In this document: positions 1 to 64,000 of the stretch, one piece after another
Numbering within the stretch: the stretch's first letter is position 1
How the letters are laid out: each line of letters opens with the position of its first letter
Notes under the pieces: model-generated
Told to the model about the DNA's origin: nothing
Seen by the model: only the letters and a program-made list of their open reading frames with translations
Database searches by the model: none
Made by a program: the position numbers and the translations under genes
Assembly (NCBI GenBank): GCA_017994175.1
Contig: JAGOLH010000005.1
Coordinates: 1 to 64,000 of the forward strand
Source of the DNA: Bacteroidales bacterium
Lineage (GTDB): Bacteria > Bacteroidota > Bacteroidia > Bacteroidales > ML635J-15
DNA: 64,000 nucleotides
Reading direction: 5' to 3'

Positions 1-1
1 A

Positions 2-38
2 AACCAGAATAACTTTACCAAGTTATTTCCGGTTTTTA
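2..38 (+). terminator. Terminator-like hairpin at the window edge
   Basis: AATAACTT (8-15) pairs with AAGTTATT (20-27), extended after an internal loop by AACC/GGTT, and is followed by a run of T on the plus strand. It could end a plus-strand gene lying left of the window. No gene is visible from here to 101. Confidence 0.4.
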
Positions 39-101
39 ACACTACTTTTACATCATCATCAGTTCTTTTAAAGATTTCAATTAAGAATACAAAAAAGTGG
101 T

Positions 102-401
102 CTAAGGAATGGGGAGTAGTTTATTATACCCTTTAATTCCTAATCTAACATATATTGGCTCTTTCTTGAAAGATGTTTTGATTATGCAATCATAAGTGCA
201 TAAGTATTTCGATGTGTCGTAATCAGGATGTAATTTGCATATTATTAGTTTTTTACTATCAGATATGTTATTCCCGAAATAGAAATAATCTGAACTGCTC
301 AGGTCATTGCTATCGTTGTTGAAATTACAATTGGCAAATAAGCCTATCGAAAGTATTCCCCCAATTATAAAAATTTTATTAATATATTTTACCTGCTTCA
401 T
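102..401 (-). CDS. Small hypothetical lipoprotein (99 aa)
   Basis: I do not recognise the family. The N-terminus is a basic stretch plus a hydrophobic segment ending in LFANC at residue 25, a good lipobox, so the mature protein should be a lipid-anchored periplasmic or outer-membrane protein of about 75 residues. The mature part is rich in Ser, Asp and Asn and then in Lys and Tyr, with two Cys (SKYLCTYDC) that could form a disulfide. The start is ATG. It lies on the same strand as the other small lipoproteins of this accessory region, and its start overlaps the doubtful reading frame 379-609. Function unknown. Confidence 0.55.
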   Translation of the reverse strand: MKQVKYINKIFIIGGILSIGLFANCNFNNDSNDLSSSDYFYFGNNISDSKKLIICKLHPDYDTSKYLCTYDCIIKTSFKKEPIYVRLGIKGYNKLLPIP

Positions 402-525
402 ATAGTAAATTTTTAGCTATTTGATCAAGTGATTTAATAGATTTTTCAATCTCATTTTTTATAATTCCTGCCGGACTATCTTCTGGAATGTCGTCATAAT
501 CAATCGAATATCCTTTAAGAAAACT
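379..525 (-). pseudogene. Possible C-terminal fragment of a lipoprotein paralogue
   Basis: An open frame runs from 609 to 379, but its first third is the translated palindromic repeat (SESSESDWDG) and an out-of-frame overlap with the end of the neighbouring lipoprotein gene. Only the last 48 residues or so look protein-like. They contain LKGYSIDYDDI, which resembles MKSFSIDFDNI in the neighbouring lipoprotein (588-1133). My reading is a 3' remnant of a related gene cut off by the repeat. The similarity is short and the call is weak. Confidence 0.3.
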
Positions 526-537
526 ATTTTCCTCCCC

Positions 538-565
538 ATCCCAGTCACTCTCAGAGGACTCGGAT
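538..565. repeat. Palindromic repeat, copy A
   Basis: A 28-bp imperfect inverted repeat of the form ATCCnAGTC-N10-GACTCGGAT. It belongs to the same family as the copies at 1149, 3106, 3263 and 3898. This copy has one unpaired position in the left arm (ATCCCAGTC). It sits immediately downstream of the lipoprotein gene at 588-1133. Confidence 0.75.
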
Positions 566-587
566 ATAATTGGGAATGACACTACTG

Positions 588-1133
588 CTACCCGGCACAA
601 GAAACACAAACCAATTTATAATCACCATCTAACATTTTGAAATGAAATAATCTTGAATATTCGTCCGTCATTTCACCTACATTATCCAAATTCTTGTATT
701 GTATTGAGACAGTAAACGATGTTGAATCACGCAAATCAACCCCCACTTCATAATCATCTATTTGTTGCGAAGAATTTAATTTATCCTTAAAATATATTAA
801 CCCAATCAAAAAATTGTCCCCGAAAATATTGTCAAAGTCAATACTAAAACTTTTCATCTCTACTAATATCCCTTTACTTTTATCAGAGAAACATTCTACC
901 TGTAATGGAAAAACAGTTTTATTAATCAAATTCAATGTATCATTATTTTTGAAATCATTTATAAGCGCATTACAAAAATTAAGTATGTTCTCTTTCGTAT
1001 TGTTTTGCGATAAGGCATTGATGTTTGTATTAATTTTATGGGAGGATATGTTATTATTTGATTTTGTGATGTAATTACATTTACTAAAGAATAACGTCAT
1101 TAATACTAAAACAAAATATGATTTTCTTATCAT
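588..1133 (-). CDS. Hypothetical lipoprotein (181 aa)
   Basis: Unrecognised family. I place the start at the ATG at 1133, because the upstream 20 codons of the open frame come from the flanking palindromic repeat, whereas from 1133 there is a signal peptide (MIRKSYFVLVLMTLFFSKC) with a lipobox Cys at residue 19. The mature protein starts with an Asn/Ser-rich linker, then a compact domain with alternating beta-strand-like segments. It ends in CVSCAG, where the two Cys may form a disulfide. It is flanked on both sides by copies of the palindromic repeat (538-565 and 1149-1176), so it may be a cassette-like accessory gene. Function unknown. Confidence 0.6.
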   Translation of the reverse strand: MIRKSYFVLVLMTLFFSKCNYITKSNNNISSHKINTNINALSQNNTKENILNFCNALINDFKNNDTLNLINKTVFPLQVECFSDKSKGILVEMKSFSIDFDNIFGDNFLIGLIYFKDKLNSSQQIDDYEVGVDLRDSTSFTVSIQYKNLDNVGEMTDEYSRLFHFKMLDGDYKLVCVSCAG

Positions 1134-1148
1134 CTTTTTTTCCTCCCC

Positions 1149-1176
1149 ATTTGAGTTACTCGTATAGGACTCTGAT
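1149..1176. repeat. Palindromic repeat, copy B (degenerate)
   Basis: Same position-by-position layout as copies A and C-E (a TCCTCCCCAT lead-in, then the arms, ending GGACTCTGAT), but the left arm is degenerate (ATTTGAGTT). It lies just upstream of the 588-1133 lipoprotein gene. Confidence 0.6.
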
Positions 1177-1260
1177 ATGTTCAGGCTTTTCAAATTTTAA
1201 AGATAGTTCTTATTCGAAATATACCCAAAATATTTTATTGGAATTTGTTAACATATATGC

Positions 1261-1379
1261 AGATTAACAACGAGTTGCAAATTTGTGTTTAAAATAAGTG
1301 CCATATGGTACAGTACCACAGATTATCAACGAGTTGCAAATTTGTGTTTAAAAAAAGTGCCATATGGTACAGTACCGAC
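1261..1379. repeat. Two tandem copies of a 59-bp repeat
   Basis: The segments beginning at 1261 and 1320 are near-identical (a few substitutions). Each ends in the palindromes CCATATGG and GGTAC-A-GTACC. The motif AAAGTGCCATATG recurs at 3955-3965, next to palindromic repeat copy E. The tandem fills the gap between two lipoprotein genes. There are only two units and no spacers, so it is not a CRISPR array. Confidence 0.85.
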
Positions 1380-1387
1380 ACTATCTA

Positions 1388-1822
1388 CTACCACGTTAAA
1401 ACTATTGTTGGGTAATGAACTTCTAAATATTCAATTTTAACTTTATTTGTATAAATTTTATTTTTAAAATAATTGTCTAATACTTCCTTATAATTGTTAT
1501 TATTGACTAAAAATTCATTTAAAACAATTAAGAATTTAACACTAATTAGTTTTTTATTTTCAGCATTAAAATAGTAAGATTCGGTAATAGTATAAATGGT
1601 ATCTGATTTAACGTCTTTTATTTCAGTATAAACGATTTGTTTTGAATCGGATAATTCATAATCATAAAATCCGTACGCTTTATTTTTAAATTCTCCTAAA
1701 TCCATGCCTACAAAAAATTCATTTGAAACAAATCCCACATAGTTTTTTTTACTACTTGAGCAGGCAAAAAATAAAATGCTAATTATTATAGCACTACTGA
1801 ACAACTCTTGCTTTTTCAACAT
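1388..1822 (-). CDS. Lipoprotein, probable immunity protein for the RHS toxin
   Basis: A 144-aa protein with a signal peptide and lipobox (ILFFAC, Cys at residue 21) followed by SSSKK, so it should be anchored in the cell envelope. The mature part has a charged, beta-rich look (YTITESYYF, VKIEYLEVHYPTIVL). I do not recognise a named family. Its ATG at 1822 lies inside the end of the RHS gene (29-bp overlap), which suggests translational coupling and the usual toxin-then-immunity order of RHS loci. An envelope-anchored immunity protein would fit a toxin that attacks the cell wall, as the RHS tip domain suggests. The immunity role is inferred from position, not from homology. Confidence 0.55.
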   Translation of the reverse strand: MLKKQELFSSAIIISILFFACSSSKKNYVGFVSNEFFVGMDLGEFKNKAYGFYDYELSDSKQIVYTEIKDVKSDTIYTITESYYFNAENKKLISVKFLIVLNEFLVNNNNYKEVLDNYFKNKIYTNKVKIEYLEVHYPTIVLTW

Positions 1823-3029
1823 TATTTCTTTTTTCTACTTGTATTTGTACTGTTTTTATCCCATTTGTATTGTTTTTCACTTCTATGATTTGGTTTATTG
1901 CATCATTATAAGATTCATTTGAAGTTTTATTCGATTGATACATTTTGGCGCGTGTAACCATTTCTGCAAAAGATTTAGTTTTGTATATTTGGTTCTTAGG
2001 AATAAACCCAAAGCATCCATATGAACCTGCTAGTTTATTTTTAGTGCCGTTATTATAATAACCACCTATATGGAACATTACCCCATTTGCTATTCCTAAG
2101 TTTTCTCTAGCATCATCAATTGGTTCCCCATTCAAATAAGTATTCATATCTTTTGTAAATGGCTCTGCTTCAAGATTTGCATTTCCTTGTCTTCTTAAAG
2201 CATAAGCCGAAAACCCAGAAGGGTAGTTTAATGGAACTGTTCCATATAAATTTTTATTTCCATCTTTTGGTTCAAATGCCCTATTAACTAAATGTGTTCC
2301 TTCTGAATTTGTACCTCTAGAATACCAAGCATCTCTAGTTACTCCAAAATGAGCAATTTCTTTACTCGGATTCTGGGCATCAATCAAGATTACATCATAA
2401 ACAGGCACAGTAATTTCTGTAACACCTAATTGATCCCCATAAATATGTTGAGAGGTATATCCAATTATATTATCTGTTATTAATAATTTTGCCTCCAACC
2501 CGTCCAAATCAATTGCTATTATTGGTCTATTACTCGCATACTGGTATGCCGAAAGTTCCGGGTACTTCTCATTTAGAGGGTCCACCGAAATAAACCTTGC
2601 TATCCACGCCGCATAATACCTTGCTCCATAGTAGTAAAGACCAGTTTCTTCGTCGCGTTCTTTACCAACGTATTTATACCTTTTCAGCGATACATCAACT
2701 TCGTTTCTTCCACTGCGGTAACTTGTCGTTCCAAACGGATGGTATTCCTCGTAGCTTATTATTGCAGCGCTTGCGTCAAGCTCCAAACAAGCAGAACCAA
2801 GGTGGTTAGAATACTGATAACGTACTGTTTCAACCGGAGTTGTTAATGTTGTTCCATTTTCGACAGTTAGAGTGTCAATTATTGCAAAACAGTCACGGTC
2901 ATCCATTATGTGAACGGTTTCCCGTTCTTTATCGAGGCTGTTGCTGATGTATTTGCGGTAAACTTCGTAACCGCCGCCGGAATAGCTTCCAGAATAGGGC
3001 AGGGGCGATATAGTTGGGTTGCGGTGCAA
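1794..3029 (-). CDS. 5'-truncated RHS repeat protein with L,D-transpeptidase-like C-terminal toxin domain
   Basis: Residues 18-180 are the end of an RHS core: ETVHIMDDRD, then GKERDEETGLYYYGARYY (122-139), FISVDPL and the closing DLDGLEA near 180. After this hyperconserved boundary comes a unique tip domain (181-411), as in polymorphic RHS toxins. The tip holds H320-I-G-G and G335-S-Y-G-C339, spaced like the His and Cys of L,D-transpeptidase-fold enzymes and the Tlde1/DUF2778 effectors, so a peptidoglycan-modifying activity is likely but unproven. The gene lacks the long YD-repeat shell, signal sequence and N-terminal part of a complete RHS protein. The best start is TTG at 3029, with an in-frame stop 21 bp further upstream next to palindromic repeats. 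It is probably a displaced tip cassette or a decayed gene. The lipoprotein at 1388-1822 overlaps its end. Confidence 0.7.
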   Translation of the reverse strand: MHRNPTISPLPYSGSYSGGGYEVYRKYISNSLDKERETVHIMDDRDCFAIIDTLTVENGTTLTTPVETVRYQYSNHLGSACLELDASAAIISYEEYHPFGTTSYRSGRNEVDVSLKRYKYVGKERDEETGLYYYGARYYAAWIARFISVDPLNEKYPELSAYQYASNRPIIAIDLDGLEAKLLITDNIIGYTSQHIYGDQLGVTEITVPVYDVILIDAQNPSKEIAHFGVTRDAWYSRGTNSEGTHLVNRAFEPKDGNKNLYGTVPLNYPSGFSAYALRRQGNANLEAEPFTKDMNTYLNGEPIDDARENLGIANGVMFHIGGYYNNGTKNKLAGSYGCFGFIPKNQIYKTKSFAEMVTRAKMYQSNKTSNESYNDAINQIIEVKNNTNGIKTVQIQVEKRNNVEKARVVQ

Positions 3030-3105
3030 AGCCTGATTGTTAGTTTTTCAAAATTACACAATTTTAATTCTGTTACGCCGAAATCTTTCCTCTTTTTCCC
3101 TCTCC

Positions 3106-3133
3106 ATCCGAGCCACTCGGAGAGGACTCGGAT
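3106..3133. repeat. Palindromic repeat, copy C
   Basis: ATCCGAGCC-ACTCGGAGAG-GACTCGGAT, near-perfect arms of 9 bp with an internal CCGAG/CTCGG repetition. It is followed by GTAACCGAATT, as in copy D. Confidence 0.8.
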
Positions 3134-3161
3134 GTAACCGAATTTCATTTCCATTTAAGTA

Positions 3162-3191
3162 GCACCGAGTCCCGTTCCGGTGACTCGGTGC
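3162..3191. repeat. Companion hairpin 1
   Basis: GCACCGAGTC (3162-3171) pairs perfectly with GACTCGGTGC (3182-3191) across a 10-base loop. It follows palindromic repeat copy C and is matched by a variant hairpin at 3312-3341. Confidence 0.8.
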
Positions 3192-3262
3192 GAGAGGTGC
3201 GTAGTTTCCTATTTAAAAAGTGTTTTAATAGAAAATCTTGTTAGTGTAACAACCTCCTCTCC

Positions 3263-3290
3263 ATCCGAGTCACTCGAAGAGGACTCTGAT
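3263..3290. repeat. Palindromic repeat, copy D
   Basis: ATCCGAGTC-N10-GACTCTGAT. It is the second member of the tandem pair with copy C, offset by 157 bp, with the same flanks (CTCTCC before, GTAACCGAATT after). Confidence 0.8.
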
Positions 3291-3311
3291 GTAACCGAAT
3301 TCCACTAAGTA

Positions 3312-3341
3312 GCACCAAGTCCCGTGCTGGTGACTTGGAGC
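3312..3341. repeat. Companion hairpin 2 with compensatory changes
   Basis: GCACCAAGTC (3312-3321) faces GACTTGGAGC (3332-3341). Compared with hairpin 1, the G-to-A change in the left arm is matched by C-to-T in the right arm, so pairing is kept. This suggests the folded form matters. Confidence 0.75.
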
Positions 3342-3441
3342 GGGGGAAGAGGAGGGGAAATTGGTATCTTTGCCGCATGGTATATTATCCAGCGTTTGCC
3401 AGAATCAATATTGCTGATCATAATTAACTGACCTGCTAATT

Positions 3442-3720
3442 CTACCATGTATTAAATAGGTTATAAAATCCAATATATACAAGACAACCAAGAAACCCCA
3501 TTAAAACTACTATAATTTTAGTTGATCTTAATTTGCTTATAAATACCCCTATTAATGTATTAATTATCAGAATAATTATAAATACTAAAGTATAACTATG
3601 GTAAAACTGTTTTACTTGAAAGGCTGCTTCACCCGAAGTTTTATTAAAAATGAAATAAAGGACAATTATAATATGAAATAATATCAATAAACCATTTATA
3701 AAAATTGGAGTCCTCTTCAT
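3442..3720 (-). CDS. Small membrane protein (92 aa), unknown
   Basis: The protein is almost wholly hydrophobic, with three predicted membrane segments: roughly residues 8-24, 45-60 and 69-87. A short polar loop (NKTSGEAAFQVKQFYHS) follows the first and a basic turn (SKLRSTK) precedes the last. It starts at an ATG and has no recognisable family motif. It stands alone between repeat-rich segments of the accessory region. Small multi-span proteins of this kind are common immunity or envelope proteins in RHS neighbourhoods, but nothing here proves that role. Confidence 0.5.
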   Translation of the reverse strand: MKRTPIFINGLLILFHIIIVLYFIFNKTSGEAAFQVKQFYHSYTLVFIIILIINTLIGVFISKLRSTKIIVVLMGFLGCLVYIGFYNLFNTW

Positions 3721-3897
3721 TTAATACTCATTTAATAGTCTACAGATGGCACACCATCAAAATTTTCTTTTAACCCGTTGTGCATTTAGGTCAAATTTAG
3801 TTTAATTTTATTAATGGCACGGATAAAAAGGAATTTATTGAGGAATTGAATATTAGTTAAGGAGGGAATTTTTGCAAGGATTCGGGTTTCCCCTTCC

Positions 3898-3924
3898 ATC
3901 CGAATCACTCGGAGAGGATTCGGA
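3898..3924. repeat. Palindromic repeat, copy E
   Basis: ATCCGAATC-ACTCGGAGAG-GATTCGGA. Relative to copy C, A replaces G in the left arm and T replaces C in the right arm, again keeping the pairing. The flank GTAGTTTCC...ATAAAGTG is shared with the end of the module at 3201-3222. Confidence 0.8.
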
Positions 3925-3986
3925 GTGGGAGGCGAGTAGTTTCCAAATTTATAAAGTGCCATATGCAATAGCGCAGATACGCACAA

Positions 3987-4034
3987 TTCGTTACCACTTT
4001 TTGAAATTATTTTTGGTAACGATTTGGTAACGAA
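3987..4034. repeat. Iteron-like GGTAACG cluster next to tRNA-Arg
   Basis: TTTGGTAACGA occurs twice in perfect head-to-tail tandem (4012-4022 and 4023-4033), and an inverted copy, TCGTTACCACT, lies at 3988-3998. TTCGTTACC and GGTAACGAA also form the outer ends of an inverted repeat. This arrangement resembles protein-binding arm or core sites of a tyrosine recombinase. No integrase gene is present in the window. Confidence 0.6.
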
Positions 4035-4075
4035 AGCGGGTTATATATTGCGTTATTTTGCGCTTTTGATAGTAA

Positions 4076-4115
4076 ACGCAAAAACCTGAAAGCATTGAAT
4101 TTCAGGTTTTTGCGT
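4076..4115 (-). terminator. Terminator of tRNA-Arg
   Basis: A perfect 16-bp inverted repeat (4076-4091 with 4100-4115, 8-base loop) containing a run of A/T on both arms. It lies 20 bp past the 3' end of the tRNA. It should work in both directions. Confidence 0.75.
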
Positions 4116-4135
4116 TGTTTTGCTGGTTGCGACTG

Positions 4136-4209
<74 letters not shown>

Positions 4210-4259
4210 AAGATTTTGCGATGCAAAGATATTAAAAATTGCTTTTTAAAAACTGCTTG

Positions 4260-4312
4260 TCGAAATTTTATTGATTAGTTGATTGGTTGATTAGTTAATT
4301 TGCTGATTGGCG
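4260..4312. repeat. Low-complexity TTGATTAG-type tract
   Basis: An imperfect tandem of 7-8 bp units (TTGATTAG, TTGATTGG, TTGATTAG, TTAATTTG, CTGATTGG) between the tRNA and the protease gene. It has no recognisable function. Confidence 0.5.
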
Positions 4313-4470
4313 GATTGTTTGTTAGTTTATTTTTGATTTGCATGCTTTTTCTTCATAGTGCCCATAATACTGTTGAGTAGTTTTTTAATACTTTGCAATT
4401 GCTTCAACAACTCATCCGGATTTTTAAAAGCGGTTGATTTCTCACATCCTCACATCCATCAATCATCACA

Positions 4471-5559
4471 TCAATCCTCTTCATTAACCCTGGGTTGTCC
4501 TCTGAATTGTTCAATAAGAATGTCGTCGTAATAGTCGGCTTTCTGCATCAGGTTGTGCAGAAGTTCAACGCCGGAATCAACGCTCAGGTCGTCTTCGTAC
4601 GAAATAAACGAAAGCAGTACTGCTTGATTGTTTACGCTGAATATCAGTCCGTCGTTGGTATAGTTTTCGCGCAGCATATATTCATACACCGGCATAATGT
4701 TTTCTTTCGGCAGGTTGCACAAATAGGCATCAGCCACAATAAAGCGGGTTTCGCGGTTGTAGAACAGTTTAATTGTCGCGCTGCCCTCTTCAATTTCCCA
4801 GCTGTTGTAGCCCACCCGGGTTTCGTTCACCGCCCTTCCGCTTTTCTCAATCATTTTTTCGATGTTCAATGCAGCACCGGCGGGGATATACGGCTTGGGG
4901 TTCATTATCTCCAAATTAATTGTGGCTCCGCAGTTGGAACAATAGCCCGAGTCGATCATACCAGCCGACAGTACTTTCTTGCACGATTTACAGCGTGTTG
5001 AGGCAACCCTGTTCAGTGCTTCGAATTCATCAAGAGCCTGAAGCACATATTTTGCGGGAAGCGAGAACCCAAGGCTTTCGCCATCGGCAATTATAAATGT
5101 ATTTACGCCGGCTATTTCTCCGCTTTCTTCCACCAGCGGACCACCGCTATTCCCCGAATTAATGGCTGCGTCAATCTGAATGTAGGCTATTTCGTTGTAA
5201 TACCGCTGGGCTTTCGAAACAATGCCTTTGGTAGCGGTATATTTCAATCCGTAAGGATGACCAATGGCAAAAATAGTATTGCCTTCGGTAAGCTGATGCT
5301 CCGAAATGGGTGCTGTTTCAACAACAATTCCTTCGGGTACCTCCAGGAACGCAAGGTCGAAATACGGATCAAAATACAAGACCTTTGTGGTGGTCTTTTT
5401 AAAATTTTTCCCGCTGATTATAACTTCGTTGCAGCCTTCTATCACATGATAATTTGTTATAAAAACCTGATGTTCTTGATTGTAGAAACCGGTACCACTG
5501 CCAAAAGGGGTGGCAATTTGTATAATTACATTTTTGAAATGGTCGAATATATTTGCCAT
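4471..5559 (-). CDS. Cytosolic HtrA-like serine protease with zinc ribbon and YbjN-like C-terminal domain
   Basis: Residues 10-180 are a trypsin-fold S1C protease domain with the full triad: His38 in TNYHVIEG, Asp68 in FDLAFLEV and Ser138 in NSGNSGGPLV. There is no signal peptide and no PDZ domain, unlike DegP/HtrA, so it should act in the cytoplasm. A zinc ribbon follows (C190-x2-C193 ... C207-x2-C210). The last 120 residues or so look like the YbjN / secretion-chaperone-like fold (VADAYLCNLPKENIMPVYEYMLREN). The ATG is 5 bp after the stop of the upstream gene, so the two are one operon, and that upstream protein seems to carry a related domain. Substrate unknown; quality control of a partner protein is an inference. 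Confidence 0.8.
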   Translation of the reverse strand: MANIFDHFKNVIIQIATPFGSGTGFYNQEHQVFITNYHVIEGCNEVIISGKNFKKTTTKVLYFDPYFDLAFLEVPEGIVVETAPISEHQLTEGNTIFAIGHPYGLKYTATKGIVSKAQRYYNEIAYIQIDAAINSGNSGGPLVEESGEIAGVNTFIIADGESLGFSLPAKYVLQALDEFEALNRVASTRCKSCKKVLSAGMIDSGYCSNCGATINLEIMNPKPYIPAGAALNIEKMIEKSGRAVNETRVGYNSWEIEEGSATIKLFYNRETRFIVADAYLCNLPKENIMPVYEYMLRENYTNDGLIFSVNNQAVLLSFISYEDDLSVDSGVELLHNLMQKADYYDDILIEQFRGQPRVNEED

Positions 5560-5564
5560 AGCTG

Positions 5565-6887
5565 TTACTTTGAAAAATTTAAATAGGTTATTTCATTCAA
5601 TGCTGTGTATAAAAATTCGTTCATATTGCTGTATCCCAATTTGTTCAGAGCAAAACTGAGTTTGGGGTAATCGCTTCGATGCTTGGCAATAATTCGTTGA
5701 ATCTCCTTTTCGATTAGCGAAACATTGAATTTTCCGGTTGTTTTGCTGTAATATTCAGAAGTTAAGCCCATTTCTTTGAAAAATTCGTTGTGCAGCACAT
5801 TGTTTATCAGCTGAATAAGTTCAATCGTGGCAGGGTAGAGGCCGAAACTGAACATGGCATATCCCATGATGTACTCATATATTGCGGTTACCACATCTGG
5901 GTGTTTGTTGTCGTAATACCAGCCGGTATTTTTAAATTGTTCCAGAACAAACTCGTAAAATGTTTTATGCGAGGTAGCCGAAACATACCCGAAGGTGGCT
6001 TTAATATCGTAAAATTCTTTAAGAAGGATTTCTTTATCGACTGCAGCCAGTTTTTTAAACTCTTCGGTCATCGAACGGTTTCGTTCCACCGGACTGATGT
6101 TCTCGTTCGGATTGTAAAAAATACCGTTGATTTTTTCAATATCGTTGAGCACCCTGCCCTGAGGCACCAGTAGGTAGTCGATGCGGTAAAGCAGCGCAAG
6201 CAACAGGTACGAAATACCTCCTGCCAGATGGTCTTCATTAAGTTTTGAAGCTTTTTCAAGCTCAGTTTCAATCCATTGCTTCAGGTACTTATATCGGGTT
6301 TCTCTCACCGATGCAGCAGTATTCTGAATATGATTCACATCGATGGGCTTCAGCATAGCAAATTCATTGATAAGCGCATCATCGAGTTTATCGGCTTTCA
6401 GGGCAAGCTCTTTCAGTGAATAATACAATTTATTGGGAGATGCATCCAGCGTTTTACTGGTCAGTTTCAGGTAAATATCATTGTCTTTTATTGCAAACCT
6501 GCAGTATTGCAAGGCATAATTCATATTCATCAGTTTGCGCAGAAATGCAATATTCAGTGTTTCGAAGCTTGCAATACGCGTTTCTGCAACAAACCTTTCG
6601 TTATCGGCAATTCCTTTTATCATCTTCGACCCTTGCTCCAGTGTAAACTCAATGCTGTTGTCGCTTCGGTTCACAGTAACACTGTTTTTTGCAGGATCGT
6701 TGAGATACATGAACAGGTTGTAGTACGATTCAATATAGTTCTTTTCGCCAAACTCTTTTTTTGCCTGTTCCCATGCTTCTGTCTGTTTCTTCGACTTGTT
6801 AATGTCGGTGTACCTGCCTGCAGTGTATGCTGCTAAGGTATCAGTCTGTGTTTCGGTTTTTCCGAATAATTTATTAAATATTGACAT
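5565..6887 (-). CDS. Hypothetical protein with YbjN-like N-terminal domain, partner of the protease
   Basis: A 440-aa, mostly helical soluble protein with no signal peptide and no membrane segments. Residues 70-175 (FTLEQGSKMIKG..., ALQYCRFAIKDNDIYLKL) resemble the YbjN / secretion-chaperone-like fold, also suspected at the C-terminus of the protease encoded next. The remaining 260 residues are helical and of no family I recognise. The N-terminus (MSIFNKLFGK) is an amphipathic leader common in cytosolic proteins of this type. It is co-transcribed with the protease (5-bp gap). A substrate or adaptor role for the protease is possible but not shown by the sequence. Confidence 0.65.
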   Translation of the reverse strand: MSIFNKLFGKTETQTDTLAAYTAGRYTDINKSKKQTEAWEQAKKEFGEKNYIESYYNLFMYLNDPAKNSVTVNRSDNSIEFTLEQGSKMIKGIADNERFVAETRIASFETLNIAFLRKLMNMNYALQYCRFAIKDNDIYLKLTSKTLDASPNKLYYSLKELALKADKLDDALINEFAMLKPIDVNHIQNTAASVRETRYKYLKQWIETELEKASKLNEDHLAGGISYLLLALLYRIDYLLVPQGRVLNDIEKINGIFYNPNENISPVERNRSMTEEFKKLAAVDKEILLKEFYDIKATFGYVSATSHKTFYEFVLEQFKNTGWYYDNKHPDVVTAIYEYIMGYAMFSFGLYPATIELIQLINNVLHNEFFKEMGLTSEYYSKTTGKFNVSLIEKEIQRIIAKHRSDYPKLSFALNKLGYSNMNEFLYTALNEITYLNFSK

Positions 6888-6935
6888 GCTTTTGTTTGAA
6901 GTTCTTTATCGGTTTGTATGTATTTAACTCTGAAA

Positions 6936-7325
6936 TTACCAGGGAAATGGGCCGGTACATGGGTCGCAGTCGAAATTCAGAACTGCCCCGAAGCAATATG
7001 CCTGGTCGCCTGATTTAATATGAAAATAGGCAAGGTCAACTGCATCCGAAAAAGGAGTTCCGTCGGCAAGTTTTCCGGTGATTATCACTTCATAATAGTC
7101 GCCGGTACCGGTGTAGCGGATTTCGGCTTTTTTAATTTTTATTTTTACGGCAGGGTCGTTGTCGCAACAGGCACACCAAAGAACAGCCTGCTTCACTTTT
7201 GCATCGTGCAGGTATTGTACAGCCTGCTCAGCCTGCTCTTTCGACAACCATTGCAACTGATCGGCATAAATAAAAAAACTGAATCCGAAAGTCAGTATAA
7301 AAAATAGCAGAATCGATTTCTTCAT
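6936..7325 (-). CDS. Secreted Cys-rich hypothetical protein (129 aa)
   Basis: An N-terminal signal peptide (MKKSILLFFILTFGFSFFIYA, likely cleavage before DQ) is followed by a small domain with seven or so Cys, including CACC near residue 52 and CDPC near the end. These suggest disulfides or metal binding in the periplasm. The middle (AEIRYTGTGDYYEVIITGKLADG) looks like a beta hairpin. It is the first gene of the minus-strand run 7325-4471, 48 bp before the next gene. I do not recognise the family. Confidence 0.6.
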   Translation of the reverse strand: MKKSILLFFILTFGFSFFIYADQLQWLSKEQAEQAVQYLHDAKVKQAVLWCACCDNDPAVKIKIKKAEIRYTGTGDYYEVIITGKLADGTPFSDAVDLAYFHIKSGDQAYCFGAVLNFDCDPCTGPFPW

Positions 7326-7500
7326 GATATCGGTAATGAATATTACAATTCAATATTATAAAAACTTTTTCTGTTTTCATAATTGGCTACTATTATTTTG
7401 GAGAAATCTGACTATGACTTAGCCTGCCGTCCTTTGTATGTGTTATAAGTTGTTCTATCATTAATGTTCAGTATATTTGCATTAACATATACGATTCGCT

Positions 7501-8166
7501 TTGATAAATAAAATATTCCTACAGCTTATTTTTATTACAATTTTTTGTGGTGAATGTTTTTGTGTGCCGGCAATAGAACCAAATACAAAGCATAGAGGTG
7601 CCGAATTATTAGGAATTAGTAATGATAGTGCAATTCCAAAACGGAATGCCATAAAGCTGCAACTCAGTTTGAGCAATTTTACTTTGGGCTACGAGCGGGT
7701 GTTGACCAATAAAATTAATTTCGAATTCAAATGTGGTTATATTTGGGTTCCTTCACTGTTTTTTTCGGATAATTATCCTGGTGACAATAGTTCAACCAAT
7801 GGCGCATTAGTGAAAATAGGAATAAAATGTGTAGTTAAACCCAAAATTTTCCGAAAAGGCGCAATAAGCCAACCTCAATTAAACGGATTATATCTAAAAC
7901 CAGAGATTTTTAATAAATTAAGGATGACTCTGTATTCCGACAACCTGGAAACTAATTACTTCGAGAACAATGGAGGGCTGCAATTATTGTTTGGTTACGA
8001 GTTTTTCGTTACTAAATCGTTGTTGATCGATTTGTACGCAGGCTGGGGTTTGAATTATCGGTATGTAAGTTCAGTTAACAATTCAATAATCCGCCTTGCT
8101 CCTTTCAAGTCATGTATATATCCAAATATAAGTCTTGGTATATGTGTTGGATTCAGTTTTAAATAG
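7501..8166 (+). CDS. Probable outer-membrane beta-barrel protein (221 aa)
   Basis: The N-terminus is a signal peptide (INKIFLQLIFITIFCGECFC). The rest shows alternating aromatic/polar strands with turns (LSNFTLGYERVLTNKINFEFKCGYIW, LLIDLYAGWGLNYRYV) and ends LGICVGFSFK, a terminal strand with a final aromatic residue as in outer-membrane barrels of the DUF3575 kind. No ATG is available near the start; TTG at 7501 is the best candidate, with an in-frame stop 18 bp upstream. The next gene begins 1 bp after its stop, so the two are probably co-expressed. Confidence 0.6.
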   Translation: MINKIFLQLIFITIFCGECFCVPAIEPNTKHRGAELLGISNDSAIPKRNAIKLQLSLSNFTLGYERVLTNKINFEFKCGYIWVPSLFFSDNYPGDNSSTNGALVKIGIKCVVKPKIFRKGAISQPQLNGLYLKPEIFNKLRMTLYSDNLETNYFENNGGLQLLFGYEFFVTKSLLIDLYAGWGLNYRYVSSVNNSIIRLAPFKSCIYPNISLGICVGFSFK

Positions 8167-8167
8167 C

Positions 8168-8902
8168 ATGAAACAGAAAATTATTATTTCAATACTACTT
8201 GCCTTACTGATGTCGGGGTGTCGAAGTATCTATTATGAAGCTACCACTCCTAATATACCCGTTTTTGATGAAGGTGAAATTATCAATGGGGGTGCCGAAT
8301 TAAGTAATCATGGGTTCAATAGCAACATGAATTTCAGAATTCTTAAATATGGTGTTTTTCAAGCTAATGCGAGTTATTGCGATTGGAACTTTTTTCTAGG
8401 TGGGGCGAATTCATTCTATTCTTTTGGTTTTGGAGGAGTATATCAATCAGATAAAATGCATGTTAGTTTGGTAACAGGTTATGGTAAAGGTTGGTCGCAC
8501 TTTTCAGAAGGAATTATGGATCATGAGTTTAAAGGAAACGGCGTTTTCGATCAGGTATATTTTCAACCTGCTTTAGCTTTTGGAAACAAATATTTTAAAG
8601 TAGGATTAGCTGCAAAAACAGCCTTAATGCAGTATAAAATCATTTCAACCACCTGGGGTGGTCCTGATAATCCGGGCGGTCTTTTACTAAACCACAATTA
8701 CAAGTGTCTTTCAATAGAACCTGTTTTGTTTTGCAGGGTAAATATGAATTCGTTTTTCTACGCCACTTTCTATCTGGGGCGGAATTTTTTCTTTTCAGAA
8801 ATCCCGTTTTATCACGACATGTCTAAAACTGAAGTGTATATAGGGTTTGGTGTAGGCTTGAAAATATCAAAGCAAATGTTCCACTCAAATAAGAGTGAGT
8901 AG
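8168..8902 (+). CDS. Outer-membrane lipoprotein, beta-barrel-like (244 aa)
   Basis: I start at ATG 8168 because it gives a clear lipoprotein signal (MKQKIIISILLALLMSGC, Cys18). The mature part has repeated amphipathic strands rich in Tyr, Phe and Gly (SFYSFGFGGVYQSDKMHVSLVTGYGKGW, FFYATFYLGRNFF) and ends in GFGVGLKIS followed by a short polar tail. It is most likely a small outer-membrane barrel of unknown function. It follows the 7501-8166 barrel gene directly, suggesting a pair. Confidence 0.6.
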   Translation: MKQKIIISILLALLMSGCRSIYYEATTPNIPVFDEGEIINGGAELSNHGFNSNMNFRILKYGVFQANASYCDWNFFLGGANSFYSFGFGGVYQSDKMHVSLVTGYGKGWSHFSEGIMDHEFKGNGVFDQVYFQPALAFGNKYFKVGLAAKTALMQYKIISTTWGGPDNPGGLLLNHNYKCLSIEPVLFCRVNMNSFFYATFYLGRNFFFSEIPFYHDMSKTEVYIGFGVGLKISKQMFHSNKSE

Positions 8903-9094
8903 ATTCTTATTTGCAAAATTCACTAATTACAACTGCATTCCCTTAGTCACCAACAGCAAAAAATTCTTATTTGCTTAACTGATGTAATTTCAGCAAGTTC
9001 AAGTTGGTGGTTAATATGTAAATACTGAATAATTCCCGTGGTATTTACAATCGCACTTGTAAAAGCCAGTAAAGCAGGATAATTAATAGTAAAA

Positions 9095-9120
9095 AAAAGC
9101 CGGCTGTTACACCGGCTTTT
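9095..9120 (-). terminator. Terminator of ppdK
   Basis: AAAAGCCGG (9095-9103) pairs with CCGGCTTTT (9112-9120). On the minus strand the stem is followed by eight T. It lies 17 bp past the ppdK stop. Confidence 0.9.
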
Positions 9121-9136
9121 CAATATTCAGAAAATG

Positions 9137-11851
9137 TTATTTACCGTATTTAATAGTTGCCTGAGCAGCTGCCAAACGGGCAATAGGAACCCTGAAGGGC
9201 GAGCAGCTTACGTAATTCAGATTGTTTTTAAAGCAGAATTCCACCGAAGCAGGATCGCCGCCTTGTTCGCCGCAAATTCCCACTTTCAGGTTATTACGTG
9301 TGTCACGTCCTTTTACCACTGCCATTTCGATAAGCTGTCCAACGCCATCCTGGTCAATGGTCTGGAATGGGTCGGCAGGGATTATTTTATTATCGAGGTA
9401 ATCGTGCATGAATCCACTTACGTCGTCACGGCTGAAACCGAAGGTCATCTGGGTAAGGTCGTTGGTGCCGAATGAGAAAAACTCGGCTGTTTTTGCCATA
9501 TTGTTTGCCAGTAGGCAAGCGCGCGGAATTTCTATCATGGTTCCGTACAGGCATTTGATTTCGCTTATGCCGAATTTGGCTTCGGTTTCTTTTTTAACCT
9601 TGTCGAAAATCACTTTCGAAACATTGAGTTCGTTAACATCGCAGGTAACAGGTACCATGATTTCGGGTATCGGTTTTTTACCTGCTTTCAGCAATTCTGC
9701 TGTAGCTTCGAAGAGAGCCCTGAACTGCATTTCGGTGATTGCAGGGTAGGTAACGCCAAGGCGAACACCACGGTGACCCATCATCGGGTTGGTTTCGTGG
9801 AGTTTATCAACTCGTTTAACCACTTCTTCGATGCTGATGCCAATAACTTTTGCAATCTCAGCCTGTTTTTCTGGGGTATGTGGAGCAAACTCATGCAGTG
9901 GCGGGTCGAGCAATCTGAAAGTTACCGGCAGCCCGTCCATTACTTCGAGAGTGCCTTTCATATCGCGTTTTACAAACGGGAACAATTCATCGATAGCAGC
10001 TTTACGTTCTGCGTCGGTTGAAGCAAGTATCATTTTGCGGAGAATGAACAGAGGCTCATCAGCTCCTTTGCCATAGAACATATGCTCGGTACGGAACAGT
10101 CCGATACCTTCAGCTCCGAAATCGCGGGCAGTTTTTGCATCAGCCGGAGTATCGGCATTGGTGCGAACACCCATCTTGCGGAATTTGTCGGCTATTTGCA
10201 TGAATTTCTGGAAGCGTGGATTTTCGGTCGCATCCATCAGTTCGAGTTTTGTATTGTACACATGTCCTTTGGTTCCGTTCAGTGTGATCAGATCGCCTTC
10301 CTTCATCACAATTCCTGTTTCTTTTATGGTAGCGGTTTTTTTCGATTCGTTAACATCGAGCATTCCCGCACCCACAATACAGCATTTACCCCATCCGCGG
10401 GCAACGAGGGCAGCGTGCGAGGTCATACCACCCAATGCGGTGAGAATACCATCGGAAACGCGCATACCTTCCACATCTTCGGGATTGGTTTCTTTACGAA
10501 CGAGAATAACTTTTTCGCCTTTGCGTGTCCATGCAACAGCATCTTCAGCGCTGAAAACGATTTTGCCGACAGCAGCTCCCGGGCCTGCAGGAAGTCCTTT
10601 TACAACAGGGGCTGCATTTTTCTCAGTTTCAGGATTTACGATAGGGTGGAGCAATTCATCAAGCTGTGCTGGTTCAACACGCATTACAACCGTCTTTTCA
10701 TCGATCATACCTTCGGCAAGCATATCCATTGCCATATTCAGGGCAGCGGTACCGGTGCGTTTTCCCACACGGCACTGCAGCATATACAGTTTTCCTTCCT
10801 GAATGGTAAATTCAATATCGAGCATATCGTGGAAAGTGGTTTCCAGTGTTTCACGAATATCGCAGAGTTCCTTATAAATAACAGGGTACAATTCCTGCAT
10901 CGAATGCAAGTGCTTGTTCTGTTCGTTTTTGGTGTCGCTGTTCAATGGGTTTGGAGTGCGGATTCCGGCTACTACATCTTCGCCTTGAGCATTGATAAGC
11001 CATTCGCCGTAGAACAAATTTTCACCGGTTGCCGGATTACGTGTGAAAGCAACACCGGTTGCTGAAGAATCGCCCATGTTACCAAACACCATAGCTTGTA
11101 CGTTCACTGCTGTACCCCAGTTATCGGGAATACTTTCGATACGGCGATACGAAATAGCTTTTTTACCGTTCCAGCTTTTGAAAACGGCTTTAATTCCTCC
11201 GATGAGCTGTTCTTTGGCATCATCGGGGAATTCAGTGCCAAGCACTTCTTTTACTTTTTTCTTGAAAGCTTCCGATAAATGTATTAAATCGTCTGTCGAG
11301 AGGTCGGTGTCCGATTTATATCCTTTGGCATGCTTATATTCATCAAGCATTTCGTCGAGCTGGCGACGGATGTTTTTATCGAGACCTTCGGCTTTGTCCA
11401 TTACCACATCGGCATACATCATAATCAACCGGCGGTAAGAGTCGTAAACAAAACGTGGGTTATTGGTTTTCTTGATCAAGCCGGGCAAAGTTGCAGAGCT
11501 CAATCCAATATTCAGAACGGTGTCCATCATACCGGGCATCGATTTGCGAGCACCCGAACGGCACGACACGAGCAACGGGTTTTCTTTGTCGCCGTATTTC
11601 ATACCCATATTTTTTTCCATCAGTTCCATGCCTTTCCATACATCTTCCATTAACCCGTCGGGAAGCTGACAGTTGTTTTCATAATATTCAGTGCAGGTTT
11701 CAGTGGTAATAGTAAGACCTGCAGGTACGGGCAGACCCAGTAAACACATTTCAGCCAGATTGGCACCTTTGCCACCCAGCAAATTTTTCATGTCCGATTT
11801 GCCTTCAGCGTTTTTATTTCCAAAAGTGTAAACGCGTTTTATTTTACTCAT
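9137..11851 (-). CDS. ppdK: Pyruvate, phosphate dikinase
   Basis: PPDK interconverts pyruvate + ATP + phosphate and phosphoenolpyruvate + AMP + pyrophosphate in the cytosol. Depending on conditions it serves glycolysis or gluconeogenesis. I take the ATG at 11851 (MSKIKRVYTFGN), giving 904 aa, rather than a TTG 24 bp upstream; this matches the usual length. Domains in order: the ATP-grasp nucleotide-binding part (GGKGANLAEM, then SCRSGARKSMPGMMDTVLN), the swivelling phosphohistidine domain with GGMTSHAALVARGWGK (His479), and the PEP/pyruvate TIM barrel with GLFRTEHMF, GTNDLTQ and CGEQGGDP (Cys860). All key motifs are intact. It is a single-gene unit with its own terminator. Confidence 0.97.
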   Translation of the reverse strand: MSKIKRVYTFGNKNAEGKSDMKNLLGGKGANLAEMCLLGLPVPAGLTITTETCTEYYENNCQLPDGLMEDVWKGMELMEKNMGMKYGDKENPLLVSCRSGARKSMPGMMDTVLNIGLSSATLPGLIKKTNNPRFVYDSYRRLIMMYADVVMDKAEGLDKNIRRQLDEMLDEYKHAKGYKSDTDLSTDDLIHLSEAFKKKVKEVLGTEFPDDAKEQLIGGIKAVFKSWNGKKAISYRRIESIPDNWGTAVNVQAMVFGNMGDSSATGVAFTRNPATGENLFYGEWLINAQGEDVVAGIRTPNPLNSDTKNEQNKHLHSMQELYPVIYKELCDIRETLETTFHDMLDIEFTIQEGKLYMLQCRVGKRTGTAALNMAMDMLAEGMIDEKTVVMRVEPAQLDELLHPIVNPETEKNAAPVVKGLPAGPGAAVGKIVFSAEDAVAWTRKGEKVILVRKETNPEDVEGMRVSDGILTALGGMTSHAALVARGWGKCCIVGAGMLDVNESKKTATIKETGIVMKEGDLITLNGTKGHVYNTKLELMDATENPRFQKFMQIADKFRKMGVRTNADTPADAKTARDFGAEGIGLFRTEHMFYGKGADEPLFILRKMILASTDAERKAAIDELFPFVKRDMKGTLEVMDGLPVTFRLLDPPLHEFAPHTPEKQAEIAKVIGISIEEVVKRVDKLHETNPMMGHRGVRLGVTYPAITEMQFRALFEATAELLKAGKKPIPEIMVPVTCDVNELNVSKVIFDKVKKETEAKFGISEIKCLYGTMIEIPRACLLANNMAKTAEFFSFGTNDLTQMTFGFSRDDVSGFMHDYLDNKIIPADPFQTIDQDGVGQLIEMAVVKGRDTRNNLKVGICGEQGGDPASVEFCFKNNLNYVSCSPFRVPIARLAAAQATIKYGK

Positions 11852-11928
11852 TTTAATAGGATTTATATTTAACAATCAGGAAATTTTAATTCAAATACTT
11901 ATTAGTCAAATTTTTACTAAATAGGATG

Positions 11929-11936
11929 CAAATTTA
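11929..11936 (-). promoter_or_regulatory. Candidate -7 box upstream of ppdK
   Basis: The minus strand reads TAAATTTG, matching the Bacteroidota -7 consensus TAnnTTTG, about 78 bp before the ppdK start. I see no clear -33 TTG at the ideal distance, so this is tentative. Confidence 0.3.
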
Positions 11937-12026
11937 ATCGAAAATTTGGGTGTTTACATAAAAAAATGAAAATAGATTGACTTTTTAAAAGCTGTTTTTA
12001 ATTCAGGTAAAATGTACCGATGGTTT

Positions 12027-13688
12027 TTAAAACTGAAAATAGATAAACGCCTGCATGTCGGAACATATCGATTGATACACTACAAAAACCACCAATGTGC
12101 AGACAACTGCCTGAGCCCAGTGTGGCATGCCAATGAATCTGTCGCGCCATTTATCCTTGAATTTATAGCTCAGCCAATGGGTAACAAAACCAAACAACAT
12201 GATTAGCCATACTTTATAGTATGCAGCCATTACCTGAAAGAAAACCGAACCGTTGAATGAATACCAGATACGTTTTAGCATAGTTTCGGCAGTTGTATAA
12301 TCGGGGGCCCTGAAAAATACGCGTGTAAAAGTGATGAAGGTGAATGTAAGAGCAATCTTCCATACGGTTGCAATCCAGTGGTTTGTGTGCTCCCATGGAC
12401 TTATTTTACGCCAGTACTTGTACACCAGTACTCCCAAACCATTAAGTCCGCCCCATATCATAAAATTCCAGCTTGAACCATGCCATAAACCCCCTAATAA
12501 CATGGTGATCATTAGGTTAAGATTGGTTTGTATTTGCTTTCGTGCTTTTACCGAGAAACGCATTAATAAAAGAACTACTATTGTGAATGCAATCAGAATA
12601 ATAGTAACCCATGTATTTGCTGCTAGTAGCACAAATACTGCAATTATAAGCGCAAAATTTATGTAGGTTCCCGGGCTAGCACTACGGTTACCGCCCAGCG
12701 GTATATACAGGTAATCTTTCAGCCACGACGAAAGCGACATGTGCCAGCGCGACCAGAAATCGCTGCAGTTTTTTGCCTTGTAGGGGGAATTAAAGTTTTG
12801 GGGCAATCGGAAGCCCATCAACAATGCAACACCGATAGCAATGTCGGTATAGCCCGAAAAATCGACGTACACCTGCAGCGAATATCCAATCATTGCCAGT
12901 GCGCTTTCAAGGCCGGAATACATGTCGGGATTCGCAAAAATCCGGTCAACAAAATTCACGGCGATGTAGTCGCCAATCATGATTTTTTTTATCAGACCTT
13001 TTAGAATTAAAAACAAAGCCATACCGAATTCATACCGGTTGAGCCTGAATTTTTCATAAATCTGTGGTACAAATTCCGATGCTCTAACTATTGGTCCTGC
13101 AACAAGTTGCGGAAAGAACGATACATAAAATCCGAAGTCAATGATGTTTTTCACCGGGGCAAGTTTCCTTCGGAAGATGTCAACTGTGTAAGATATGGTT
13201 TGAAAGGTGAAAAAAGAAATCCCTACTGGGAGGAATATTTTAGACGTGTCGAAATGAGAGCCCGTTAACAAGTTCGAAAATTCAGCGAGGTAGTTATATG
13301 CCGTAAAATGAGTCCCAAACATCTGGTTTGCAGCTTCAACAATGAAATATGCATACTTGAAGTAGGCGAGCACACCCAGATTGACAACAATACTCAGTGC
13401 CAACAGCCATTTTCGCTTTTTGTTGTCGTTCGATTTATATACCCACTTGCCAATGTAGTAGTCTACTACTGTGCTGAATATCAGCAAGAAGAAAAAGAAT
13501 CCGCTTGATTTATAATAGAAAAACAGACTGAAAATAAGCAGATATAATGATCGCGCAGTATTTTTCTTTGCAAGAAAACTATATCCGAGCAAAACCACGG
13601 CAAAAAATCCCCAGAAGAAAAAGCGGGTAAAAATCAGTGGAGCATTCTGATCGTAAACAAAAATATCCCAGATATTACTTATGCTCAT
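12027..13688 (-). CDS. MBOAT-family membrane O-acyltransferase (AlgI/DltB-like)
   Basis: A 553-aa polytopic membrane protein with about ten to twelve hydrophobic segments. The MBOAT signature is present: FNSPYKAKNCSDFWSRWHMSLSSWL near residues 300-325, then LLGGLWHGSSWNFMIWGGLNG near 400, which holds the conserved catalytic His. Family members move acyl (usually acetyl) groups across the membrane onto polysaccharides, peptidoglycan or teichoic acids. It is the last gene of a four-gene operon, 1 bp after the SGNH gene upstream. SGNH proteins commonly complete the transfer in AlgI/AlgX- or PatA/PatB-type systems, so an O-acetylation machine is likely. The acceptor cannot be read from the sequence. 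Confidence 0.92.
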   Translation of the reverse strand: MSISNIWDIFVYDQNAPLIFTRFFFWGFFAVVLLGYSFLAKKNTARSLYLLIFSLFFYYKSSGFFFFLLIFSTVVDYYIGKWVYKSNDNKKRKWLLALSIVVNLGVLAYFKYAYFIVEAANQMFGTHFTAYNYLAEFSNLLTGSHFDTSKIFLPVGISFFTFQTISYTVDIFRRKLAPVKNIIDFGFYVSFFPQLVAGPIVRASEFVPQIYEKFRLNRYEFGMALFLILKGLIKKIMIGDYIAVNFVDRIFANPDMYSGLESALAMIGYSLQVYVDFSGYTDIAIGVALLMGFRLPQNFNSPYKAKNCSDFWSRWHMSLSSWLKDYLYIPLGGNRSASPGTYINFALIIAVFVLLAANTWVTIILIAFTIVVLLLMRFSVKARKQIQTNLNLMITMLLGGLWHGSSWNFMIWGGLNGLGVLVYKYWRKISPWEHTNHWIATVWKIALTFTFITFTRVFFRAPDYTTAETMLKRIWYSFNGSVFFQVMAAYYKVWLIMLFGFVTHWLSYKFKDKWRDRFIGMPHWAQAVVCTLVVFVVYQSICSDMQAFIYFQF

Positions 13689-13689
13689 A

Positions 13690-14946
13690 TTATTGCTGAT
13701 TTAAAGCATTTCTGATAATATATTGTTCAAAATCTTTTTGTATGGCTTCGAAGAAAAGCCGGGCAAGAATGGTATACCCTTCCTGTGTAAAATGTATTCT
13801 GTCGCGCTGTGCAAGTCCATCCTGCTTCCATAAATTAATTGACCTGTTGCCCCCCATTGCCGCGTGAAAGTCCCATACCGAGGCTCCGAATTCTGCAGCA
13901 ACCTGGTTCATTGCTTGCAGCACTTCTCCTGCGTGTTCGTTGTGTGAACCACGGTAATAATAAAAATCGGAATTGGTGGTAAGGATTATCGCTGCTGCCG
14001 GACAAACTTCTCTTACCATGGAAAGCAGAACCCAATAATTGTCGGCATACCTGTCTCCGGTAAAGTTCTTACCTGAAGCATCATTCACTCCAATCGAAAA
14101 AACAATCAGGTCGGGATCAATACAACACAGCTGCTGCTGTAAACGGCCGGCTTTGAAGTAAGAAATGGTGCTTGCTCCATTTATACCAATACCTGAGTAG
14201 TGAATGCCATTAGTCATTTTTTCGAGGTAGGCTCCGTAAAAATACAAGGTATCGTCGCCTGAATCCGTTTTTTGAAAAAGCAGATTCAGTGAATCACACT
14301 CTCTATTCAGGTAAAAAACTGTAGCACCTGAAACTGAATCGAATGTGGAATAATTAACTGCGGATTCGGGAATCAATGACACGGAGTAGGTACCTTTTAT
14401 GTCGCTGTGGAAAACACTTACTTTATCGAAGCTGTGTTTGTATATGTCGGCAGTCTTATTGAATTGAATTCCAATTTCTGCAATGCTGTCGCTGCAGATG
14501 GCAGTAATCCCTCCAACACCTATTGGGCACGAAACATTTTGATCGGTGATTTTTGCAATTTCCCAGTTCCCTTCATATGACGAACGGTAATAGTAAGGGT
14601 GATTGGTTTTTGCAATACTGAATGGGAACACGTATCCCGGACCTCCTTCGATGCATCTGCTCATGTTTTCAAAATTGCATCGTATTTGCCATGGCCAAAT
14701 TCCTGCCTGAATATGCGATGCCCCGAAGTGCACGATGTGCAAATTTCCGCTTCCTTCGAAAATAAGCCGGTCGAGTTTTTCGTAGAAACAGTTTATGGTA
14801 CTACTATCACCATAGGTGCGGAATAGTACAGAATCGCTTTCAATATATCCGAAGGTATAGTTTCGGTATGGAATTCTGCTTGTCTGCCCTGATGCACCAT
14901 ATATCACTGATGTGCAAATGACAAATGAAAGGATTATGTTTTTCAT
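13690..14946 (-). CDS. Secreted SGNH/GDSL-type hydrolase or acyltransferase
   Basis: A signal peptide (MKNIILSFVICTSVIYGASG) precedes a 390-residue domain with SGNH blocks: block I HFGASHIQ (the nucleophile Ser is kept while the usual Asp of GDS is Ala), block III SIGVNDASG and the C-terminal D-x-x-H pair in DRIHFTQEG. It also contains a long inserted beta-rich region between blocks I and III, as in carbohydrate-acting members of the family. It should act in the periplasm. Its start overlaps the end of the preceding SGNH gene by 4 bp (ATGA). In the operon with an MBOAT protein it is a candidate acetyl-acceptor/transfer partner, or an esterase that reverses the reaction. Confidence 0.85.
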   Translation of the reverse strand: MKNIILSFVICTSVIYGASGQTSRIPYRNYTFGYIESDSVLFRTYGDSSTINCFYEKLDRLIFEGSGNLHIVHFGASHIQAGIWPWQIRCNFENMSRCIEGGPGYVFPFSIAKTNHPYYYRSSYEGNWEIAKITDQNVSCPIGVGGITAICSDSIAEIGIQFNKTADIYKHSFDKVSVFHSDIKGTYSVSLIPESAVNYSTFDSVSGATVFYLNRECDSLNLLFQKTDSGDDTLYFYGAYLEKMTNGIHYSGIGINGASTISYFKAGRLQQQLCCIDPDLIVFSIGVNDASGKNFTGDRYADNYWVLLSMVREVCPAAAIILTTNSDFYYYRGSHNEHAGEVLQAMNQVAAEFGASVWDFHAAMGGNRSINLWKQDGLAQRDRIHFTQEGYTILARLFFEAIQKDFEQYIIRNALNQQ

Positions 14947-16394
14947 TTGGGTGCTTTTATCCTTTCATTATACTCGGAATATTCCAATATCAACGAATTG
15001 TAAAACATATTCGCAACTACAACCGTACCTTGTGGTGTGAAATGGGTATAATCGGCACCTGCCAATGGCGGATTGGCATTTACCCACGATATCATGGAGT
15101 TTTTACCTCCCATAGCTTCGTACATATCCCAGTACACACCTCCAGCTTTCAATGTTGCTGCCTTAAGTTCGTTTCTTACGGTTTCGAGAATAGGGTAGGT
15201 GGTGTAGTAATCTTTTTCTTTGTACGACATATCGGATGGCCCTATTACGATTATGCAGGCATCGGGAACCAATCTTTTAAGAAAAAGGAGCTGAGAGTAA
15301 AAATAGCTTGCATGTAAGGCGGCATTTTTAGCATCTTTAATATAGGGCATCACATTTCCCCCGAATTGCAGTATAAACAAATCAACGTCAAGACGGGTAA
15401 ACATTTGCGAAAGCAAGGAGCCGTCGGTAGTAGTAAATACGGTTCCGCTGCTGCCACGCAAAGCGATGTTGTCGATATACACCCCCTTGTCGTCTTCAAA
15501 TGAAATTGCATAAAAATCGGGGCTGTCGTTTCCTTCAAATTCAAACCTGATGTTTTCGAGATATGTTGAACTTTTATATTCAAATACTGTCATCCCTTCT
15601 CCTGCTTTCAGCGAGTCGGTAACAAGCACTGTTTCGCCACTGATGATGCTTATTTTTACCCGCGCTTTAGCATTCCCGTAGTAAATTGACACATTTTTAA
15701 ACTTCTTTGTGTTTGAATAAGCCAGATCCGATTTTGTAAAACTGAGCCATGCTTTATATTTGGTTTCAGGAAGGGTCGCACCGGAGTCGACAATTGGTGC
15801 AAACCGACTAAAGGCTATCATAGCACCATATTTTTTATGTTTTACCAGAGGGTTGATCATAACAAAACCCGGGTATCTTGTCCAGTTTGAAGAGTTTTCC
15901 TGAATGATACTAAATTGGGAGTAAACCACACCGGCAGTTGAAAGCCCCATGCCCAGACCGCCGAAGCGCGATTGGAGTTTGTTTCTTAAAAATGCAGTAA
16001 TCCTATCGCCTTCAATCTGACTGTCGCCGTAATGCATTACTCTTATTCTTCCATCTTCGTCAGGGTTGTTAAGCTTGGCAAAAAACGGGTCGAGAGCATG
16101 TGGATTGTTTTGCGGAAATTCAAGAGGAGTAATTAGCTTTTTCAATTCTTCAATATCAAGAGGAGATAGACTGTCGTCGACCTTCATTCCTAAGGAATCG
16201 ATGTTGAATTGCTTAGAGAGCAGCGAATCAATATCAAGTCTTGCGTCTTTTTTTGAAAACATCTCCGAAAATGAAGGGAAATACAATACCAAATTATTCG
16301 TTAACCGAATACCACTGCGTGGAAAAATTGCCATGATGATTCCGAGCATACCTATTACAACTGCAACAAACAACAACACCTGCCTGGGCTTCAT
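14943..16394 (-). CDS. Membrane-anchored SGNH hydrolase-like protein
   Basis: Residues 7-25 form a single N-terminal membrane segment (VLLFVAVVIGMLGIIMAIF); the rest faces the periplasm. Block I is MHYGDSQIEGDR with Gly-Asp-Ser intact. Block III is degenerate (LQFGGNVMPY, no Asp after Asn). The C-terminal catalytic pair is kept in ADYTHFTPQG. It is 483 aa, longer than simple esterases, with a beta-rich insert after block I. It is paralogous in layout to the next gene and is joined to both neighbours by 4-bp ATGA overlaps. A role in transfer of acetyl groups delivered by the MBOAT protein is inferred. Confidence 0.82.
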   Translation of the reverse strand: MKPRQVLLFVAVVIGMLGIIMAIFPRSGIRLTNNLVLYFPSFSEMFSKKDARLDIDSLLSKQFNIDSLGMKVDDSLSPLDIEELKKLITPLEFPQNNPHALDPFFAKLNNPDEDGRIRVMHYGDSQIEGDRITAFLRNKLQSRFGGLGMGLSTAGVVYSQFSIIQENSSNWTRYPGFVMINPLVKHKKYGAMIAFSRFAPIVDSGATLPETKYKAWLSFTKSDLAYSNTKKFKNVSIYYGNAKARVKISIISGETVLVTDSLKAGEGMTVFEYKSSTYLENIRFEFEGNDSPDFYAISFEDDKGVYIDNIALRGSSGTVFTTTDGSLLSQMFTRLDVDLFILQFGGNVMPYIKDAKNAALHASYFYSQLLFLKRLVPDACIIVIGPSDMSYKEKDYYTTYPILETVRNELKAATLKAGGVYWDMYEAMGGKNSMISWVNANPPLAGADYTHFTPQGTVVVANMFYNSLILEYSEYNERIKAPK

Positions 16395-17818
16395 TTCTTT
16401 TTATAAATTTTAAGTGTTTGACCAATTTGGATTTTTTCGGGGTTAGTAATATTATTCCATTGCATAATGTCTTCAGCCGAGACTCCCGGATACTTCTTTG
16501 CGATTTCGTAGAGATAATCCCCTTTTTGAACAACATAATTTTCCTGAAAAACAAGATTCTTCATGTCCGGTGTTTTGGGTGTATTGTTCTGTTTGGGAGC
16601 AGTAGGAGTGTTGGTTTTGGCAACTGTCTTCTTTTTGAAGATAATAATCTTCTTACCTGCATAAATTGTGGTTCCCGAAATATCGTTCCAGTCTTTTATA
16701 TCGTTAATGCTCACATGAAATTTCTCAGCAATATATCCTAAATTGTCGCCGGATTCAATAATATACTCAATTTTTTCGTAATCGCTGCTGTTATACTCTG
16801 GAGTTTTGTGTGTAGCATAATTACCATCCGGAATCTTAGGCTTTGGAAAGAAAACACTATCCCTGAAAATGGCAATGGAATCTTGCTTTTCAACAAACAG
16901 CTTTGCATAAAACGAGGGTAAAATTAAAAGTACAGGTTTCAGGTCACCATAAATAACATCGCAAATAATGTGCGGGTTTAAAGCTTTTATACTGTCGGTA
17001 CTGATATGTAATACTGCTTCTAACTGACCGGTATGAATTTTTTTCTGAACTGTTACTGAATCGAGAACCTCAGGAAGAAATCCATAGTGAATTTTTTGTA
17101 CCTGATTTAAATGACTGTTGCACCATAAAATAGAAGCGATAAAAACATTGAACACTGCTTTGTCGTTTTCGTGCATAAAGCCGGAATTCTCATCGATTAT
17201 TTTATTTACATACGCCGGACTTGAGGTATATGCCAAAATAGCAAGATCCCATCTCCCAAACAATTCATGTAAGGTGTTTAGATATGTTACAGCTGCTTTC
17301 GTGCTCAACGAAATATCAAACCTGTCGTCGCGGCATGAGTCGGCAAACAGCCCATATCGCAATGCAGGAAAATATTGAAGTTTCCAGATGCCGGCTGTTT
17401 CATCAGCTCCGGCAAACAAGTGGTTCATACCGGTCAAGGCAATGGGAAGACAGGCAAAGTCGCTGCTTATTACTCCGGAATTACTCAGGGGACTTATTAG
17501 TTTGGTCAGGAAATAATACTGAGAGAGTATCTTACATTTGTCCTTGTCGGGGAGTTCACACAAGTGGTTGTAAGCATATTTTACATCGTCACTTATCGCA
17601 TAGGTTTCGCCGGCAATCATTATGGCCCCGGGGAATTCATTCAACCGTGAATCGAAAGATATTCCTATGCAGTTGCATTTCAATACCTTATTATCGCTTT
17701 GGCTCACGTTACGGCTGACCAAGTCGAAGTATTCAGAAGTGGTAAGCGTTTGAGAATGCAAACCTACTGATAATAAGATTGCTGTGTTTGAAAGAAATAT
17801 CTTTGCGCAAGTTTTCAT
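16391..17818 (-). CDS. LysM protein with degenerate lytic transglycosylase (MltD-like) domain
   Basis: Start at ATG 17818 gives a signal peptide (MKTCAKIFLSNTAILLSVGLHSQ). Residues 80-210 align with the SLT domain of MltD: LPIALTG (124-130), TAGIWKLQYFPALRYGL, DDRFDISLSTKAAVTYL and GRWDLAILAYTSSPAYV. The catalytic Glu of the usual LPIVES motif is Leu128 here, and AYNxGP has become AYTSSP, so muramidase activity is probably lost. Two LysM peptidoglycan-binding domains lie at the C-terminus (about 353-398 and 428-475), separated by a Thr/Pro/Lys linker. It is the first gene of the acylation operon and overlaps the next by 4 bp. A structural, wall-binding role is likely. Confidence 0.82.
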   Translation of the reverse strand: MKTCAKIFLSNTAILLSVGLHSQTLTTSEYFDLVSRNVSQSDNKVLKCNCIGISFDSRLNEFPGAIMIAGETYAISDDVKYAYNHLCELPDKDKCKILSQYYFLTKLISPLSNSGVISSDFACLPIALTGMNHLFAGADETAGIWKLQYFPALRYGLFADSCRDDRFDISLSTKAAVTYLNTLHELFGRWDLAILAYTSSPAYVNKIIDENSGFMHENDKAVFNVFIASILWCNSHLNQVQKIHYGFLPEVLDSVTVQKKIHTGQLEAVLHISTDSIKALNPHIICDVIYGDLKPVLLILPSFYAKLFVEKQDSIAIFRDSVFFPKPKIPDGNYATHKTPEYNSSDYEKIEYIIESGDNLGYIAEKFHVSINDIKDWNDISGTTIYAGKKIIIFKKKTVAKTNTPTAPKQNNTPKTPDMKNLVFQENYVVQKGDYLYEIAKKYPGVSAEDIMQWNNITNPEKIQIGQTLKIYKKK

Positions 17819-17990
17819 TCCTGATAAAACAGGCGACAAATATATAGGTTTTAATTCCGCTAAAAAAGAAATTATAGAAAAACTTAAGCCATGTAAAATT
17901 GATAGAAGAACCTTGACAAGAAGTAATCAGAAAAAGCTATTCAAATAAGGTGATGCCTTACGGTGAATGGGCTTAAAACGAAACGATTAT

Positions 17991-18626
17991 TTATAAATTA
18001 ACATCAATTTTATCTTCAGCACCTTCATCCGATTCATAATATTTGTATTGGTTGAAGCCGAACAACTTGGCAAATAAGTTGCGAGGGAACTTACGTATAT
18101 AGGCGTTGAAATCTTTCACAACATTAATATAAGCATCTCTTGCAAGTTTAATCTGAATCTCAGTGTTTTTGAGTTCCGCACTAAGTGACATGAATTGCTG
18201 GTCGGCTTTCAGATTTGGATATTGTTCTACAACAACCATTAGCCTATCTAAAGAAGAATTTAAATTCTTGTTTGCAGCATCAAGTTCTTGCAAGGTTGCT
18301 TCATTAACATCTTCCGCTTTTATTTCTATACTTGATGCTTTCGAACGGGCTTCGATTACTGCTGTAAGTGTGCTTTTTTCGAAGTCAGCATATCCCTTCA
18401 CAACATTAACAAGATTGCCAATCAGGTCATACCTGTACTGATAGGCTGTTTCAACCTGTGACCATTGTTTTTTCACAGTTTCATCTCTTTCAACCGTTTT
18501 GTTGTAAATGCGTATACCCCAAATGGTAAGGAGCAATAAAATGACAAGAATAGGAGTTCCGATAAGAAGGGCGCCAAGACATCCAAGCCCTTTTGTTTTT
18601 GTTGATTGATTGTTTTCAGTATTCAT
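17991..18626 (-). CDS. lemA: LemA family protein
   Basis: A 211-aa protein with one membrane segment (residues 16-41) after a short cytosolic tail, followed by the LemA helical domain. Hallmarks are VKKQWSQVETAYQYRYDLIGNLVNVVKGYADFE, ending in the usual VKDFNAYIRKFPRNLFAKLFGF. LemA proteins are envelope-associated helical proteins whose exact role is unsettled. Family members often sit beside a TPM-domain gene, but no such partner is seen here; the upstream gene is a coiled-coil lipoprotein separated by a terminator. Confidence 0.93.
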   Translation of the reverse strand: MNTENNQSTKTKGLGCLGALLIGTPILVILLLLTIWGIRIYNKTVERDETVKKQWSQVETAYQYRYDLIGNLVNVVKGYADFEKSTLTAVIEARSKASSIEIKAEDVNEATLQELDAANKNLNSSLDRLMVVVEQYPNLKADQQFMSLSAELKNTEIQIKLARDAYINVVKDFNAYIRKFPRNLFAKLFGFNQYKYYESDEGAEDKIDVNL

Positions 18627-18664
18627 ATTGGTTATTTGTTTTTGTAAAAATACGATTAATTCAT

Positions 18665-18694
18665 AAAAAAAAGCAAGCGTGAGCCTGCTTTTTT
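18665..18694 (-). terminator. Terminator after the 18719-19198 lipoprotein gene
   Basis: On the minus strand AAGCAGGC-TCAC-GCTTGCTT (one mismatch) is followed by a long T run. It lies just downstream of the lipoprotein stop and upstream of lemA. Confidence 0.8.
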
Positions 18695-18718
18695 AAAATT
18701 ACTTGTATTTAAACTTTG

Positions 18719-19198
18719 CTATTTTACTAAGAGCGTCTCAACCTGTTCTGCTTGTTCGGGAACAACTTCATCAAGGTTGATTTCATCAGTTCCGTTCAAT
18801 TTGTTCATGTTCTCTATGAAAAGGCCTGTTGACTTTTCGATGGCATCATTCTTCTCCGAAAGGGCTTTTTTGTAATCATCTTCGTACCCTTTCGATTTTT
18901 TGCCATTTTTCACTCTTTCCTGATCTTCTTTAATCTGAGAGTTGATTTTATTAATAATCTCATAATATTCTCCGGCAATTTTCTTCAACTGGTCAAACTC
19001 CGAGCTTTTTTCATTTTCCAAAGTGTCTTTCGAAATCACTTCGTCTTTATAGAATTCTGCGAATTTATCATTGAACTGATTAAGTTTGAGAATACTCATA
19101 TCAACGTCTTTGGCAACGTCATATTTCTTGCAGGATGCTATTGATAATGTTAGTACCACAGCAATCGACAGATATAATATTTTTTTCATTTTTTTCAT
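18719..19198 (-). CDS. Coiled-coil lipoprotein (159 aa)
   Basis: A lipobox (LSIASC, Cys23) follows a standard signal peptide; a second ATG 9 bp downstream is an equally possible start. The mature part is almost purely helical and highly charged (many Lys and Glu), with heptad-like spacing from residue 60 to 140, so it should form a coiled coil in the periplasm or on the outer membrane. It ends in an acidic tail (VPEQAEQVETLLVK). No named family was recognised. It is 27 bp downstream of the POT transporter gene and probably co-transcribed with it. Confidence 0.65.
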   Translation of the reverse strand: MKKMKKILYLSIAVVLTLSIASCKKYDVAKDVDMSILKLNQFNDKFAEFYKDEVISKDTLENEKSSEFDQLKKIAGEYYEIINKINSQIKEDQERVKNGKKSKGYEDDYKKALSEKNDAIEKSTGLFIENMNKLNGTDEINLDEVVPEQAEQVETLLVK

Positions 19199-19225
19199 TT
19201 TTTAAAATTTAAATATTAATATGAA

Positions 19226-20815
19226 TTACTTGGTTATTCTCTCTAACCATTTCAACATGAGCAACATTGTAAGCATCGAAAGGAAGCATGCTCCAACAAA
19301 AACAGTCCATGTTAACCAAACCGGAGTGCTTTCATATAAAACGGCACCGATAAAAAGTAACTGATTCCCAATTGCAGTAGCACCAAGCCATCCTCCTTGC
19401 ATTACACCCTGAAGATGAGGCGGAGCAACTTTTGATACAAAAGAAATTCCAAGTGGGCTAATGAACAATTCTGCAACAGTAAGAATAAAATAGGTGCCTA
19501 TTAGCAACATAGGAGTAATTTTTGCTGCATCATCAAGTGGGCTCCCCTGAATGTCTTTAACAAGTGGCAATCCGTAAGATCCTATTGTCATAACAACATA
19601 AGCAAGTGCTGCAATCCCCATCCCTATTGCAATCTTTTTGGGAGTTGAGGGTTCCTTCCCTCTGGCTCGCAACCATCCAAAAACTGCCATCACTATAGGA
19701 GTAAGCAGAACAATAAAAATTGGATTTATCGATTGGAAAATCTCGGCACCTTGAATTGTAACAAACCCCAGATTCACTTTAATGCCTGAAAGATCAGTAA
19801 AATCGCGGGCAAACATGGTTAATGTCAATCCGTTTTGATGGAACGAAAACCAAAAGAAAATAACAATTGCAAAAACAGCCAGCAGAGCATACAAACGCTG
19901 TTTAACTTCTTTTGCCTCCATTTTAATGTCACCGGTTTCGTTTTTCCCTGCAGCTTTTTTACTAACATTTGGAAACGTCTTTCTATTCAACAAATAAATC
20001 AATAAAGACACACCCATTGCACAAATTGCAGCAACGAAAGCGTAATGGAAACCTGTAGTAAAAACATTCAGGTACTCGTTGGCGAAACTAGTCAGGTTGG
20101 TTGCTGCTGAAGATACTTCAGTTGCGAGTGATTGAAATTTGCTTGTTGGGTCAAGAGCAAAAGTTTGTTCAGCCAGTAACTGGGCTTTATCTAAAGCTCC
20201 GGAACCAACAATTTTTGTTGTTTCCAATGTCCCCTCAATGTGTTGATGACACAAGGCAGGAAGATTGGCATTGTATTCAAAAGCATGTTTCCCAAGCCAC
20301 CAGTTCCTAATGCCGATTGCAGTAAATGGAGCAAAAATAGCACCGAGGTTGATAAACATATAGAATAATGAAAACCCGGAATCTCTCATTTTACCGTAAG
20401 TGGGATTATCATACATCTGCCCAACCAATGCCTGAAGATTGCCTTTGAACAGGCCATTCCCAAAAGCTATGACGAATAAACCTGAACATGTTAAAATTAG
20501 CATGAGTGTTTGGTTGTCAACAGGAGTTTTTGTCGGTATGGCTATCATTAAATAACCTATTGCCATCACAATCAGGCCTGTAAGAATTACTCCCTTGTAA
20601 TTTCTCAATCTGTCGGCTATAAGACCTCCGACAAATGCCAGAATATAGATTGAAAAATAAAACACGGAATAAATAAGCCCGGCATCTTTACCATTCAGAC
20701 CAAATTTTGCCTGAAGAAACAACACAAGAATCGCCATCATAGTATAAAACCCAAAGCGTTCTCCCATGTTTGTTAAAGATGCAGCCAATAATCCTTTCGG
20801 ATGATTCTTAAACAT
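19226..20815 (-). CDS. Proton-dependent oligopeptide (POT/PTR2) transporter
   Basis: An MFS-fold membrane protein of 529 aa with 12 to 14 membrane segments. It opens with NMGERFGFYTMMAILVLFL, the POT N-terminal motif carrying the GERF element for proton/peptide coupling. The second signature is FINLGAIFAP with an upstream GNGLFKGNLQALVGQ. Family members import di- and tripeptides with protons across the inner membrane. A roughly 60-residue loop (about 180-240) between helices 5-6 and 7 is longer than in Gram-positive DtpT but is often seen in Bacteroidota members. It is transcribed divergently from nnr. Confidence 0.93.
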   Translation of the reverse strand: MFKNHPKGLLAASLTNMGERFGFYTMMAILVLFLQAKFGLNGKDAGLIYSVFYFSIYILAFVGGLIADRLRNYKGVILTGLIVMAIGYLMIAIPTKTPVDNQTLMLILTCSGLFVIAFGNGLFKGNLQALVGQMYDNPTYGKMRDSGFSLFYMFINLGAIFAPFTAIGIRNWWLGKHAFEYNANLPALCHQHIEGTLETTKIVGSGALDKAQLLAEQTFALDPTSKFQSLATEVSSAATNLTSFANEYLNVFTTGFHYAFVAAICAMGVSLLIYLLNRKTFPNVSKKAAGKNETGDIKMEAKEVKQRLYALLAVFAIVIFFWFSFHQNGLTLTMFARDFTDLSGIKVNLGFVTIQGAEIFQSINPIFIVLLTPIVMAVFGWLRARGKEPSTPKKIAIGMGIAALAYVVMTIGSYGLPLVKDIQGSPLDDAAKITPMLLIGTYFILTVAELFISPLGISFVSKVAPPHLQGVMQGGWLGATAIGNQLLFIGAVLYESTPVWLTWTVFVGACFLSMLTMLLMLKWLERITK

Positions 20816-20914
20816 AATTAATTAAGTTTTAGTTAATACTCGTTTTTTTTTCAGCGCAGACAAATATATAAATCTTTTTTTAGTGTCCAAGTTTTATTTT
20901 TTATCATTACGGTG

Positions 20915-20922
20915 TATTTTTG
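20915..20922 (+). promoter_or_regulatory. Candidate -7 box for nnr
   Basis: TATTTTTG matches TAnnTTTG and lies 15 bp before the nnr ATG in the divergent intergenic region. This would leave a very short leader, and no good -33 box is seen. Tentative. Confidence 0.3.
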
Positions 20923-20937
20923 TTGAAAACAGGATTG

Positions 20938-22446
20938 ATGAAAGTTTTTACCGCAGCACAGATTCGCGAAATCGATAAAGCCACAATACAACTTGAGCCG
21001 ATATCGTCTGTCGACTTAATGGAAAGAGCGGCGGGAGAGATATTTTTCTTGCTCGAGGTGTTTATTACTAAATTACACAAAGTGGTTGTTATCTGTGGTC
21101 AGGGTAACAATGGTGGCGACGGATTTGTGTTGGGAAGAATGATTAACAACAGTGGTTTTAACTGTATGGTATATGTAGTTCAATCGGAAAGAGGATGGTC
21201 AGAAGATGCCCTTACCAACTATGAACGATACCGGAAACTGTTTCCTGAGAAGATTAAAACAATTGGCAATATTACCGATTTGCCGACGCTTGATATTTCT
21301 ACTATTGTTGTTGATGCCATCTTTGGATCAGGCCTCAATCGTCCGGTTGAAGGTCCCGAAGCTGAAGTGATTAAGTTTGTCAACGATACCGAAGCAATAG
21401 TAATTTCGGTAGACATCCCCTCCGGTTTATTTGCCGAAGATAATTCCGACAATACCGGAGCAATTATGCAGGCTGATTTTACAATTACCATACAAACACC
21501 TTATCTATCGTTTTTCTTCCCTGAAAACGCCCGGTTTGTCGGCGAATGGTACATCGCACCCATTGGCTTGCATAAGGAAACGATCTTTAACACTCCTACT
21601 CCATATATTTACGTTGACGATGAGTTGATTGCGGAGGTATTCAGAACAAGGAAGAAATTTGCATATAAAAACAATTTTGGACATGCTTTGCTGGTTGCCG
21701 GATCTAAGGATAAACCCGGTGCGGCAGTGTTGGCGGCAAAAGCCTGCATGAGGTCTGGTTGTGGGCTACTGACTATGCACGTTCCCAAAGGTGTTCAGGC
21801 TTGTATGGTTGAAGCTGTTCCCGAAGCCATGCTTCAGGTTGACGAAAACGATAATGATTTTACAATGATTACAGGGATTAATTCGTACGATGCTGTGGGA
21901 GTAGGGCCGGGACTTGGTACAGGAGAAGCAGTGAGGAGTGCATTCAGATTGTTACTGACTGAGAATAAGCACCCGCTGGTGCTCGATGCCGATGCGTTGA
22001 ACATGATTTCACAAGAGAAAGATTTGCTGAACATTTTACCCGAAAATACCATTCTCACTCCTCACATTGGTGAATTTAAACGACTGTTTGGGGATTATGA
22101 AAATTCATATTTGAGGTTGCAAGCCCAAATGGACTTGTCGGTCAGATACCGAATAATTATAGTTTGCAAAGGGGCTTACACAGCAGTAACTACACCCGAT
22201 GGCCATTGTTATTTTAACTCAACCGGAAATCAGGGTATGGCTACAGCGGGATCTGGTGATGTTTTGACAGGGATAATCTTGTCGTTGCTTTCACAGGGAT
22301 ACGATGCCGCAATGGCTGCAATTTTTGGAGTATGGCTACATGGCCGGGCTGGTGATTTGGCATTGGATAAACAATCATACGAGTCGTTGATTGCAGGCGA
22401 TATAATAAACAATATTGGGGGTGCGTTTAAAACGATAAATAAATAA
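20938..22446 (+). CDS. nnr: Bifunctional NAD(P)H-hydrate repair enzyme
   Basis: It repairs hydrated NAD(P)H in the cytosol. The N-terminal half epimerises the S and R forms; the C-terminal half is the ADP-dependent dehydratase. N-terminal (YjeF_N) motifs: VICGQGNNGGDGFVLGR and VDAIFGSGLNRPVEG. C-terminal (carbohydrate-kinase-like) motifs: GHALLVAGSKDKPGAA, GVGPGLGTGE, LTPHIGEF and GMATAGSGDVLTGII with its catalytic Asp. I start at ATG 20938, 18 bp inside a longer TTG-initiated frame, because MKVFTAAQIREID is the normal N-terminus. Length of 502 aa is standard. The following lipoprotein gene begins 6 bp after its stop. Confidence 0.96.
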   Translation: MKVFTAAQIREIDKATIQLEPISSVDLMERAAGEIFFLLEVFITKLHKVVVICGQGNNGGDGFVLGRMINNSGFNCMVYVVQSERGWSEDALTNYERYRKLFPEKIKTIGNITDLPTLDISTIVVDAIFGSGLNRPVEGPEAEVIKFVNDTEAIVISVDIPSGLFAEDNSDNTGAIMQADFTITIQTPYLSFFFPENARFVGEWYIAPIGLHKETIFNTPTPYIYVDDELIAEVFRTRKKFAYKNNFGHALLVAGSKDKPGAAVLAAKACMRSGCGLLTMHVPKGVQACMVEAVPEAMLQVDENDNDFTMITGINSYDAVGVGPGLGTGEAVRSAFRLLLTENKHPLVLDADALNMISQEKDLLNILPENTILTPHIGEFKRLFGDYENSYLRLQAQMDLSVRYRIIIVCKGAYTAVTTPDGHCYFNSTGNQGMATAGSGDVLTGIILSLLSQGYDAAMAAIFGVWLHGRAGDLALDKQSYESLIAGDIINNIGGAFKTINK

Positions 22447-22452
22447 TTGATT

Positions 22453-23616
22453 ATGAGAAAATTAACAATTCTGCTTTTTGTTGTTGGATTGGCTGTTGCA
22501 TCATGTAAAACGAATTTTAATGTTGTTCACATTAAGGACAGCAATTACCAGATAAAGAAAAGCGGTTTTTTCTACTCCTTACCGCGTTTAATGTTTGAGG
22601 TAAAACTTCAGATTGAAAAAACTCAGTTTGTTGCCGGGCCATATTGTAATTATGCGAATAAATACCTTGGAATCGAGAACGTAGTTACAGAAAATTATAC
22701 CGAATATCAGATAAGCTCAGTATTACTGACTCCACTTTATGAGCCAGATCCGGCGGCAGTTTTTTTTGTTGATCCGGGGAGTAAAAACGGAGGATGTAAA
22801 CTGGCTATCAGCAACAATGGTATATTGACCGGCTATAATATCGAAGAACCTGATGACCCTGAAGTACAAACTGAAATCAACCCAATTATTGTTCCCTCAC
22901 ATTCCGGTAAAACCGTATGGTTTACCGACCTTACCGTGAAACGTAACTTCTCCGATATTCAGGACACGACCTACCGCGTGATAAAAACTGATTCTGTGTA
23001 CCAGAAAATACCGATTATCAATACAAAAATCACCAGCAAAGACATTGAACAAAAAGCCGAAGAAGCCGCCAATTTTGTTATAAAGCTGCGGAAACGGCGT
23101 TTTAAGCTCGAAACTGCACAAACCGAGCAAATTCCCGATGGGTATGCTATGGAGAAAATGATTGGCAGCTTAAATGAACTTGAAAAGGAATATATTGATT
23201 TATTTATTGGGAAAAAGCATACGCAGGAAGAAGTTTACTGCTTGTTTTTTATTCCGGAAAAAAACACAACACCCGTAATCCTCTTCTGGTTTTCGGAGAA
23301 CGAAGGTGTATCTACTTCCGAAAAAGAAGGCTTTTATCCGGTTACCGTCGAAATAACAAATTATGAAATCAACGATGAAATCAGTCGTTTCTACAATAGG
23401 CAAACAGAGTTTAGCCCAAAATACAGGGGGCTGTATTACAGGATACCGGGGCAGGCAAATATGAAGATATTTGCCGATGGAGTTTGCTATTTAAACGATG
23501 TGTTCACCGTTCCCCAATTTGGGCACCTGAATTTTATCGACGAGCAATTGATGAAAAATAAAAACTTGCAAATCAGTTTCGATAAAAACTCAGGAGCATT
23601 ACGCTCCATAAAATAG
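22453..23616 (+). CDS. DUF4831-like lipoprotein
   Basis: A lipobox (VGLAVASC, Cys18) marks an envelope lipoprotein of 387 aa. The pattern YSLPRLMFEVKLQIEKTQFVAGPYCNYANKYLGIENV fits my recollection of the DUF4831 family of Bacteroidota, as does the later stretch GYAMEKMIGSLNELEKEYIDLFIGK. Function of that family is unknown. The ATG at 22453 is preferred over a TTG 6 bp earlier. The gene is packed between nnr (6 bp) and the Omp85-like gene (2 bp), which suggests one operon and possibly a role in outer-membrane biogenesis alongside the barrel. Confidence 0.7.
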   Translation: MRKLTILLFVVGLAVASCKTNFNVVHIKDSNYQIKKSGFFYSLPRLMFEVKLQIEKTQFVAGPYCNYANKYLGIENVVTENYTEYQISSVLLTPLYEPDPAAVFFVDPGSKNGGCKLAISNNGILTGYNIEEPDDPEVQTEINPIIVPSHSGKTVWFTDLTVKRNFSDIQDTTYRVIKTDSVYQKIPIINTKITSKDIEQKAEEAANFVIKLRKRRFKLETAQTEQIPDGYAMEKMIGSLNELEKEYIDLFIGKKHTQEEVYCLFFIPEKNTTPVILFWFSENEGVSTSEKEGFYPVTVEITNYEINDEISRFYNRQTEFSPKYRGLYYRIPGQANMKIFADGVCYLNDVFTVPQFGHLNFIDEQLMKNKNLQISFDKNSGALRSIK

Positions 23617-23618
23617 AA

Positions 23619-25340
23619 ATGCATGTTCCTGCCAAAATAGCTAAAACATGTTACCTACTGATAATTATTTTATCACTTACTCCATCTGTAAATTTGTTTG
23701 CACAGACACAGGAAGTAAAGCTGAAAGTTTATCAGTACAACATCAACAAAGATATAGTTGAAGCTGTTTTCCGATCTTTTCCTGATAGCATTTCTGCCAT
23801 ACAATATCTTAACTCATTCCGCACAGATTATCTTTCGAAGGGGTATCTGGCAGCAGGTTACGATAGTATTGTATTTAGGAAGAATGATATTTCTGCCTAC
23901 TTTTTAAAAGGGTTGAAATATTCATGGGAAAATATTCAGGTTCGTGCTGAAGACACAATTACTGCTAAGATTTATAATTTGCGCAGGTATAAAGACGATA
24001 AGATTACAGAAAAAGAATTTGGATATTTATTGAACGATGTTGTGTCGGCATACGAAAATATAGGATATCCGTTTTGTGTGGTCTGGCTCGACAGTATTTC
24101 GTTCCGGAATAACCTTGTGTCTGCCGTAATATGTACCGACCCCGGTGATTTTATTGTATTGGATAGCCTTATTCTGAAGGGCAACAGTAGGGTTAAACTG
24201 CCATACCTGAAGAAATATCTTGGGTTTAAGGATGGAAGTATTTATAAGGAGAAGTACATCGAAAGTATGAATACATCGCTCAATAATCTGGCTTTTATAA
24301 ATCAAAGCAAAAACCCTGAAATTGCATTTGGAAAAAATACTGCTGACGTAATTTTATATCTCTCCGATAATAAAACATCTTCTTTTAGTGGTATTATTGG
24401 GTTTCTGCCCGAAGAACAGACTTCTGGAAAACTCTTGGTTACAGGGGACGCTGATTTGTTTTTGCAAAATTTGCTTGGAAGAGGAGAGCATCTTGCATTG
24501 AACTGGACTAGGTATCAGGCATTGAGCCAGACACTTAAAGCTGATTTTAGCTTTCCTTATTTTTTAAACTCTAATATTGGTATAGCTGCAGGATTCGATA
24601 TGTTTAAGCAAGACACCAGCTACTTAAATCTGACTTCCAGAGTTGGTTTACGTTACATGGCTCAGGCAAATAACGGGGTTTTGGTTTTTTACGAAAACAT
24701 TTCATCCTTCCCAATTGGAAATACCGAAGAATCGGGAAGCATGGCCAACTATTCAGGCTTTACCTCACACATGCTGGGTCTGGGTTATTCTGTAACACGC
24801 TATGATTATTTTTATAATCCATCAAAAGGGTATTCTCTGTCGGGGGAGGCATCATCCGGTATTAAAAAAACCGATTCAGACACTTCTATAAAAAGCAATC
24901 CTGTGGTGATGCTGGGGATTAATGCGAAGCTTTATATTCCAATTACTCAAAGGATAGTCTGGAAGCAGTCGATTGCATCGAAGGCATTGTTTTGCAGCAA
25001 CATTTACCGCAATGAGCTTTTTCAGTTGGGCGGGATAAAATCATTCAGGGGGGTTGCCGAAAACACACTGGAGGCATCATCATTTGCCATTGTTACTTCG
25101 GAAATCCGTTATTTGTTTGAGCGAAATTCAGCAGTGTTTGCTTTTTGCGATTACGGTTGCATTTATAACGAAGTCACTACTGTTGATCGCCTGGGATTTC
25201 CTGTAGGCTTTGGTGTGGGAATCGACCTGCAGACTAAAGCTGGTATATTTTCTTTGGCTTATGCCTATGGTATATTTGGGCAGGGGAGCTTCGACTTACG
25301 TGCGGCCAAAATACATTTTGGTTATATAGCCAGATTTTAA
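23619..25340 (+). CDS. Omp85-family outer-membrane protein (BamA/TamA-like)
   Basis: After a signal peptide (ending NLFAQ near residue 29) the first 210 residues hold one or two POTRA-like beta-alpha units (FIVLDSLILKGNSRVKLPYLKKYLGFKDGSIY). The remainder is a 16-strand-type barrel with the family hallmark FQLGGIKSFRGVAEN (near residue 470) and a terminal strand ending in Phe (YIARF). The closing GQGSFDLRAAKIHFG segment is typical. With 573 aa it is shorter than BamA, closer to TamA- or TpsB-like members with few POTRA domains. It probably inserts or translocates envelope proteins or lipids. The partner substrate is not evident. Confidence 0.85.
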   Translation: MHVPAKIAKTCYLLIIILSLTPSVNLFAQTQEVKLKVYQYNINKDIVEAVFRSFPDSISAIQYLNSFRTDYLSKGYLAAGYDSIVFRKNDISAYFLKGLKYSWENIQVRAEDTITAKIYNLRRYKDDKITEKEFGYLLNDVVSAYENIGYPFCVVWLDSISFRNNLVSAVICTDPGDFIVLDSLILKGNSRVKLPYLKKYLGFKDGSIYKEKYIESMNTSLNNLAFINQSKNPEIAFGKNTADVILYLSDNKTSSFSGIIGFLPEEQTSGKLLVTGDADLFLQNLLGRGEHLALNWTRYQALSQTLKADFSFPYFLNSNIGIAAGFDMFKQDTSYLNLTSRVGLRYMAQANNGVLVFYENISSFPIGNTEESGSMANYSGFTSHMLGLGYSVTRYDYFYNPSKGYSLSGEASSGIKKTDSDTSIKSNPVVMLGINAKLYIPITQRIVWKQSIASKALFCSNIYRNELFQLGGIKSFRGVAENTLEASSFAIVTSEIRYLFERNSAVFAFCDYGCIYNEVTTVDRLGFPVGFGVGIDLQTKAGIFSLAYAYGIFGQGSFDLRAAKIHFGYIARF

Positions 25341-26160
25341 GATGAATTTTCGGATGGGGAAAGCACTTTTCGATAATTGAAGGTGCTATAAGTAAATTGT
25401 TAACAAAGCTTGTTAATAAACCGGGTTTTTGAAGAAAATTTATTACACTTATTAACAGCGATTTTTCTAACTCCCTTGAAATGCTTGTGCAAGAATAAAA
25501 AAGGCAACATTGTAGATACTAGGAACGGGTGAATACGGCTTCGAGGCTTGAACAGAAAATAGAAATATTTACGGAATACTTTCTGAACCATCGATTGGAT
25601 GATAAACTTCAATATCAGTATTGACAAAGGATATGTAATATTTCATTCATTATAAAAACGATTATTACCAATGTTTTTTTCCGAATGTAACAATGGTGGA
25701 ATGTAGTTGTTCTTATTCAGGCTTCCGTTGAACTTTTGCGATGAGGCAAAAAGGCATTGTAACGCTTGCAATGAAATATACTCATAAATATTAACAATAA
25801 CCTCAAATTGAAAACGTAAGATAACATCACTTATAAATCAAAAACTGCTGAAGCGCTCATTTAGTAAGTTGCATAGCGGGTACTGCCAAAATATAAAATC
25901 ATAAAAGTTTGTCAAAAATTTATTCGTGTTGAAAACGCAGCTTTCAATTTGTTGATATTTTGAATAAAAATACTTATTTTCGCAACCTGATTGAAATTTT
26001 GAACAAATTCCTTCTGATTATTGTTTAGTAATCGCTAAGGATTATTATTTTGAGGATTGTGTATTTCTGTTGATGCGAATTTGCTTAGAATTGCCAAATG
26101 CTTTTTTGATTTTGAACTGATGAACTAAAATATTTTGTTAAATTAAATAAAACTAATATT
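25341..26160. other. 820-bp gene-free stretch
   Basis: AT-rich DNA without a convincing open frame. The longest minus-strand frame (25400-25627) has no start context, homology or protein-like composition. I see no tRNA, no strong hairpin with T run, and no array. The right end presumably holds the promoter of the LytTR regulator. The only local structure noted is a small imperfect palindrome (TTGTTAACAAAGCTTGTTAA near 25398-25417). Confidence 0.5.
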
Positions 26161-26871
26161 ATGAAATGCATAATAATTGATGATGAGCCCCTTGCAAGAG
26201 AGGGTATGAAAATGAACATCAGCGAAGTGCAAAGTCTTGAATTGGTTGGCGAATTTGATGACGCAATAAAAGCAACCGATTTTTTGCATGAAAATGATGT
26301 GGACCTTATGTTTCTCGATATTGAAATGCCGGGAGTTTCAGGATTGAATTTTCTGAAAGACCTTACAAATCCTCCGCTTGTTATTCTCGCAACAGCCTAT
26401 CCTCAATACGCTGTTGAAGCTTACGAACTTGATGTTGTCGACTATCTCGTTAAGCCCATTAAACTCGACCGCTTTCTGAAAGCAATCGCTAAAGTTGAAG
26501 AAGTTATGAAACTGACCAAAAACACTTCGATGCTGGAAGCCATTGAAGATAATTTCATTTTTATTAAGTCCGATAGAAAATACGTTAAAATCAACTTTGA
26601 AGAAATTCTTTTCATCGAAGGTTTGAAAGATTACGTTATTCTGCATACATTACACGGGAAATATATGACTGCAATGAATGTGAAAACCATTCATAATAAA
26701 TTGCCCGAGGACATATTTATCAGAACCAGTAAATCCTATATTATCAACATCAATCATATTAAAGAAATCGATGGAAATGATGTGATAATACACGATAATA
26801 AAATTCCAATTGGAAGATCGTATCGTGATGAATTCCTCGAATTCGTGAACAAACGTTTGCTTAAGAGATAG
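26161..26871 (+). CDS. LytTR-family two-component response regulator
   Basis: Residues 1-115 are a receiver domain: acidic pocket IDDEP, phospho-acceptor Asp53 in MFLDIEMPG, Thr78 in ILATAY and Lys98 in YLVKPI. Residues 135-236 are a LytTR DNA-binding domain (FIFIKSDRKYVKINFEEILFIEGLKDYVILHT..., FIRTSKSYIININHI). It should control transcription from direct-repeat sites when phosphorylated. The usual partner, a histidine kinase of the LytS/His_kinase type, is not in the window. An HPt protein is encoded 138 bp downstream and could take part in the relay. Confidence 0.95.
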   Translation: MKCIIIDDEPLAREGMKMNISEVQSLELVGEFDDAIKATDFLHENDVDLMFLDIEMPGVSGLNFLKDLTNPPLVILATAYPQYAVEAYELDVVDYLVKPIKLDRFLKAIAKVEEVMKLTKNTSMLEAIEDNFIFIKSDRKYVKINFEEILFIEGLKDYVILHTLHGKYMTAMNVKTIHNKLPEDIFIRTSKSYIININHIKEIDGNDVIIHDNKIPIGRSYRDEFLEFVNKRLLKR

Positions 26872-26891
26872 ATATTATCAATGATATTTCG

Positions 26892-26928
26892 AAGGAATAT
26901 GCTCAGTGCAGCGTATTCCTTTTTTTGT
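26892..26928 (+). terminator. Terminator after the LytTR regulator
   Basis: AAGGAATATGC (26892-26902) pairs with GCGTATTCCTT (one G-T pair) and runs into seven T. It separates the regulator from the HPt gene. Confidence 0.85.
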
Positions 26929-27009
26929 TGTTATAAAGTTGGTGTAAAATATACGATGCAATCATAATTATTGTTATATTTGAACATTGCTTAATTTTAT
27001 CCTGACCCC

Positions 27010-27369
27010 ATGGATAGTATGGAATATATCGATTATGAAGCTTTCGAAAAAAGGACAATGAACGATGTTGGCTTCCAACAGGAGTTCTTGGGCCTTTCGG
27101 CTACGCTTTTCGAACAATATCATGATCAAATGTCTGAAGCTGCTGAAAAAAAAGAATATGTGATTATTAAAGGTTTGGCGCACAAGGCAAAAACCGGAGC
27201 AGCATTAATGGGCATGGATAATGTAAGTGCCGAATATCAGAAACTGGAGAATGAAATTCTGGTTGACCATTACGACCCCATGATGATAGTAAGAATTGAA
27301 GCAATTCGCAACGCATTCAACAATTGTATCGTGCTTTTAAAACAATATATTAATTCTAAAAATAAATAA
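27010..27369 (+). CDS. HPt (histidine phosphotransfer) domain protein
   Basis: A 119-aa all-helical protein. The HPt signature is KGLAHKAKTGAALMGMDNVSAEYQKLE with the phosphorylatable His58 in AHKAK. Such proteins pass phosphate between a hybrid kinase and a response regulator. It lies between the LytTR regulator and the SPFH/GYF gene; the stop is only 3 bp before the latter's ATG, so it is co-transcribed with that gene rather than with the regulator. A second ATG 9 bp downstream is possible as start. Confidence 0.8.
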   Translation: MDSMEYIDYEAFEKRTMNDVGFQQEFLGLSATLFEQYHDQMSEAAEKKEYVIIKGLAHKAKTGAALMGMDNVSAEYQKLENEILVDHYDPMMIVRIEAIRNAFNNCIVLLKQYINSKNK

Positions 27370-27372
27370 ACT

Positions 27373-28494
27373 ATGGGACTTTTTGACAAAATTAAAGCTG
27401 AATTTATTGATATCATTGAGTGGCTCGACCCGTCGAATGATATTATTGTACATCGCTTCGAGAGGTATCACAACGAAATTAAAATGGGTGCAAAGCTTAC
27501 AGTACGCGAATCGCAGGTTGCTGTTTTTATAAACGAAGGTCAGATAGCCGATGTTTACACCCCCGGAATGTACACGCTTACAACGGAAAACATGCCGATT
27601 TTATCAACGCTCAAAGGTTGGAAATATGGGTTTAACAGTCCGTTCAAAGCAGAGGTGTATTTTGTTAATACAAAAAAATTCCTCGACAACAAGTGGGGAA
27701 CACCCAACCCTGTAATGCTCCGTGATCCTGAATTCGGGCCAGTAAGAATACGGGCATTTGGAGTTTATGAATTCAGGGTAAAAGACGCAGCAACTTTTAT
27801 TAAGGACATTGTTGGTACCGATGGCGAATTTACCACAGAAAAAGTTACCAATCAACTCAGAAATATAATTGTTACCCGTTTTACCGACGCTGTTGCTGAA
27901 TCAAAAATTCCGGTTCTCGACATGGCTTCAAATTATAATGAGTTTTCGCAGTTCGTCGGAAAAGCCATTATCGAAGAGTATGCCGAATATGGGCTTGAAA
28001 TGACAAAATTCCTGGTATCGAACATAAGCCTTCCACCCAATGTGGAAGAAGCCCTCGATAAGCGTACCAGCATGGGTGTTATTGGTGATCTGGGAAAATA
28101 TACCCAGTTTCAGGCAGCCAATGCGATGGAAGCAGCCGCAACCAACCCCGGTGGAGGTGCTGCATCCGAAGGTATGGGCATGGGGATGGGTTTTGCTATG
28201 GCCGGTCAGATGATGAATGCAATGAATCAGGGAAACCAGCAACAGCAACAACAACAACAACAAGCAGCAGTTCCGCCACCAATTCCGGGACAGGTTAAGT
28301 ACTTTATAGCCACAAATGGTCAGCAAAGCGGTCCTTTCGACATAGCTACATTGTCGCAATATGCAAAAACAGGCCAATTGACTAAAGACACTCTGGTTTG
28401 GAAAGAAGGCATGGCATCCTGGGGAAAAGCCGGCGAACAGACTGACCTCAGCGCTGTTTTTGGAAGTGTTCCGCCGCCGCTACCCCCCGCGTAA
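27373..28494 (+). CDS. SPFH-domain protein (YdjI/virion-core-like) with C-terminal GYF_2 domain
   Basis: Residues 1-250 match the SPFH-type family once named virion-core-like: MGLFDKIKAEFIDIIEWLDPSNDIIVHRF, ESQVAVFINEGQIADVYTPGMYTLTTENMPIL and FGVYEFRVKDAATFI. Then comes a Gly/Met-rich linker and a polyglutamine run (about 290-299). The last 60 residues form a GYF_2 (DUF4339) domain (YFIATNGQQSGPFDIATLSQYAKTG..., DTLVWKEGMASW). Many relatives carry a zinc ribbon at that end; the GYF fold instead suggests binding of proline-rich partners or self-assembly, and the protein itself has PPPIPG and PPPLPPA. Cytosolic, possibly membrane-associated scaffold. It follows the HPt gene by 3 bp. Confidence 0.88.
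   Translation: MGLFDKIKAEFIDIIEWLDPSNDIIVHRFERYHNEIKMGAKLTVRESQVAVFINEGQIADVYTPGMYTLTTENMPILSTLKGWKYGFNSPFKAEVYFVNTKKFLDNKWGTPNPVMLRDPEFGPVRIRAFGVYEFRVKDAATFIKDIVGTDGEFTTEKVTNQLRNIIVTRFTDAVAESKIPVLDMASNYNEFSQFVGKAIIEEYAEYGLEMTKFLVSNISLPPNVEEALDKRTSMGVIGDLGKYTQFQAANAMEAAATNPGGGAASEGMGMGMGFAMAGQMMNAMNQGNQQQQQQQQQAAVPPPIPGQVKYFIATNGQQSGPFDIATLSQYAKTGQLTKDTLVWKEGMASWGKAGEQTDLSAVFGSVPPPLPPA
28237..28270. repeat. CAA/CAG trinucleotide tract
   Basis: An in-frame run of CAG and CAA codons encodes the polyglutamine stretch of the SPFH/GYF protein. Such tracts can change length by slippage without breaking the frame. Confidence 0.85.
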
Positions 28495-28522
28495 CCCTAA
28501 GTTAAACCTAAATACTAACCCC

Positions 28523-30799
28523 ATGAAAACAACTTTCTTCCTTATCGGTTTGTCCCTTTTGATTCAAACCGGTGTTTATGCGCAATGGACAAATATTGAT
28601 GAGCCACTTCATAGGAGAGGTTCAAGAGTGCAGTATTACTACACCGGCGACGATGTGATTGCTAATACAGGCCTTTCTATTTTCCGGTTCAATCAATCTG
28701 GAAATGACTGGGAATATGCCGGTGATAATTTATTCAATCAGTACCCTTACCGCTATTTCGATAATCATTTTGTCTGGGAAAATCAATTGTTTTGTTCAGT
28801 TGATATGCATCTGATGAAATACGATGCCGACAACAATACCTGGATTGAACAGGAATATACCCTTCCGGAACTAATGCCTGAAGCCTATCTCATACAAACT
28901 TTTTCTTCTACCGATGAATTTGTGTATATAGTGTTACAATATCAGGAGTCGGGAATCAATTATTTCACAATTTACTACACAACCGATTTTGTGACCTGGA
29001 ATGAGGGATTAACTCAGGAAGACGTTGGATTAGCATATTTCAGGTTCCGTATGAATAATCATTATATTGCATGGGCAAACGAAAATAATGATGTTTTGTA
29101 TTCTGATGATGGTGAAACACTCGACACACTGCATTTTGGCAGTGTTCCCAAACGGCCGGCACCCGATCAATGGATGGAATACCTTCAAGGCGAAAGCATT
29201 GGCGATTATATTTTCTATAAAGGGACCGACGACCGAATGTATCGCTATAGCATTAGCGGTGATGTGTGGGATACTATTCAAAACAATTTCCTTCAACCAA
29301 CTTTTGTTATTGATTTCACGGTAGCCCAGGGATTGCTCATTTGCAGCACAATTAACGGCCCGAACCTTATTGCTTTGGGTAGTAATGATGGTGGGCAGTC
29401 ATTCTTCCCGATTTCTGGTAATATGGGGCCGCTGCCAATATTATCGGATTTGTGCTACGTAGGAAACAATCAGTACTGGCTTACAAGTATGTTGTCGGAT
29501 GTGCTCTATTCCGGTAATAGCGGAGTGGATATTAATATCCGCAACGAGGGTTTCACTGCCGGAATGAATTACATTGTACCTTTCGACAACAAACTCTACA
29601 CATTTATTACAGGTTATGGAGTGTCGAAAGCGGACCCTGAAAACCTTGAATTTGAGTACGATAACGAAGGAACTGAACCTTTCATCGGGATTCTTGCATC
29701 AGATGGCCTTTACTCTACAGGACCCCGCTTGTATTATTCCCTGATTGAAGATATCTCGAACGGAGCCATGGGAATTTATTATAAAGATGATGAAGCTTCG
29801 GAATGGACAAGAATCGATGCAATCAGCGACCTGGTCGGAGTACGTTTCTTGGGTAGCGATAATGCTGGGAATTTGTACCTTTTTCTTCGGATTTCTCAAT
29901 CAAAAGATGTTATAACAAGGTATTACAGATTGAGCCCGGAGCTTGTACTGACAGAACTGCTAAATATACCCGGAGCAGCAACTGGAACCGGAACGCCCTA
30001 TAATATTATCGCAGGAGGAGCAAACGACTTATACTATTTTTACACAAATGACGAAATGACAGATAAGTTATATCGTTCGCTCGATTCAGGAGAGACTTGG
30101 ATCGAGTTAAACATGGGCTACCCAAATTATACTTTTGTTTTCGATTTCAGAAAAATAGACGGAAGCTTTGCAAATGTTGCTTCGCTTGTAAATGATGCAG
30201 GAGAGCTTGTGTTTATTCTCAGAACAAAATTTGGTGTGCCTGTTACTTATGAAAACATACTTCTGAAGTATAATCTTTCCGATGATATGTTTACACAGCT
30301 TGACGCTTCTGGATTCCCGCAGGATATGTTGTATGCATGCTCATTAGGTAAGTCCGATGGTTTTATTCCCTATTGTGTAGCAACTAACTTCGGATTTTTC
30401 TACTCCGATTCCGATTTGGATAACTGGATGCCCGATTCTTTTGAGCACGGTTACAGAACAGGGATGGTTCCCAATGGAATTGTCGATCTGGGCAATAGAA
30501 TTATTGTTTCAACTCTGTGCCATGGCATATGGTACAGCGATTTTTACAACAGCATTGTTCAAGAAGGAATAAACAATGTTGGAGTATTCCCGAACCCAGC
30601 CCAGAAAACTATTTCAGTTATGGGTTTAAACGCCGGGGATAAGGTAATTGTTTATAACACTCAGGGAGTAGAACTGATGCAATTCACCGCAGGTACCAGT
30701 AGTCAGAGTGTGAATGTTGAGTCTTTTGAGCAGGGCATGTATTTTATTAAGGTTAATCACAACAACGTCGAAAGAATAATGCGATTTATTAAAGAATAG
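28523..30799 (+). CDS. Secreted beta-propeller-like protein with type A T9SS sorting domain
   Basis: Start at ATG 28523 gives a signal peptide (MKTTFFLIGLSLLIQTGVYAQ). Residues 22-680 consist of repeated beta blades with BNR/sialidase-like turns (SNDGGQSFFP, SLDSGETWIEL, TTDFVTWNEG), so a seven- or eight-bladed propeller is likely; no catalytic sialidase motif is evident. The last 75 residues are a T9SS type A sorting domain: VFPNPAQKTISV, VIVYNTQGVEL and FEQGMYFIKV, ending in RIMRFIKE. It should be exported across the outer membrane and be surface-attached or released. It has its own terminator and lies between the SPFH and nqr units. Confidence 0.85.
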   Translation: MKTTFFLIGLSLLIQTGVYAQWTNIDEPLHRRGSRVQYYYTGDDVIANTGLSIFRFNQSGNDWEYAGDNLFNQYPYRYFDNHFVWENQLFCSVDMHLMKYDADNNTWIEQEYTLPELMPEAYLIQTFSSTDEFVYIVLQYQESGINYFTIYYTTDFVTWNEGLTQEDVGLAYFRFRMNNHYIAWANENNDVLYSDDGETLDTLHFGSVPKRPAPDQWMEYLQGESIGDYIFYKGTDDRMYRYSISGDVWDTIQNNFLQPTFVIDFTVAQGLLICSTINGPNLIALGSNDGGQSFFPISGNMGPLPILSDLCYVGNNQYWLTSMLSDVLYSGNSGVDINIRNEGFTAGMNYIVPFDNKLYTFITGYGVSKADPENLEFEYDNEGTEPFIGILASDGLYSTGPRLYYSLIEDISNGAMGIYYKDDEASEWTRIDAISDLVGVRFLGSDNAGNLYLFLRISQSKDVITRYYRLSPELVLTELLNIPGAATGTGTPYNIIAGGANDLYYFYTNDEMTDKLYRSLDSGETWIELNMGYPNYTFVFDFRKIDGSFANVASLVNDAGELVFILRTKFGVPVTYENILLKYNLSDDMFTQLDASGFPQDMLYACSLGKSDGFIPYCVATNFGFFYSDSDLDNWMPDSFEHGYRTGMVPNGIVDLGNRIIVSTLCHGIWYSDFYNSIVQEGINNVGVFPNPAQKTISVMGLNAGDKVIVYNTQGVELMQFTAGTSSQSVNVESFEQGMYFIKVNHNNVERIMRFIKE

Positions 30800-30818
30800 A
30801 GCGCAATTAAAATTTTTT

Positions 30819-30850
30819 AATGCCGGTACAAAATTCCGGCATTTTTTTTT
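30819..30850 (+). terminator. Terminator after the T9SS propeller gene
   Basis: AATGCCGG pairs with CCGGCATT across a 9-base loop, followed by nine T. It separates this gene from nqrA. Confidence 0.92.
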
Positions 30851-30890
30851 ACTTTTGAATCAACAATTATAATAGTAATTGGTTACAAAC

Positions 30891-30910
30891 ATTATTTAAT
30901 ATTAAATAAT
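30891..30910. promoter_or_regulatory. Perfect 20-bp AT palindrome before nqrA
   Basis: ATTATTTAAT is followed directly by its reverse complement ATTAAATAAT, ending 4 bp before the nqrA ATG. It could be an operator or simply an AT-rich leader; TAATTTG, a partial -7 box, overlaps its right end. Confidence 0.45.
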
Positions 30911-30914
30911 TTGC

Positions 30915-32273
30915 ATGAAAAACCATATCAGTGTCAAACAGGGTTTGGATATACGTCTTTATGGTGAAGCAAACAAGATTATACAAAACGAAACAGCCTC
31001 TTCTTCTTATGCACTTGTTCCGGACGACTTTCCCGGGTTGACGTCAAAGCCGGTTGCACAGCCTGGCGACACACTGAAGATAGGTTCTCTTGTATTTGTT
31101 GATAAGTATAAACCTGAAATCAGGTTTGTTTCACCCGTTTCGGGGATTCTCAAGGATATTGTACGCGGAGAAAAACGAAAAATCATGAAGTACCTTATCA
31201 TTCCCGATGATACAAATGACACCGAAGTTTTTGAAAAACCTGATGTGAACACGCTCACAAGAGAGCAGTCAGTATCGTTTTTGTGTAACGCCGGATTGTG
31301 GCCGTTTGTAACTCAGAGGCCTTATGGAGTAATAGCCAATCCCGAAACTACCCCAAAATCGATATTTATTTCTTTCTATGACACCGCACCACTCGCACCC
31401 GATTATGAATTCTTTCTGAAAGATTATTTGCAGCAGATGATTCATGGTTTAAAGATAATCCGGCCATTAACTACTGGAAAAATACATCTTGGTTTTGCGA
31501 AAAACAGCGGACTTATTCAATCATTCCTTGGCCTTGATTTTGTTGAAACCCACACAATTTCAGGTCCTCATCCGGCTGGAAACGTGGGAACAATAATCAA
31601 TAAAATTGACCCGATAAATAAGGGTGAAATAGTATTTACCCTCATGCCTCAGGATATCGTTTCCATTGGTAATACAGCATTAAGTGGTAAATATTCTCCC
31701 GAAAGAATCATAGCTGTCACAGGTTCAGAGCTTACGCATACAGGCTATGTGAAAACAAGGCACGGTGCTTCAATTAAATCATTGCTTAACGGAAATGTTG
31801 AACATGACCCCGATGCAGTAAGAATTGTTTCAGGGAATGTACTTACAGGTACTAATGTCGGTTATAAAGGCTATCTGGGATATAAGCACCCGCAGATAAC
31901 AGCAATTCCGGAGGGAAAAAAATATGTGATGTTTGGATGGATGAAGCCCGGATTTAAAAAATTCAGCAATTCGCACACTTATTTCTCATGGCTGTTTCCC
32001 AAGCGCAGATACCGAATAGATACCAACCTGAATGGTGGATTACGCAATTTGGTAGTTACCGGAGAATACGAAAAAGTATGTCCCTTCGATATTTACCCGC
32101 AATATCTCATTAAAGCTATAATTGCGAAAGATATTGACAAAATGGAACAGTTGGGAATTTATGAGGTTATCGAAGAAGACCTTGCTTTGTGCGAATTTGT
32201 TTGCACTTCGAAAACCCAGATTCAGGCAATATTACGGGAAGGCCTCGATCTTATCCGGTCCGAAATGAATTAA
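30915..32273 (+). CDS. nqrA: Na+-translocating NADH:quinone reductase subunit A
   Basis: NqrA is the soluble cytosolic subunit of the sodium-pumping NADH:quinone reductase, which oxidises NADH, reduces quinone and builds a sodium gradient. The 452-aa sequence has the family features: KQGLDIRL near the start, LVPDDFPGLTSKP, a biotinyl/lipoyl-like segment with PGDTLKIGSLVFVDKYKPEIRFVSPVSG, and SGPHPAGNVG with ITGSEL-like VTGSELTHTGYV. It is the first gene of nqrABCDEF, 22 bp before nqrB. Length and motif order are normal. Confidence 0.97.
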   Translation: MKNHISVKQGLDIRLYGEANKIIQNETASSSYALVPDDFPGLTSKPVAQPGDTLKIGSLVFVDKYKPEIRFVSPVSGILKDIVRGEKRKIMKYLIIPDDTNDTEVFEKPDVNTLTREQSVSFLCNAGLWPFVTQRPYGVIANPETTPKSIFISFYDTAPLAPDYEFFLKDYLQQMIHGLKIIRPLTTGKIHLGFAKNSGLIQSFLGLDFVETHTISGPHPAGNVGTIINKIDPINKGEIVFTLMPQDIVSIGNTALSGKYSPERIIAVTGSELTHTGYVKTRHGASIKSLLNGNVEHDPDAVRIVSGNVLTGTNVGYKGYLGYKHPQITAIPEGKKYVMFGWMKPGFKKFSNSHTYFSWLFPKRRYRIDTNLNGGLRNLVVTGEYEKVCPFDIYPQYLIKAIIAKDIDKMEQLGIYEVIEEDLALCEFVCTSKTQIQAILREGLDLIRSEMN

Positions 32274-32294
32274 TATTATTCTAAAGAATACTGT

Positions 32295-33476
32295 ATGAAA
32301 TCAGTAAGAAAGTTATTAGATAAAGCTAAGCCCAATTTTGAGTCAGGGGGTAAACTTTATTTTCTTCATTCATTTTTCGATGCAATGGAGACATTTTTGT
32401 TCGTACCTGACAAAGTTACAGAGAAGGGAGCGCACATACGCGATGCAATTGATATGAAGCGCACCATGATTTTGGTTGTTGTTGCTCTTATGCCAGCATT
32501 TTTGTTTGGCGTTTGGAATACAGGTTTTCAATTTTATTTCAGCCGAGGAATTGATGCCGGTTTCTGGCAGATAGTAGGGTATGGATTAAAAATGGTTATT
32601 CCATTGTATCTGGTGTCGTACGGCGTTGGCGTAGGGGTAGAGGTTATTGTTGCACAAATCAGGAAGCACGAAGTAAATGAAGGAGTATTTGTTACCTCAT
32701 TTTTAATTCCTTTGTTGCTGCCGGCTGATATACCGTTGTGGATGCTTGCAGTTGCAACTGCTTTTGCAGTATTAATTGGTAAGGAAATATTTGGGGGTAC
32801 CGGTATGAATATTATGAATCCGGCTTTATTAGCCCGGGCTTTTCTGTTTTTTGCATACCCAGCATGGATGTCAGGCGATAAAGTTTGGGTATCGGGTTTA
32901 ACACAAGGCGAAGGAGTGGTCGACGGATTTACAGGGGCAACTCCTTTGGCACAGGCGGCTGCTGGAAGTCCACATTTTACCGACGGACTTGGAAATACCC
33001 TTTCAACAATGGATTTATTTATTGGTGCAATTCCAGGATCTATTGGTGAGACGTCGAAACTGGCTATATTATTGGGAGCTGCTTTGTTGCTTTTTGCCGG
33101 AATTGCAAGCTGGAGGGTCATGTTTTCGATGCTGATAGGAGGAATGTCAGTAGGAATTCTGATGAATGTTTTAGGTAGTACGCCTTTTATGCAAATCCCA
33201 TTTTACGACCATTTACTTATTGGCAGTTTTTTATTTGGGATGGTTTTTATGGCAACCGATCCTGTTACTGCTGCCCAAACAAATACAGGCAAATTTATAT
33301 ATGGATTCCTTATTGGAGTTATGATTATGGTAATAAGAGTACTTAACCCTGCTTACCCTGAAGGTACAATGCTTGCCATACTTCTTATGAATGTATTTGC
33401 ACCCCTTATCGATCATTACGTTGTTCAGGCAAATATTTCGAAAAGGTTGAAGCGTTTCAAACAAATTAAAGCATAA
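32295..33476 (+). CDS. nqrB: Na+-translocating NADH:quinone reductase subunit B
   Basis: A polytopic inner-membrane subunit (393 aa) that carries riboflavin and a covalently bound FMN and forms part of the sodium path. The FMN attachment motif is DGFTGATPLAQ with Thr216, fitting the D-x-x-(S/T)-G-A-T rule used by ApbE. GGTGMNIMNPALLARAF and the quinone-side MATDPVTAAQTNTGK are conserved family blocks. It lies between nqrA and nqrC with short gaps (21 and 7 bp). Confidence 0.97.
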   Translation: MKSVRKLLDKAKPNFESGGKLYFLHSFFDAMETFLFVPDKVTEKGAHIRDAIDMKRTMILVVVALMPAFLFGVWNTGFQFYFSRGIDAGFWQIVGYGLKMVIPLYLVSYGVGVGVEVIVAQIRKHEVNEGVFVTSFLIPLLLPADIPLWMLAVATAFAVLIGKEIFGGTGMNIMNPALLARAFLFFAYPAWMSGDKVWVSGLTQGEGVVDGFTGATPLAQAAAGSPHFTDGLGNTLSTMDLFIGAIPGSIGETSKLAILLGAALLLFAGIASWRVMFSMLIGGMSVGILMNVLGSTPFMQIPFYDHLLIGSFLFGMVFMATDPVTAAQTNTGKFIYGFLIGVMIMVIRVLNPAYPEGTMLAILLMNVFAPLIDHYVVQANISKRLKRFKQIKA

Positions 33477-33483
33477 TTTACCT

Positions 33484-34191
33484 ATGAATACGAACAGCAA
33501 TAAATACATTTTTATCTACTCAGTTATCATGGTGGTTGTTGTTGCATTTGTGCTTGCTTTTATTGCCACACAACTGAAGCCGCGGCAACAAAAAAATATT
33601 GAGATAGAAAAGAAACGAAATATTCTCTCCACCATACATGTGGAATCTACTACCGAAAATGCCGAACAATTGTTCAGCAAACATGTCGTTGACATGTTTA
33701 GTGTAAATGTTGCAGGAGAAATCATTAAGGGAACCAACCCTTTATATTGCGATTTAAAGGCAGAATTTGCAAAACCCGCACCCCAGAGAGAACTGCCCGT
33801 GTTCGTTGCCAAATCAGCTGATGGAAACACAAAGTACATTATCCCCTTGTTGGGGAAGGGTTTATGGGGACCTATTTCGGGCTACGTATGTCTGAACGAA
33901 GACATGAAAACAGTGTACGGTGCAATATTTATGCACAAATCTGAAACCCCCGGGCTTGGTGCTGAAATATCGACCCCGTGGTACCAAGCACAGTTTGACG
34001 GAAAACAAATCTATGATTCCACCGGCAACTTTACTTCGGTTAGAGTTGTTAAGGGTGGCGCCGATAAATCGGATAAACATGCTGTTGATGCAATTACAGG
34101 CGGCACCATCACCAGCAATGGCCTAAATGAAATGTTGTTCGACGGTCTTAAGCAGTACGATTCTTATTTTAAAAAAATGGCTAATAAATAA
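33484..34191 (+). CDS. nqrC: Na+-translocating NADH:quinone reductase subunit C
   Basis: A single N-terminal membrane helix (residues 8-29) anchors a periplasmic FMN-binding domain of about 200 residues. The flavinylation motif is DAITGGTIT, with Thr208 as the expected FMN carrier; Gly207 stands where most relatives have Ala. Upstream KSETPGLGAEI is the conserved glycine motif near the flavin. It passes electrons from NqrF and the iron-sulfur relay to NqrB. Five bases separate it from nqrD. The apbE gene that should attach its FMN is at the end of the operon. Confidence 0.96.
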   Translation: MNTNSNKYIFIYSVIMVVVVAFVLAFIATQLKPRQQKNIEIEKKRNILSTIHVESTTENAEQLFSKHVVDMFSVNVAGEIIKGTNPLYCDLKAEFAKPAPQRELPVFVAKSADGNTKYIIPLLGKGLWGPISGYVCLNEDMKTVYGAIFMHKSETPGLGAEISTPWYQAQFDGKQIYDSTGNFTSVRVVKGGADKSDKHAVDAITGGTITSNGLNEMLFDGLKQYDSYFKKMANK

Positions 34192-34196
34192 TTACT

Positions 34197-34823
34197 ATGG
34201 CATTATTTAAAAATCTGCGGTTAATCACCGACCCCATCAATAAAAACAATCCTATTACAGTACAAGTGTTGGGAATTTGCTCTGCACTTGCTGTTACTGT
34301 GAAAATGAAACCGGCATTTGTAATGGCCTTAAGCGTAATATTTGTTACTGCAATGTCGAATGTGATTATTTCCTTACTTAGGAATACGATCCCGAACCGG
34401 ATACGAATTATTGTTCAACTCGTTATAGCTGCAGCATTGGTAATTATTGTTGACGAAGTGCTGAAATCTTTCGTGTTTGATATCAGCAAACAATTGAGTG
34501 TATTTGTGGGACTAATTATTACAAACTGCATCATCATGGGCCGACTCGAAGCATTCGCCTTATCGAACAAGCCTTGGCAGAGTTTTTTAGATGGTGTTGG
34601 TAATGGTGCCGGATACGGATTGATTCTGCTAATTGTTTCTTTTTTCAGAGAATTGTTGGGCAGTGGCACCATCTGGGATTATAAAGTAATACCTGATGCC
34701 TGGTACACTGCCGGCTACATGAATAACGGCCTCATGATATTGCCTCCTATGGCCTTAATTGTTGTCGGAATAATAATATGGGTGCAGCGCTTGAGAAATA
34801 AAAACCTTATTGAAAACAAATAA
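34197..34823 (+). CDS. nqrD: Na+-translocating NADH:quinone reductase subunit D
   Basis: A 208-aa membrane subunit with six predicted helices, homologous in layout to NqrE, with which it forms an inverted-topology pair around an iron-sulfur centre. Family blocks seen: [23 protein letters not shown] (the Cys is the cluster ligand), [24 protein letters not shown] (second ligand Cys) and [10 protein letters not shown]. Positions and length are standard. Confidence 0.97.
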
Positions 34824-34834
34824 AACACGGTTTT

Positions 34835-35452
34835 ATGGAAAATATATTCAATATTCTGGTTAAAAGCATATTCATCGATAATATGATATTTGCCTATTTC
34901 TTAGGCATGTGCTCTTATCTGGCAGTTTCGAAAACTGTGAAAACGTCAGTTGGCCTGGGGGTGGCAGTTATTTTTGTCCTCCTGATAACGGTTCCGGTAA
35001 ATTACCTCCTCGAAATGTATGTTCTCCGCGAAGGCGCTATGGCCTGGCTTAGCCCTGCAATGGCTGACGTTGACCTTGGGTTTCTAAGGTTTATTCTTTT
35101 TATCGCTGTAATTGCTTCAATGGTTCAGCTTGTTGAAATGGTTGTTGAGAAGTTTGCTCCAGCACTCTATTCATCACTTGGAATTTTTCTGCCTCTTATT
35201 GCAGTGAATTGTGCGATTCTTGGAGGAGCCTTGTTTATGTCGGAACGCGATTATGCCAATATTGGTGAAGCGACTGTTTTCGGACTGGGAAGCGGTATCG
35301 GTTGGTTTTTAGCAATTGTCGGTCTGGCAGCAATTAGGGAAAAAATTAAGTATTCGCATATCCCCCAACCACTTCAGGGATTAGGTATAACATTTATAAT
35401 CACCGGTTTAATGGGTATTGCGTTTATGGGATTTATGGGAATAAAACTATAA
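34835..35452 (+). CDS. nqrE: Na+-translocating NADH:quinone reductase subunit E
   Basis: A 205-aa membrane subunit, paralogue of NqrD. Family blocks: [25 protein letters not shown] (first ligand Cys), [28 protein letters not shown] (second ligand Cys) and [11 protein letters not shown]. It begins 11 bp after nqrD and is followed by nqrF. Confidence 0.97.
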
Positions 35453-35462
35453 TACTTGAATT

Positions 35463-36725
35463 ATGATTTTTATTATGTCACAAAATATAATGATACTTGC
35501 AGTAAGCATTTTGGTTTTTTTGCTGATTGTATTATTACTTGTCTCAATTTTATTATATGCTAAGGCCAAGCTAATGCCTAAAGGGAAAGTACTGATTGAG
35601 ATTAACGGTAAAAGCACAGTTGAAACGGAACCTGGTTCAAGCATTCTGGGAACTCTAGGTAATAATAAAATACTCCTCCCTTCAGCATGTGGCGGAGGAG
35701 GAACATGTGGAATGTGCAAATGCAGGGTGATTGAAGGCGGAGGTAGTATTTTGCCAACCGAAACGGGTTTCTTCTCACGTAAAGAACAACAGAATTACTG
35801 GAGATTGGGTTGTCAGGTAAAAGTTCGGCAGAATATGAAAATCGAAATCCCTGAAGAAGTAATGGGGATAAAGAAATGGGAGTGCGAAGTGGTAAGTAAC
35901 CGTAATGTGGCTACTTTTATTAAGGAATTTGTTGTGAAACTGCCTGAAGGTGAATTCCTTGATTTTCGTTCCGGTGGGTATATTCAGATTGATGTTCCTA
36001 AAATTGATGTTGATTTTGCAAAAGATATTGATGTGGAACAGGAATTCAGGGATGAATGGGATAAGTTCGGAATGTGGAGCCTGAAAATGAAAAACAGCGA
36101 GGAAACTTTCCGGGCATATTCAATGGCAAATCACCCTGCAGAAAATAACATCATAATGCTCAATATTCGTATTGCAACCCCACCCTGGGACCGAAAAAAG
36201 GGTACATTTATGAATGTTAATCCGGGAGTGTGTTCGTCTTTTGTTTTTTCTCGTAAAACTGGGGATAAAGTGTTTATTTCGGGACCTTATGGCGAGTTCT
36301 TTATTAAAAACACTCAGCGCGAAATGATGTTTATTGGCGGTGGAGCAGGAATGGCACCCATGCGGTCTCATATTTTTCACATGTTCAACACCGTGAAAAC
36401 AAACCGAAAAACAACTTTCTGGTATGGAGCACGATCGAAAAGGGAAATATTCTATGAGGATGAATTTCGTAAAATTGAAAACGAGTTTCCCAATTTCGCT
36501 TTTAATATAGCGTTGTCGGAACCTAAGGCTGAAGATAATTGGACAGGTTATGTGGGTTTTATTCATCAGGTTATTTACGATAATTATCTGAACAAACATC
36601 AGGAGCCTGAAGAAATAGAATACTACCTTTGTGGTCCCCCTCTGATGAATGATGCTGTCCAAAAAATGCTCGATAATCTTGGCGTTCCAAAAGAAATGAT
36701 TGCTTTCGATGATTTTGGCGGGTAA
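35463..36725 (+). CDS. nqrF: Na+-translocating NADH:quinone reductase subunit F
   Basis: The NADH-oxidising subunit (420 aa). It has an N-terminal membrane helix (residues 8-34), then a 2Fe-2S ferredoxin domain with Cys76, Cys82, Cys85 and Cys117 (SACGGGGTCGMCKC ... LGCQV), then an FAD domain (RAYSMANHP) and an NADH domain (FIGGGAGMAPMRSH, CGPPLMNDAV). It ends in the conserved DDFGG. ATG 35463 and the ATG four codons later are both possible starts. It begins 10 bp after nqrE. Confidence 0.97.
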   Translation: MIFIMSQNIMILAVSILVFLLIVLLLVSILLYAKAKLMPKGKVLIEINGKSTVETEPGSSILGTLGNNKILLPSACGGGGTCGMCKCRVIEGGGSILPTETGFFSRKEQQNYWRLGCQVKVRQNMKIEIPEEVMGIKKWECEVVSNRNVATFIKEFVVKLPEGEFLDFRSGGYIQIDVPKIDVDFAKDIDVEQEFRDEWDKFGMWSLKMKNSEETFRAYSMANHPAENNIIMLNIRIATPPWDRKKGTFMNVNPGVCSSFVFSRKTGDKVFISGPYGEFFIKNTQREMMFIGGGAGMAPMRSHIFHMFNTVKTNRKTTFWYGARSKREIFYEDEFRKIENEFPNFAFNIALSEPKAEDNWTGYVGFIHQVIYDNYLNKHQEPEEIEYYLCGPPLMNDAVQKMLDNLGVPKEMIAFDDFGG

Positions 36726-36736
36726 TTTTAGGCTTT

Positions 36737-37750
36737 ATGAAAAACCGTATAAACAACATGAACCTCTTACCAATACTAATACTATCGGTGTGGTTGGGTG
36801 CTTGCACCGGTAGCAATAAAAACTACTACAACTGCGAAGGTAGAACACAGGGAACTATGTATCATGTGATATATGAGCACAATGAAGACATCAGCGATGA
36901 AATAAATTCCTTCCTTGTTGATTTTAGCAAGTCGCTATCAAACTACGATAGAAACTCGGTAATATCAAAATTTAATTATAACGCCAAGGATTTTAAACCA
37001 GACTCTTTATTGATTACAATGTTAACAGCTTCGCAAGAAGTTTGGCAAAAAACTGAAGGTGCTTTCGATATTACGGTAGCTCCTGTAGCCAATCTTTGGG
37101 GCTTTGGGTGGGAAAAACCTGGAGACATTGATACTTCGAGAATTGTTGCATTAATGCAATATGTCGGTATGAATAAAATCAGTATTTCCGGGCAACAAAT
37201 TACCAAACAATATCCCGAAGTTATGATTATTGGAAACGGTATAGCACAGGGTCTTTCGGTAGATTGTCTGGCTTATTTTCTTGAAAGTAAAGGAATATCC
37301 AATTATTTAATCGAAATAGGAGGAGAAGTGTGTGTAAAAGGGTACAAGGCAAATAGTGAACTTTGGAAAATTGGCATTGATAAGCCCATTAACAGCAGTT
37401 ATTCGAACCGACAGAACCAGACAGTCTTAAGCTTGACCGATTGGTCGCTTGCAACATCAGGTAATTATAGAAAATTTGTAGAAATGGGGCAGAAAACTTA
37501 TGGACACAGTATCAATCCAAAAACAGGCTATCCTGCAAAAACCGATGTGTTAAGCGTTACAGTAGCTACAAGGCAATGCATGTATGCCGATGCTTACGCA
37601 ACCGCATTTATGGTAATTGGCTTTGAAAAATCATTTGAACTTGCAAAAAAAATACCTGACCTCGAAGCTTATTTCATATATTTAGCACCCGATAGTACAC
37701 ATCAGGTCGCCTATACCGATGGGTTTGACAAATTTCTTCTCGACGAGTAA
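36737..37750 (+). CDS. apbE: FAD:protein FMN transferase (exported lipoprotein)
   Basis: ApbE attaches FMN to Thr in NqrB and NqrC. A lipobox (SVWLGAC, Cys23) shows that it is exported and membrane-anchored, as NqrC's flavin domain is periplasmic. Motifs: TQGTMYHV, LSNYDRNSVISKFN, IGNGIAQGLSVDCLAYFLESKGISNYLIEIGGEV, GHSINPKTGYPA and the metal-binding MYADAYATAFMVIG. Length of 337 aa is normal. It lies 11 bp behind nqrF, so maturation enzyme and target are co-expressed. Confidence 0.96.
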   Translation: MKNRINNMNLLPILILSVWLGACTGSNKNYYNCEGRTQGTMYHVIYEHNEDISDEINSFLVDFSKSLSNYDRNSVISKFNYNAKDFKPDSLLITMLTASQEVWQKTEGAFDITVAPVANLWGFGWEKPGDIDTSRIVALMQYVGMNKISISGQQITKQYPEVMIIGNGIAQGLSVDCLAYFLESKGISNYLIEIGGEVCVKGYKANSELWKIGIDKPINSSYSNRQNQTVLSLTDWSLATSGNYRKFVEMGQKTYGHSINPKTGYPAKTDVLSVTVATRQCMYADAYATAFMVIGFEKSFELAKKIPDLEAYFIYLAPDSTHQVAYTDGFDKFLLDE

Positions 37751-37810
37751 TACCAATATATTATTTGAACATTTGCCCCAGGTTTTTGTTTACACTAAAA
37801 ACCTATCTAT

Positions 37811-38275
37811 ATGAATAATCTCTTGTTTGAAAAAAACGTATTTACCGGTGATTTAGCTGAGTATGATAAGGTTTTGGAATTTATCTCATTTTTTGCAAAT
37901 ATTAATGAAGAGGACTATATTAGCTATAACGAAGATAAGACTTTCGAGTACACCCCCCGGTTTTATGAGTTTATTGAATCCCTGTTCAGGGCTGGGCTTG
38001 TTGAGGATTATAACAAGATGAGAGAATTTCTGAGCAATGCGTGTTTCGATTTTGAAGAATCCGATGAATATGTTTCGTGGATACACGAAATGAATAAAAT
38101 TATTTGTAGGCCAGAGTTATTGAATAAGGCAAATTTGTCGTTCATCAGAAAAGCTTTTCTTACGCTCATAAGGCTTGAATATAGAATTCCTGGGAGTTGG
38201 GGTATTGATATTGAAGTTTGTACCTGGCTCAAACTCCTGAAAAGACTTAACCAAATACGACCTGAATTAGCCTGA
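37811..38275 (+). CDS. DUF6508-like small cytosolic protein
   Basis: A 154-aa acidic helical protein without signal or membrane segments. The order of its features resembles DUF6508 as I recall it: FYEFIESLFRAGLV, then PELLNKANLSFIRKAFLTLIRLEYR, then a C-terminal LLKRLNQI. The resemblance is moderate. It stands alone 60 bp behind apbE and 150 bp before dnaK. Function unknown. Confidence 0.55.
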   Translation: MNNLLFEKNVFTGDLAEYDKVLEFISFFANINEEDYISYNEDKTFEYTPRFYEFIESLFRAGLVEDYNKMREFLSNACFDFEESDEYVSWIHEMNKIICRPELLNKANLSFIRKAFLTLIRLEYRIPGSWGIDIEVCTWLKLLKRLNQIRPELA

Positions 38276-38278
38276 ATT

Positions 38279-38326
38279 CTGCCAAAACGACAGGCGAAAT
38301 ATAAAATATGTTGGCAGTTTTTCGCC
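38279..38326. promoter_or_regulatory. Interleaved inverted repeats upstream of dnaK
   Basis: CTGCCAA (38279-38285) is repeated inverted as TTGGCAG (38311-38317), and GGCGAAA (38293-38299) as TTTCGCC (38320-38326). The two pairs are interleaved, which fits paired protein-binding sites better than a simple hairpin. They lie 42 bp or more upstream of the putative promoter. Confidence 0.5.
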
Positions 38327-38367
38327 TTTACCGACATTATTTCCTGATAAATATTTCAATTCCCTAA

Positions 38368-38383
38368 TGGCACAGCAATTGAC
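38368..38383 (+). promoter_or_regulatory. Sigma-54-like -24/-12 element for dnaK
   Basis: TGGCAC-AGCAA-TTGAC matches the sigma-54 pattern TGGCAC-N5-TTGC except for the last base (GG-N10-GA instead of GG-N10-GC). It lies 42 bp before the dnaK ATG, giving a plausible leader of about 30 nt. Confidence 0.5.
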
Positions 38384-38425
38384 TGTTAACATCAGAAATT
38401 AAATAGAAATTTAAAATAAAATACA

Positions 38426-40336
38426 ATGGGAAAAATAATTGGAATTGATTTAGGAACAACAAACTCTTGCGTAGCTGTGATGGAAGGCAATGAGCCTGTA
38501 GTTATTGCCAATAGTGAAGGAAAACGCACTACCCCTTCGGTGGTTGCGTTTGTTGATAACGGTGAAAGAAAAATAGGCGACCCAGCAAAAAGGCAAGCAA
38601 TAACCAATTCTCAAAAAACCATATACTCAATCAAACGCTTCATGGGAGAACGCTTCAATAATTTGTCGAATGAGGTTTCGCGCGTTCCTTATAAAGTAGT
38701 CGCCGGTGATAATAACACTCCACGAATTGTTATTGATGACCGGAAATTTACACCGCAGGAAATATCAGCTATGGTTCTTCAGAAAATGAAGAAAACTGCC
38801 GAGGACTATCTGGGGCAGGAAGTAACAGAGGCTGTAATTACTGTACCTGCCTATTTTAACGATTCGCAACGTCAGGCCACAAAAGAAGCAGGTGAAATTG
38901 CAGGACTCAGGGTTGCCAGAATAATCAATGAACCTACAGCTGCTGCATTGGCATATGGTCTTGATAAAAAGAACAGGGACATGAAAGTTGCCGTTTTCGA
39001 CCTTGGGGGCGGAACTTTCGATATATCGATACTGGAATTGGGTGATGGTGTTTTCGAAGTTAAATCCACCAACGGAGATACCCACCTCGGGGGTGATGAT
39101 TTCGACAATATGGTAATTGATTGGCTTGCTGCAGAGTTCAAAAACGACGAGGGTGTTGACCTTCGCAAAGATCCGATGGCAACACAACGCCTGAAAGAGG
39201 CTGCTGAAAAAGCAAAAATTGAGCTGTCAAGTTCAGTTACAACCGAAATAAACCTCCCGTATATTATGCCCGTCGACGGTATTCCAAAGCATTTGGTAAA
39301 AACACTTACCAGGGCAAAATTTGAGCAACTTGTCGATAAACTTATTAATGCAACGATTGAGCCTTGCCGGAAAGCCCTCAAAGACTCAGGATATTCGGCA
39401 TCCGAAATTGACGAAGTTATTCTTGTTGGTGGTTCTACACGTATTCCAGCAGTACAGAAAAAAGTGGAAGACTTCTTTGGAAAAACACCTTCGAAAGGTG
39501 TTAACCCCGATGAGGTTGTGGCAGTAGGAGCTGCAATACAAGGAGGTGTACTCACAGGGGAGGTTAAGGATGTGCTTCTTCTCGATGTTACCCCGCTTTC
39601 GTTGGGTATTGAAACCTTGGGTGGAGTGATGACAAAACTTATTGAATCCAACACAACTATCCCAACAAAAAAGACAGAAACTTTCACAACCGCTGCCGAC
39701 AACCAACCCTCTGTTGAAATTCATGTATTGCAGGGCGAACGTTCGATGGCAAGTGATAATAAAACTATCGGACGGTTTCATCTTGACGGGTTACCTCCAG
39801 CCATGAGAGGAACTCCTCAGATTGAAGTAACTTTCGATATCGATGCCAACGGAATTCTGAAAGTTTCGGCAAAAGATAAGGGTACCGGCAAAGAACAAAG
39901 CATTCGTATTGAAGCCTCATCGGGATTAAGCGATGATGAAGTTAAAAGAATGAAAGCTGAAGCTGAGGCAAATGCCGAAATGGATAGAAAAGCCAAAGAA
40001 CGAATCGATAAAATCAATCAGGCTGACAGCATGATTTTCCAAACTGAGAAACAGCTGAAAGAATTTGGCGATAAAATACCTGAAGCAAAACGTAAACCTA
40101 TCGACAGTGCTCTCGATCAATTGAAAGAAGCTCACAAAAATCAGGACGTTCAATCAATTGATAAGGCCATTGCCGATTTGAACGCTGCGTTTCAGGCTGC
40201 TTCCGAAGATATGTATAAAGCACAGAACCAACCACAGGGAGACCCAACACAACAACAGTCCGGCTCATCGCAGAACACGGGCAACTCCAAGCCGGAACAG
40301 GAAGTAACTGATGTTGATTTCGAGGAAGTCAAATAA
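38426..40336 (+). CDS. dnaK: Chaperone DnaK (Hsp70)
   Basis: The 636-aa sequence is a complete Hsp70: ATPase motifs [51 protein letters not shown] and [11 protein letters not shown]; substrate domain [23 protein letters not shown]; a helical lid; and the C-terminal [11 protein letters not shown]. It folds and protects cytosolic proteins with DnaJ and GrpE, which are not encoded nearby. It is a single-gene unit with a possible sigma-54-type promoter and interleaved inverted repeats upstream and a strong terminator downstream, shared with the convergent hslR gene. Confidence 0.98.
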
Positions 40337-40353
40337 TAAAAAGCAAACAATAT

Positions 40354-40383
40354 AAAAGCGCAGGATGATTTCCTGCGCTTTTT
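40354..40383. terminator. Bidirectional terminator between dnaK and hslR
   Basis: AAAAGCGCAGGA (40354-40365) pairs perfectly with TCCTGCGCTTTT across a 5-base loop, with A and T runs on both sides. It serves both convergent genes. Confidence 0.93.
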
Positions 40384-40385
40384 GT

Positions 40386-40766
40386 TTAGCTAGGGTCGAT
40401 TTCATTTTGTTCGAATAGCTTTCCCAGAATCCGCCTGTCCTTTTTATTGGGACGCGTTTGAGGCTTGCTGTTTCGAACTGAACGGGCAATGCGCAGTCGT
40501 TCGAGTTCAGCTGTGGGGGTTGTTTCGGAGATATAATCAGATACTAACGCATTGCTGCATCGTTTATCATTAATCTGAATAACAGTAAAAGTGCGAAAAA
40601 TTGGGTTTATTCTGACCTCAATTTTATCTCCCTGTTTTATAATGTATGAAGGCTTAACGCGGTTGTCATTAACAATAACAGACCCATTTCGGCATGCGGT
40701 TGTTGCTTCATTTCTGGTTTTATACAACCTTACAGAAAATAGGTACTTATCAACACGGACATTCAT
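40386..40766 (-). CDS. hslR: S4-domain RNA-binding protein, Hsp15-like
   Basis: Residues 1-60 form an S4 RNA-binding domain: VRVDKYLFSVRLYKTRNEATTACRNGSVIVNDNRVKPSYIIKQGDKIEVR. The C-terminal half is basic and ends in the PNKKDRRILGKL segment typical of Hsp15. Hsp15 binds the free 50S subunit carrying nascent chains and is heat-inducible in Escherichia coli. 126 aa is the normal length. Its convergent position next to dnaK is suggestive but each gene has its own promoter side. Confidence 0.9.
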   Translation of the reverse strand: MNVRVDKYLFSVRLYKTRNEATTACRNGSVIVNDNRVKPSYIIKQGDKIEVRINPIFRTFTVIQINDKRCSNALVSDYISETTPTAELERLRIARSVRNSKPQTRPNKKDRRILGKLFEQNEIDPS

Positions 40767-40858
40767 CGTATGCGAATAATTATATTTTTCAACAAATATT
40801 ACTATTTTTCGTAATAATTATTATTTTCGTAAAATAACTCAAATTAATTAACCTACAT

Positions 40859-43306
40859 ATGAAAAACATTTACATTTTCATTATTACGCTGATTATGGCA
40901 ATGTACGGAAGCATTGCATTTGCACAGAATCAGAAAATGATCGGTGAAATTCAGGACAGCGATGAAAAAATTATTCCTGGAGCATTCGATGAGGAACTCT
41001 TTTCAAAAGTCCTGATTAAAAGACTGAATCACTTGATGGAAGATTCATTGTTTCTCGAAGGATATGTTTTGCATGAATTTTTTAAAGCTCCCGCAGAGGA
41101 ACATGCAAAAATTATGGCGGAGGATGGAAGTGCTAGCATTGAAGGTAAAGGAGAGTATGCAACAATCAAATCCAGGCTTGAACTGGCAGGCGGATCCGGC
41201 AGCGGTTTTGAGCTGGTTGCCAAATCGAGCATAAGGAATGGAGACGCAAACTTCACTTACAATCAGCTTGCAGATTTTTGCATAAACCGTTGGCTTACGA
41301 GCAGTAAAACAAGAGAACCTTTGTTGCGTCAACAGTATTTCTTTGCTGGGATAGGTGCAAAATTTGACACTGATTCTACAAAAATTTACATTTCCATGTA
41401 TGTAGGCAACTGGGAATCGTTCCTGCAAGGTTCTGAAAGATACGATGAACTGCCATTTCAGGTGTCGAAGAAAAAATTTGGGTTGAAACTTCCGGAACCG
41501 GAAATGAATCGCAAAATGCTTTCAAAAGCAAAACGACGCTTCCCCAATCTGCTGGAGCTACAGAGTGGATTATCGGTGAATGAAAATGGTGAAATATATT
41601 TCAAGTATTCCGATTTGCGCGGTTTCAAGCGCATAATGCGCAACTCAAAAGATGGACTGGCGGTTGATATTGTGCAAACTTGCCAGTTCGATAATTGTGG
41701 TGAAACAAACATAGTTGATTTTGGCAGGAGAAGCCGGGGTATTATGCTTAAACCTGTACTCTCAAAAAAAATGTTTAAAAATAATATTGCCCCACCCGAA
41801 GGTACTGGAAAACGGAAAAAAGTTAAGAAACTTGAGGTGTATATGGGGCAGATGCCGGAAGGCCTGAATCCGGATGATGCGGAATTGAATCTTGTATTTA
41901 TCCAAAATAAATACATTGTTACGAATATCCACCCAACCTATATCGATAAGGCAATATACAATTATGCCCAAAAAATTGATTTGTTGCCGGATACGCTTTT
42001 ACCTGATGGGATTTCTGAATATTTTCCTTCAGCAACATCAACCAAATTGTCATTTCGTATTCCTTTCGAGCAAGGTAAGTTCAACTACGACTCCGACGAC
42101 ATGATACCGGTGTTAACAGCCTTGAATGAACCTGCGTTTATTATAAATAAAATTCATATTGCGGCCTATTCTTCACTCGAAGGTAGCGAGGCCGAGAATG
42201 CTGCATTGCAGAAAAAACGTGCAAACAGTATTGTTTCAGCTCTGGAAGAAAACCAGAATGCCAGCATTATTGACTCAATTACCACGGCACCCAATTTTGA
42301 ACAACTGAAAACAGATGTTAAGGGAACTCCTTTTGAAAAAGTTGCCGAAATGAACTATAAAGAAGCCATTCAATATGTAAATGCGCATGCCGGAGAAATG
42401 GAATATTTGCTAAAAAACCACAGGTATGCTGACGTAACCATTTGGGTAACCTACGATGTGGAAGGTGATAAAGAACAGGCTTATGTTCTCGACCAATTCA
42501 ACAAAGAAGTAGCAGCCGAGAGATACGATAAAGCTCTGGCTATTCAGAAATACATTTTTAAACGTGTTGTTGAAGGACGATATAATTCAAAAGCAGTGAG
42601 TGGCATGGTAATTCCAAACATAAAACCTTGTGTTGGGCTGAATATGAATAAAATTTGTCTCGAAAGGATTGTTGCCAATGAACCTGTTGACTCAACTTAT
42701 CTAGAGAGAATCGAAGATTTACAGACAATGGATGGCGAGAATATTTATGTTAGGTACAACGATATTTATTGCGAGGTAATGCTCAGCAATATGGATAACA
42801 CAAACGTGGTTGAGGAGCTGCAGGGAAGAATTGACAATCTGTATTCCATATTTCCGAATAAAATGACAGTTGATTTGCTGAACATTGAACTCCAGTATCA
42901 GATTATGGAAGTGTATAAAGACTCATTGGGTTTCGATAATCCGGTAGTAATTGCAGGTTTGAATAAAATTAAACAGATTGTGGGAGCAACGGCAATTAAC
43001 TGGGAAAACGCTCTTAAGATGGCTGGTATATTTATTAACCATTACGATTATGAATATGCCTATCAGTTGCTGTGGCCGTGGGTAGACAAAGATCCTGTCA
43101 ACACTTCTTTGTTGTACTCTTATGTGTCGCTTGCCTCAAAAGTTGAATATCGTTGCTATAGTAATAGATTTTTAATGGCAATGGAAAAACTCAAACAACA
43201 TGACCCTAAAGGTTTTTGCAAACTCTTCAGGGGGGATAAATTCTCGGTTCAGGTATATGCCAACGAAAAACTGAAGGAATTGTATTGTAATTCCTGTAAA
43301 CAATAG
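40859..43306 (+). CDS. Secreted CAP-domain / OmpA-like fusion protein (815 aa)
   Basis: A signal peptide (MKNIYIFIITLIMAMYGSIAFAQ) leads into a CAP/SCP-like domain at about 44-186: EELFSKVLIKRLNHLMEDSLF, EEHAKIMAEDG, GKGEYATIKSRLELAGG, CINRWLTSSKTREPLLRQQYFFAGIG and YISMYVGNW. The HIS/Glu active-site pattern of classical CAP proteins is only partly kept. Residues 398-475 resemble an OmpA-type peptidoglycan-binding domain (SFRIPFEQGKFNYDSDD, IHIAAYSSLEGSEAENAALQKKRANSIVSAL). The last 300 residues are helical and unknown. It should be an envelope protein bound to the wall. The domain pairing is unusual. It is a monocistronic unit with its own terminator, divergent from hslR. Confidence 0.72.
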   Translation: MKNIYIFIITLIMAMYGSIAFAQNQKMIGEIQDSDEKIIPGAFDEELFSKVLIKRLNHLMEDSLFLEGYVLHEFFKAPAEEHAKIMAEDGSASIEGKGEYATIKSRLELAGGSGSGFELVAKSSIRNGDANFTYNQLADFCINRWLTSSKTREPLLRQQYFFAGIGAKFDTDSTKIYISMYVGNWESFLQGSERYDELPFQVSKKKFGLKLPEPEMNRKMLSKAKRRFPNLLELQSGLSVNENGEIYFKYSDLRGFKRIMRNSKDGLAVDIVQTCQFDNCGETNIVDFGRRSRGIMLKPVLSKKMFKNNIAPPEGTGKRKKVKKLEVYMGQMPEGLNPDDAELNLVFIQNKYIVTNIHPTYIDKAIYNYAQKIDLLPDTLLPDGISEYFPSATSTKLSFRIPFEQGKFNYDSDDMIPVLTALNEPAFIINKIHIAAYSSLEGSEAENAALQKKRANSIVSALEENQNASIIDSITTAPNFEQLKTDVKGTPFEKVAEMNYKEAIQYVNAHAGEMEYLLKNHRYADVTIWVTYDVEGDKEQAYVLDQFNKEVAAERYDKALAIQKYIFKRVVEGRYNSKAVSGMVIPNIKPCVGLNMNKICLERIVANEPVDSTYLERIEDLQTMDGENIYVRYNDIYCEVMLSNMDNTNVVEELQGRIDNLYSIFPNKMTVDLLNIELQYQIMEVYKDSLGFDNPVVIAGLNKIKQIVGATAINWENALKMAGIFINHYDYEYAYQLLWPWVDKDPVNTSLLYSYVSLASKVEYRCYSNRFLMAMEKLKQHDPKGFCKLFRGDKFSVQVYANEKLKELYCNSCKQ

Positions 43307-43315
43307 TTTAATACA

Positions 43316-43352
43316 CCGGAAGCTCCCAAGGGCTTCCGGTTTTCATTTTTTT
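43316..43352 (+). terminator. Terminator after the CAP/OmpA-like gene
   Basis: CCGGAAGC (43316-43323) pairs with GCTTCCGG (43332-43339), followed by a T-rich tract. It ends 8 bp before the next ATG. Confidence 0.88.
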
Positions 43353-43359
43353 ATTACCC

Positions 43360-44700
43360 ATGAAGTCGATTTTACTATTTCTTCTGCTTTCTATTCTATT
43401 GGGAAATTGTAATGCACAAGATTTTTTTGTAAAGCTCAGCATTCCTGATTACCCGGAGAGAGAATTATCTTTCTGTTCACAGTTTGGCGATAAAAGCAGA
43501 ATTATTGAGACATTTCGCACCGATAAAAATGGCTATGTCAGCTTTAATACTACTGACCTAGAAATAGGTGTTTATCGTGTGTATTTTGATTCGGAAGTTT
43601 ACTTTGACATTATAATAAATAAGGAGAATATTAGCTTGTCGTTGCTAGCCAACGCACCCCTTGAATCGATGGAAGTAATTGAGTCAATCGAAAATAGGGT
43701 GCTCTATAATTTCCTTAAACAGAATAATGCCATTAATCAAAAACTAGATGTGTTGGAATATTTCCTTGCCAAATATGCGAAGGGGAAACTATATAAGCGT
43801 GTTACAAAAGAGTACCAAGAGGTGATAAAAGAACAGGCTTATTTGGCCGATAATGTGACGGCAGGTGAAAAGAATACTTTTGCAGCAGGCATGATTCAAT
43901 ACTATAAAACTCCCATTATACCCAAGGAGGTCGCACAAAATGGAAATGAAAATATGTTTCTCAGAGAGAAATTTTTTACCTATTTCCCTTTCGACGATAC
44001 ATTGCTGGTTAATTCGTCGGTTTATTCATCAGCAGTGCTTAACTATTTGAAATTGTTTGCAGTATCGGGCGATTATGGTGCCAGTGTGCAGGGTTTTAAA
44101 TCTGCTTCTGAGAGAATTTTGAATTATACCCGTCCAAGAGAAGCAATCTTTTCACATGTTCTGAAAATTCTTGTTGATGGTTTTGAATCGTTGCAGCTCT
44201 TCGATATCGCCGACTATTTACTCGAAAATTACGGTAGCAAGTGCGTTGACGATGACAATCTGTCGTTACGCTATAAAAACATCACCGAGCTGCCATTACA
44301 GTCGAAGGCTCCTGTTGTTGAATACATCGATAAAGCAGGGAATATTACAGATTCTTACGAAAACAAAAATACAATAATTGTTTTTTGGGCGACGTGGTGT
44401 GATCATTGTAGGCAGGTTATTCCGGAGTTATCCGAGTATTTTGAAACGAACCACAGCAATAGCATTTCAGTAGTGCTTATTTCGCTGGATACCGATAAAA
44501 GCACACTTGACAATTTTGTTAGAGAGAATAGTATTGATTTGCCTGTTATTTGCGATTACAGAGGTTGGGAGGGAACTTACGTCGAATTATTTGCCATTTA
44601 TGCAACGCCTTTTTTCTATGTAGTTGGACCGGATGGAGCAATTGTTTCGAAGCCTCATGATTATAATGAGCTATTAAATGTTCTAAAATCCCTGAAATGA
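43360..44700 (+). CDS. TlpA-like thiol-disulfide oxidoreductase
   Basis: A signal peptide (MKSILLFLLLSILLGNCNAQ; the Cys at 17 could also act as a lipobox) is followed by a DUF4369-like beta domain and a helical middle. The last 130 residues form a thioredoxin fold: VFWATWCDHCRQVIPEL with Cys347-x-x-Cys350, and the cis-Pro loop in YATPFFYVVGPDG. Proteins of this TlpA/ResA type reduce disulfides in the periplasm, and Bacteroidota carry many with the same layout. It ends with a 4-bp overlap (ATGA) into ysxC, an unexpected co-transcription partner. Confidence 0.85.
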   Translation: MKSILLFLLLSILLGNCNAQDFFVKLSIPDYPERELSFCSQFGDKSRIIETFRTDKNGYVSFNTTDLEIGVYRVYFDSEVYFDIIINKENISLSLLANAPLESMEVIESIENRVLYNFLKQNNAINQKLDVLEYFLAKYAKGKLYKRVTKEYQEVIKEQAYLADNVTAGEKNTFAAGMIQYYKTPIIPKEVAQNGNENMFLREKFFTYFPFDDTLLVNSSVYSSAVLNYLKLFAVSGDYGASVQGFKSASERILNYTRPREAIFSHVLKILVDGFESLQLFDIADYLLENYGSKCVDDDNLSLRYKNITELPLQSKAPVVEYIDKAGNITDSYENKNTIIVFWATWCDHCRQVIPELSEYFETNHSNSISVVLISLDTDKSTLDNFVRENSIDLPVICDYRGWEGTYVELFAIYATPFFYVVGPDGAIVSKPHDYNELLNVLKSLK

Positions 44701-45317
44701 CCCCGCTAATCAAATCAATAAGTTTTGTAAAATCGTCGCCTGATTACAAAAGTTGTCCCTCCCCCGAAAAGCATGAATATGCTTTTGCCGGAAGATCGAA
44801 TGTGGGAAAATCGTCGCTGATAAATATGCTTGCGCGTCATAAAGGCTTGGCGAAAACCTCAGGAGTGCCCGGAAAAACGCAATTGATAAATCATTATTTA
44901 ATTGATGATAGCTGGTATTTGGTTGATCTGCCCGGTTATGGCTATGCGAAAACATCAAAAAAGAACAGAGAGCTATTTCAAAAAATGCTGCAAGGCTATC
45001 TTCTGAACCGAAATAATCTTGTATCGGTGTTTGCTTTAATCGATTGCAGAATCCCACCGCAAAATAGCGATATAAGTTTTATGAATTTTATGGTTACCAA
45101 TGGAGTTCCTTTTGCTCTTGTTTTTACAAAAACCGATAAGCTGGGTCCCTTGGTGCTCGGCCGCAATATCGAGCATTACAAACATACCTTGCTTGAAATT
45201 TGGGAAGATCTGCCTCCAATTTTTATCACATCGTCAGAGAAATCAACAGGCGGTGATGAATTAATCGATTATATCAATACGTTAAACCAACAGATACAAT
45301 TAAAAAAGAGGCCATAA
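44697..45317 (+). CDS. ysxC: Ribosome-biogenesis GTPase YsxC/EngB
   Basis: A 206-aa TrmE-Era-EngA-EngB-type GTPase needed for 50S subunit assembly. G motifs: G1 AGRSNVGKSSLIN, G2 TSGVPGKTQ, G3 VDLPGYGYAK, G4 FTKTDK, G5 ITSSEKSTG. The N-terminus (FVKSSPDYKSCP) is typical of the family. It starts inside the last codon of the TlpA-like gene. A terminator follows at 45302. Confidence 0.97.
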   Translation: MTPLIKSISFVKSSPDYKSCPSPEKHEYAFAGRSNVGKSSLINMLARHKGLAKTSGVPGKTQLINHYLIDDSWYLVDLPGYGYAKTSKKNRELFQKMLQGYLLNRNNLVSVFALIDCRIPPQNSDISFMNFMVTNGVPFALVFTKTDKLGPLVLGRNIEHYKHTLLEIWEDLPPIFITSSEKSTGGDELIDYINTLNQQIQLKKRP

Positions 45318-45328
45318 GCCTCTTTTTT
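45302..45328. terminator. Bidirectional terminator between ysxC and the PorP gene
   Basis: AAAAAGAGGC and GCCTCTTTTTT pair across a 5-base loop; A and T runs flank the stem, so it can serve both convergent transcripts. The hairpin begins inside the last codons of ysxC. Confidence 0.9.
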
Positions 45329-45350
45329 AATTTCTTATGCTTGCTATCCA

Positions 45351-46268
45351 TTAAAAGAAACTTCTTCCTCTTTTAATGGGTTCACCAACATTAACTCCAA
45401 ATACAATTTCTTGTGATCCGATAGTATAGTTCGAGAGGTCGCTGAAGGTAAAGTCATAGGAGTACCCAAGATAATACCTGTTTATCTTCAGGCCGATTGC
45501 AGCAATAAAAGCGTCGTTCGGGCGAATCGACATCCCAAACCAATAATCATCGTTATAGTAAAGTTTTACGTTAAAGTCAAGCTGAATTGGTGTAACTTCT
45601 GTCATTTTCATCATCAATGCAGGTTCAATTTTAAATGAGGGTGCACTTTGGAAATCGAATTTATATCCTCCCATGATATAATAGTGCCGAACCATCGTGT
45701 TATCGTCCAGATTTCTGTTAATCTTTAATTTCGACTGAAACAAATGTGCAGCTGTGATACCTGCATAGTATTTTTTTCCATAAAAATACACGCCGAATGT
45801 TGCATCCGGAACAATAGTGCGTTCGATCATATAGGTAATGGATGGATCATCATAGATTGTCAATTGAAAAAACCGCTGGTCCATCTTATACTGAAATGCA
45901 ATCGCTGCTAACCCAAGTGCAACTCTATTTAACCTGTTAAAAGCAAAATGGTAGGAATATACCGCCTGAATACCTGTATGACTTACCGGCCCAAAACTGT
46001 CATTAAAAATGAAACCTCCAATACCGACAGTTTTATTCTGAAGTAAAGTGTGCCCGCTAATCGACTGTGTAGATGGAGAGTCGTTGATACCAACCCACTG
46101 TTTGTGAACACTCAGTCGTACCGGTGAATATTTTTCGCTGCCTGCAACAGCAGGGTTTATCACAAAATTGTTCAGGAAGTATTGGCTGTAAAGCGGTAAC
46201 TGCTGAGCAAATCCGGCAATGGGAAGTAAAATAACTGTAAATACAACTCCTAGTAGAAATCTTTTCAT
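45351..46268 (-). CDS. PorP/SprF family outer-membrane protein (1)
   Basis: I start at ATG 46268 (signal peptide MKRFLLGVVFTVILLPIAGFAQ), 9 bp inside a TTG frame. The family pattern is clear: QQLPLYSQYFLNNFVINPAVAGSEKYSPVRLSVHKQWVGINDSPSTQSISGHTLL, then GIGGFIFNDSFGPVSHTG and, near the end, FGMSIRPNDAFIAAIGL and YDFTFSDLSNY. PorP/SprF proteins are barrels that help T9SS type B cargo reach and stay on the cell surface. It is the last of the three in this locus and about 230 bp behind the second. Confidence 0.93.
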   Translation of the reverse strand: MKRFLLGVVFTVILLPIAGFAQQLPLYSQYFLNNFVINPAVAGSEKYSPVRLSVHKQWVGINDSPSTQSISGHTLLQNKTVGIGGFIFNDSFGPVSHTGIQAVYSYHFAFNRLNRVALGLAAIAFQYKMDQRFFQLTIYDDPSITYMIERTIVPDATFGVYFYGKKYYAGITAAHLFQSKLKINRNLDDNTMVRHYYIMGGYKFDFQSAPSFKIEPALMMKMTEVTPIQLDFNVKLYYNDDYWFGMSIRPNDAFIAAIGLKINRYYLGYSYDFTFSDLSNYTIGSQEIVFGVNVGEPIKRGRSFF

Positions 46269-46495
46269 AAATTTCAAATTAAAATGCTATTAGAGGCTAT
46301 AAAATCTCATAATCCCAAATATAAACAAAATTTGTTCATAATAAACAAATTATTAACGATTAAAAGTTTCAAACCTAATAAAAATTTTTTATCGATGTAC
46401 GGAAATACCCTTATTTACTTAACAATCAGATAAAAAAGAGATTGTTACAAATAGTGTTAAGTGATGAAGAAAAACCGGTATAGCATCTTGAAATG

Positions 46496-47416
46496 TTAAT
46501 AAAATCTGGAGCTCTTGTAGCTCTTATCCCCAATATTCCATCCAAAAGTTAACTCTTCAGAGCCGATTGTGAAATTGGAGAGTTCCGAAAAAGTAAAATC
46601 ATGCGAAAAAGCAAAATAATATCCTTTATAATTCATGCCAATCATAAAAATAAATGAATCTCCGGGTCGAATCGACATGCCAGCCCAATAGTCTTCATTG
46701 TATATCATTCTTATGTTAAGGTCAATTTGTATTGGGGTAGTTTCTGTGAATTTGATTAGGGAAGATGGCTCAATCTGAAGGCTTTTTGCTGAAGGGAAAG
46801 AAAAACGGTAACCGCCATTTAGAAAATAGTGCCTTACCATTTTATTTGATTTTTCATCCATATAAGTACTCGTAATTTTTAAATTTGATTGAAAAATATG
46901 AGCAACCGATAATCCAGCCCACCATTTTTTTGAATACGCATAAGCACCAAGATTCCCATCGGGAACAAGAATGCTCATACGGTTTCGGAGGAGAACCGGT
47001 TCAAAGGAATGAAAATCTTCCTGATCGAGGCTTATAATATATTGCATTAATATGGCTGACACCCCAAATGCTACTTTAATGCCTCTTGTTGCTCTTAAAT
47101 GGTAAGCATAGGTAAATTGAGATCCAATAGTTCGCACCGGGCCAAAGCTATCGTGAAAAATCATGCCACCAATACCCATTTCTTTGTTTGATAGCAAATG
47201 GTGGCAACTAATTACCTGTGTTGATGGGGTTTGGTCGATGCCAACCCATTGCCTGTGTATTGAGAGCCTCAGAGGAGAATAATCCTTATTACTGCCCGCC
47301 GCTGCAGGGTTAATCACATAGTTATTATTAAAGTACATTGAATACAGGGCTAATTGCTGAGAATAAGAATTCGTTGCAAAAACCAGTATTGTTATTATTA
47401 TTAAAATCTTTTTCAT
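46496..47416 (-). CDS. PorP/SprF family outer-membrane protein (2)
   Basis: ATG 47416 gives a signal peptide (MKKILIIITILVFATNSYSQ). The same family marks are seen: LYSMYFNNNYVINPAAAGSNKDYSPLRLSIHRQWVGIDQTPSTQVISCHHLL, GIGGMIFHDSFGPVRTIG, and SHDFTFSELSNFTIGSEELTFGWNIG near the end. It is closely related to protein (1), suggesting local duplication. Its start lies 19 bp behind the stop of the 3448-aa adhesin, so they are likely translated from one transcript; it is the best candidate partner for that cargo. Confidence 0.94.
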   Translation of the reverse strand: MKKILIIITILVFATNSYSQQLALYSMYFNNNYVINPAAAGSNKDYSPLRLSIHRQWVGIDQTPSTQVISCHHLLSNKEMGIGGMIFHDSFGPVRTIGSQFTYAYHLRATRGIKVAFGVSAILMQYIISLDQEDFHSFEPVLLRNRMSILVPDGNLGAYAYSKKWWAGLSVAHIFQSNLKITSTYMDEKSNKMVRHYFLNGGYRFSFPSAKSLQIEPSSLIKFTETTPIQIDLNIRMIYNEDYWAGMSIRPGDSFIFMIGMNYKGYYFAFSHDFTFSELSNFTIGSEELTFGWNIGDKSYKSSRFY

Positions 47417-47434
47417 ACGCCTTATCAAAATTTC

Positions 47435-50400
47435 TTACCTGATAATGGTAACAGTCCCTGTAATAGGATCTGTGTTATTGTTCAGGTCGATGTAATATAA
47501 ATATGGGCCAGTAGGTACCGGTGCCCCATTGTAAGTTCCATCCCAGTATTCGTCGTTATACCCTGCTTCATACAGCAATTGCCCCCAGCGATTGTAAACC
47601 TGAATCAGAATTCTTGGAAACATCTCAACATGAGTAATTTCCCATGTATCGTTGGAACCATCACTATTTGGTGAGAATGCAGCAGGAATTTGGAGACAGT
47701 CAATTTCGCTGTCGTTAAGTACTACCAGCAATGCATCACCTACATTGTGGCAATTGTTGTTATCTACCACATCAATACGGTAAACTCCTGCTGGAATGCT
47801 GTCGATAAGAATTACTTCCTGTTCCCAGTTAATTGAGCCACTGGAGATGAAAACATGGTAAGGCGGTGTTCCTCCTGTTATCTCTTCTAGTAAAATATAC
47901 CCATCGGTATTGCCATAACAAGAGGGTCCTCCAGATGCTGCAATATCAATATAAATAGGTGATGGCTCGGTGATCAATGTTGAGGTACTGTAAACACAAT
48001 TGTTGTTATCGGTTACAGTAAGGTAATACATCCCCGGAATTAGGTTATTCCCGGTAAATGATGTGCCGATAGTACTACCGTTTGGAGCTTCCCAAATATA
48101 GGAATACGGGGCTGTGCCGCCGGTACCCAATGCTCCTGCTTGCCCATCATTGCTGTTGTTACATGTGCTGTTCTGCGAAATCACAACTGCTGAGAGAGCT
48201 GAATCAGGTTCATGTATCATTACTGATGCCAGAATAGTACATGAATTATTATCGGTAATCTGTAGGGTGTATGTTCCTGCGGATAATCCCGAAACATTGT
48301 TCGATGTGTTTCCGCTATGCATCCAGAAATAGGTGTAGCCGGGTGTTCCCTGGCTAACAATTGCCCTGGCAGTTCCAGTAGAACCGAATTTACATAATAC
48401 GTCAGTAGTCACAAAATCTACAACCATTTGTTGAGGTTGGTTGACCTGAATCTCGTCAGTACCTGTACAGCCCCATGAATCGGTAACAGTAACAGTATAT
48501 GTTCCAACCGGCAAGTTTTCAACAATCTGAGTCGTATAATTCCCTTCCGACCAAATGTACTCTATAGGTTGGTGCCCATTGCTGACAGCAGATAATACTG
48601 CAGTTGCATCGCCATAGCATCTGATTTGAAATAGCTGAGAAATGGTTACACCTATTGAACCGCTGATTTCGACGGTTGCATCATCAATTAAGGTGCACCC
48701 ATTGAAATCAGTAATGGTAACCTGGTACTCTCCGCCAGCAATGTTGTTAATGTAATATCCTGTGGCCGAATTACTCCATAAATATTGATAAGGCGGTGTG
48801 CCACCGTTTACAGTAACCTGTGCTGAACCCATGTGATCACTACAGTCAACATCTGTGGTTGCCATCTCAGAACTTAGCTGAGGTGGGTTTACAAGCTCAA
48901 TCTCGGCTTCAGCATGGCAATTATGGTTATCGCTTATGGTAACAGTATAATGTCCGGCCGGAAGATTGAACAATGTGTCAGAATCAATACTGCTTACACT
49001 CCATTCAAAGTTGTATGGGCTGGTTCCGCCAGTGACAGTTGCCCAAATTTTTCCATCTGATGATCCAAAACACTTCGGATTCGTACGGGAAAGATTTGCT
49101 ATCAGATTATCGGGCTGAATTACCTGAATTGAGTCAATCGTTGTACAATTATGACTGTCAATAACCTGAACATAAAACTTTCCGGCTGTAAGGTTCATCA
49201 CCACTAGTCCGGTACCTATCTGTGAACCCATAGAATTATTCCAGGTAACATTGTAATTGGGAGTTCCACCACCAATCGAAATTGCTGCTGAGCCATTCTC
49301 ATCGCCAAAACAGTTTAACGAAATTGTATCAATCAGGTTGGTTGTAAGCAAAGCCGGTTCTGTAAGTAAAATTGAATCTTCGAGGATGCAATTATTCTCA
49401 TCAGAAACAGTAATATAATGCCATCCGGCAGCTAGTTGATTATAAGAAGTGTTTGTAGTAGGGATTCCATTGTTATCATAAATATAGCTGTAATCGCCTG
49501 TACCTCCGGTAACATTTACTGAGAATGCTCCACTGTTGTCGTTGAAACAGCTTAAATTTAGAACATTGATAAACTCTGATTGCAGGGCTGTGGGCTCCGA
49601 AAGTAAAGATGAGAAATTATAGGAGCAATTTCTTGAATCTGCAATTGTAATATTCAAGTTTCCGGCTCTCAAATTATGAATATTGAAAGTGTTAGTAATT
49701 ACTCCGCTTTCGGAATATGTATTACCTCCATTAATCCAATTAATCTGGTATGGAGGGGTCCCGCCCGACAAAGTAATTGTACCTGCTCCGTTATCAAAAC
49801 CATTGCAGCTAATTTGATCTGTTTGGCTAAACGTGCCAGAAAGGGCATCTGCCGGTTGACCTACAGTATAATTTGCTGAGAATGTGCACATACTTCCATC
49901 GGTAATAGTAACAGCATAAGTTCCGGCTAACAGATTAAAAGCTGAGTTTGTGGTTGAAACAGGAGGATCCCATGAATAGATATAGCCCCCGGAGCCACCA
50001 TTGGCGGTAAGGACAATGCTCCCATTGTTTTCGCCAAAGCAAACCACGCTATCAATGTCGGCAATTAATGCCAAATCATCGGGAATGGTTATTGTGAAAT
50101 TAAATAATGAAGAGTTACAATTATTTGAGTCATGCACCGAAACACTGTAATCACCTGCGTTGGCGCTTGTAAGAACCGAACCTGTGAAGGCTAAAGTATT
50201 ACCATCAAGAATCCACGTATAAGAATACGGAGGGGTTCCCCCTTCTGCAAATATTTCTGCGGTACCGGACCCATCATCATACGGGCAAATAATATTAGAA
50301 ACATCAACATCATCAATGATTAAATCATCAGGTTGGGTGATGGTATAAGTTTGAGTGAAGGTGCATCCGTGTTGATCGGTAATTTCAACAACATAACTGC

Positions 50401-53400
50401 CTGCTGCGATTTCGTTCAGCTCACTCGAAGTACTGAGAACTGTTGGGTTCCCCAGTTCATGCCAGATGAACTGGTACGGAGTGGTTCCTCCTGTTACCAA
50501 TATAACCACAGAGCCGTCTGTTAAACCATTACAACTGACATTTGTAACTGTAGCCCCTGATATTAGAAGTTCTTCAGGTTCTGTTATAATAATCATTGCA
50601 GTTGCCGTAAACAGATTTGCATCAGTTACAGTAATATAGTATGTATCTGCAGGTAAATTTGAAATACTTGAACCGGACCCAATATTGCTTCCGGAGCTAT
50701 TTTGCCATTGATACGTATAAGGTAGTATACCCCCGCTAACAACAGCTGTTGCTGAACCGGTTGAATTGTTATGGCAGTCCGCATCTGTGGAATTAATGCT
50801 GACATTGAGTTGCTCAGGCTCAGTAACAGAAACACAATCGGTTGCTGTGCAGCCGTGTGAATCAGAAACTGTAACACAATACGTGCCGGCAGTGAGATTA
50901 ATTGCAGGATTACTCGTTGAAACAATTACTCCGGGATTTGCAGAATTCTCCCAGGAATATGAATAAGGAGGTGTTCCTCCACTTACAGCGGCGTTTGCTG
51001 AACCATCATCAGAGCCAAAGCCTGTAGTTGGTGTTGCAGTAAGACTTGTATTCAGTGCAGAAGGCTCTGTCAGGACTTGAGACACTTCTGCCGTACAACC
51101 ATGAGAGTCGATTGCAGTAACAGTGTAGGTGCCTGCACTAAGATTTTGCGGATTGTCTCCATGATAGGAGCTGATAGGATCATCCCAGTTATATGTTGAA
51201 ACAGGGCTTGTACCTCCTGAAACCGAAACCTGGAGGCTTCCATCTGCTGACCCAAAACATAAAGGATTGTTGAATAATGAAATCTGAGCTGTAAATTCGT
51301 CAGGCTGAATGATTAACATGCTTGTATCAATAGCAGGGCAATTATTTGCATCAATTATGGTAACAAAATAACTGCCTTCCTGCAGATTGCTAACGGTGCT
51401 ATTGTTAATACCCAAATCGTTCCCGGATTCGTCTTCCCAATGATAACTGTATGGGATATTGCCACCGGAAACACTTACTGCAACCACTCCGTCGCTATCT
51501 CCATAGCAGTTCAAATTATCACCTGAAGCGCTGGTAATTATCATTTCAGCGGGCTGCGATATGGTAATCTCAGTACTCCATGTGTATCCCATTGAATCAG
51601 TAATGGTTAGATAGTAATTCCCAGCAGGTAGGTCTGTTGCTGATGGTCCGGTAGAAATAGTAACCCCGGACAAGTTTTCCCAGTGATAGGCGTAGTCTGG
51701 GGTGCCCCCAAACGCAGTTATATTCACATTTCCATCTGACAGACCATAGCAACTGACATTGTTTTGCGATTGAAGTACCCCTATGAGTTGATCAGGTGGT
51801 TGACTAACCGTAACACAACCAGTTGAAGAACAAGATTGATTATCGGTAACAGTTACACAATAATCACCTGCTGCTAATCCTGTAATGGTAGCAGTAGTTC
51901 CAACGATTACACCCGGGTTAGCAGAATTTTCCCAGGAATAATTGTAAGGTGGAGTTCCTCCAGTAACTGCAACAGAAGCCTGTCCGTCGATATTTCCATA
52001 GGTAGATGCATCGGTGTGACTTAATGAAAGATTAATTGAGCCGGGTTCTGTTATTGTGACAGAACTTGCACCTGTGCATGAGTGAGAGTCGGTTACAGTA
52101 ATAAAATATGTGCCGGCAACAAGATTTGATATCGTTGAGTTTGTACCAATTACAGTTAATGATTCGTTCTGCCATTCATACGTATATCCAGGTACCCCGC
52201 CTCCTGGAATTACTTCTGCGCTTCCGTTATTATTCCCATAACATAATACGTTGGATTGGTTAATTGTTGCCGTCACCGCAGTAGGTTCTGTAATAGAAAA
52301 ACTTGTATTTGCAGTGCATCCGTTTGAGTCGGTTACAGTTAGTTGATAATCTCCCGCAGTAAGGTCGGTTATTGTATGATTACCTGAATTAAGACCGCTG
52401 AGACTCCCTGATGTGATTCCATTTGAATATTCAATAATATAAGTGGGTGTCCCACCGGAGACGGTAACTTCTGCTACTCCATCATCTTCTGAGAAACAGG
52501 ATACAGCTGACTGCATAGACCCTGAAATAGTCAGGGCAATGGGCTCATTTATTGTATTATTTGTCGAAAATGTGCAGGAGTTGATGTCAGTAATACTGAT
52601 AGAATAAATTCCTGCTGTAACATCGTTAATTGTATGTGGACCTGCAGCAACATCATTTAATGAGCCTGAGCTAATTCCATTCGACCAATTGATATCGAAG
52701 AGAGGAGTTCCCCCGGTAACCGTTATCTCGATACTACCATCGTCAGAACTGTTACACGATGGTTCATTTGTTACCACAAAATTTAATCCGAGCATCTGTG
52801 GTTGAGTTATAACCATTGAGGTAGTCTGAGTACAACCTGAGTCGTCAGTAACCGTAATGGTGTATGTGCCCGCATTCAGGTTCGAAATGATATGCGGACC
52901 TCCATTTACGTTTGTCAGGTTATCGGAAACACTCCCGTTGCTCCATGAAATATCATAATTAGGAACGCCTCCAGTTACCGAGATCGTAGCTTCTCCATCG
53001 GAATTTCCGTAGCAAGTAATTGCTTGATTAAGTGCATAAGTAATGCCAATTGCAGTTGGTTGGGTTATTGTTAAGGTAGTTGTACTAACACAATTATCCT
53101 GATCGGTCACTTGAATACTATATGTGCCGGCCGTTAGGTTTGTTAATATAAATGTGCCTACGTTTACGTTATTGATAAATCCTGACGAACTACCGTTAGT
53201 CCATGTAATATTATATGGTGGATTTCCACCGGAAACTGTCAGCTGACCGGTGCCATTGCTCCCTCCATAGCAGGATACCGGAACAATTTGAACTGCATTT
53301 GATGTTATGTCAACTGGAGACGAGACAATCACCGACCCAGAGATGGAACACCCACTTTGATCAGTTGTCGTAACCGTATAGAAACCTGCAGGAAGGTTCT

Positions 53401-56400
53401 CTGCAATACCATCTGAGCTGTTATCGCCATTGCTCCATTCATAAGTGTATGGACCAACGGCTCCTCCGGCTGTAGCTGTTGCAATTCCATTGGCAGAACC
53501 ACAAGTTGCCTGAGCAGTTTCAACAACATTAATTGTCGGTAACGAATTAATCGACACGCTTACATTTCCGGTGTTTGAGCAACCATTACTGTCGGTGACA
53601 GTAACATTATAGGTAGTGTTTGCAACAGGATTAACCGTATGCGAGTTACCTGATCCAAGCCCGTTATCCCATGCATAGGTATAAGGTGAAGTACCTCCTG
53701 ATGCGGAAGCGTTTAGGTTGACAGGTTCATTGGCGCATTGCGGATTAGGTAATGCAGTAACGGTAACCGTAGGTAACTGGTTAACAACCACACTGACCGA
53801 GCTGCTGGCAGAACAACCATTGTCGTCAGTTACAGTAACATTATAGGTAGTGTTTGCAGCCGGGTTGACCGTGTGATTTTGTCCTGCACCCAGTCCGTTG
53901 TCCCATGCGTAAGTATAAGGAGCAGTACCACCGGAAGCATTGGCAGTAAGGTCGACAGGTTCGTTAGCGCACTGTGGGTTAGGTGTGGCAGAAGCGGTAA
54001 CCGTAGGTAACAGGTTTACCACTACATTTACCAATGCAGTTGCTGAGCAGCCATTGCTATCGGTAACAGTAACATTGTAAGTTGTGTTTGTTGTTGGATT
54101 TACCGTATGGTTCTGCCCGGCACCGATGCCATTATCCCACAAATAGGAGTAAGGTGCAGTACCACCGGAAGCATTGGCAGTAAGATCGACAGGTTCGTTG
54201 GCACATTGCGGGTTTGGCGCAGCAGATGCTGTAACAGCCGGGAGTTGATTAACAATTACGTCAACACTTCCGGTGTTTGAGCAACCGTTACTATCGGTAA
54301 CAGTAACATTATAGGTAGTATTAGCAACAGGATTAACGGTATGCGAATCGGCTGCACCCAGTCCGTTGTCCCATGCGTAAGTATAAGGAGCAGTACCTCC
54401 CGAAACATTTGCAGTCAAATCGACAGGCAGGTTGGCGCATTGCGGATTAGGTAATGCAGTAACGGTAACCGTAGGTAACTGGTTAACAACCACACTGACC
54501 GAGCTGCTGGCAGAACAACCATTGTCGTCAGTTACAGTAACATTATAGGTAGTGTTTGCAGCCGGGTTGACCGTGTGATTTTGTCCTGCACCCAGTCCGT
54601 TGTCCCATGCGTAAGTATAAGGAGCAGTGCCACCGGAAGCATTGGCAGTAAGGTCGACAGGTTCGTTAGCGCACTGTGGGTTAGGTGTGGCAGAAGCGGT
54701 AACTGTAGGTAGTTCGTTTATTGAAACATTAACCAATGCTGTACCAGAACAACCATAAGTATCGGTTACAGAAACATTGTAAGTTGTATTCGATGTTGGA
54801 TTTACTGTATGGTTTTGTCCTACGCCGAGGCCATTGTCCCATGTATAAGTATATGGTGCTGTGCCGCCGGAAGCATTGGCAGTAAGGTCGACAGGTTCGT
54901 TTCCACATTGCGGGTTGGGATCAGCAGATGCAGTAACGGTTGGTAAAGCCCGAACAGTAACTGTGACATTATTGGATCGCGTACATCCATGTGCATCAGT
55001 TACAATAACAGTATACGTAGTGTTGACTGAAGGAGTTACAGTGTGTGATTGCCCTGCCCCTAAACCGCTACCCCAGAAATACGTATAAGGTCCAAGTCCT
55101 CCGTTACCATTAGCATTTAACACAACAGGTTCATTAGCGCATTGTGGATTGGGATTAGCTGTTGCTGTTACTGTCGGTAACTGATAAATAGTGACTGTTT
55201 GTGTTGCGGTTGCCGAACAGTTATTTGCATCTCTAACTGTAACAGTATATGTAGTTGTAACTGTAGGAGTTACTACATGAGTTTGACCTGCTCCAACCCC
55301 TCCGCTCCATGTGTAGGTATAGGGTCCGGTACCTCCGGCACCATTTGCTGTAATGGTTACAGGTTGGTTTCTGCATTGTGGGTTAGGTAATGCTGAGGTT
55401 GTAACTGTTGGCTTTTCAAAAACTGTAATTGTTGATTCATTCGAAATAGCGGGATCGCAGCCTAAGCCATCGCAGCTATAAATACACCTGTATCTTCTAT
55501 TTGAAAAGGGTGTTAATCCATCCACAGTTAATGTACTTGAATTGGTCCCGACATCAACCCATGAAGCACCGTCATAATACTGCCACTGGTAAGTACAGGT
55601 TCCAGCACCACTTGTTGCAGTAGCTGTTAAAGTTATAGGATTGTTCTGACAAACGGAGCTGTTTGATGCGGTAATACTTACCGTAGGATCAACTACCTGA
55701 GAAACAGTAACAATTGGTCCATCAGGAATTGAGCATCCATTTCCAAGAGGAACAAAAACAGGTTGGTATTGCCAGTTACCAACTCCCGGGCTATCGGGAG
55801 ATGTTACAGTTACCCATGCGCCCCCTCCCGCTGGTCTGCGCTGCCATGTAAGAGTGCCACCTACGCCGTTTATTACGTTGGCACTCAAAGTAAAACTGCC
55901 ACCATCGCAAATGGATGTTGGTGTTACGCTTACTGTGCCCCACTGAGGCGTCTCGTTAACATTAATGGAAAGTTGGTTTGAAAGAGCAATATCGCATGCC
56001 ACCCCAGTGCAAGTATACTGACAACGATACAAACGGTTGCTGAAGGTAGTAGTAGTAGGAACATTATAGGTTGCACTATTACTTCCTACGTTGCTCCATG
56101 TTGTACCTCCGTCATCAGAAAACTGCCACTGATAGCTGCAAGTGCCTGATCCCCCCACGATATCGGAGTTTAATATAATTGATCCCCCAACACATGCATC
56201 GTTGCCGGATGCGGAAATAATATTGATAGCTGGATCATAAACGTTAATGGTTATCGGGCCAGCCCAATCCTGACAATTCAATCCGGATTGCACAAGAACA
56301 AGGTAATAATAGGTTCCTTCAGTTGGGGGACATGGTGGGTCATAGCTGTTAGCTGTTTGTCCTCCAATATTAACATACCCCAAAGGTGGAATGGAACAAA

Positions 56401-57781
56401 ACCCTGAGCAAATCATCCACTGATATGTATAGCTACCTACTCCGCCAGTAGGAGTTGTTGTAAAAGTTAATGCAGTTGGGTCATCACCAAAACAAATATC
56501 TTGGTCGGTTTGAATGCTTCCTGGGTCGAATGCAATATATGAGGGGTGGTCAAGGGTGAGTAATACACCTGATGAGGCTCTAACTGCAGCGCCTCCAAAT
56601 GATGCTCCTTCTGTTCCACCGTCAACATTTGTAACAGGGTTAATTACATTGTTGAGACAAGGATTTATAAATATTTTGATTTTACCACCGCTACCACCGC
56701 CACCGCCTTTAGGGTTGTGAAAACATGTCCCGAGGGATTGATTGGGTAAGCCTGCGTCACCACCATTTCCACCTTTGCATTGAATTGTACCAGTAATAGT
56801 TGCAGCATTGACGGAAGATATCAATACTCCGCCTCCAGAACCTCCTCCGGCACCACCGCCACCACCTCCAGAGCCAATGTAATTTCCATAAATATTGCCG
56901 GGCCCACATTTATCAACGGTCTCAATATTATTATCGACATAGCAGTCGTAACTATTATCTGAAGAGGCTCCGCCGCCATTGCCACCATTACCGCCATTGG
57001 TGCCATTAGCATAAATTGCTCCGGAAGCGGGTAGCGAAAACGTGTTTTGTGCAATCAATTCTACTCGCCCTCCGCCTATACCTCCATTACCACCATTTGT
57101 GCCAGCAGTGTATCCTCCTCCTCCTCCAGATGCACCTCCACCTCCGGAGCCATAATCAACAGAGAAGCTTGTATTGTCACCATATGCCACAGGACTTCCA
57201 TTGGCTGTACCACCAACACCACCTGTTATTACATAAACACTGGCTGCATTCCCGCCAACTCCGCCATTCCCACCCGAGCCATGATGTGAACCGCCGCTGG
57301 CAGCTCCACCGCCCCCGCCTCCAACAATCCATCCATTGGAATTGGTACAGTTTCTGGCAAAACAAAGCGACTGAAATCCTCCAATGTTACCAGCCAAACC
57401 AGGGCCGGGTCCGGTACCATTTGTTCCCGGTAAACCCGGCTGACCAGAAGCACAAGAGCCACCACCTGTCGCTGGAGCTCCTCCTACACCACCTGTACCA
57501 CCGCTGCCACCTGTACCATTAGCATTGATAATGCCATTAATTGTAATGTTTTGAGCTTCTACATGAAGAAAATTACACGATACTGTGACAGTTACACCAG
57601 CCTGAACAACAAAATTGTTAATATTAATGTGATTTCCACAAAGACTTACATCACTTGTTATAACCAAATCAGCACCGCCATAGTTTGTGGTCTGTGCAAA
57701 TACCTGAATTTGATTTAGAAATAGAATAGAAAGAACTATTAGAAACAGCCTCCTTATATATCGATAATTATTCGTACTCAT
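47435..57781 (-). CDS. Giant SprB-repeat surface adhesin with type B T9SS C-terminal domain (3448 aa)
   Basis: Layout: signal peptide (1-30, ending VFAQ); a beta region; a glycine-rich region (about 88-395, GGGGGAGGGSGGG-type); Ig/PKD-like domains (about 420-790); eight repeats of 78 residues (791-1414, each with PNPQC and GGTAPYTYAWDNGLG-type cores); about 24 SprB repeats (1415 to about 3345, with VSCYGxSDG starts and GTYxVTVTDxxGC ends); and a gliding-type C-terminal domain (AFSPNSDGSNDTWEI, VYNRWGQLLYE, YWDGTYNG, GPYLYYIDLNN). Such proteins are exported by T9SS and act in gliding or adhesion. Cys pairs in the SprB repeats suggest disulfides. The gene lies between two PorP/SprF genes. It is by far the largest gene here. 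Confidence 0.93.
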   Translation of the reverse strand: MSTNNYRYIRRLFLIVLSILFLNQIQVFAQTTNYGGADLVITSDVSLCGNHININNFVVQAGVTVTVSCNFLHVEAQNITINGIINANGTGGSGGTGGVGGAPATGGGSCASGQPGLPGTNGTGPGPGLAGNIGGFQSLCFARNCTNSNGWIVGGGGGGAASGGSHHGSGGNGGVGGNAASVYVITGGVGGTANGSPVAYGDNTSFSVDYGSGGGGASGGGGGYTAGTNGGNGGIGGGRVELIAQNTFSLPASGAIYANGTNGGNGGNGGGASSDNSYDCYVDNNIETVDKCGPGNIYGNYIGSGGGGGGAGGGSGGGVLISSVNAATITGTIQCKGGNGGDAGLPNQSLGTCFHNPKGGGGGSGGKIKIFINPCLNNVINPVTNVDGGTEGASFGGAAVRASSGVLLTLDHPSYIAFDPGSIQTDQDICFGDDPTALTFTTTPTGGVGSYTYQWMICSGFCSIPPLGYVNIGGQTANSYDPPCPPTEGTYYYLVLVQSGLNCQDWAGPITINVYDPAINIISASGNDACVGGSIILNSDIVGGSGTCSYQWQFSDDGGTTWSNVGSNSATYNVPTTTTFSNRLYRCQYTCTGVACDIALSNQLSINVNETPQWGTVSVTPTSICDGGSFTLSANVINGVGGTLTWQRRPAGGGAWVTVTSPDSPGVGNWQYQPVFVPLGNGCSIPDGPIVTVSQVVDPTVSITASNSSVCQNNPITLTATATSGAGTCTYQWQYYDGASWVDVGTNSSTLTVDGLTPFSNRRYRCIYSCDGLGCDPAISNESTITVFEKPTVTTSALPNPQCRNQPVTITANGAGGTGPYTYTWSGGVGAGQTHVVTPTVTTTYTVTVRDANNCSATATQTVTIYQLPTVTATANPNPQCANEPVVLNANGNGGLGPYTYFWGSGLGAGQSHTVTPSVNTTYTVIVTDAHGCTRSNNVTVTVRALPTVTASADPNPQCGNEPVDLTANASGGTAPYTYTWDNGLGVGQNHTVNPTSNTTYNVSVTDTYGCSGTALVNVSINELPTVTASATPNPQCANEPVDLTANASGGTAPYTYAWDNGLGAGQNHTVNPAANTTYNVTVTDDNGCSASSSVSVVVNQLPTVTVTALPNPQCANLPVDLTANVSGGTAPYTYAWDNGLGAADSHTVNPVANTTYNVTVTDSNGCSNTGSVDVIVNQLPAVTASAAPNPQCANEPVDLTANASGGTAPYSYLWDNGIGAGQNHTVNPTTNTTYNVTVTDSNGCSATALVNVVVNLLPTVTASATPNPQCANEPVDLTANASGGTAPYTYAWDNGLGAGQNHTVNPAANTTYNVTVTDDNGCSASSSVSVVVNQLPTVTVTALPNPQCANEPVNLNASASGGTSPYTYAWDNGLGSGNSHTVNPVANTTYNVTVTDSNGCSNTGNVSVSINSLPTINVVETAQATCGSANGIATATAGGAVGPYTYEWSNGDNSSDGIAENLPAGFYTVTTTDQSGCSISGSVIVSSPVDITSNAVQIVPVSCYGGSNGTGQLTVSGGNPPYNITWTNGSSSGFINNVNVGTFILTNLTAGTYSIQVTDQDNCVSTTTLTITQPTAIGITYALNQAITCYGNSDGEATISVTGGVPNYDISWSNGSVSDNLTNVNGGPHIISNLNAGTYTITVTDDSGCTQTTSMVITQPQMLGLNFVVTNEPSCNSSDDGSIEITVTGGTPLFDINWSNGISSGSLNDVAAGPHTINDVTAGIYSISITDINSCTFSTNNTINEPIALTISGSMQSAVSCFSEDDGVAEVTVSGGTPTYIIEYSNGITSGSLSGLNSGNHTITDLTAGDYQLTVTDSNGCTANTSFSITEPTAVTATINQSNVLCYGNNNGSAEVIPGGGVPGYTYEWQNESLTVIGTNSTISNLVAGTYFITVTDSHSCTGASSVTITEPGSINLSLSHTDASTYGNIDGQASVAVTGGTPPYNYSWENSANPGVIVGTTATITGLAAGDYCVTVTDNQSCSSTGCVTVSQPPDQLIGVLQSQNNVSCYGLSDGNVNITAFGGTPDYAYHWENLSGVTISTGPSATDLPAGNYYLTITDSMGYTWSTEITISQPAEMIITSASGDNLNCYGDSDGVVAVSVSGGNIPYSYHWEDESGNDLGINNSTVSNLQEGSYFVTIIDANNCPAIDTSMLIIQPDEFTAQISLFNNPLCFGSADGSLQVSVSGGTSPVSTYNWDDPISSYHGDNPQNLSAGTYTVTAIDSHGCTAEVSQVLTEPSALNTSLTATPTTGFGSDDGSANAAVSGGTPPYSYSWENSANPGVIVSTSNPAINLTAGTYCVTVSDSHGCTATDCVSVTEPEQLNVSINSTDADCHNNSTGSATAVVSGGILPYTYQWQNSSGSNIGSGSSISNLPADTYYITVTDANLFTATAMIIITEPEELLISGATVTNVSCNGLTDGSVVILVTGGTTPYQFIWHELGNPTVLSTSSELNEIAAGSYVVEITDQHGCTFTQTYTITQPDDLIIDDVDVSNIICPYDDGSGTAEIFAEGGTPPYSYTWILDGNTLAFTGSVLTSANAGDYSVSVHDSNNCNSSLFNFTITIPDDLALIADIDSVVCFGENNGSIVLTANGGSGGYIYSWDPPVSTTNSAFNLLAGTYAVTITDGSMCTFSANYTVGQPADALSGTFSQTDQISCNGFDNGAGTITLSGGTPPYQINWINGGNTYSESGVITNTFNIHNLRAGNLNITIADSRNCSYNFSSLLSEPTALQSEFINVLNLSCFNDNSGAFSVNVTGGTGDYSYIYDNNGIPTTNTSYNQLAAGWHYITVSDENNCILEDSILLTEPALLTTNLIDTISLNCFGDENGSAAISIGGGTPNYNVTWNNSMGSQIGTGLVVMNLTAGKFYVQVIDSHNCTTIDSIQVIQPDNLIANLSRTNPKCFGSSDGKIWATVTGGTSPYNFEWSVSSIDSDTLFNLPAGHYTVTISDNHNCHAEAEIELVNPPQLSSEMATTDVDCSDHMGSAQVTVNGGTPPYQYLWSNSATGYYINNIAGGEYQVTITDFNGCTLIDDATVEISGSIGVTISQLFQIRCYGDATAVLSAVSNGHQPIEYIWSEGNYTTQIVENLPVGTYTVTVTDSWGCTGTDEIQVNQPQQMVVDFVTTDVLCKFGSTGTARAIVSQGTPGYTYFWMHSGNTSNNVSGLSAGTYTLQITDNNSCTILASVMIHEPDSALSAVVISQNSTCNNSNDGQAGALGTGGTAPYSYIWEAPNGSTIGTSFTGNNLIPGMYYLTVTDNNNCVYSTSTLITEPSPIYIDIAASGGPSCYGNTDGYILLEEITGGTPPYHVFISSGSINWEQEVILIDSIPAGVYRIDVVDNNNCHNVGDALLVVLNDSEIDCLQIPAAFSPNSDGSNDTWEITHVEMFPRILIQVYNRWGQLLYEAGYNDEYWDGTYNGAPVPTGPYLYYIDLNNNTDPITGTVTIIR
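53540..55411 (-). repeat. Eight in-frame tandem repeats of 234 bp
   Basis: Eight units of exactly 78 codons each within the giant adhesin gene. Units 4 and 7 are identical in protein. The DNA of 53731-54003 and 54433-54705 differs at a single base in 273, an offset of 702 bp or three units. Outer units (1, 2) are the most diverged. Confidence 0.9.
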
Positions 57782-57954
57782 CGTTTCAATTTTTAATATA
57801 TTAACTATAAATATAGCCAGTATTTCATGTTAAATCACTATTAAAATATTAACATATTGTTGACAATACAAAATATTTTACTTATCATAAAATCTACAAC
57901 ATAACACACACACACACACAATACAATCTATATACGCGCACAACTAAAGCAATA
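57782..57954. other. Intergenic region with an AC microsatellite
   Basis: The gap between the giant adhesin and the third PorP/SprF gene contains eight AC dinucleotides (57904-57920). It is otherwise AT-rich with no hairpin seen. Slippage here could alter expression of the 10-kb gene, but that is speculation. Confidence 0.5.
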
Positions 57955-58875
57955 CTAAAAACTCGGCATTGAGCCTTTGTCCTGTTCCGGATTTTTCAAA
58001 TACAATGCCAATGTAATTTCATGAGCCCCACTCGATACGTTTTTCAATGTCGATATCACCATATCGTATGAATACGAAACTAAAAACTGTTTAAATCTGT
58101 ACCCAGCCTGCAAAACCACTGCATCGCCATAAGAAAATAACAATGAAAGTGAAATTTTGTTTTGGTACAGATAGTTGATTCCCAAATCAAATTTGAATGG
58201 AGTATCTCCGGTGAAATACAAATTTGTATGAGGAGTCAACAAGTGCTCTTCGTATCCGGGGCGTAAATAAACTCCACCATGAATAAAATAATGTCTTGCA
58301 GAAACTATACTACCAAAAGTCTCACCGGTTTCATAGAATCTGAACTTCGATTTAAGCACCTGTTGAATGCCAAATCCGGTATAAAATTTATCGGAGAAGA
58401 AAAGAACTCCAATATTTGCATCAGGTTTCCATGCTGCATCGTTAATATTTTGAAGAACAGAATTGTCATTTTGCTCATGAATGGTCATCAAGTCACCGCG
58501 GACTCTGTAATTTACAACGGTCCATGCCAATCCGAAAGAAATATTACATACTTCCGTCTTCAGAAGGTAGGCATAATTCAAATTCAGAAACAACCTTCGG
58601 GTTGTGCCGGTTAAATCATTCGATACAATAAGGCCTGCTGCCATATCATCTCTAAAGGAGTATTTCCCTGCAAGGGTAGTAGTAATTGGAGCTCCTGAAA
58701 AGCCAACCCACTGGCTTCTATGATTTAGGAAGATATCCGGGGTTCCAAACTTATTTATATTGGCAGGGTTTAAAAACATTGCGTTAAAATCCTGGTAGCG
58801 GAATTGAGGTAATTGTTGTGCATTTATCAATCCTGAAACCGTAATAAGAAATAGTATTATATAAAATCTTCTCAT
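57955..58875 (-). CDS. PorP/SprF family outer-membrane protein (3)
   Basis: A 306-aa barrel with a signal peptide (MRRFYIILFLITVSGLINAQ). Marks: QLPQFRYQDFNAMFLNPANINKFGTPDIFLNHRSQWVGFSGAPITTTLAGKYSF, GLIVSNDLTGTTRR, DANIGVLFFSDKFYTGFGI. It is more diverged from proteins (1) and (2) than they are from each other. It follows the 1301-aa adhesin by 5 bp and is its likely partner. The distance to the giant adhesin is 173 bp. Confidence 0.92.
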   Translation of the reverse strand: MRRFYIILFLITVSGLINAQQLPQFRYQDFNAMFLNPANINKFGTPDIFLNHRSQWVGFSGAPITTTLAGKYSFRDDMAAGLIVSNDLTGTTRRLFLNLNYAYLLKTEVCNISFGLAWTVVNYRVRGDLMTIHEQNDNSVLQNINDAAWKPDANIGVLFFSDKFYTGFGIQQVLKSKFRFYETGETFGSIVSARHYFIHGGVYLRPGYEEHLLTPHTNLYFTGDTPFKFDLGINYLYQNKISLSLLFSYGDAVVLQAGYRFKQFLVSYSYDMVISTLKNVSSGAHEITLALYLKNPEQDKGSMPSF

Positions 58876-58880
58876 GGCGA

Positions 58881-61800
58881 TTATCTGATAATTGTTACAT
58901 GCCCTTTTAATAAATCTTTGCCTATACCCTGATCTATTATATAATAATACGTGGCTTCCGGTAATGAGTTTTTATTATAAGTACCATCCCAGTCGTTCTG
59001 ATAATTCTCCGCAGAGAATACCAAATTGCCGTTTCTGTTGTAAACCCAAACGGTGCTATAGGGGAACTGCTCTATGTTTTCGATGTACCATGTTTCGTTC
59101 ACACCGTCACCATTAGGAGTAAATGTGTTAAAAATTATCAAACAGTACTCAGCTTCAATCAGGTCGATACTAACTGTGCTTACACAATTATTTGCATCGG
59201 TAATGGTAAGGTAATAATACCCGTCTCTTATGCCAGAAATAGTGTTCTCTGAACTTCCGTCAGACCACATGTAAACATACGGATTTGTACCCCCTGAGGC
59301 AGTCGAGGATATTGAGCCATCAAATACCGCAGTACAACTCGGTGCAATGACGTCAATTCCGGGATTAATGGAATCGGGTTGGCTTACCAATAATTGTATT
59401 GTGTCGAAACAGCCATAATAATCATTGGCAGTGATGCTATATGTGCCAGCGCTCAGATTATATGCAGTATGATTAAAGCAACCGTTTGACCAAACAAAAT
59501 TTAAAGGATGAACTCCTGTAGGAATATCTGCAATGGCGGTGGCTATAGAATCGCCATAACATAAATTGGTGCTGATTAATTCTACTGTCGCTTCAATGTT
59601 TCCTGTTACAGTTACATTAAGATCTACGGATAAAATACAGCCTTGAGCGTCTGTGATAGTAACACTAACATCTCCCGATGGTAAAGCAACTGCATGTGAC
59701 TGTGTTTCACCGTCTGACCAGAGGTAAGTGTACGGAGCTGTTCCTCCTTCCGGACTAATGAATCCCTGCCCCGGAGACACACCGCAATTGACGGGTAAAG
59801 TAGAACCCGTGGCTTCAAGAACATCGGGTTGGGTGAAAATAATGCTGTCGATAAATACGCATCCATTGGCATCGGTAATTGTTACATTAAAATAATTGTA
59901 AGCAGGCATACCGGAACCGGTAAATCCATTCTGTTCAACGTTGTCTTCCCAAACCACCGTGTATGGAGGTGTACCACCGGTAGGAACAGAAGTTGCCGAA
60001 GCATCAGAAAATTCGAAACAGGATACGTTGTGAACCATTTCAAATTCGTTGCCCAACAAGCTGGGTTGGGTCACCGTATAAGATTCTATTATACTGCAAT
60101 TGTGCTCGTCAGTAACGGTAACAGTATATGTACCCGGGAATAGGTTCTGTATTGTATCGTTAAAATAATTATTACTCCAGTGAATAATATAATCTGGAGT
60201 TCCACCAACGGGTTCAACAACTATCATTCCATCGGGAATTCCAAAACAATTCAGATTAAAAATGTTGCTGTTAATAATTAATTCGTCGGGTTGTGTAATC
60301 ATGCTCAAGGCGGTATCGGTACAATTGTGCGAATCGGTAACTGATACCATGTAGAATCCCGGAGGCAGATTGGTAAGGCTTGAATTATGGTTAGAAGGAT
60401 CGTGGAACCATGTATATGTGTATGGTTCAACTCCGCCAGTGGTTATAACATCAAGTGTGCCATCGTCATCACCATAACAGGTAATATCGGTGTGCATCAG
60501 ATAAGCAATCAGGGTATCAGGTTCATTGACAACATATAAATCCATCCAGTTACAGTTGTTGGCATCTATCACTGTTACGTTATAGGCCCCTGCCGGAATG
60601 TTTAATAAATCCTGAGTTGTTGCTCCGTTGCTCCAAATGTAATTGTAAGGAGGGGTTGCCCCTGTTGGATTAAGGTCAATACTACCGTTGGTGAGCCCAT
60701 TGCATTGCACATCGGTGACCAAAGTATTAAAACTTAGAGCTGTTTCGGGCTCGTCGATGAAAACGGAATCGATGATTGGGCATCCTACCCAGTCGGAAAT
60801 AGTTACATAGTGCCAGCCTGCTGCAAGGTTACTTGGGTTTGCTTCCTCGCTTCCGCTGGGCTCCCAATGATAGAAATAGGGTGGAGTACCTCCGCTTACG
60901 TTTGTGTAAACAATTCCGGTATGCATACCATGACAAAGAACATCGGTAACTTCTAAATCATAATTTAAAGGTGGATCTACCACAATCGAAATAGAGTCGT
61001 AACTTTCGCAGCCATAAGCATCGGTAATTGTTACCAGATAATATCCGGGAGGTGCAAAAATACTGTCAACGTCAGAATAAGTATTGTAGGTGATATCGCC
61101 TGTAGACCATGTATAAGTAAAAGGAGGAACGCCGTTTTGAGCTTCGGCATGTACATAGCTGTAAGGGTCACCATAACAATATGATGAAGCATACAGCAAT
61201 GCATTAACTTCCGATTTATCATAGGGTTTGATATAAGTTCCCGGAAAAACAATGTCTTCCTGGAAGTGCTCCAGTTCCCATGTTTCGTCAAACCATGTCA
61301 GTGGTATATAGCCCAAAGGAATCTCCCAAACGAACAAAGGCCCTATTGTCCAGGGTCCGAAATCCTTCGGATCATCTTCGTTGTAAGCGTAGTAACTGCT
61401 CATCTCAATGGGTGGACACTTTATAGGCTCAGGTAGGTCGGCATTGCCAGAAATATAAGTTGGAAGTTTGAATTCAGGCATTTCGGCATCACCATATGTC
61501 GCTTTAAAAGGTGTGATAATAGTGATATTTACTTCGAGCGCTTCTATAAGCAGAGCGAAAGCCATACTGTCCCAGGTATGATTGCGTATTGTGGGCTGTA
61601 TGTTGTATTGCACCGCGACGTACATACTATCCCATCCATGGCAGGGATAGGTTATAGTAAGGTCATTCCCGATAGCCATTCTAACCGAGTCGTTAAACCC
61701 TGTTTCAACAGTAGAACCGTCATCGGGGTTATTGACGACATATTCCAATGGAATCGGGAAACTGAATGTTCCCCAGATTGTAGGACAGAAATAGATATCC

Positions 61801-62786
61801 TGATGCAAATAGTTTCGTAATAAAAGATTTACCTGAAGCAGGCTGTACTCGATCTGGAAAATTACCTCACCTAGCGGAGTCTCGATAGGATATGATATTG
61901 TGTCGTTTAAAAAATCGATAGCTTCCTGTATTTGTGGCCCTTCCGGCGCAGGAATATAGCCAGCCATAACATATAAAAACCCAAGTACATCGAGATGAAC
62001 GTATAAATACATGCTATCGCCCTGTGCTATCAAACAGTTGGATTCCAACTCGATATGGTCTTCGGTTTCGACATAGGGTAATGTTATATGGGCTTCGAAG
62101 TTAAATCCTACAAGGTCGGTAAAATCAACGTCGATGGGCAACTCCCAATCGTGACAGAATTGAAACTGCCCGTCGACATAACATGGAAAAATACAATATT
62201 GTGTTTCACCGTTAATATGGAACAATGTGTCGAGGGTGTATGGAAGCGCAACGGCAGCAGGTATTAATTCGATGGTATCGCATCCGAAAACACAAACGAT
62301 AATATTCATATCCGGATTAAACATGTATTCAAAGTCCAGAGTAATTACTCCAACCGGAGGAAATTCAGTTTCGAGATTCCAGCCGTCGGTAACTTCGTAA
62401 TCGGTGTATATTGTTGCAGGACCTCCATAGTCGAAAGTGTAGTCTTCAGGGAAATCGAGGTGGGTTTCTATAGGGTAATCAAGGTCGAATTCTCCGGTAT
62501 AGAAGCCATGTGCTTCGAAAGTTGAGGCAAGAATAGCCTGAATGCCAACTTCGAATCCTACCCCCAGTTGCATTCCGAGTATGTCGGTAACTTCGGTAAA
62601 TCCCCAGCTTTCGTCGATATTGACATCAAATATGGGCTGCTCAACATCGATTCCGTAAGCCCAGTCAGGTCCCCACATGTTCTGATCGTACGACGAATAC
62701 CACATTTGGTGGGTAAGGTCGTTGTTTTGGGAATAGGCTGAGAACGTCAGCGTTGTAATTAGTATAATTGTAAAAAATCTTTTCAT
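58881..62786 (-). CDS. SprB-repeat surface protein with novel N-terminal region (1301 aa)
   Basis: The ATG at 62786 gives a signal peptide (MKRFFTIILITTLTFSAYSQ) and avoids overlap with the upstream gene. Residues 21 to about 525 form a region I do not recognise: very acidic, poor in Lys and Arg, rich in Tyr, Phe and Trp, with paired Cys (CVFGCD, CIFPCY). About nine SprB-type repeats follow (about 525-1210). The last 85 residues are the gliding-type C-terminal domain: TFTPNGDGVNETWYI, VYNRNGNLVF, DWDGTYNKNSLPEATYYYII, ending KGHVTIIR, almost as in the giant adhesin. It should be a T9SS type B cargo. PorP/SprF (3) lies 5 bp downstream. Confidence 0.9.
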   Translation of the reverse strand: MKRFFTIILITTLTFSAYSQNNDLTHQMWYSSYDQNMWGPDWAYGIDVEQPIFDVNIDESWGFTEVTDILGMQLGVGFEVGIQAILASTFEAHGFYTGEFDLDYPIETHLDFPEDYTFDYGGPATIYTDYEVTDGWNLETEFPPVGVITLDFEYMFNPDMNIIVCVFGCDTIELIPAAVALPYTLDTLFHINGETQYCIFPCYVDGQFQFCHDWELPIDVDFTDLVGFNFEAHITLPYVETEDHIELESNCLIAQGDSMYLYVHLDVLGFLYVMAGYIPAPEGPQIQEAIDFLNDTISYPIETPLGEVIFQIEYSLLQVNLLLRNYLHQDIYFCPTIWGTFSFPIPLEYVVNNPDDGSTVETGFNDSVRMAIGNDLTITYPCHGWDSMYVAVQYNIQPTIRNHTWDSMAFALLIEALEVNITIITPFKATYGDAEMPEFKLPTYISGNADLPEPIKCPPIEMSSYYAYNEDDPKDFGPWTIGPLFVWEIPLGYIPLTWFDETWELEHFQEDIVFPGTYIKPYDKSEVNALLYASSYCYGDPYSYVHAEAQNGVPPFTYTWSTGDITYNTYSDVDSIFAPPGYYLVTITDAYGCESYDSISIVVDPPLNYDLEVTDVLCHGMHTGIVYTNVSGGTPPYFYHWEPSGSEEANPSNLAAGWHYVTISDWVGCPIIDSVFIDEPETALSFNTLVTDVQCNGLTNGSIDLNPTGATPPYNYIWSNGATTQDLLNIPAGAYNVTVIDANNCNWMDLYVVNEPDTLIAYLMHTDITCYGDDDGTLDVITTGGVEPYTYTWFHDPSNHNSSLTNLPPGFYMVSVTDSHNCTDTALSMITQPDELIINSNIFNLNCFGIPDGMIVVEPVGGTPDYIIHWSNNYFNDTIQNLFPGTYTVTVTDEHNCSIIESYTVTQPSLLGNEFEMVHNVSCFEFSDASATSVPTGGTPPYTVVWEDNVEQNGFTGSGMPAYNYFNVTITDANGCVFIDSIIFTQPDVLEATGSTLPVNCGVSPGQGFISPEGGTAPYTYLWSDGETQSHAVALPSGDVSVTITDAQGCILSVDLNVTVTGNIEATVELISTNLCYGDSIATAIADIPTGVHPLNFVWSNGCFNHTAYNLSAGTYSITANDYYGCFDTIQLLVSQPDSINPGIDVIAPSCTAVFDGSISSTASGGTNPYVYMWSDGSSENTISGIRDGYYYLTITDANNCVSTVSIDLIEAEYCLIIFNTFTPNGDGVNETWYIENIEQFPYSTVWVYNRNGNLVFSAENYQNDWDGTYNKNSLPEATYYYIIDQGIGKDLLKGHVTIIR

Positions 62787-62796
62787 AAATAACAAT

Positions 62797-63312
62797 TTAT
62801 TGAACCGATAGTAACGCTGCTTCCAATGCCGGTAGCAATAATTTCTTAAGCTCCTGGGGGTAGTTGGCATTTACCCAGATTGTATTACTGCTCCCCGTAA
62901 AAAGCATGATTCTTTCATATACAACGTCCTTAGTGTTGAACTGAACAACAAACCATGCTGCACGCTCTCCTGTTTTTGTTTGTACAACTTTCTTTTCGAT
63001 TAATTTGTATCCTTGCGAAGAGATATATTCGTCAGTCATTGCACTTTCGATAGTTTGGTGCGACACTCCGGGTATTTCAATTACCTGAATTGTACAGGCA
63101 GATCCGGGGTGGGCAAAACCATGAATATTTTCATCAGGAATAAAGTATTCCGGAGGTATCATTTTTACCGAAGTATTAGGAACCTGCAATAGTTTAGCTG
63201 TGTCGTACACCATGTTCGCCTGCTTCTCTTCAACAAAACTTGTTAGTGTTTGCGAAAACGAAACACTCCAAACTATAATAAAGCTTACAAATGTTAACAA
63301 AATCTTTGACAT
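62797..63312 (-). CDS. Small secreted protein, DUF1795/PsbP-like (171 aa)
   Basis: A signal peptide (MSKILLTFVSFIIVWSVSFSQ) precedes a 150-residue domain whose order of strands and helix, with GYKLIEKKVVQTKTGERAAWFVVQFNTKDVVYERIMLFTGSSNTIWVNANYP, resembles the PsbP/DcrB (DUF1795) fold. The resemblance is structural in flavour and tentative. It is the first gene of the minus-strand adhesin locus and ends 10 bp before the 1301-aa adhesin, so it is probably co-expressed. Function unknown. Confidence 0.6.
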   Translation of the reverse strand: MSKILLTFVSFIIVWSVSFSQTLTSFVEEKQANMVYDTAKLLQVPNTSVKMIPPEYFIPDENIHGFAHPGSACTIQVIEIPGVSHQTIESAMTDEYISSQGYKLIEKKVVQTKTGERAAWFVVQFNTKDVVYERIMLFTGSSNTIWVNANYPQELKKLLLPALEAALLSVQ

Positions 63313-63631
63313 GACTACAAAATTTTAAGACTGCTAATATAGAAAAACTATTGCATTTAACGCAATTTTATGACGTTATTTACTGGATTTAGTTGTCTTT
63401 ATTTATTCACAGTTTTTTCGGATTAACCCCAAGATTTTTACGTTAACACTTTCTCTTTTACCAAGATAACAAAAACAAGGCAAGCATCAAGTTTCGATAA
63501 ATTGTTGATAAAATAATAATCTACAGTGTGCAACTACCTTCCACGAGGCAAATTGCTCAAGTTTTATGATTTATTGTGGTATTACAAAAACAAATTATCA
63601 TGGAGCATTTATAACCTAATTTTTATAAGCG
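63313..63631. other. Gene-free stretch upstream of the adhesin locus
   Basis: About 320 bp of AT-rich DNA between the adhesin locus and the ABC ATPase. It should hold the promoter of the adhesin locus. I see no gene, no strong hairpin and no clear TAnnTTTG/TTG pair. Confidence 0.4.
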
Positions 63632-64000
63632 TCATTGAATTATTTTCCCATCGACAATTGTATAGGTTCTGTCGGTTATTTTAGCATGATGTTCGTTATG
63701 CGTTACAATAATAAATGTCTGATGATATTCGTGCCGGAGCTCAAATAAAATCTTATATAGCTCTTCTGCATTTCGGGAATCGAGGTTCCCTGAAGGTTCA
63801 TCAGCGAGAACCACCGATGGTTTGTTAATCAGGGCTCTCGCAATGGCAACGCGTTGCTTTTCACCTCCCGAAAGTTCATTGGGTTTGTGATTGATTCTGT
63901 CGGATAACCTCAATATTTCAAGTAGTTCCATAGCCGCTTTCTCGCTTTGTGCTTTGCTTTTACCCTGAATAAAAGCAGGTATGCAAATGTTTTCCAGAGC
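63632..64000 (-). CDS. lolD: ABC transporter ATPase, LolD-like (partial, N-terminus outside the window)
   Basis: The open frame continues through the right edge, so the Walker A part is missing. Seen here: [35 protein letters not shown]-type signature ([17 protein letters not shown]), Walker B with [13 protein letters not shown], and the switch His in IVTHNEHHA. The context LENICIPAF and the short C-terminus fit LolD, which powers release of lipoproteins from the inner membrane, or a related MacB/FtsE-type ATPase. The first in-window Met (63931) is internal and not the start. Confidence 0.8.

Follow-up and report, generated by a model that had tools for sequence, protein, structure and literature searches.

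What does a short RHS gene encode when its 3' end is overlapped by a lipoprotein gene, and do the two genes form a toxin-immunity pair? Such a couple of genes is found on the minus strand of the window, that is, the whole stretch of 64,000 nucleotides of Bacteroidales DNA that was analysed. The answer that we favour, and consider reasonably likely, is that it is an orphan RHS polymorphic toxin cassette whose tip, a predicted enzyme of the Cys/His/Ser L,D-transpeptidase type, would be delivered to the periplasm and blocked there by the lipoprotein. The region would thus be made up of the last part of an RHS core, a C-terminal toxin domain and an immunity gene. To judge from its relatives, the complete toxin would enter the periplasm of a neighbouring Gram-negative cell by means of an RHS or T6SS vehicle, where the tip would cut or exchange the stem peptides of peptidoglycan; the lipoprotein, anchored in the periplasm of the producer, would bind the tip and block it. 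The features concerned are the following:

1388..1822, minus strand: lipoprotein gene (144 aa; lipobox FFAC, Cys21), predicted to encode the cognate immunity protein; relatives share its position and type
1794..1822, minus strand: overlap of the tip and lipoprotein frames, exactly 29 nt; similar overlaps in relatives
1794..3029, minus strand: orphan RHS tip gene (411 aa), 5'-truncated, with a TTG start within the RHS region
1797..2489, minus strand: C-terminal tip domain (residues 181-411), predicted L,D-transpeptidase-like toxin, from a family of 20 tips, an AlphaFold2 model and a YkuD profile match
2013..2015, minus strand: Cys339 of S-x-G-C-F, predicted nucleophile, kept in 19/20 tips
2070..2072, minus strand: His320 of H-x-G-G, predicted catalytic residue, invariant in 20/20 tips
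2496..2744, minus strand: RHS repeat-associated core domain (residues 96-178; TIGR03696, E=1.7e-21)

The 411-residue ORF begins with an RHS-core fragment that ends in DLDGLEA and continues into a tip of 231 residues, so that the core lies ahead of a variable C-terminal region. The tip carries H320-x-G-G followed by S336-x-G-C339, with the spacing H-x-G-G-x12-S-x-G-C. The gene is 5'-truncated, since in-frame stops are present just upstream of the TTG and the encoded part starts inside the RHS repeats; the N-terminal delivery part is missing from this copy. The overlapping gene starts with a lipoprotein signal peptide, MLKKQELFSSAIIISILFFAC-SSS, in which Cys21 follows ISILFFA. The first-pass annotation had already described a truncated RHS gene with a unique tip after DLDGLEA, the same His and Cys residues and a 29-bp overlap with the lipoprotein gene, and this layout was confirmed.

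Searched by itself, the tip gives no significant match in Pfam, NCBIfam, PHROGs, PADLOC or PDB sequences, and single-sequence searches with it found nothing in the genome collection, the viral collection or the phage records. HMMER matches to capsid P3_C, gelsolin and agarase were rejected as chance. Relatives were found by other routes. The search of the order Bacteroidales gave L002, a tip 50% identical (E=2e-56); the remaining matches of that search, with E values of 0.03-1, were rejected, and so was L056, a long ORF of outer-membrane type. A tblastn search of plasmids gave an RHS protein of Prevotella nigrescens with a related tip (E=4e-8). A profile built from these two tips and that of the window led to ten loci in the genome collection, among them Prevotella pallens, Flavobacterium, Chryseobacterium and Paraburkholderia hiiakae, and further tips were added by searching two Flavobacteriia genera. 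The resulting set comprises 20 aligned tips, of about 215-240 aa, from Bacteroidota and Paraburkholderia. H-x-G-G and the Ser are invariant (20/20), the Cys is kept in 19/20 and the Gly before it in 18/20. As judged from this alignment, the H-x-G-G...S-x-G-C motif is beyond chance, and the tip belongs to a real family outside the coverage of Pfam and NCBIfam. The exception at the Cys position is the L104 tip, in which S-L-A-Y-F replaces S-x-G-C-F, i.e. Tyr stands for Cys, and which keeps its lipoprotein partner. The L090 tip ORF, which has S-L-A-C-F in place of S-x-G-C-F, also keeps its lipoprotein partner.

The fold and chemistry of the tip are predicted from models and profiles. The tips of the window (pLDDT 80.6, pTM 0.83) and of Flavobacterium cucumis (pLDDT 87.9, pTM 0.87) were modelled with AlphaFold2, and both models consist mostly of beta structure, with a single long helix towards the end. 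The His closes a strand, and after the Cys the chain continues with a short strand, then a helix and then the final strand, which is the order of elements in YkuD domains. HHalign comparison of the tip family with 15 small YkuD domains gave P=0.0036-0.0041, in a single chosen comparison with an HHalign probability of only ~9%; the alignment at P=0.0036 spans 74 columns and brings His and Cys into register. The reversed control gave 0.44 and 0/200 column shuffles scored as high. About 80 residues at the start of the tip and ~50 residues of YkuD stayed unaligned. In Foldseek searches of PDB and BFVD, neither tip model had a match at E<=0.001. Among the 50 PDB matches listed in a second search, the L,D-carboxypeptidase Csd6 is the only one with a TM-score >0.3 (TM 0.34, 206 columns, E=4.5); the top BFVD match, a tape measure protein (TM 0.30), is not significant. 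Sequence searches of the tips against L,D-transpeptidases gave no significant match in Pfam, NCBIfam or PDB, none to YkuD (PF03734) above the curated cut-off, and none to Tlde1_dom (PF10908, formerly DUF2778) for any family tip scanned. A weak YkuD match of one A2 member (E=0.074) was discarded since, by elimination, it goes back to the truncated sequence of L038. The profile match and the order of elements thus point, weakly, to an L,D-transpeptidase-like enzyme, which is the most likely reading of the tip. The first-pass annotation had proposed this enzyme class from the His and Cys spacing, to be checked by profile search against YkuD and DUF2778 and by similarity of fold. Its idea keeps the in-register alignment and the element order in its favour, while the Pfam profiles and the structural search did not match.

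Alternatively, the tip could be a toxin that acts in the periplasm and is countered by the lipoprotein, yet a cysteine enzyme with another fold (a peptidase, a transglutaminase-like enzyme or an acyltransferase, for instance), in which H...SxGC arose by convergence. The lack of any significant structural or Pfam match to an L,D-transpeptidase is in line with this, and so is the fact that the N-terminal ~90 residues of the tip match a protein of T6SS clusters (hhalign P=3.8e-10) rather than YkuD. However, the motif runs from the His to Ser-x-Gly-Cys, a helix and a final strand come after it, and the alignment with YkuD is in register. In papain-type and NlpC/P60 enzymes the Cys usually precedes the His, which also counts against another fold. 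We therefore consider this explanation unlikely.

The relatives of the tip indicate how it could be delivered. Related tips are the C-terminal domains of RHS proteins in P. nigrescens, P. pallens, F. cucumis and Bacteroidales MAGs (RHS-borne tips: the window, L031, L035, L036, L041, L104 and others). In L037 the tip is fused to a DUF4280 protein (E=2.7e-18). In L039 and L040 it is a separate gene directly after VgrG, as confirmed by Pfam, and the same position is seen in L103, L105, L107 and L108, where VgrG was judged from VgrG-like sequence; the L039 cluster also holds an Hcp/TssD gene (E=1.7e-49). This spread of one tip family over RHS, DUF4280 and VgrG contexts is typical of a polymorphic effector domain.

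The T6SS-cluster protein mentioned above, of ~238 aa, is encoded in Flavobacteriia T6SS clusters (L043, L044, L046, L055, L091-L101, L109-L129), often just upstream of a gp25/TssE-like gene. It shares homology with the N-half of the toxin tips over its own N-terminal part but carries neither the HxGG nor the SxGC motif, and the one representative scanned had no Pfam match. The tips might form a distinct enzyme or fold class whose N-terminal half is common with this T6SS subtype iii protein, a view that we hold as doubtful. If it is true, the toxin and a part of the machine would be of one origin and the N-half may serve loading onto the spike. The link to the T6SSiii cluster protein offers a lead on the loading of such effectors.

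With respect to the lipoprotein, in 12 Bacteroidota loci the tip gene is followed by a gene for a lipoprotein of about 135-159 aa; the rate of lipoboxes among non-overlapping ORFs of such loci is 25/142. Most of these genes, with their starts as called, overlap the 3' end of the toxin gene by 4-53 nt, and some of the overlaps would be shorter with other starts. Ten of the lipoproteins belong to a single family (E 1e-18 to 6e-4 in leave-one-out tests, 0.13-0.5 for the best decoys), which coincides with one toxin clade. Six partners of another type, proteins of 80-109 aa with two hydrophobic segments whose loop would face the periplasm by the positive-inside rule, coincide with a second toxin clade, which holds Paraburkholderia together with four loci from Flavobacteriia. 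A single change per partner type suffices on the toxin tree. The window and L032 make up a third lineage, whose placement is weak, and the lipoproteins of the window, L032 and L041 have no recognisable similarity to the ten-member family. Behind the tip of L032/L002 lies the broken start of a lipoprotein, which is itself followed by several diverged tandem copies. The partner lipoproteins have no Pfam match to any immunity family, and no relatives of the window lipoprotein were found in plasmids or viral contigs.

The co-segregation of partner type with toxin clade is the best evidence for cognate toxin-immunity pairs acting in the periplasm. Because lipoprotein and two-TM partners recur and co-segregate in this way, a periplasm-acting toxin with an envelope-facing immunity protein is very likely. 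The pairing of a tip toxin with a lipoprotein immunity protein, suggested in the first-pass annotation together with a search for their co-occurrence in other genomes, is strongly supported by that recurrence. That the downstream protein is instead an accessory secreted lipoprotein or a chaperone is very improbable: the sequence differences of the window, L032 and L041 lipoproteins from the ten-member family would suit it, but the partner switches type with the toxin clade while remaining envelope-facing, adjacent and mostly overlapping, and diverged tandem copies such as those after the L002/L032 tip are expected of immunity genes.

Similar toxins have been described. Tox-LD-peptidase was listed in 2012 on RHS proteins, from Bacteroidetes among others, with Imm16 and Imm57 as immunity proteins (Zhang et al. 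2012, PMC3482391). It shares with the present tips the C-terminal position on RHS proteins, the conserved H, S and C, the occurrence in Bacteroidetes, the predicted peptidoglycan target and the fact that some partners are secreted or TM proteins; it differs in those immunity families, and the present tip is unmatched by Pfam YkuD or Tlde1_dom. Tlde1/Tldi1 is a studied T6SS effector pair (PF10908; Lorente Cobo et al. 2022, PMC9638812) that is alike in being a predicted periplasmic L,D-transpeptidase/carboxypeptidase-type effector with a His/Ser/Cys motif and an adjacent immunity gene. Csd6, a structural comparator in that work, is also the best by TM-score here among the matches listed. However, the present tips have no sequence match to Tlde1, are larger, carry H-x-G-G and are linked to RHS, DUF4280 or VgrG in Bacteroidota, and their partners are lipoproteins or two-TM proteins whereas Tldi1a is described with a Sec signal (PMC9638812). 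An RHS protein of another Bacteroidota genome (L087:889-1866) bears a Tlde1/YkuD-like tip with a Tlde1_dom match under the curated cut-off (E=4e-4), a match that the present tip does not have.

Compared with the L,D-transpeptidase catalytic domain itself (PF03734), the tip shows the weak in-register profile match and a similar order of elements around His and Cys, but no significant Pfam match; its first third is unaligned and its context is that of a toxin, not of a housekeeping enzyme. Imm65, which is paired with Tox-JAB-1, is the only lipoprotein immunity protein in the 2012 collection (PMC3482391). It resembles the present partners as a lipobox-bearing protein beside a Bacteroidetes RHS toxin; its toxin is of another class, and the present lipoproteins match no Pfam immunity family. 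The first-pass annotation had called this kind of toxin with lipoprotein immunity little described. RHS-borne L,D-peptidase toxins have in fact been known since 2012, Bacteroidetes included. In the freely accessible papers searched, no description was found either of lipoprotein immunity to an L,D-transpeptidase-like toxin or of the present tip sequence family. The tips add a family of T6SS/RHS effectors, unannotated and spread across phyla, that are predicted to target the cell wall, a candidate class of lipoprotein immunity for them, and testable toxin-immunity pairs in Bacteroidota.

The state of the window copy is a separate matter. It is probably a reserve or relic cassette and not a working weapon, because the N-terminal delivery part is missing and no T6SS sheath gene was detected in the assembly: no match to VipB/TssC was found in its 129 contigs, a fragmentation that makes the absence weak. 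T6SS delivery in this host was considered and is unsupported for the same reason. There is no YkuD match in the genome either. A more radical possibility is a dead fragment, in which a leftover RHS tip and an unrelated lipoprotein gene lie at a rearranged contig edge and have no function now. The truncated ORF with its upstream stops, the end of the contig at base 1 of the window and the lack of a similar full-length RHS in the assembly (the other RHS sequences are distant fragments, the best 41-48%), together with the missing sheath gene, would agree with it. Nevertheless, both frames are intact and overlap like those of active-looking relatives, orphan tip/immunity cassettes are normal in RHS systems, and absences from such an assembly weigh little, so that we regard a dead fragment as quite improbable.

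The same genome holds a second orphan RHS tip (L134:3626-5079, contig C125 of G000), which has a HELAH metallopeptidase-like motif and is followed by a signal-peptide protein that resembles another ORF upstream in the same stretch. This second tip fits a genome that keeps tip/immunity cassettes. Beside the window cassette, two more short lipoprotein-like ORFs (588-1133 and 102-401, the latter on the minus strand) have no Pfam match and are possible orphan immunity genes. A tandem pair of 58-nt repeats, 97% identical, lies at 1260-1376, just downstream of the lipoprotein gene. Finally, a partly palindromic 49-nt repeat (CCTCTCCATCCGAGTCACTCGGAGAGGACTCGGAT...) is present between small genes at 531-579, 1142-1190, 3099-3147, 3256-3304 and 3891-3939, where it possibly marks cassette boundaries.

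Follow-up and report, generated by a model that had tools for sequence, protein, structure and literature searches.

The locus lies in a 64,000-nucleotide stretch of Bacteroidales DNA (the window) and consists of four genes, all on the minus strand, in the order LysM protein, SGNH2, SGNH1 and MBOAT (Table 1). The LysM gene overlaps the SGNH2 gene by 4 bp (16391-16394), the SGNH2 gene overlaps the SGNH1 gene by 4 bp (14943-14946), and a single base separates the SGNH1 stop (ending at 13690) from the MBOAT ATG (13688). The set is a real operon, as the earlier note had claimed, the last junction being a 1 bp gap. Pfam places the MBOAT in PF03062 (5e-23), SGNH1 in PF13472 (2e-16) and the first protein in LysM (7e-30) and SLT (3e-6), while the match of SGNH2 to PF13472 (1.6e-5) falls below Pfam's cut-off. 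Seen across homologous loci, the earlier note's view of the four genes as one functional set stands in part. SGNH1 is found at 55 of 78 loci in one count and 67 of 78 in another, and the MBOAT at 59 and 65 of 78; the LysM gene is found at 32 and 44 of 78, and is thus missing from most loci in one count (46/78) and from a minority in the other (34/78).

Table 1. Genes, domains and key residues of the operon in the window.
Feature	Position	Strand	Basis
First operon gene: MltD-derived pseudo-lytic-transglycosylase bearing LysM repeats, 475 aa	16391..17818, ATG at 17818	minus	ORF, Pfam, structure and alignment
SLT/MltD-like domain core, residues 118-213	17180..17467	minus	Pfam, alignment
Leu128 at the catalytic Glu position	codon 17435-17437	minus	alignment
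LysM repeat, residues 352-395	16634..16765	minus	Pfam, structure
LysM repeat, residues 428-471	16406..16537	minus	Pfam, structure
SGNH2 (Ape1b-type), 483 aa; proposed membrane-anchored O-acetyltransferase	14943..16394	minus	ORF, alignments, model
SGNH2 N-terminal hydrophobic helix, residues 3-23; putative membrane anchor	16326..16388	minus	model; Pro25 nearly invariant
SGNH2 catalytic Ser125	16020..16022	minus	alignment
SGNH2 beta-rich insert, residues 163-300, between blocks I and II; resembles the Ape1 CBM35-like domain	15495..15908	minus	model, fold comparison
SGNH2 Asn347	15354-15356	minus	alignment
SGNH2 catalytic Asp448	15051-15053	minus	alignment
SGNH2 catalytic His451	15042-15044	minus	alignment
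SGNH1 (Ape1c-type), 418 aa; proposed O-acetylpeptidoglycan esterase	13690..14946	minus	ORF, alignments
SGNH1 catalytic Ser77	14716..14718	minus	alignment
SGNH1 Asn288	14083-14085	minus	alignment
SGNH1 catalytic Asp382	13801-13803	minus	alignment
SGNH1 catalytic His385	13792-13794	minus	alignment
PatA-type MBOAT acyltransferase, 553 aa	12027..13688	minus	ORF, Pfam, alignments
MBOAT invariant His403	12480..12482	minus	59/59 aligned
Acyl-shuttle motif FIYFQF (FXYXXF), C-terminal, Tyr550	12030..12047	minus	alignment; motif per PMC12148441

The MBOAT ends in AFIYFQF and so carries FXYXXF, the acyl shuttle of PatA/DltX (PMC12148441), with the C-terminal Tyr kept in 58 of 58 aligned MBOATs. PatA-like MBOATs also occur apart from SGNH1 and SGNH2: in G044, G056 and as a second copy in G016, each is paired with a short SGNH protein of about 270 aa and has an alpha/beta-hydrolase-like gene nearby. 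The one short SGNH compared with the PDB (L332) gave no real match, and in G077 the stretch read contains no short-SGNH partner for the PatA-like MBOAT.

The two SGNH active sites

SGNH1 and SGNH2 are both relatives of Ape1, and neither is a relative of PatB. The solved structures nearest to each by sequence are Ape1 of Neisseria and Campylobacter. SGNH1 falls in this family through a profile match to 4k3u (9.5e-46), and the model of SGNH2 (pLDDT 91.3) adopts the Ape1 fold with a beta-rich, CBM35-like insert. The SGNH2 model superposes on Neisseria and Campylobacter Ape1 with Z-scores of 38.9, 35.5 and 34.8 (for 4k3u, Z 38.9 over 343 residues, rmsd 2.6) versus 13.8-14.2 for PatB, a difference (34.8-38.9 vs about 14) that rules out SGNH2 as a PatB by descent. 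In solved PatBs the block-II Gly is replaced (Ser161/Asn165; type I turn) (PMC12148441); SGNH2 keeps it as Gly314, with Gly in 73/77 and 78/78 relatives in two alignments. The PatB hydrophobic-wall residues do not separate the two proteins, the position before the catalytic His being Thr/Ile/Val in SGNH2 and Val/Ile/Leu in SGNH1. SGNH2 is predicted to be anchored in the membrane by its N-terminal helix, and an FPxxGI-like stretch follows the anchor in only 38 of 78 sequences, too few for it to serve as a marker.

The motifs GASH, GDSQ, GVND and GGNV read as the earlier note gave them, but its conclusion that the two SGNH domains differ in integrity does not hold. Both proteins keep the Ser, the Asn and the Asp and His of DxxH (DYTH, DRIH), as do nearly all of their relatives: Ser/Asn/Asp/His are conserved in 77/77/76/77 of 77 SGNH2 sequences (78/78 each in a second alignment) and in 56/55/56/55 of 56 SGNH1 sequences (66-67 of 67 in the second). 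The Asp residues regarded as missing, that of GDSx and that following the block-III Asn, lie outside the catalytic triad. The latter position nevertheless tells the proteins apart, being Asp or Glu in 54/56 and 67/67 SGNH1 sequences versus 0/77 and 0/78 SGNH2 sequences; in Neisseria and Campylobacter Ape1 it is Glu/Asp.

A transglycosylase lineage without the catalytic Glu

The LysM protein has the SLT/MltD fold together with LysM repeats (Pfam; Foldseek 2e-14 to MltD; profile 1e-56), and in an alignment with P. aeruginosa MltD (8rhe) its Leu128 falls opposite the Glu of IES, so that the catalytic Glu is replaced. Among 96 lytic transglycosylase (LT) relatives, for which (as for the overlap counts below and the second SGNH alignment above) the named loci L156 and L190 were dropped as identical to unnamed ones, the Glu is absent in 33 and kept in 59, the column being unreadable in the other four. 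The pseudo-transglycosylase is therefore no merely local oddity, and neither is every LysM protein at the locus a pseudo-enzyme, since the Glu is also kept in 38 of the 69 readable LTs lying directly before SGNH2. Nearly all Glu-less LTs form one lineage, with two changes on a tree that omits two short LTs. Overlap or abutment with the SGNH2 start was found for 22 of 31 Glu-less LTs versus 2 of 38 Glu-bearing ones (three LTs with an unreadable Glu column left out), an association in which both traits sit in one lineage and the events are not independent. Where SGNH2 is absent, the best LT match keeps the Glu in 58 of 60 genomes sampled out of 71. In G081, of the same family, a Glu-less LT and an MBOAT lie apart from SGNH2-SGNH1. 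At L313, a Glu-less LT occurs in a 70%-complete genome where SGNH2 was not detected.

Roles of the proteins and the target glycan

The proposal that the two SGNH proteins divide the labour is well supported by their patterns of loss and by the Asp/Glu signature, and we infer the individual roles from gene content. SGNH1 is absent from 13 of 78 genomes with SGNH2 (65 have both), whereas SGNH1 without SGNH2 occurs in two; these counts were read from E-value tables with cross-matches between the families set aside. The 78 are 82 matches minus G016, G071, G074 and G127, with partial SGNH2 in G136 and G137 included, and partial SGNH1 matches in G119, G059 and G020 were counted by their position beside SGNH2. 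A PatA-like MBOAT is present in 12 of the 13 SGNH1-less genomes, and in 10 of 11 genomes with an SGNH2+MBOAT locus SGNH1 was not found anywhere. On the SGNH2 tree, from which G137 is absent (no locus), the 12 SGNH1-less rows require at least 10 changes, seven of them forced by supported branches. By this reckoning SGNH1 disappeared on about ten occasions, while SGNH2 and in nearly every case the MBOAT were retained. Together with the predicted membrane anchor, these losses make SGNH2 the likelier transferase and SGNH1 the likelier esterase, an assignment that we modestly favor. Against it stand the esterase-family fold of SGNH2 and the absence of the PatB block-II Gly replacement, and the published names of both SGNH proteins are those of esterases (Ape) (PMC1199599). 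The roles could be reversed, or both proteins could be transferases (for MurNAc and GlcNAc) with no esterase encoded: both triads are complete, both proteins are Ape1 relatives, the SGNH1 gene adjoins the MBOAT gene, and in G016 SGNH1 lies near an MBOAT while SGNH2 was not found. These arrangements are rather improbable given the losses described above, and the solved esterase Ape1 also matches SGNH1 better than SGNH2 (phmmer 67 vs 36 bits), with SGNH1 keeping the Asn-Asp/Glu signature. As for the substrate, O-acetylation of peptidoglycan, as the earlier note suggested, is well supported by the PatA signature, the Ape1-type SGNH pair and the published cluster order, and the operon is very probably a peptidoglycan O-acetylation (OAP) module of the Bacteroidota type, a kind of cluster known since 2005. 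Substrates acetylated by MBOAT-SGNH pairs include alginate, cellulose and secondary polymers (PMC12148441), and the target might accordingly be another wall-bound or surface glycan; this is quite unlikely, however, as the genome of the window has a separate MBOAT and AlgX-like SGNH on contig C51, beside glycosyltransferase-like and KdsB-like genes, whereas no polysaccharide genes flank the operon, its SGNH proteins are of the Ape1 type and its first gene encodes a LysM protein derived from MltD.

That the LysM protein serves as a wall-binding scaffold is a plausible idea, and the conservation of the Glu-less lineage strengthens it. By analogy with LtgA-Ape1 of Neisseria, the pseudo-enzyme is probably a wall-bound adaptor. 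It could instead still be an enzyme that uses another residue for the Glu, or a decaying, functionless transglycosylase, as the long branches and fast change of the Glu-less lineage and an in-frame stop in the L138 copy would suggest. Yet, while 14 different residues occupy the Glu position among the 33 Glu-less LTs, the 22 that were aligned show no variation at Gly143, Trp145, Arg166 and several positions of the LysM repeats; the Glu-less frames remain full-length in distant species, and Glu-bearing, active-type copies stand in tandem at L053, L055 and L083. Together these observations argue that the change of the Glu is tolerated and the protein kept, and make continued catalysis or decay unlikely. 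Because the LysM gene is missing at many loci and the Glu is kept at others, a dead adaptor is not universally required, and a Glu-keeping LysM neighbor may be an active enzyme.

Proposed mechanism and comparison with known systems

In the mechanism we propose, the MBOAT (PatA) would take acetyl from acetyl-CoA and pass it to its own Tyr550 (FIYFQF) at the periplasmic face. SGNH2, with its N-terminal helix as a tether to the inner membrane, would receive the acetyl on Ser125 and transfer it to C6 of MurNAc, replacing PatB despite its Ape1 esterase fold. SGNH1, as a soluble periplasmic Ape1-type enzyme, would strip the acetyl so that lytic enzymes can act. The LysM protein, having kept the fold and wall-binding repeats of a transglycosylase minus its catalytic Glu, and presumably translated in a coupled manner with SGNH2, would keep one or both SGNH enzymes at the glycan strands and tune them, with no cutting. 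Taken whole, this account of PatA, SGNH2 transferase, SGNH1 esterase and pseudo-transglycosylase adaptor has the better chance of being right. More tentative is the broader idea that an old Bacteroidota lineage of dead lytic transglycosylases is dedicated to O-acetylation, as a glycan-reading adaptor coupled to an Ape1-fold protein turned membrane-tethered O-acetyltransferase. If so, a reader that has given up cutting would set where acetyl goes, and acetyl-transferring PatA partners would have two origins, one of them in the Ape1 esterase fold.

The peptidoglycan of gut Bacteroides is heavily O-acetylated and lysozyme-resistant. Measured O-acetylation is 69.4% in B. fragilis and 27.0% in B. 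thetaiotaomicron (PMC1199599), and an OAP cluster, ape1b-ape1c-pat, was described in B. thetaiotaomicron, B. fragilis and Porphyromonas gingivalis (Weadge 2005, PMC1199599). The operon shares its gene families and SGNH2-SGNH1-MBOAT order with that cluster as described, and both have an Ape1-type SGNH pair and lack Ape2 (PatB), which raises the question of which protein transfers the acetyl; gene-content patterns point to SGNH2. What goes beyond the known cluster is the Glu-less LysM transglycosylase, LysM going without mention in the 2005 description (PMC1199599), and the repeated loss of SGNH1 with SGNH2 retained. With the PatA-PatB-Ape1 systems of Neisseria and Campylobacter (PMC12148441, PMC6174289) the operon shares the PatA His, the C-terminal FXYXXF Tyr and an Ape1-type SGNH, but it has two Ape1-type proteins, of which SGNH2 has a predicted membrane anchor, no PatB in the cluster and an added pseudo-LT. 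SGNH2 resembles PatB in its predicted N-terminal anchor and MBOAT partner, and differs in keeping the block-II Gly. No pseudo-transglycosylase in O-acetylation appeared among the results listed by literature searches, with full texts limited to open-licence articles, and the Glu-less lineage would represent a wall enzyme turned O-acetylation adaptor. The protein shares its fold and LysM repeats with P. aeruginosa MltD (8rhe/8rhf), whose catalytic Glu corresponds to Leu128. A functional precedent comes from Neisseria meningitidis, where LtgA binds and stimulates Ape1 (Williams 2020, PMC7083599). In both cases a protein of lytic-transglycosylase type is paired with an Ape1-type protein, through demonstrated binding for LtgA and through the genes here; LtgA, however, is active and Slt-like, whereas the LysM protein is of the MltD type, lacks the catalytic Glu and is coupled through the operon.

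Layout and conservation of the operon

The operon is a known kind of system, the peptidoglycan O-acetylation (OAP) cluster, in a Bacteroidota variant, to which we add a conserved transglycosylase lineage that has lost its catalytic Glu and is coupled to the cluster, as well as a pattern of gene loss pointing to SGNH2 as the likely transferase; for both additions, no earlier description was found in the open-licence full texts searched. The tight packing of the four genes described in the earlier note is borne out, with two successive 4 bp overlaps and then one base between genes. As the flanking genes lie at a distance, with the end of a LemA-family gene 172 bp upstream and, 151 bp downstream on the same strand, the start of a pyruvate phosphate dikinase gene, the four form one unit. 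The window also encodes two large SprB-repeat proteins (3448 and 1329 aa) with CHU_C type IX secretion signals.

Positions of features in the window
Feature	Position	Strand
Four-gene operon: LysM protein, SGNH2, SGNH1, MBOAT, in order	12027-17818	minus
Region of the SprB-repeat proteins and PorP/SprF genes	45351-62870	
PorP/SprF gene of this region	45351-46277	
PorP/SprF gene of this region	46496-47428	
PorP/SprF gene of this region	57955-58875	

Contig C108, which carries the window, belongs to a genome of 3.17 Mb that is 95% complete, and the nearest named loci, with SGNH2 61-64% identical, come from Bacteroidales and Marinilabiliales MAGs. The earlier note's four-gene set is conserved in part. 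Among 78 loci cut around SGNH relatives in other genomes of the same order, where counts are lower bounds because several stretches end at contig ends, the whole set occurs in 21, SGNH2, SGNH1 and MBOAT without LysM in 25, SGNH2 and MBOAT without SGNH1 in 11 (five with LysM) and other subsets in 21, giving totals of 59 for MBOAT, 55 for SGNH1 and 32 for LysM. In 78 named loci (80 found, less two identical to the first set), biased towards the window through ranking by likeness to its SGNH2, the four genes stand together in 35 and the triad without LysM in 27 (MBOAT 65, SGNH1 67, LysM 44). In G081, a genome of the same family, SGNH2-SGNH1, a Glu-less transglycosylase and MBOAT occupy separate places (L039, L120, L250) and form no single operon. 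A record whose title gives a gammaproteobacterium, Glaciecola amylolytica (CP034120.1, L216), carries SGNH2-SGNH1-MBOAT without LysM, its SGNH2 36% identical to the window's, and lateral transfer is possible.

The LysM protein and its lost glutamate

The LysM protein model (mean pLDDT 86.2) matches P. aeruginosa MltD (Foldseek 2e-14), and when its transglycosylase domain is aligned with MltD, Leu128 stands at the position of the catalytic Glu. Among 96 relatives this position holds Glu in 59, another residue in 33 (Leu 17; Gly, Ile and Val 2 each; Lys, Ser, Cys, Tyr, Ala, Gln, Arg, Phe, Met and Thr 1 each) and is unreadable in 4. On a tree built without the Glu column and its two neighbours, the Glu label takes only 2 changes, the second at locus L083, versus about 27 when shuffled (0/500 as low). 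The window's protein clusters with L144, L138, L139 and L120 (SH-aLRT 99) in this tree, which has several long rows, joins between two of which may be false. Of 31 Glu-less genes, 22 overlap or directly adjoin the start of SGNH2, against 2 of 38 Glu-bearing ones (Fisher p 1e-8, a value that does not count independent events, since the Glu-less genes are largely one lineage). Three loci (L053, L055, L083) carry both kinds in tandem, and it is the Glu-less copy that adjoins SGNH2. Glu-bearing paralogues occur elsewhere in the window's genome (L118) and likewise in G051 and G041. In a near named relative, the pseudo-transglycosylase gene (L138:6502-8004) is split by one in-frame stop, which in this MAG may be either sequence error or decay.

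In 60 control genomes without SGNH2, the best LysM-transglycosylase match has Glu in 58; of the other two, one is cut off and one has Leu. The latter (L313, G017:C231) has a broken frame and adjoins a gene that, by a motif, looks like an L,D-transpeptidase gene; SGNH2 was not found in its genome, which is 70% complete.

A role for such a protein is suggested by Neisseria, where LtgA and Ape1 form a complex in which LtgA stimulates Ape1 and substrate is not shared, the catalytic LtgA mutant E481A shows no defect in morphology, and deleting a helix of LtgA yields a hyperacetylated wall (PMC7083599). By analogy, this relation would find its end point in a transglycosylase fold that can no longer cut but still binds both glycan strands and an Ape1-type enzyme. 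In the window, the LysM protein is translated directly before SGNH2, and may bind and affect such an enzyme.

SGNH proteins and acetyl transfer

SGNH enzymes employ a block I Ser and a block V Asp and His, with Gly and Asn as oxyanion hole (PMC12148441). The earlier note read the missing Asp of the GASH and GGNV motifs as lost integrity, but all five residues are conserved in both SGNH2 (n=77: Ser 77, Gly 73, Asn 77, Asp 76, His 77) and SGNH1 (n=56: Ser 56, Gly 54, Asn 55, Asp 56, His 55), as they are in the named loci. The block-I Asp position varies in SGNH1 (Asp 33, Gly 18, Ala 4, Pro 1). What tells the two apart is the residue after the block-III Asn, which is Asp or Glu in SGNH1 (54/56 and 67/67) and never in SGNH2 (0/77 and 0/78). 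Both are closest to Ape1 of Neisseria and Campylobacter, and the N-terminus of SGNH1 suggests secretion via a cleavable signal. In the SGNH2 model (48 sequences; mean pLDDT 91.3), helix 3-23 at the N-terminus and a beta-rich insert accompany the SGNH core; the model matches 4k3u (Z 38.9, rmsd 2.6, 343 aligned) and PatB at only Z about 14, amid many other SGNH enzymes.

In the 149-genome sample, SGNH2 occurs in 78 genomes, 13 of which lack SGNH1 in the match tables, while SGNH1 without SGNH2 occurs in two, one of them 82% complete. A PatA-like MBOAT accompanies SGNH2 in 12 of these 13 (the exception is G006). Among 11 genomes with an SGNH2-MBOAT-only locus, an SGNH1 profile search detected a true SGNH1 at another place in G027 alone and in none of the other ten. 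On the SGNH2 tree, 12 SGNH1-less rows need at least 10 changes, 7 forced by supported branches, and SGNH1 loss is therefore recurrent. The MBOAT would require a periplasmic acceptor, and SGNH2 is the one retained. Its retention with MBOAT and its predicted membrane anchor, as in PatB, suggest that SGNH2 is likely the transferase and SGNH1 a dispensable esterase. Against the transferase role stand the esterase fold of SGNH2 and its block-II Gly, which is kept here but replaced in solved PatBs.

Comparison with known O-acetylation systems

The MBOAT conserves His403 (59/59 aligned) and a C-terminal Tyr (58/58), most homologues ending in FIYFQF, which fits the FXYXXF acyl-shuttle motif. In Campylobacter PatA the Tyr of this motif is acetylated, and its acetyl-peptide serves as donor for PatB (PMC12148441); in Zymomonas mobilis, deletion of a patA homologue abolishes O-acetylation (PMC13101528). 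Since the window's genome holds a separate MBOAT (C-terminus FIYFRF) with an AlgX-like SGNH (PF16822) on contig C51 (L117:7136-9993), an apparent exopolysaccharide region with KdsB-like and glycosyltransferase-like neighbours named from their sequences, the operon is probably not a surface-glycan system. A different MBOAT-SGNH module in G056, G044 and G016 (L329, L331, L332) pairs a PatA-like MBOAT with a short, N-terminally anchored SGNH (about 270 aa) and an alpha/beta-hydrolase-like gene; L332, the one tested, has weak DUF459 similarity.

OAP clusters were described by Weadge et al. 2005 (PMC1199599), and O-acetylated peptidoglycan is reported there at 27.0% for B. thetaiotaomicron and 69.4% for B. 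fragilis; for three Bacteroides species, MurNAc O-acetylation is put at 56-66% in a 2024 review (PMC11382707). Because the cluster listing in PMC1199599 gives those of Bacteroides without Ape2, later proved to be the transferase PatB (PMC6174289), no transferase is named for them in that listing. By published gene order, the window's SGNH2-SGNH1-MBOAT corresponds to the ape1b-ape1c-pat of B. thetaiotaomicron, B. fragilis and P. gingivalis (PMC1199599).
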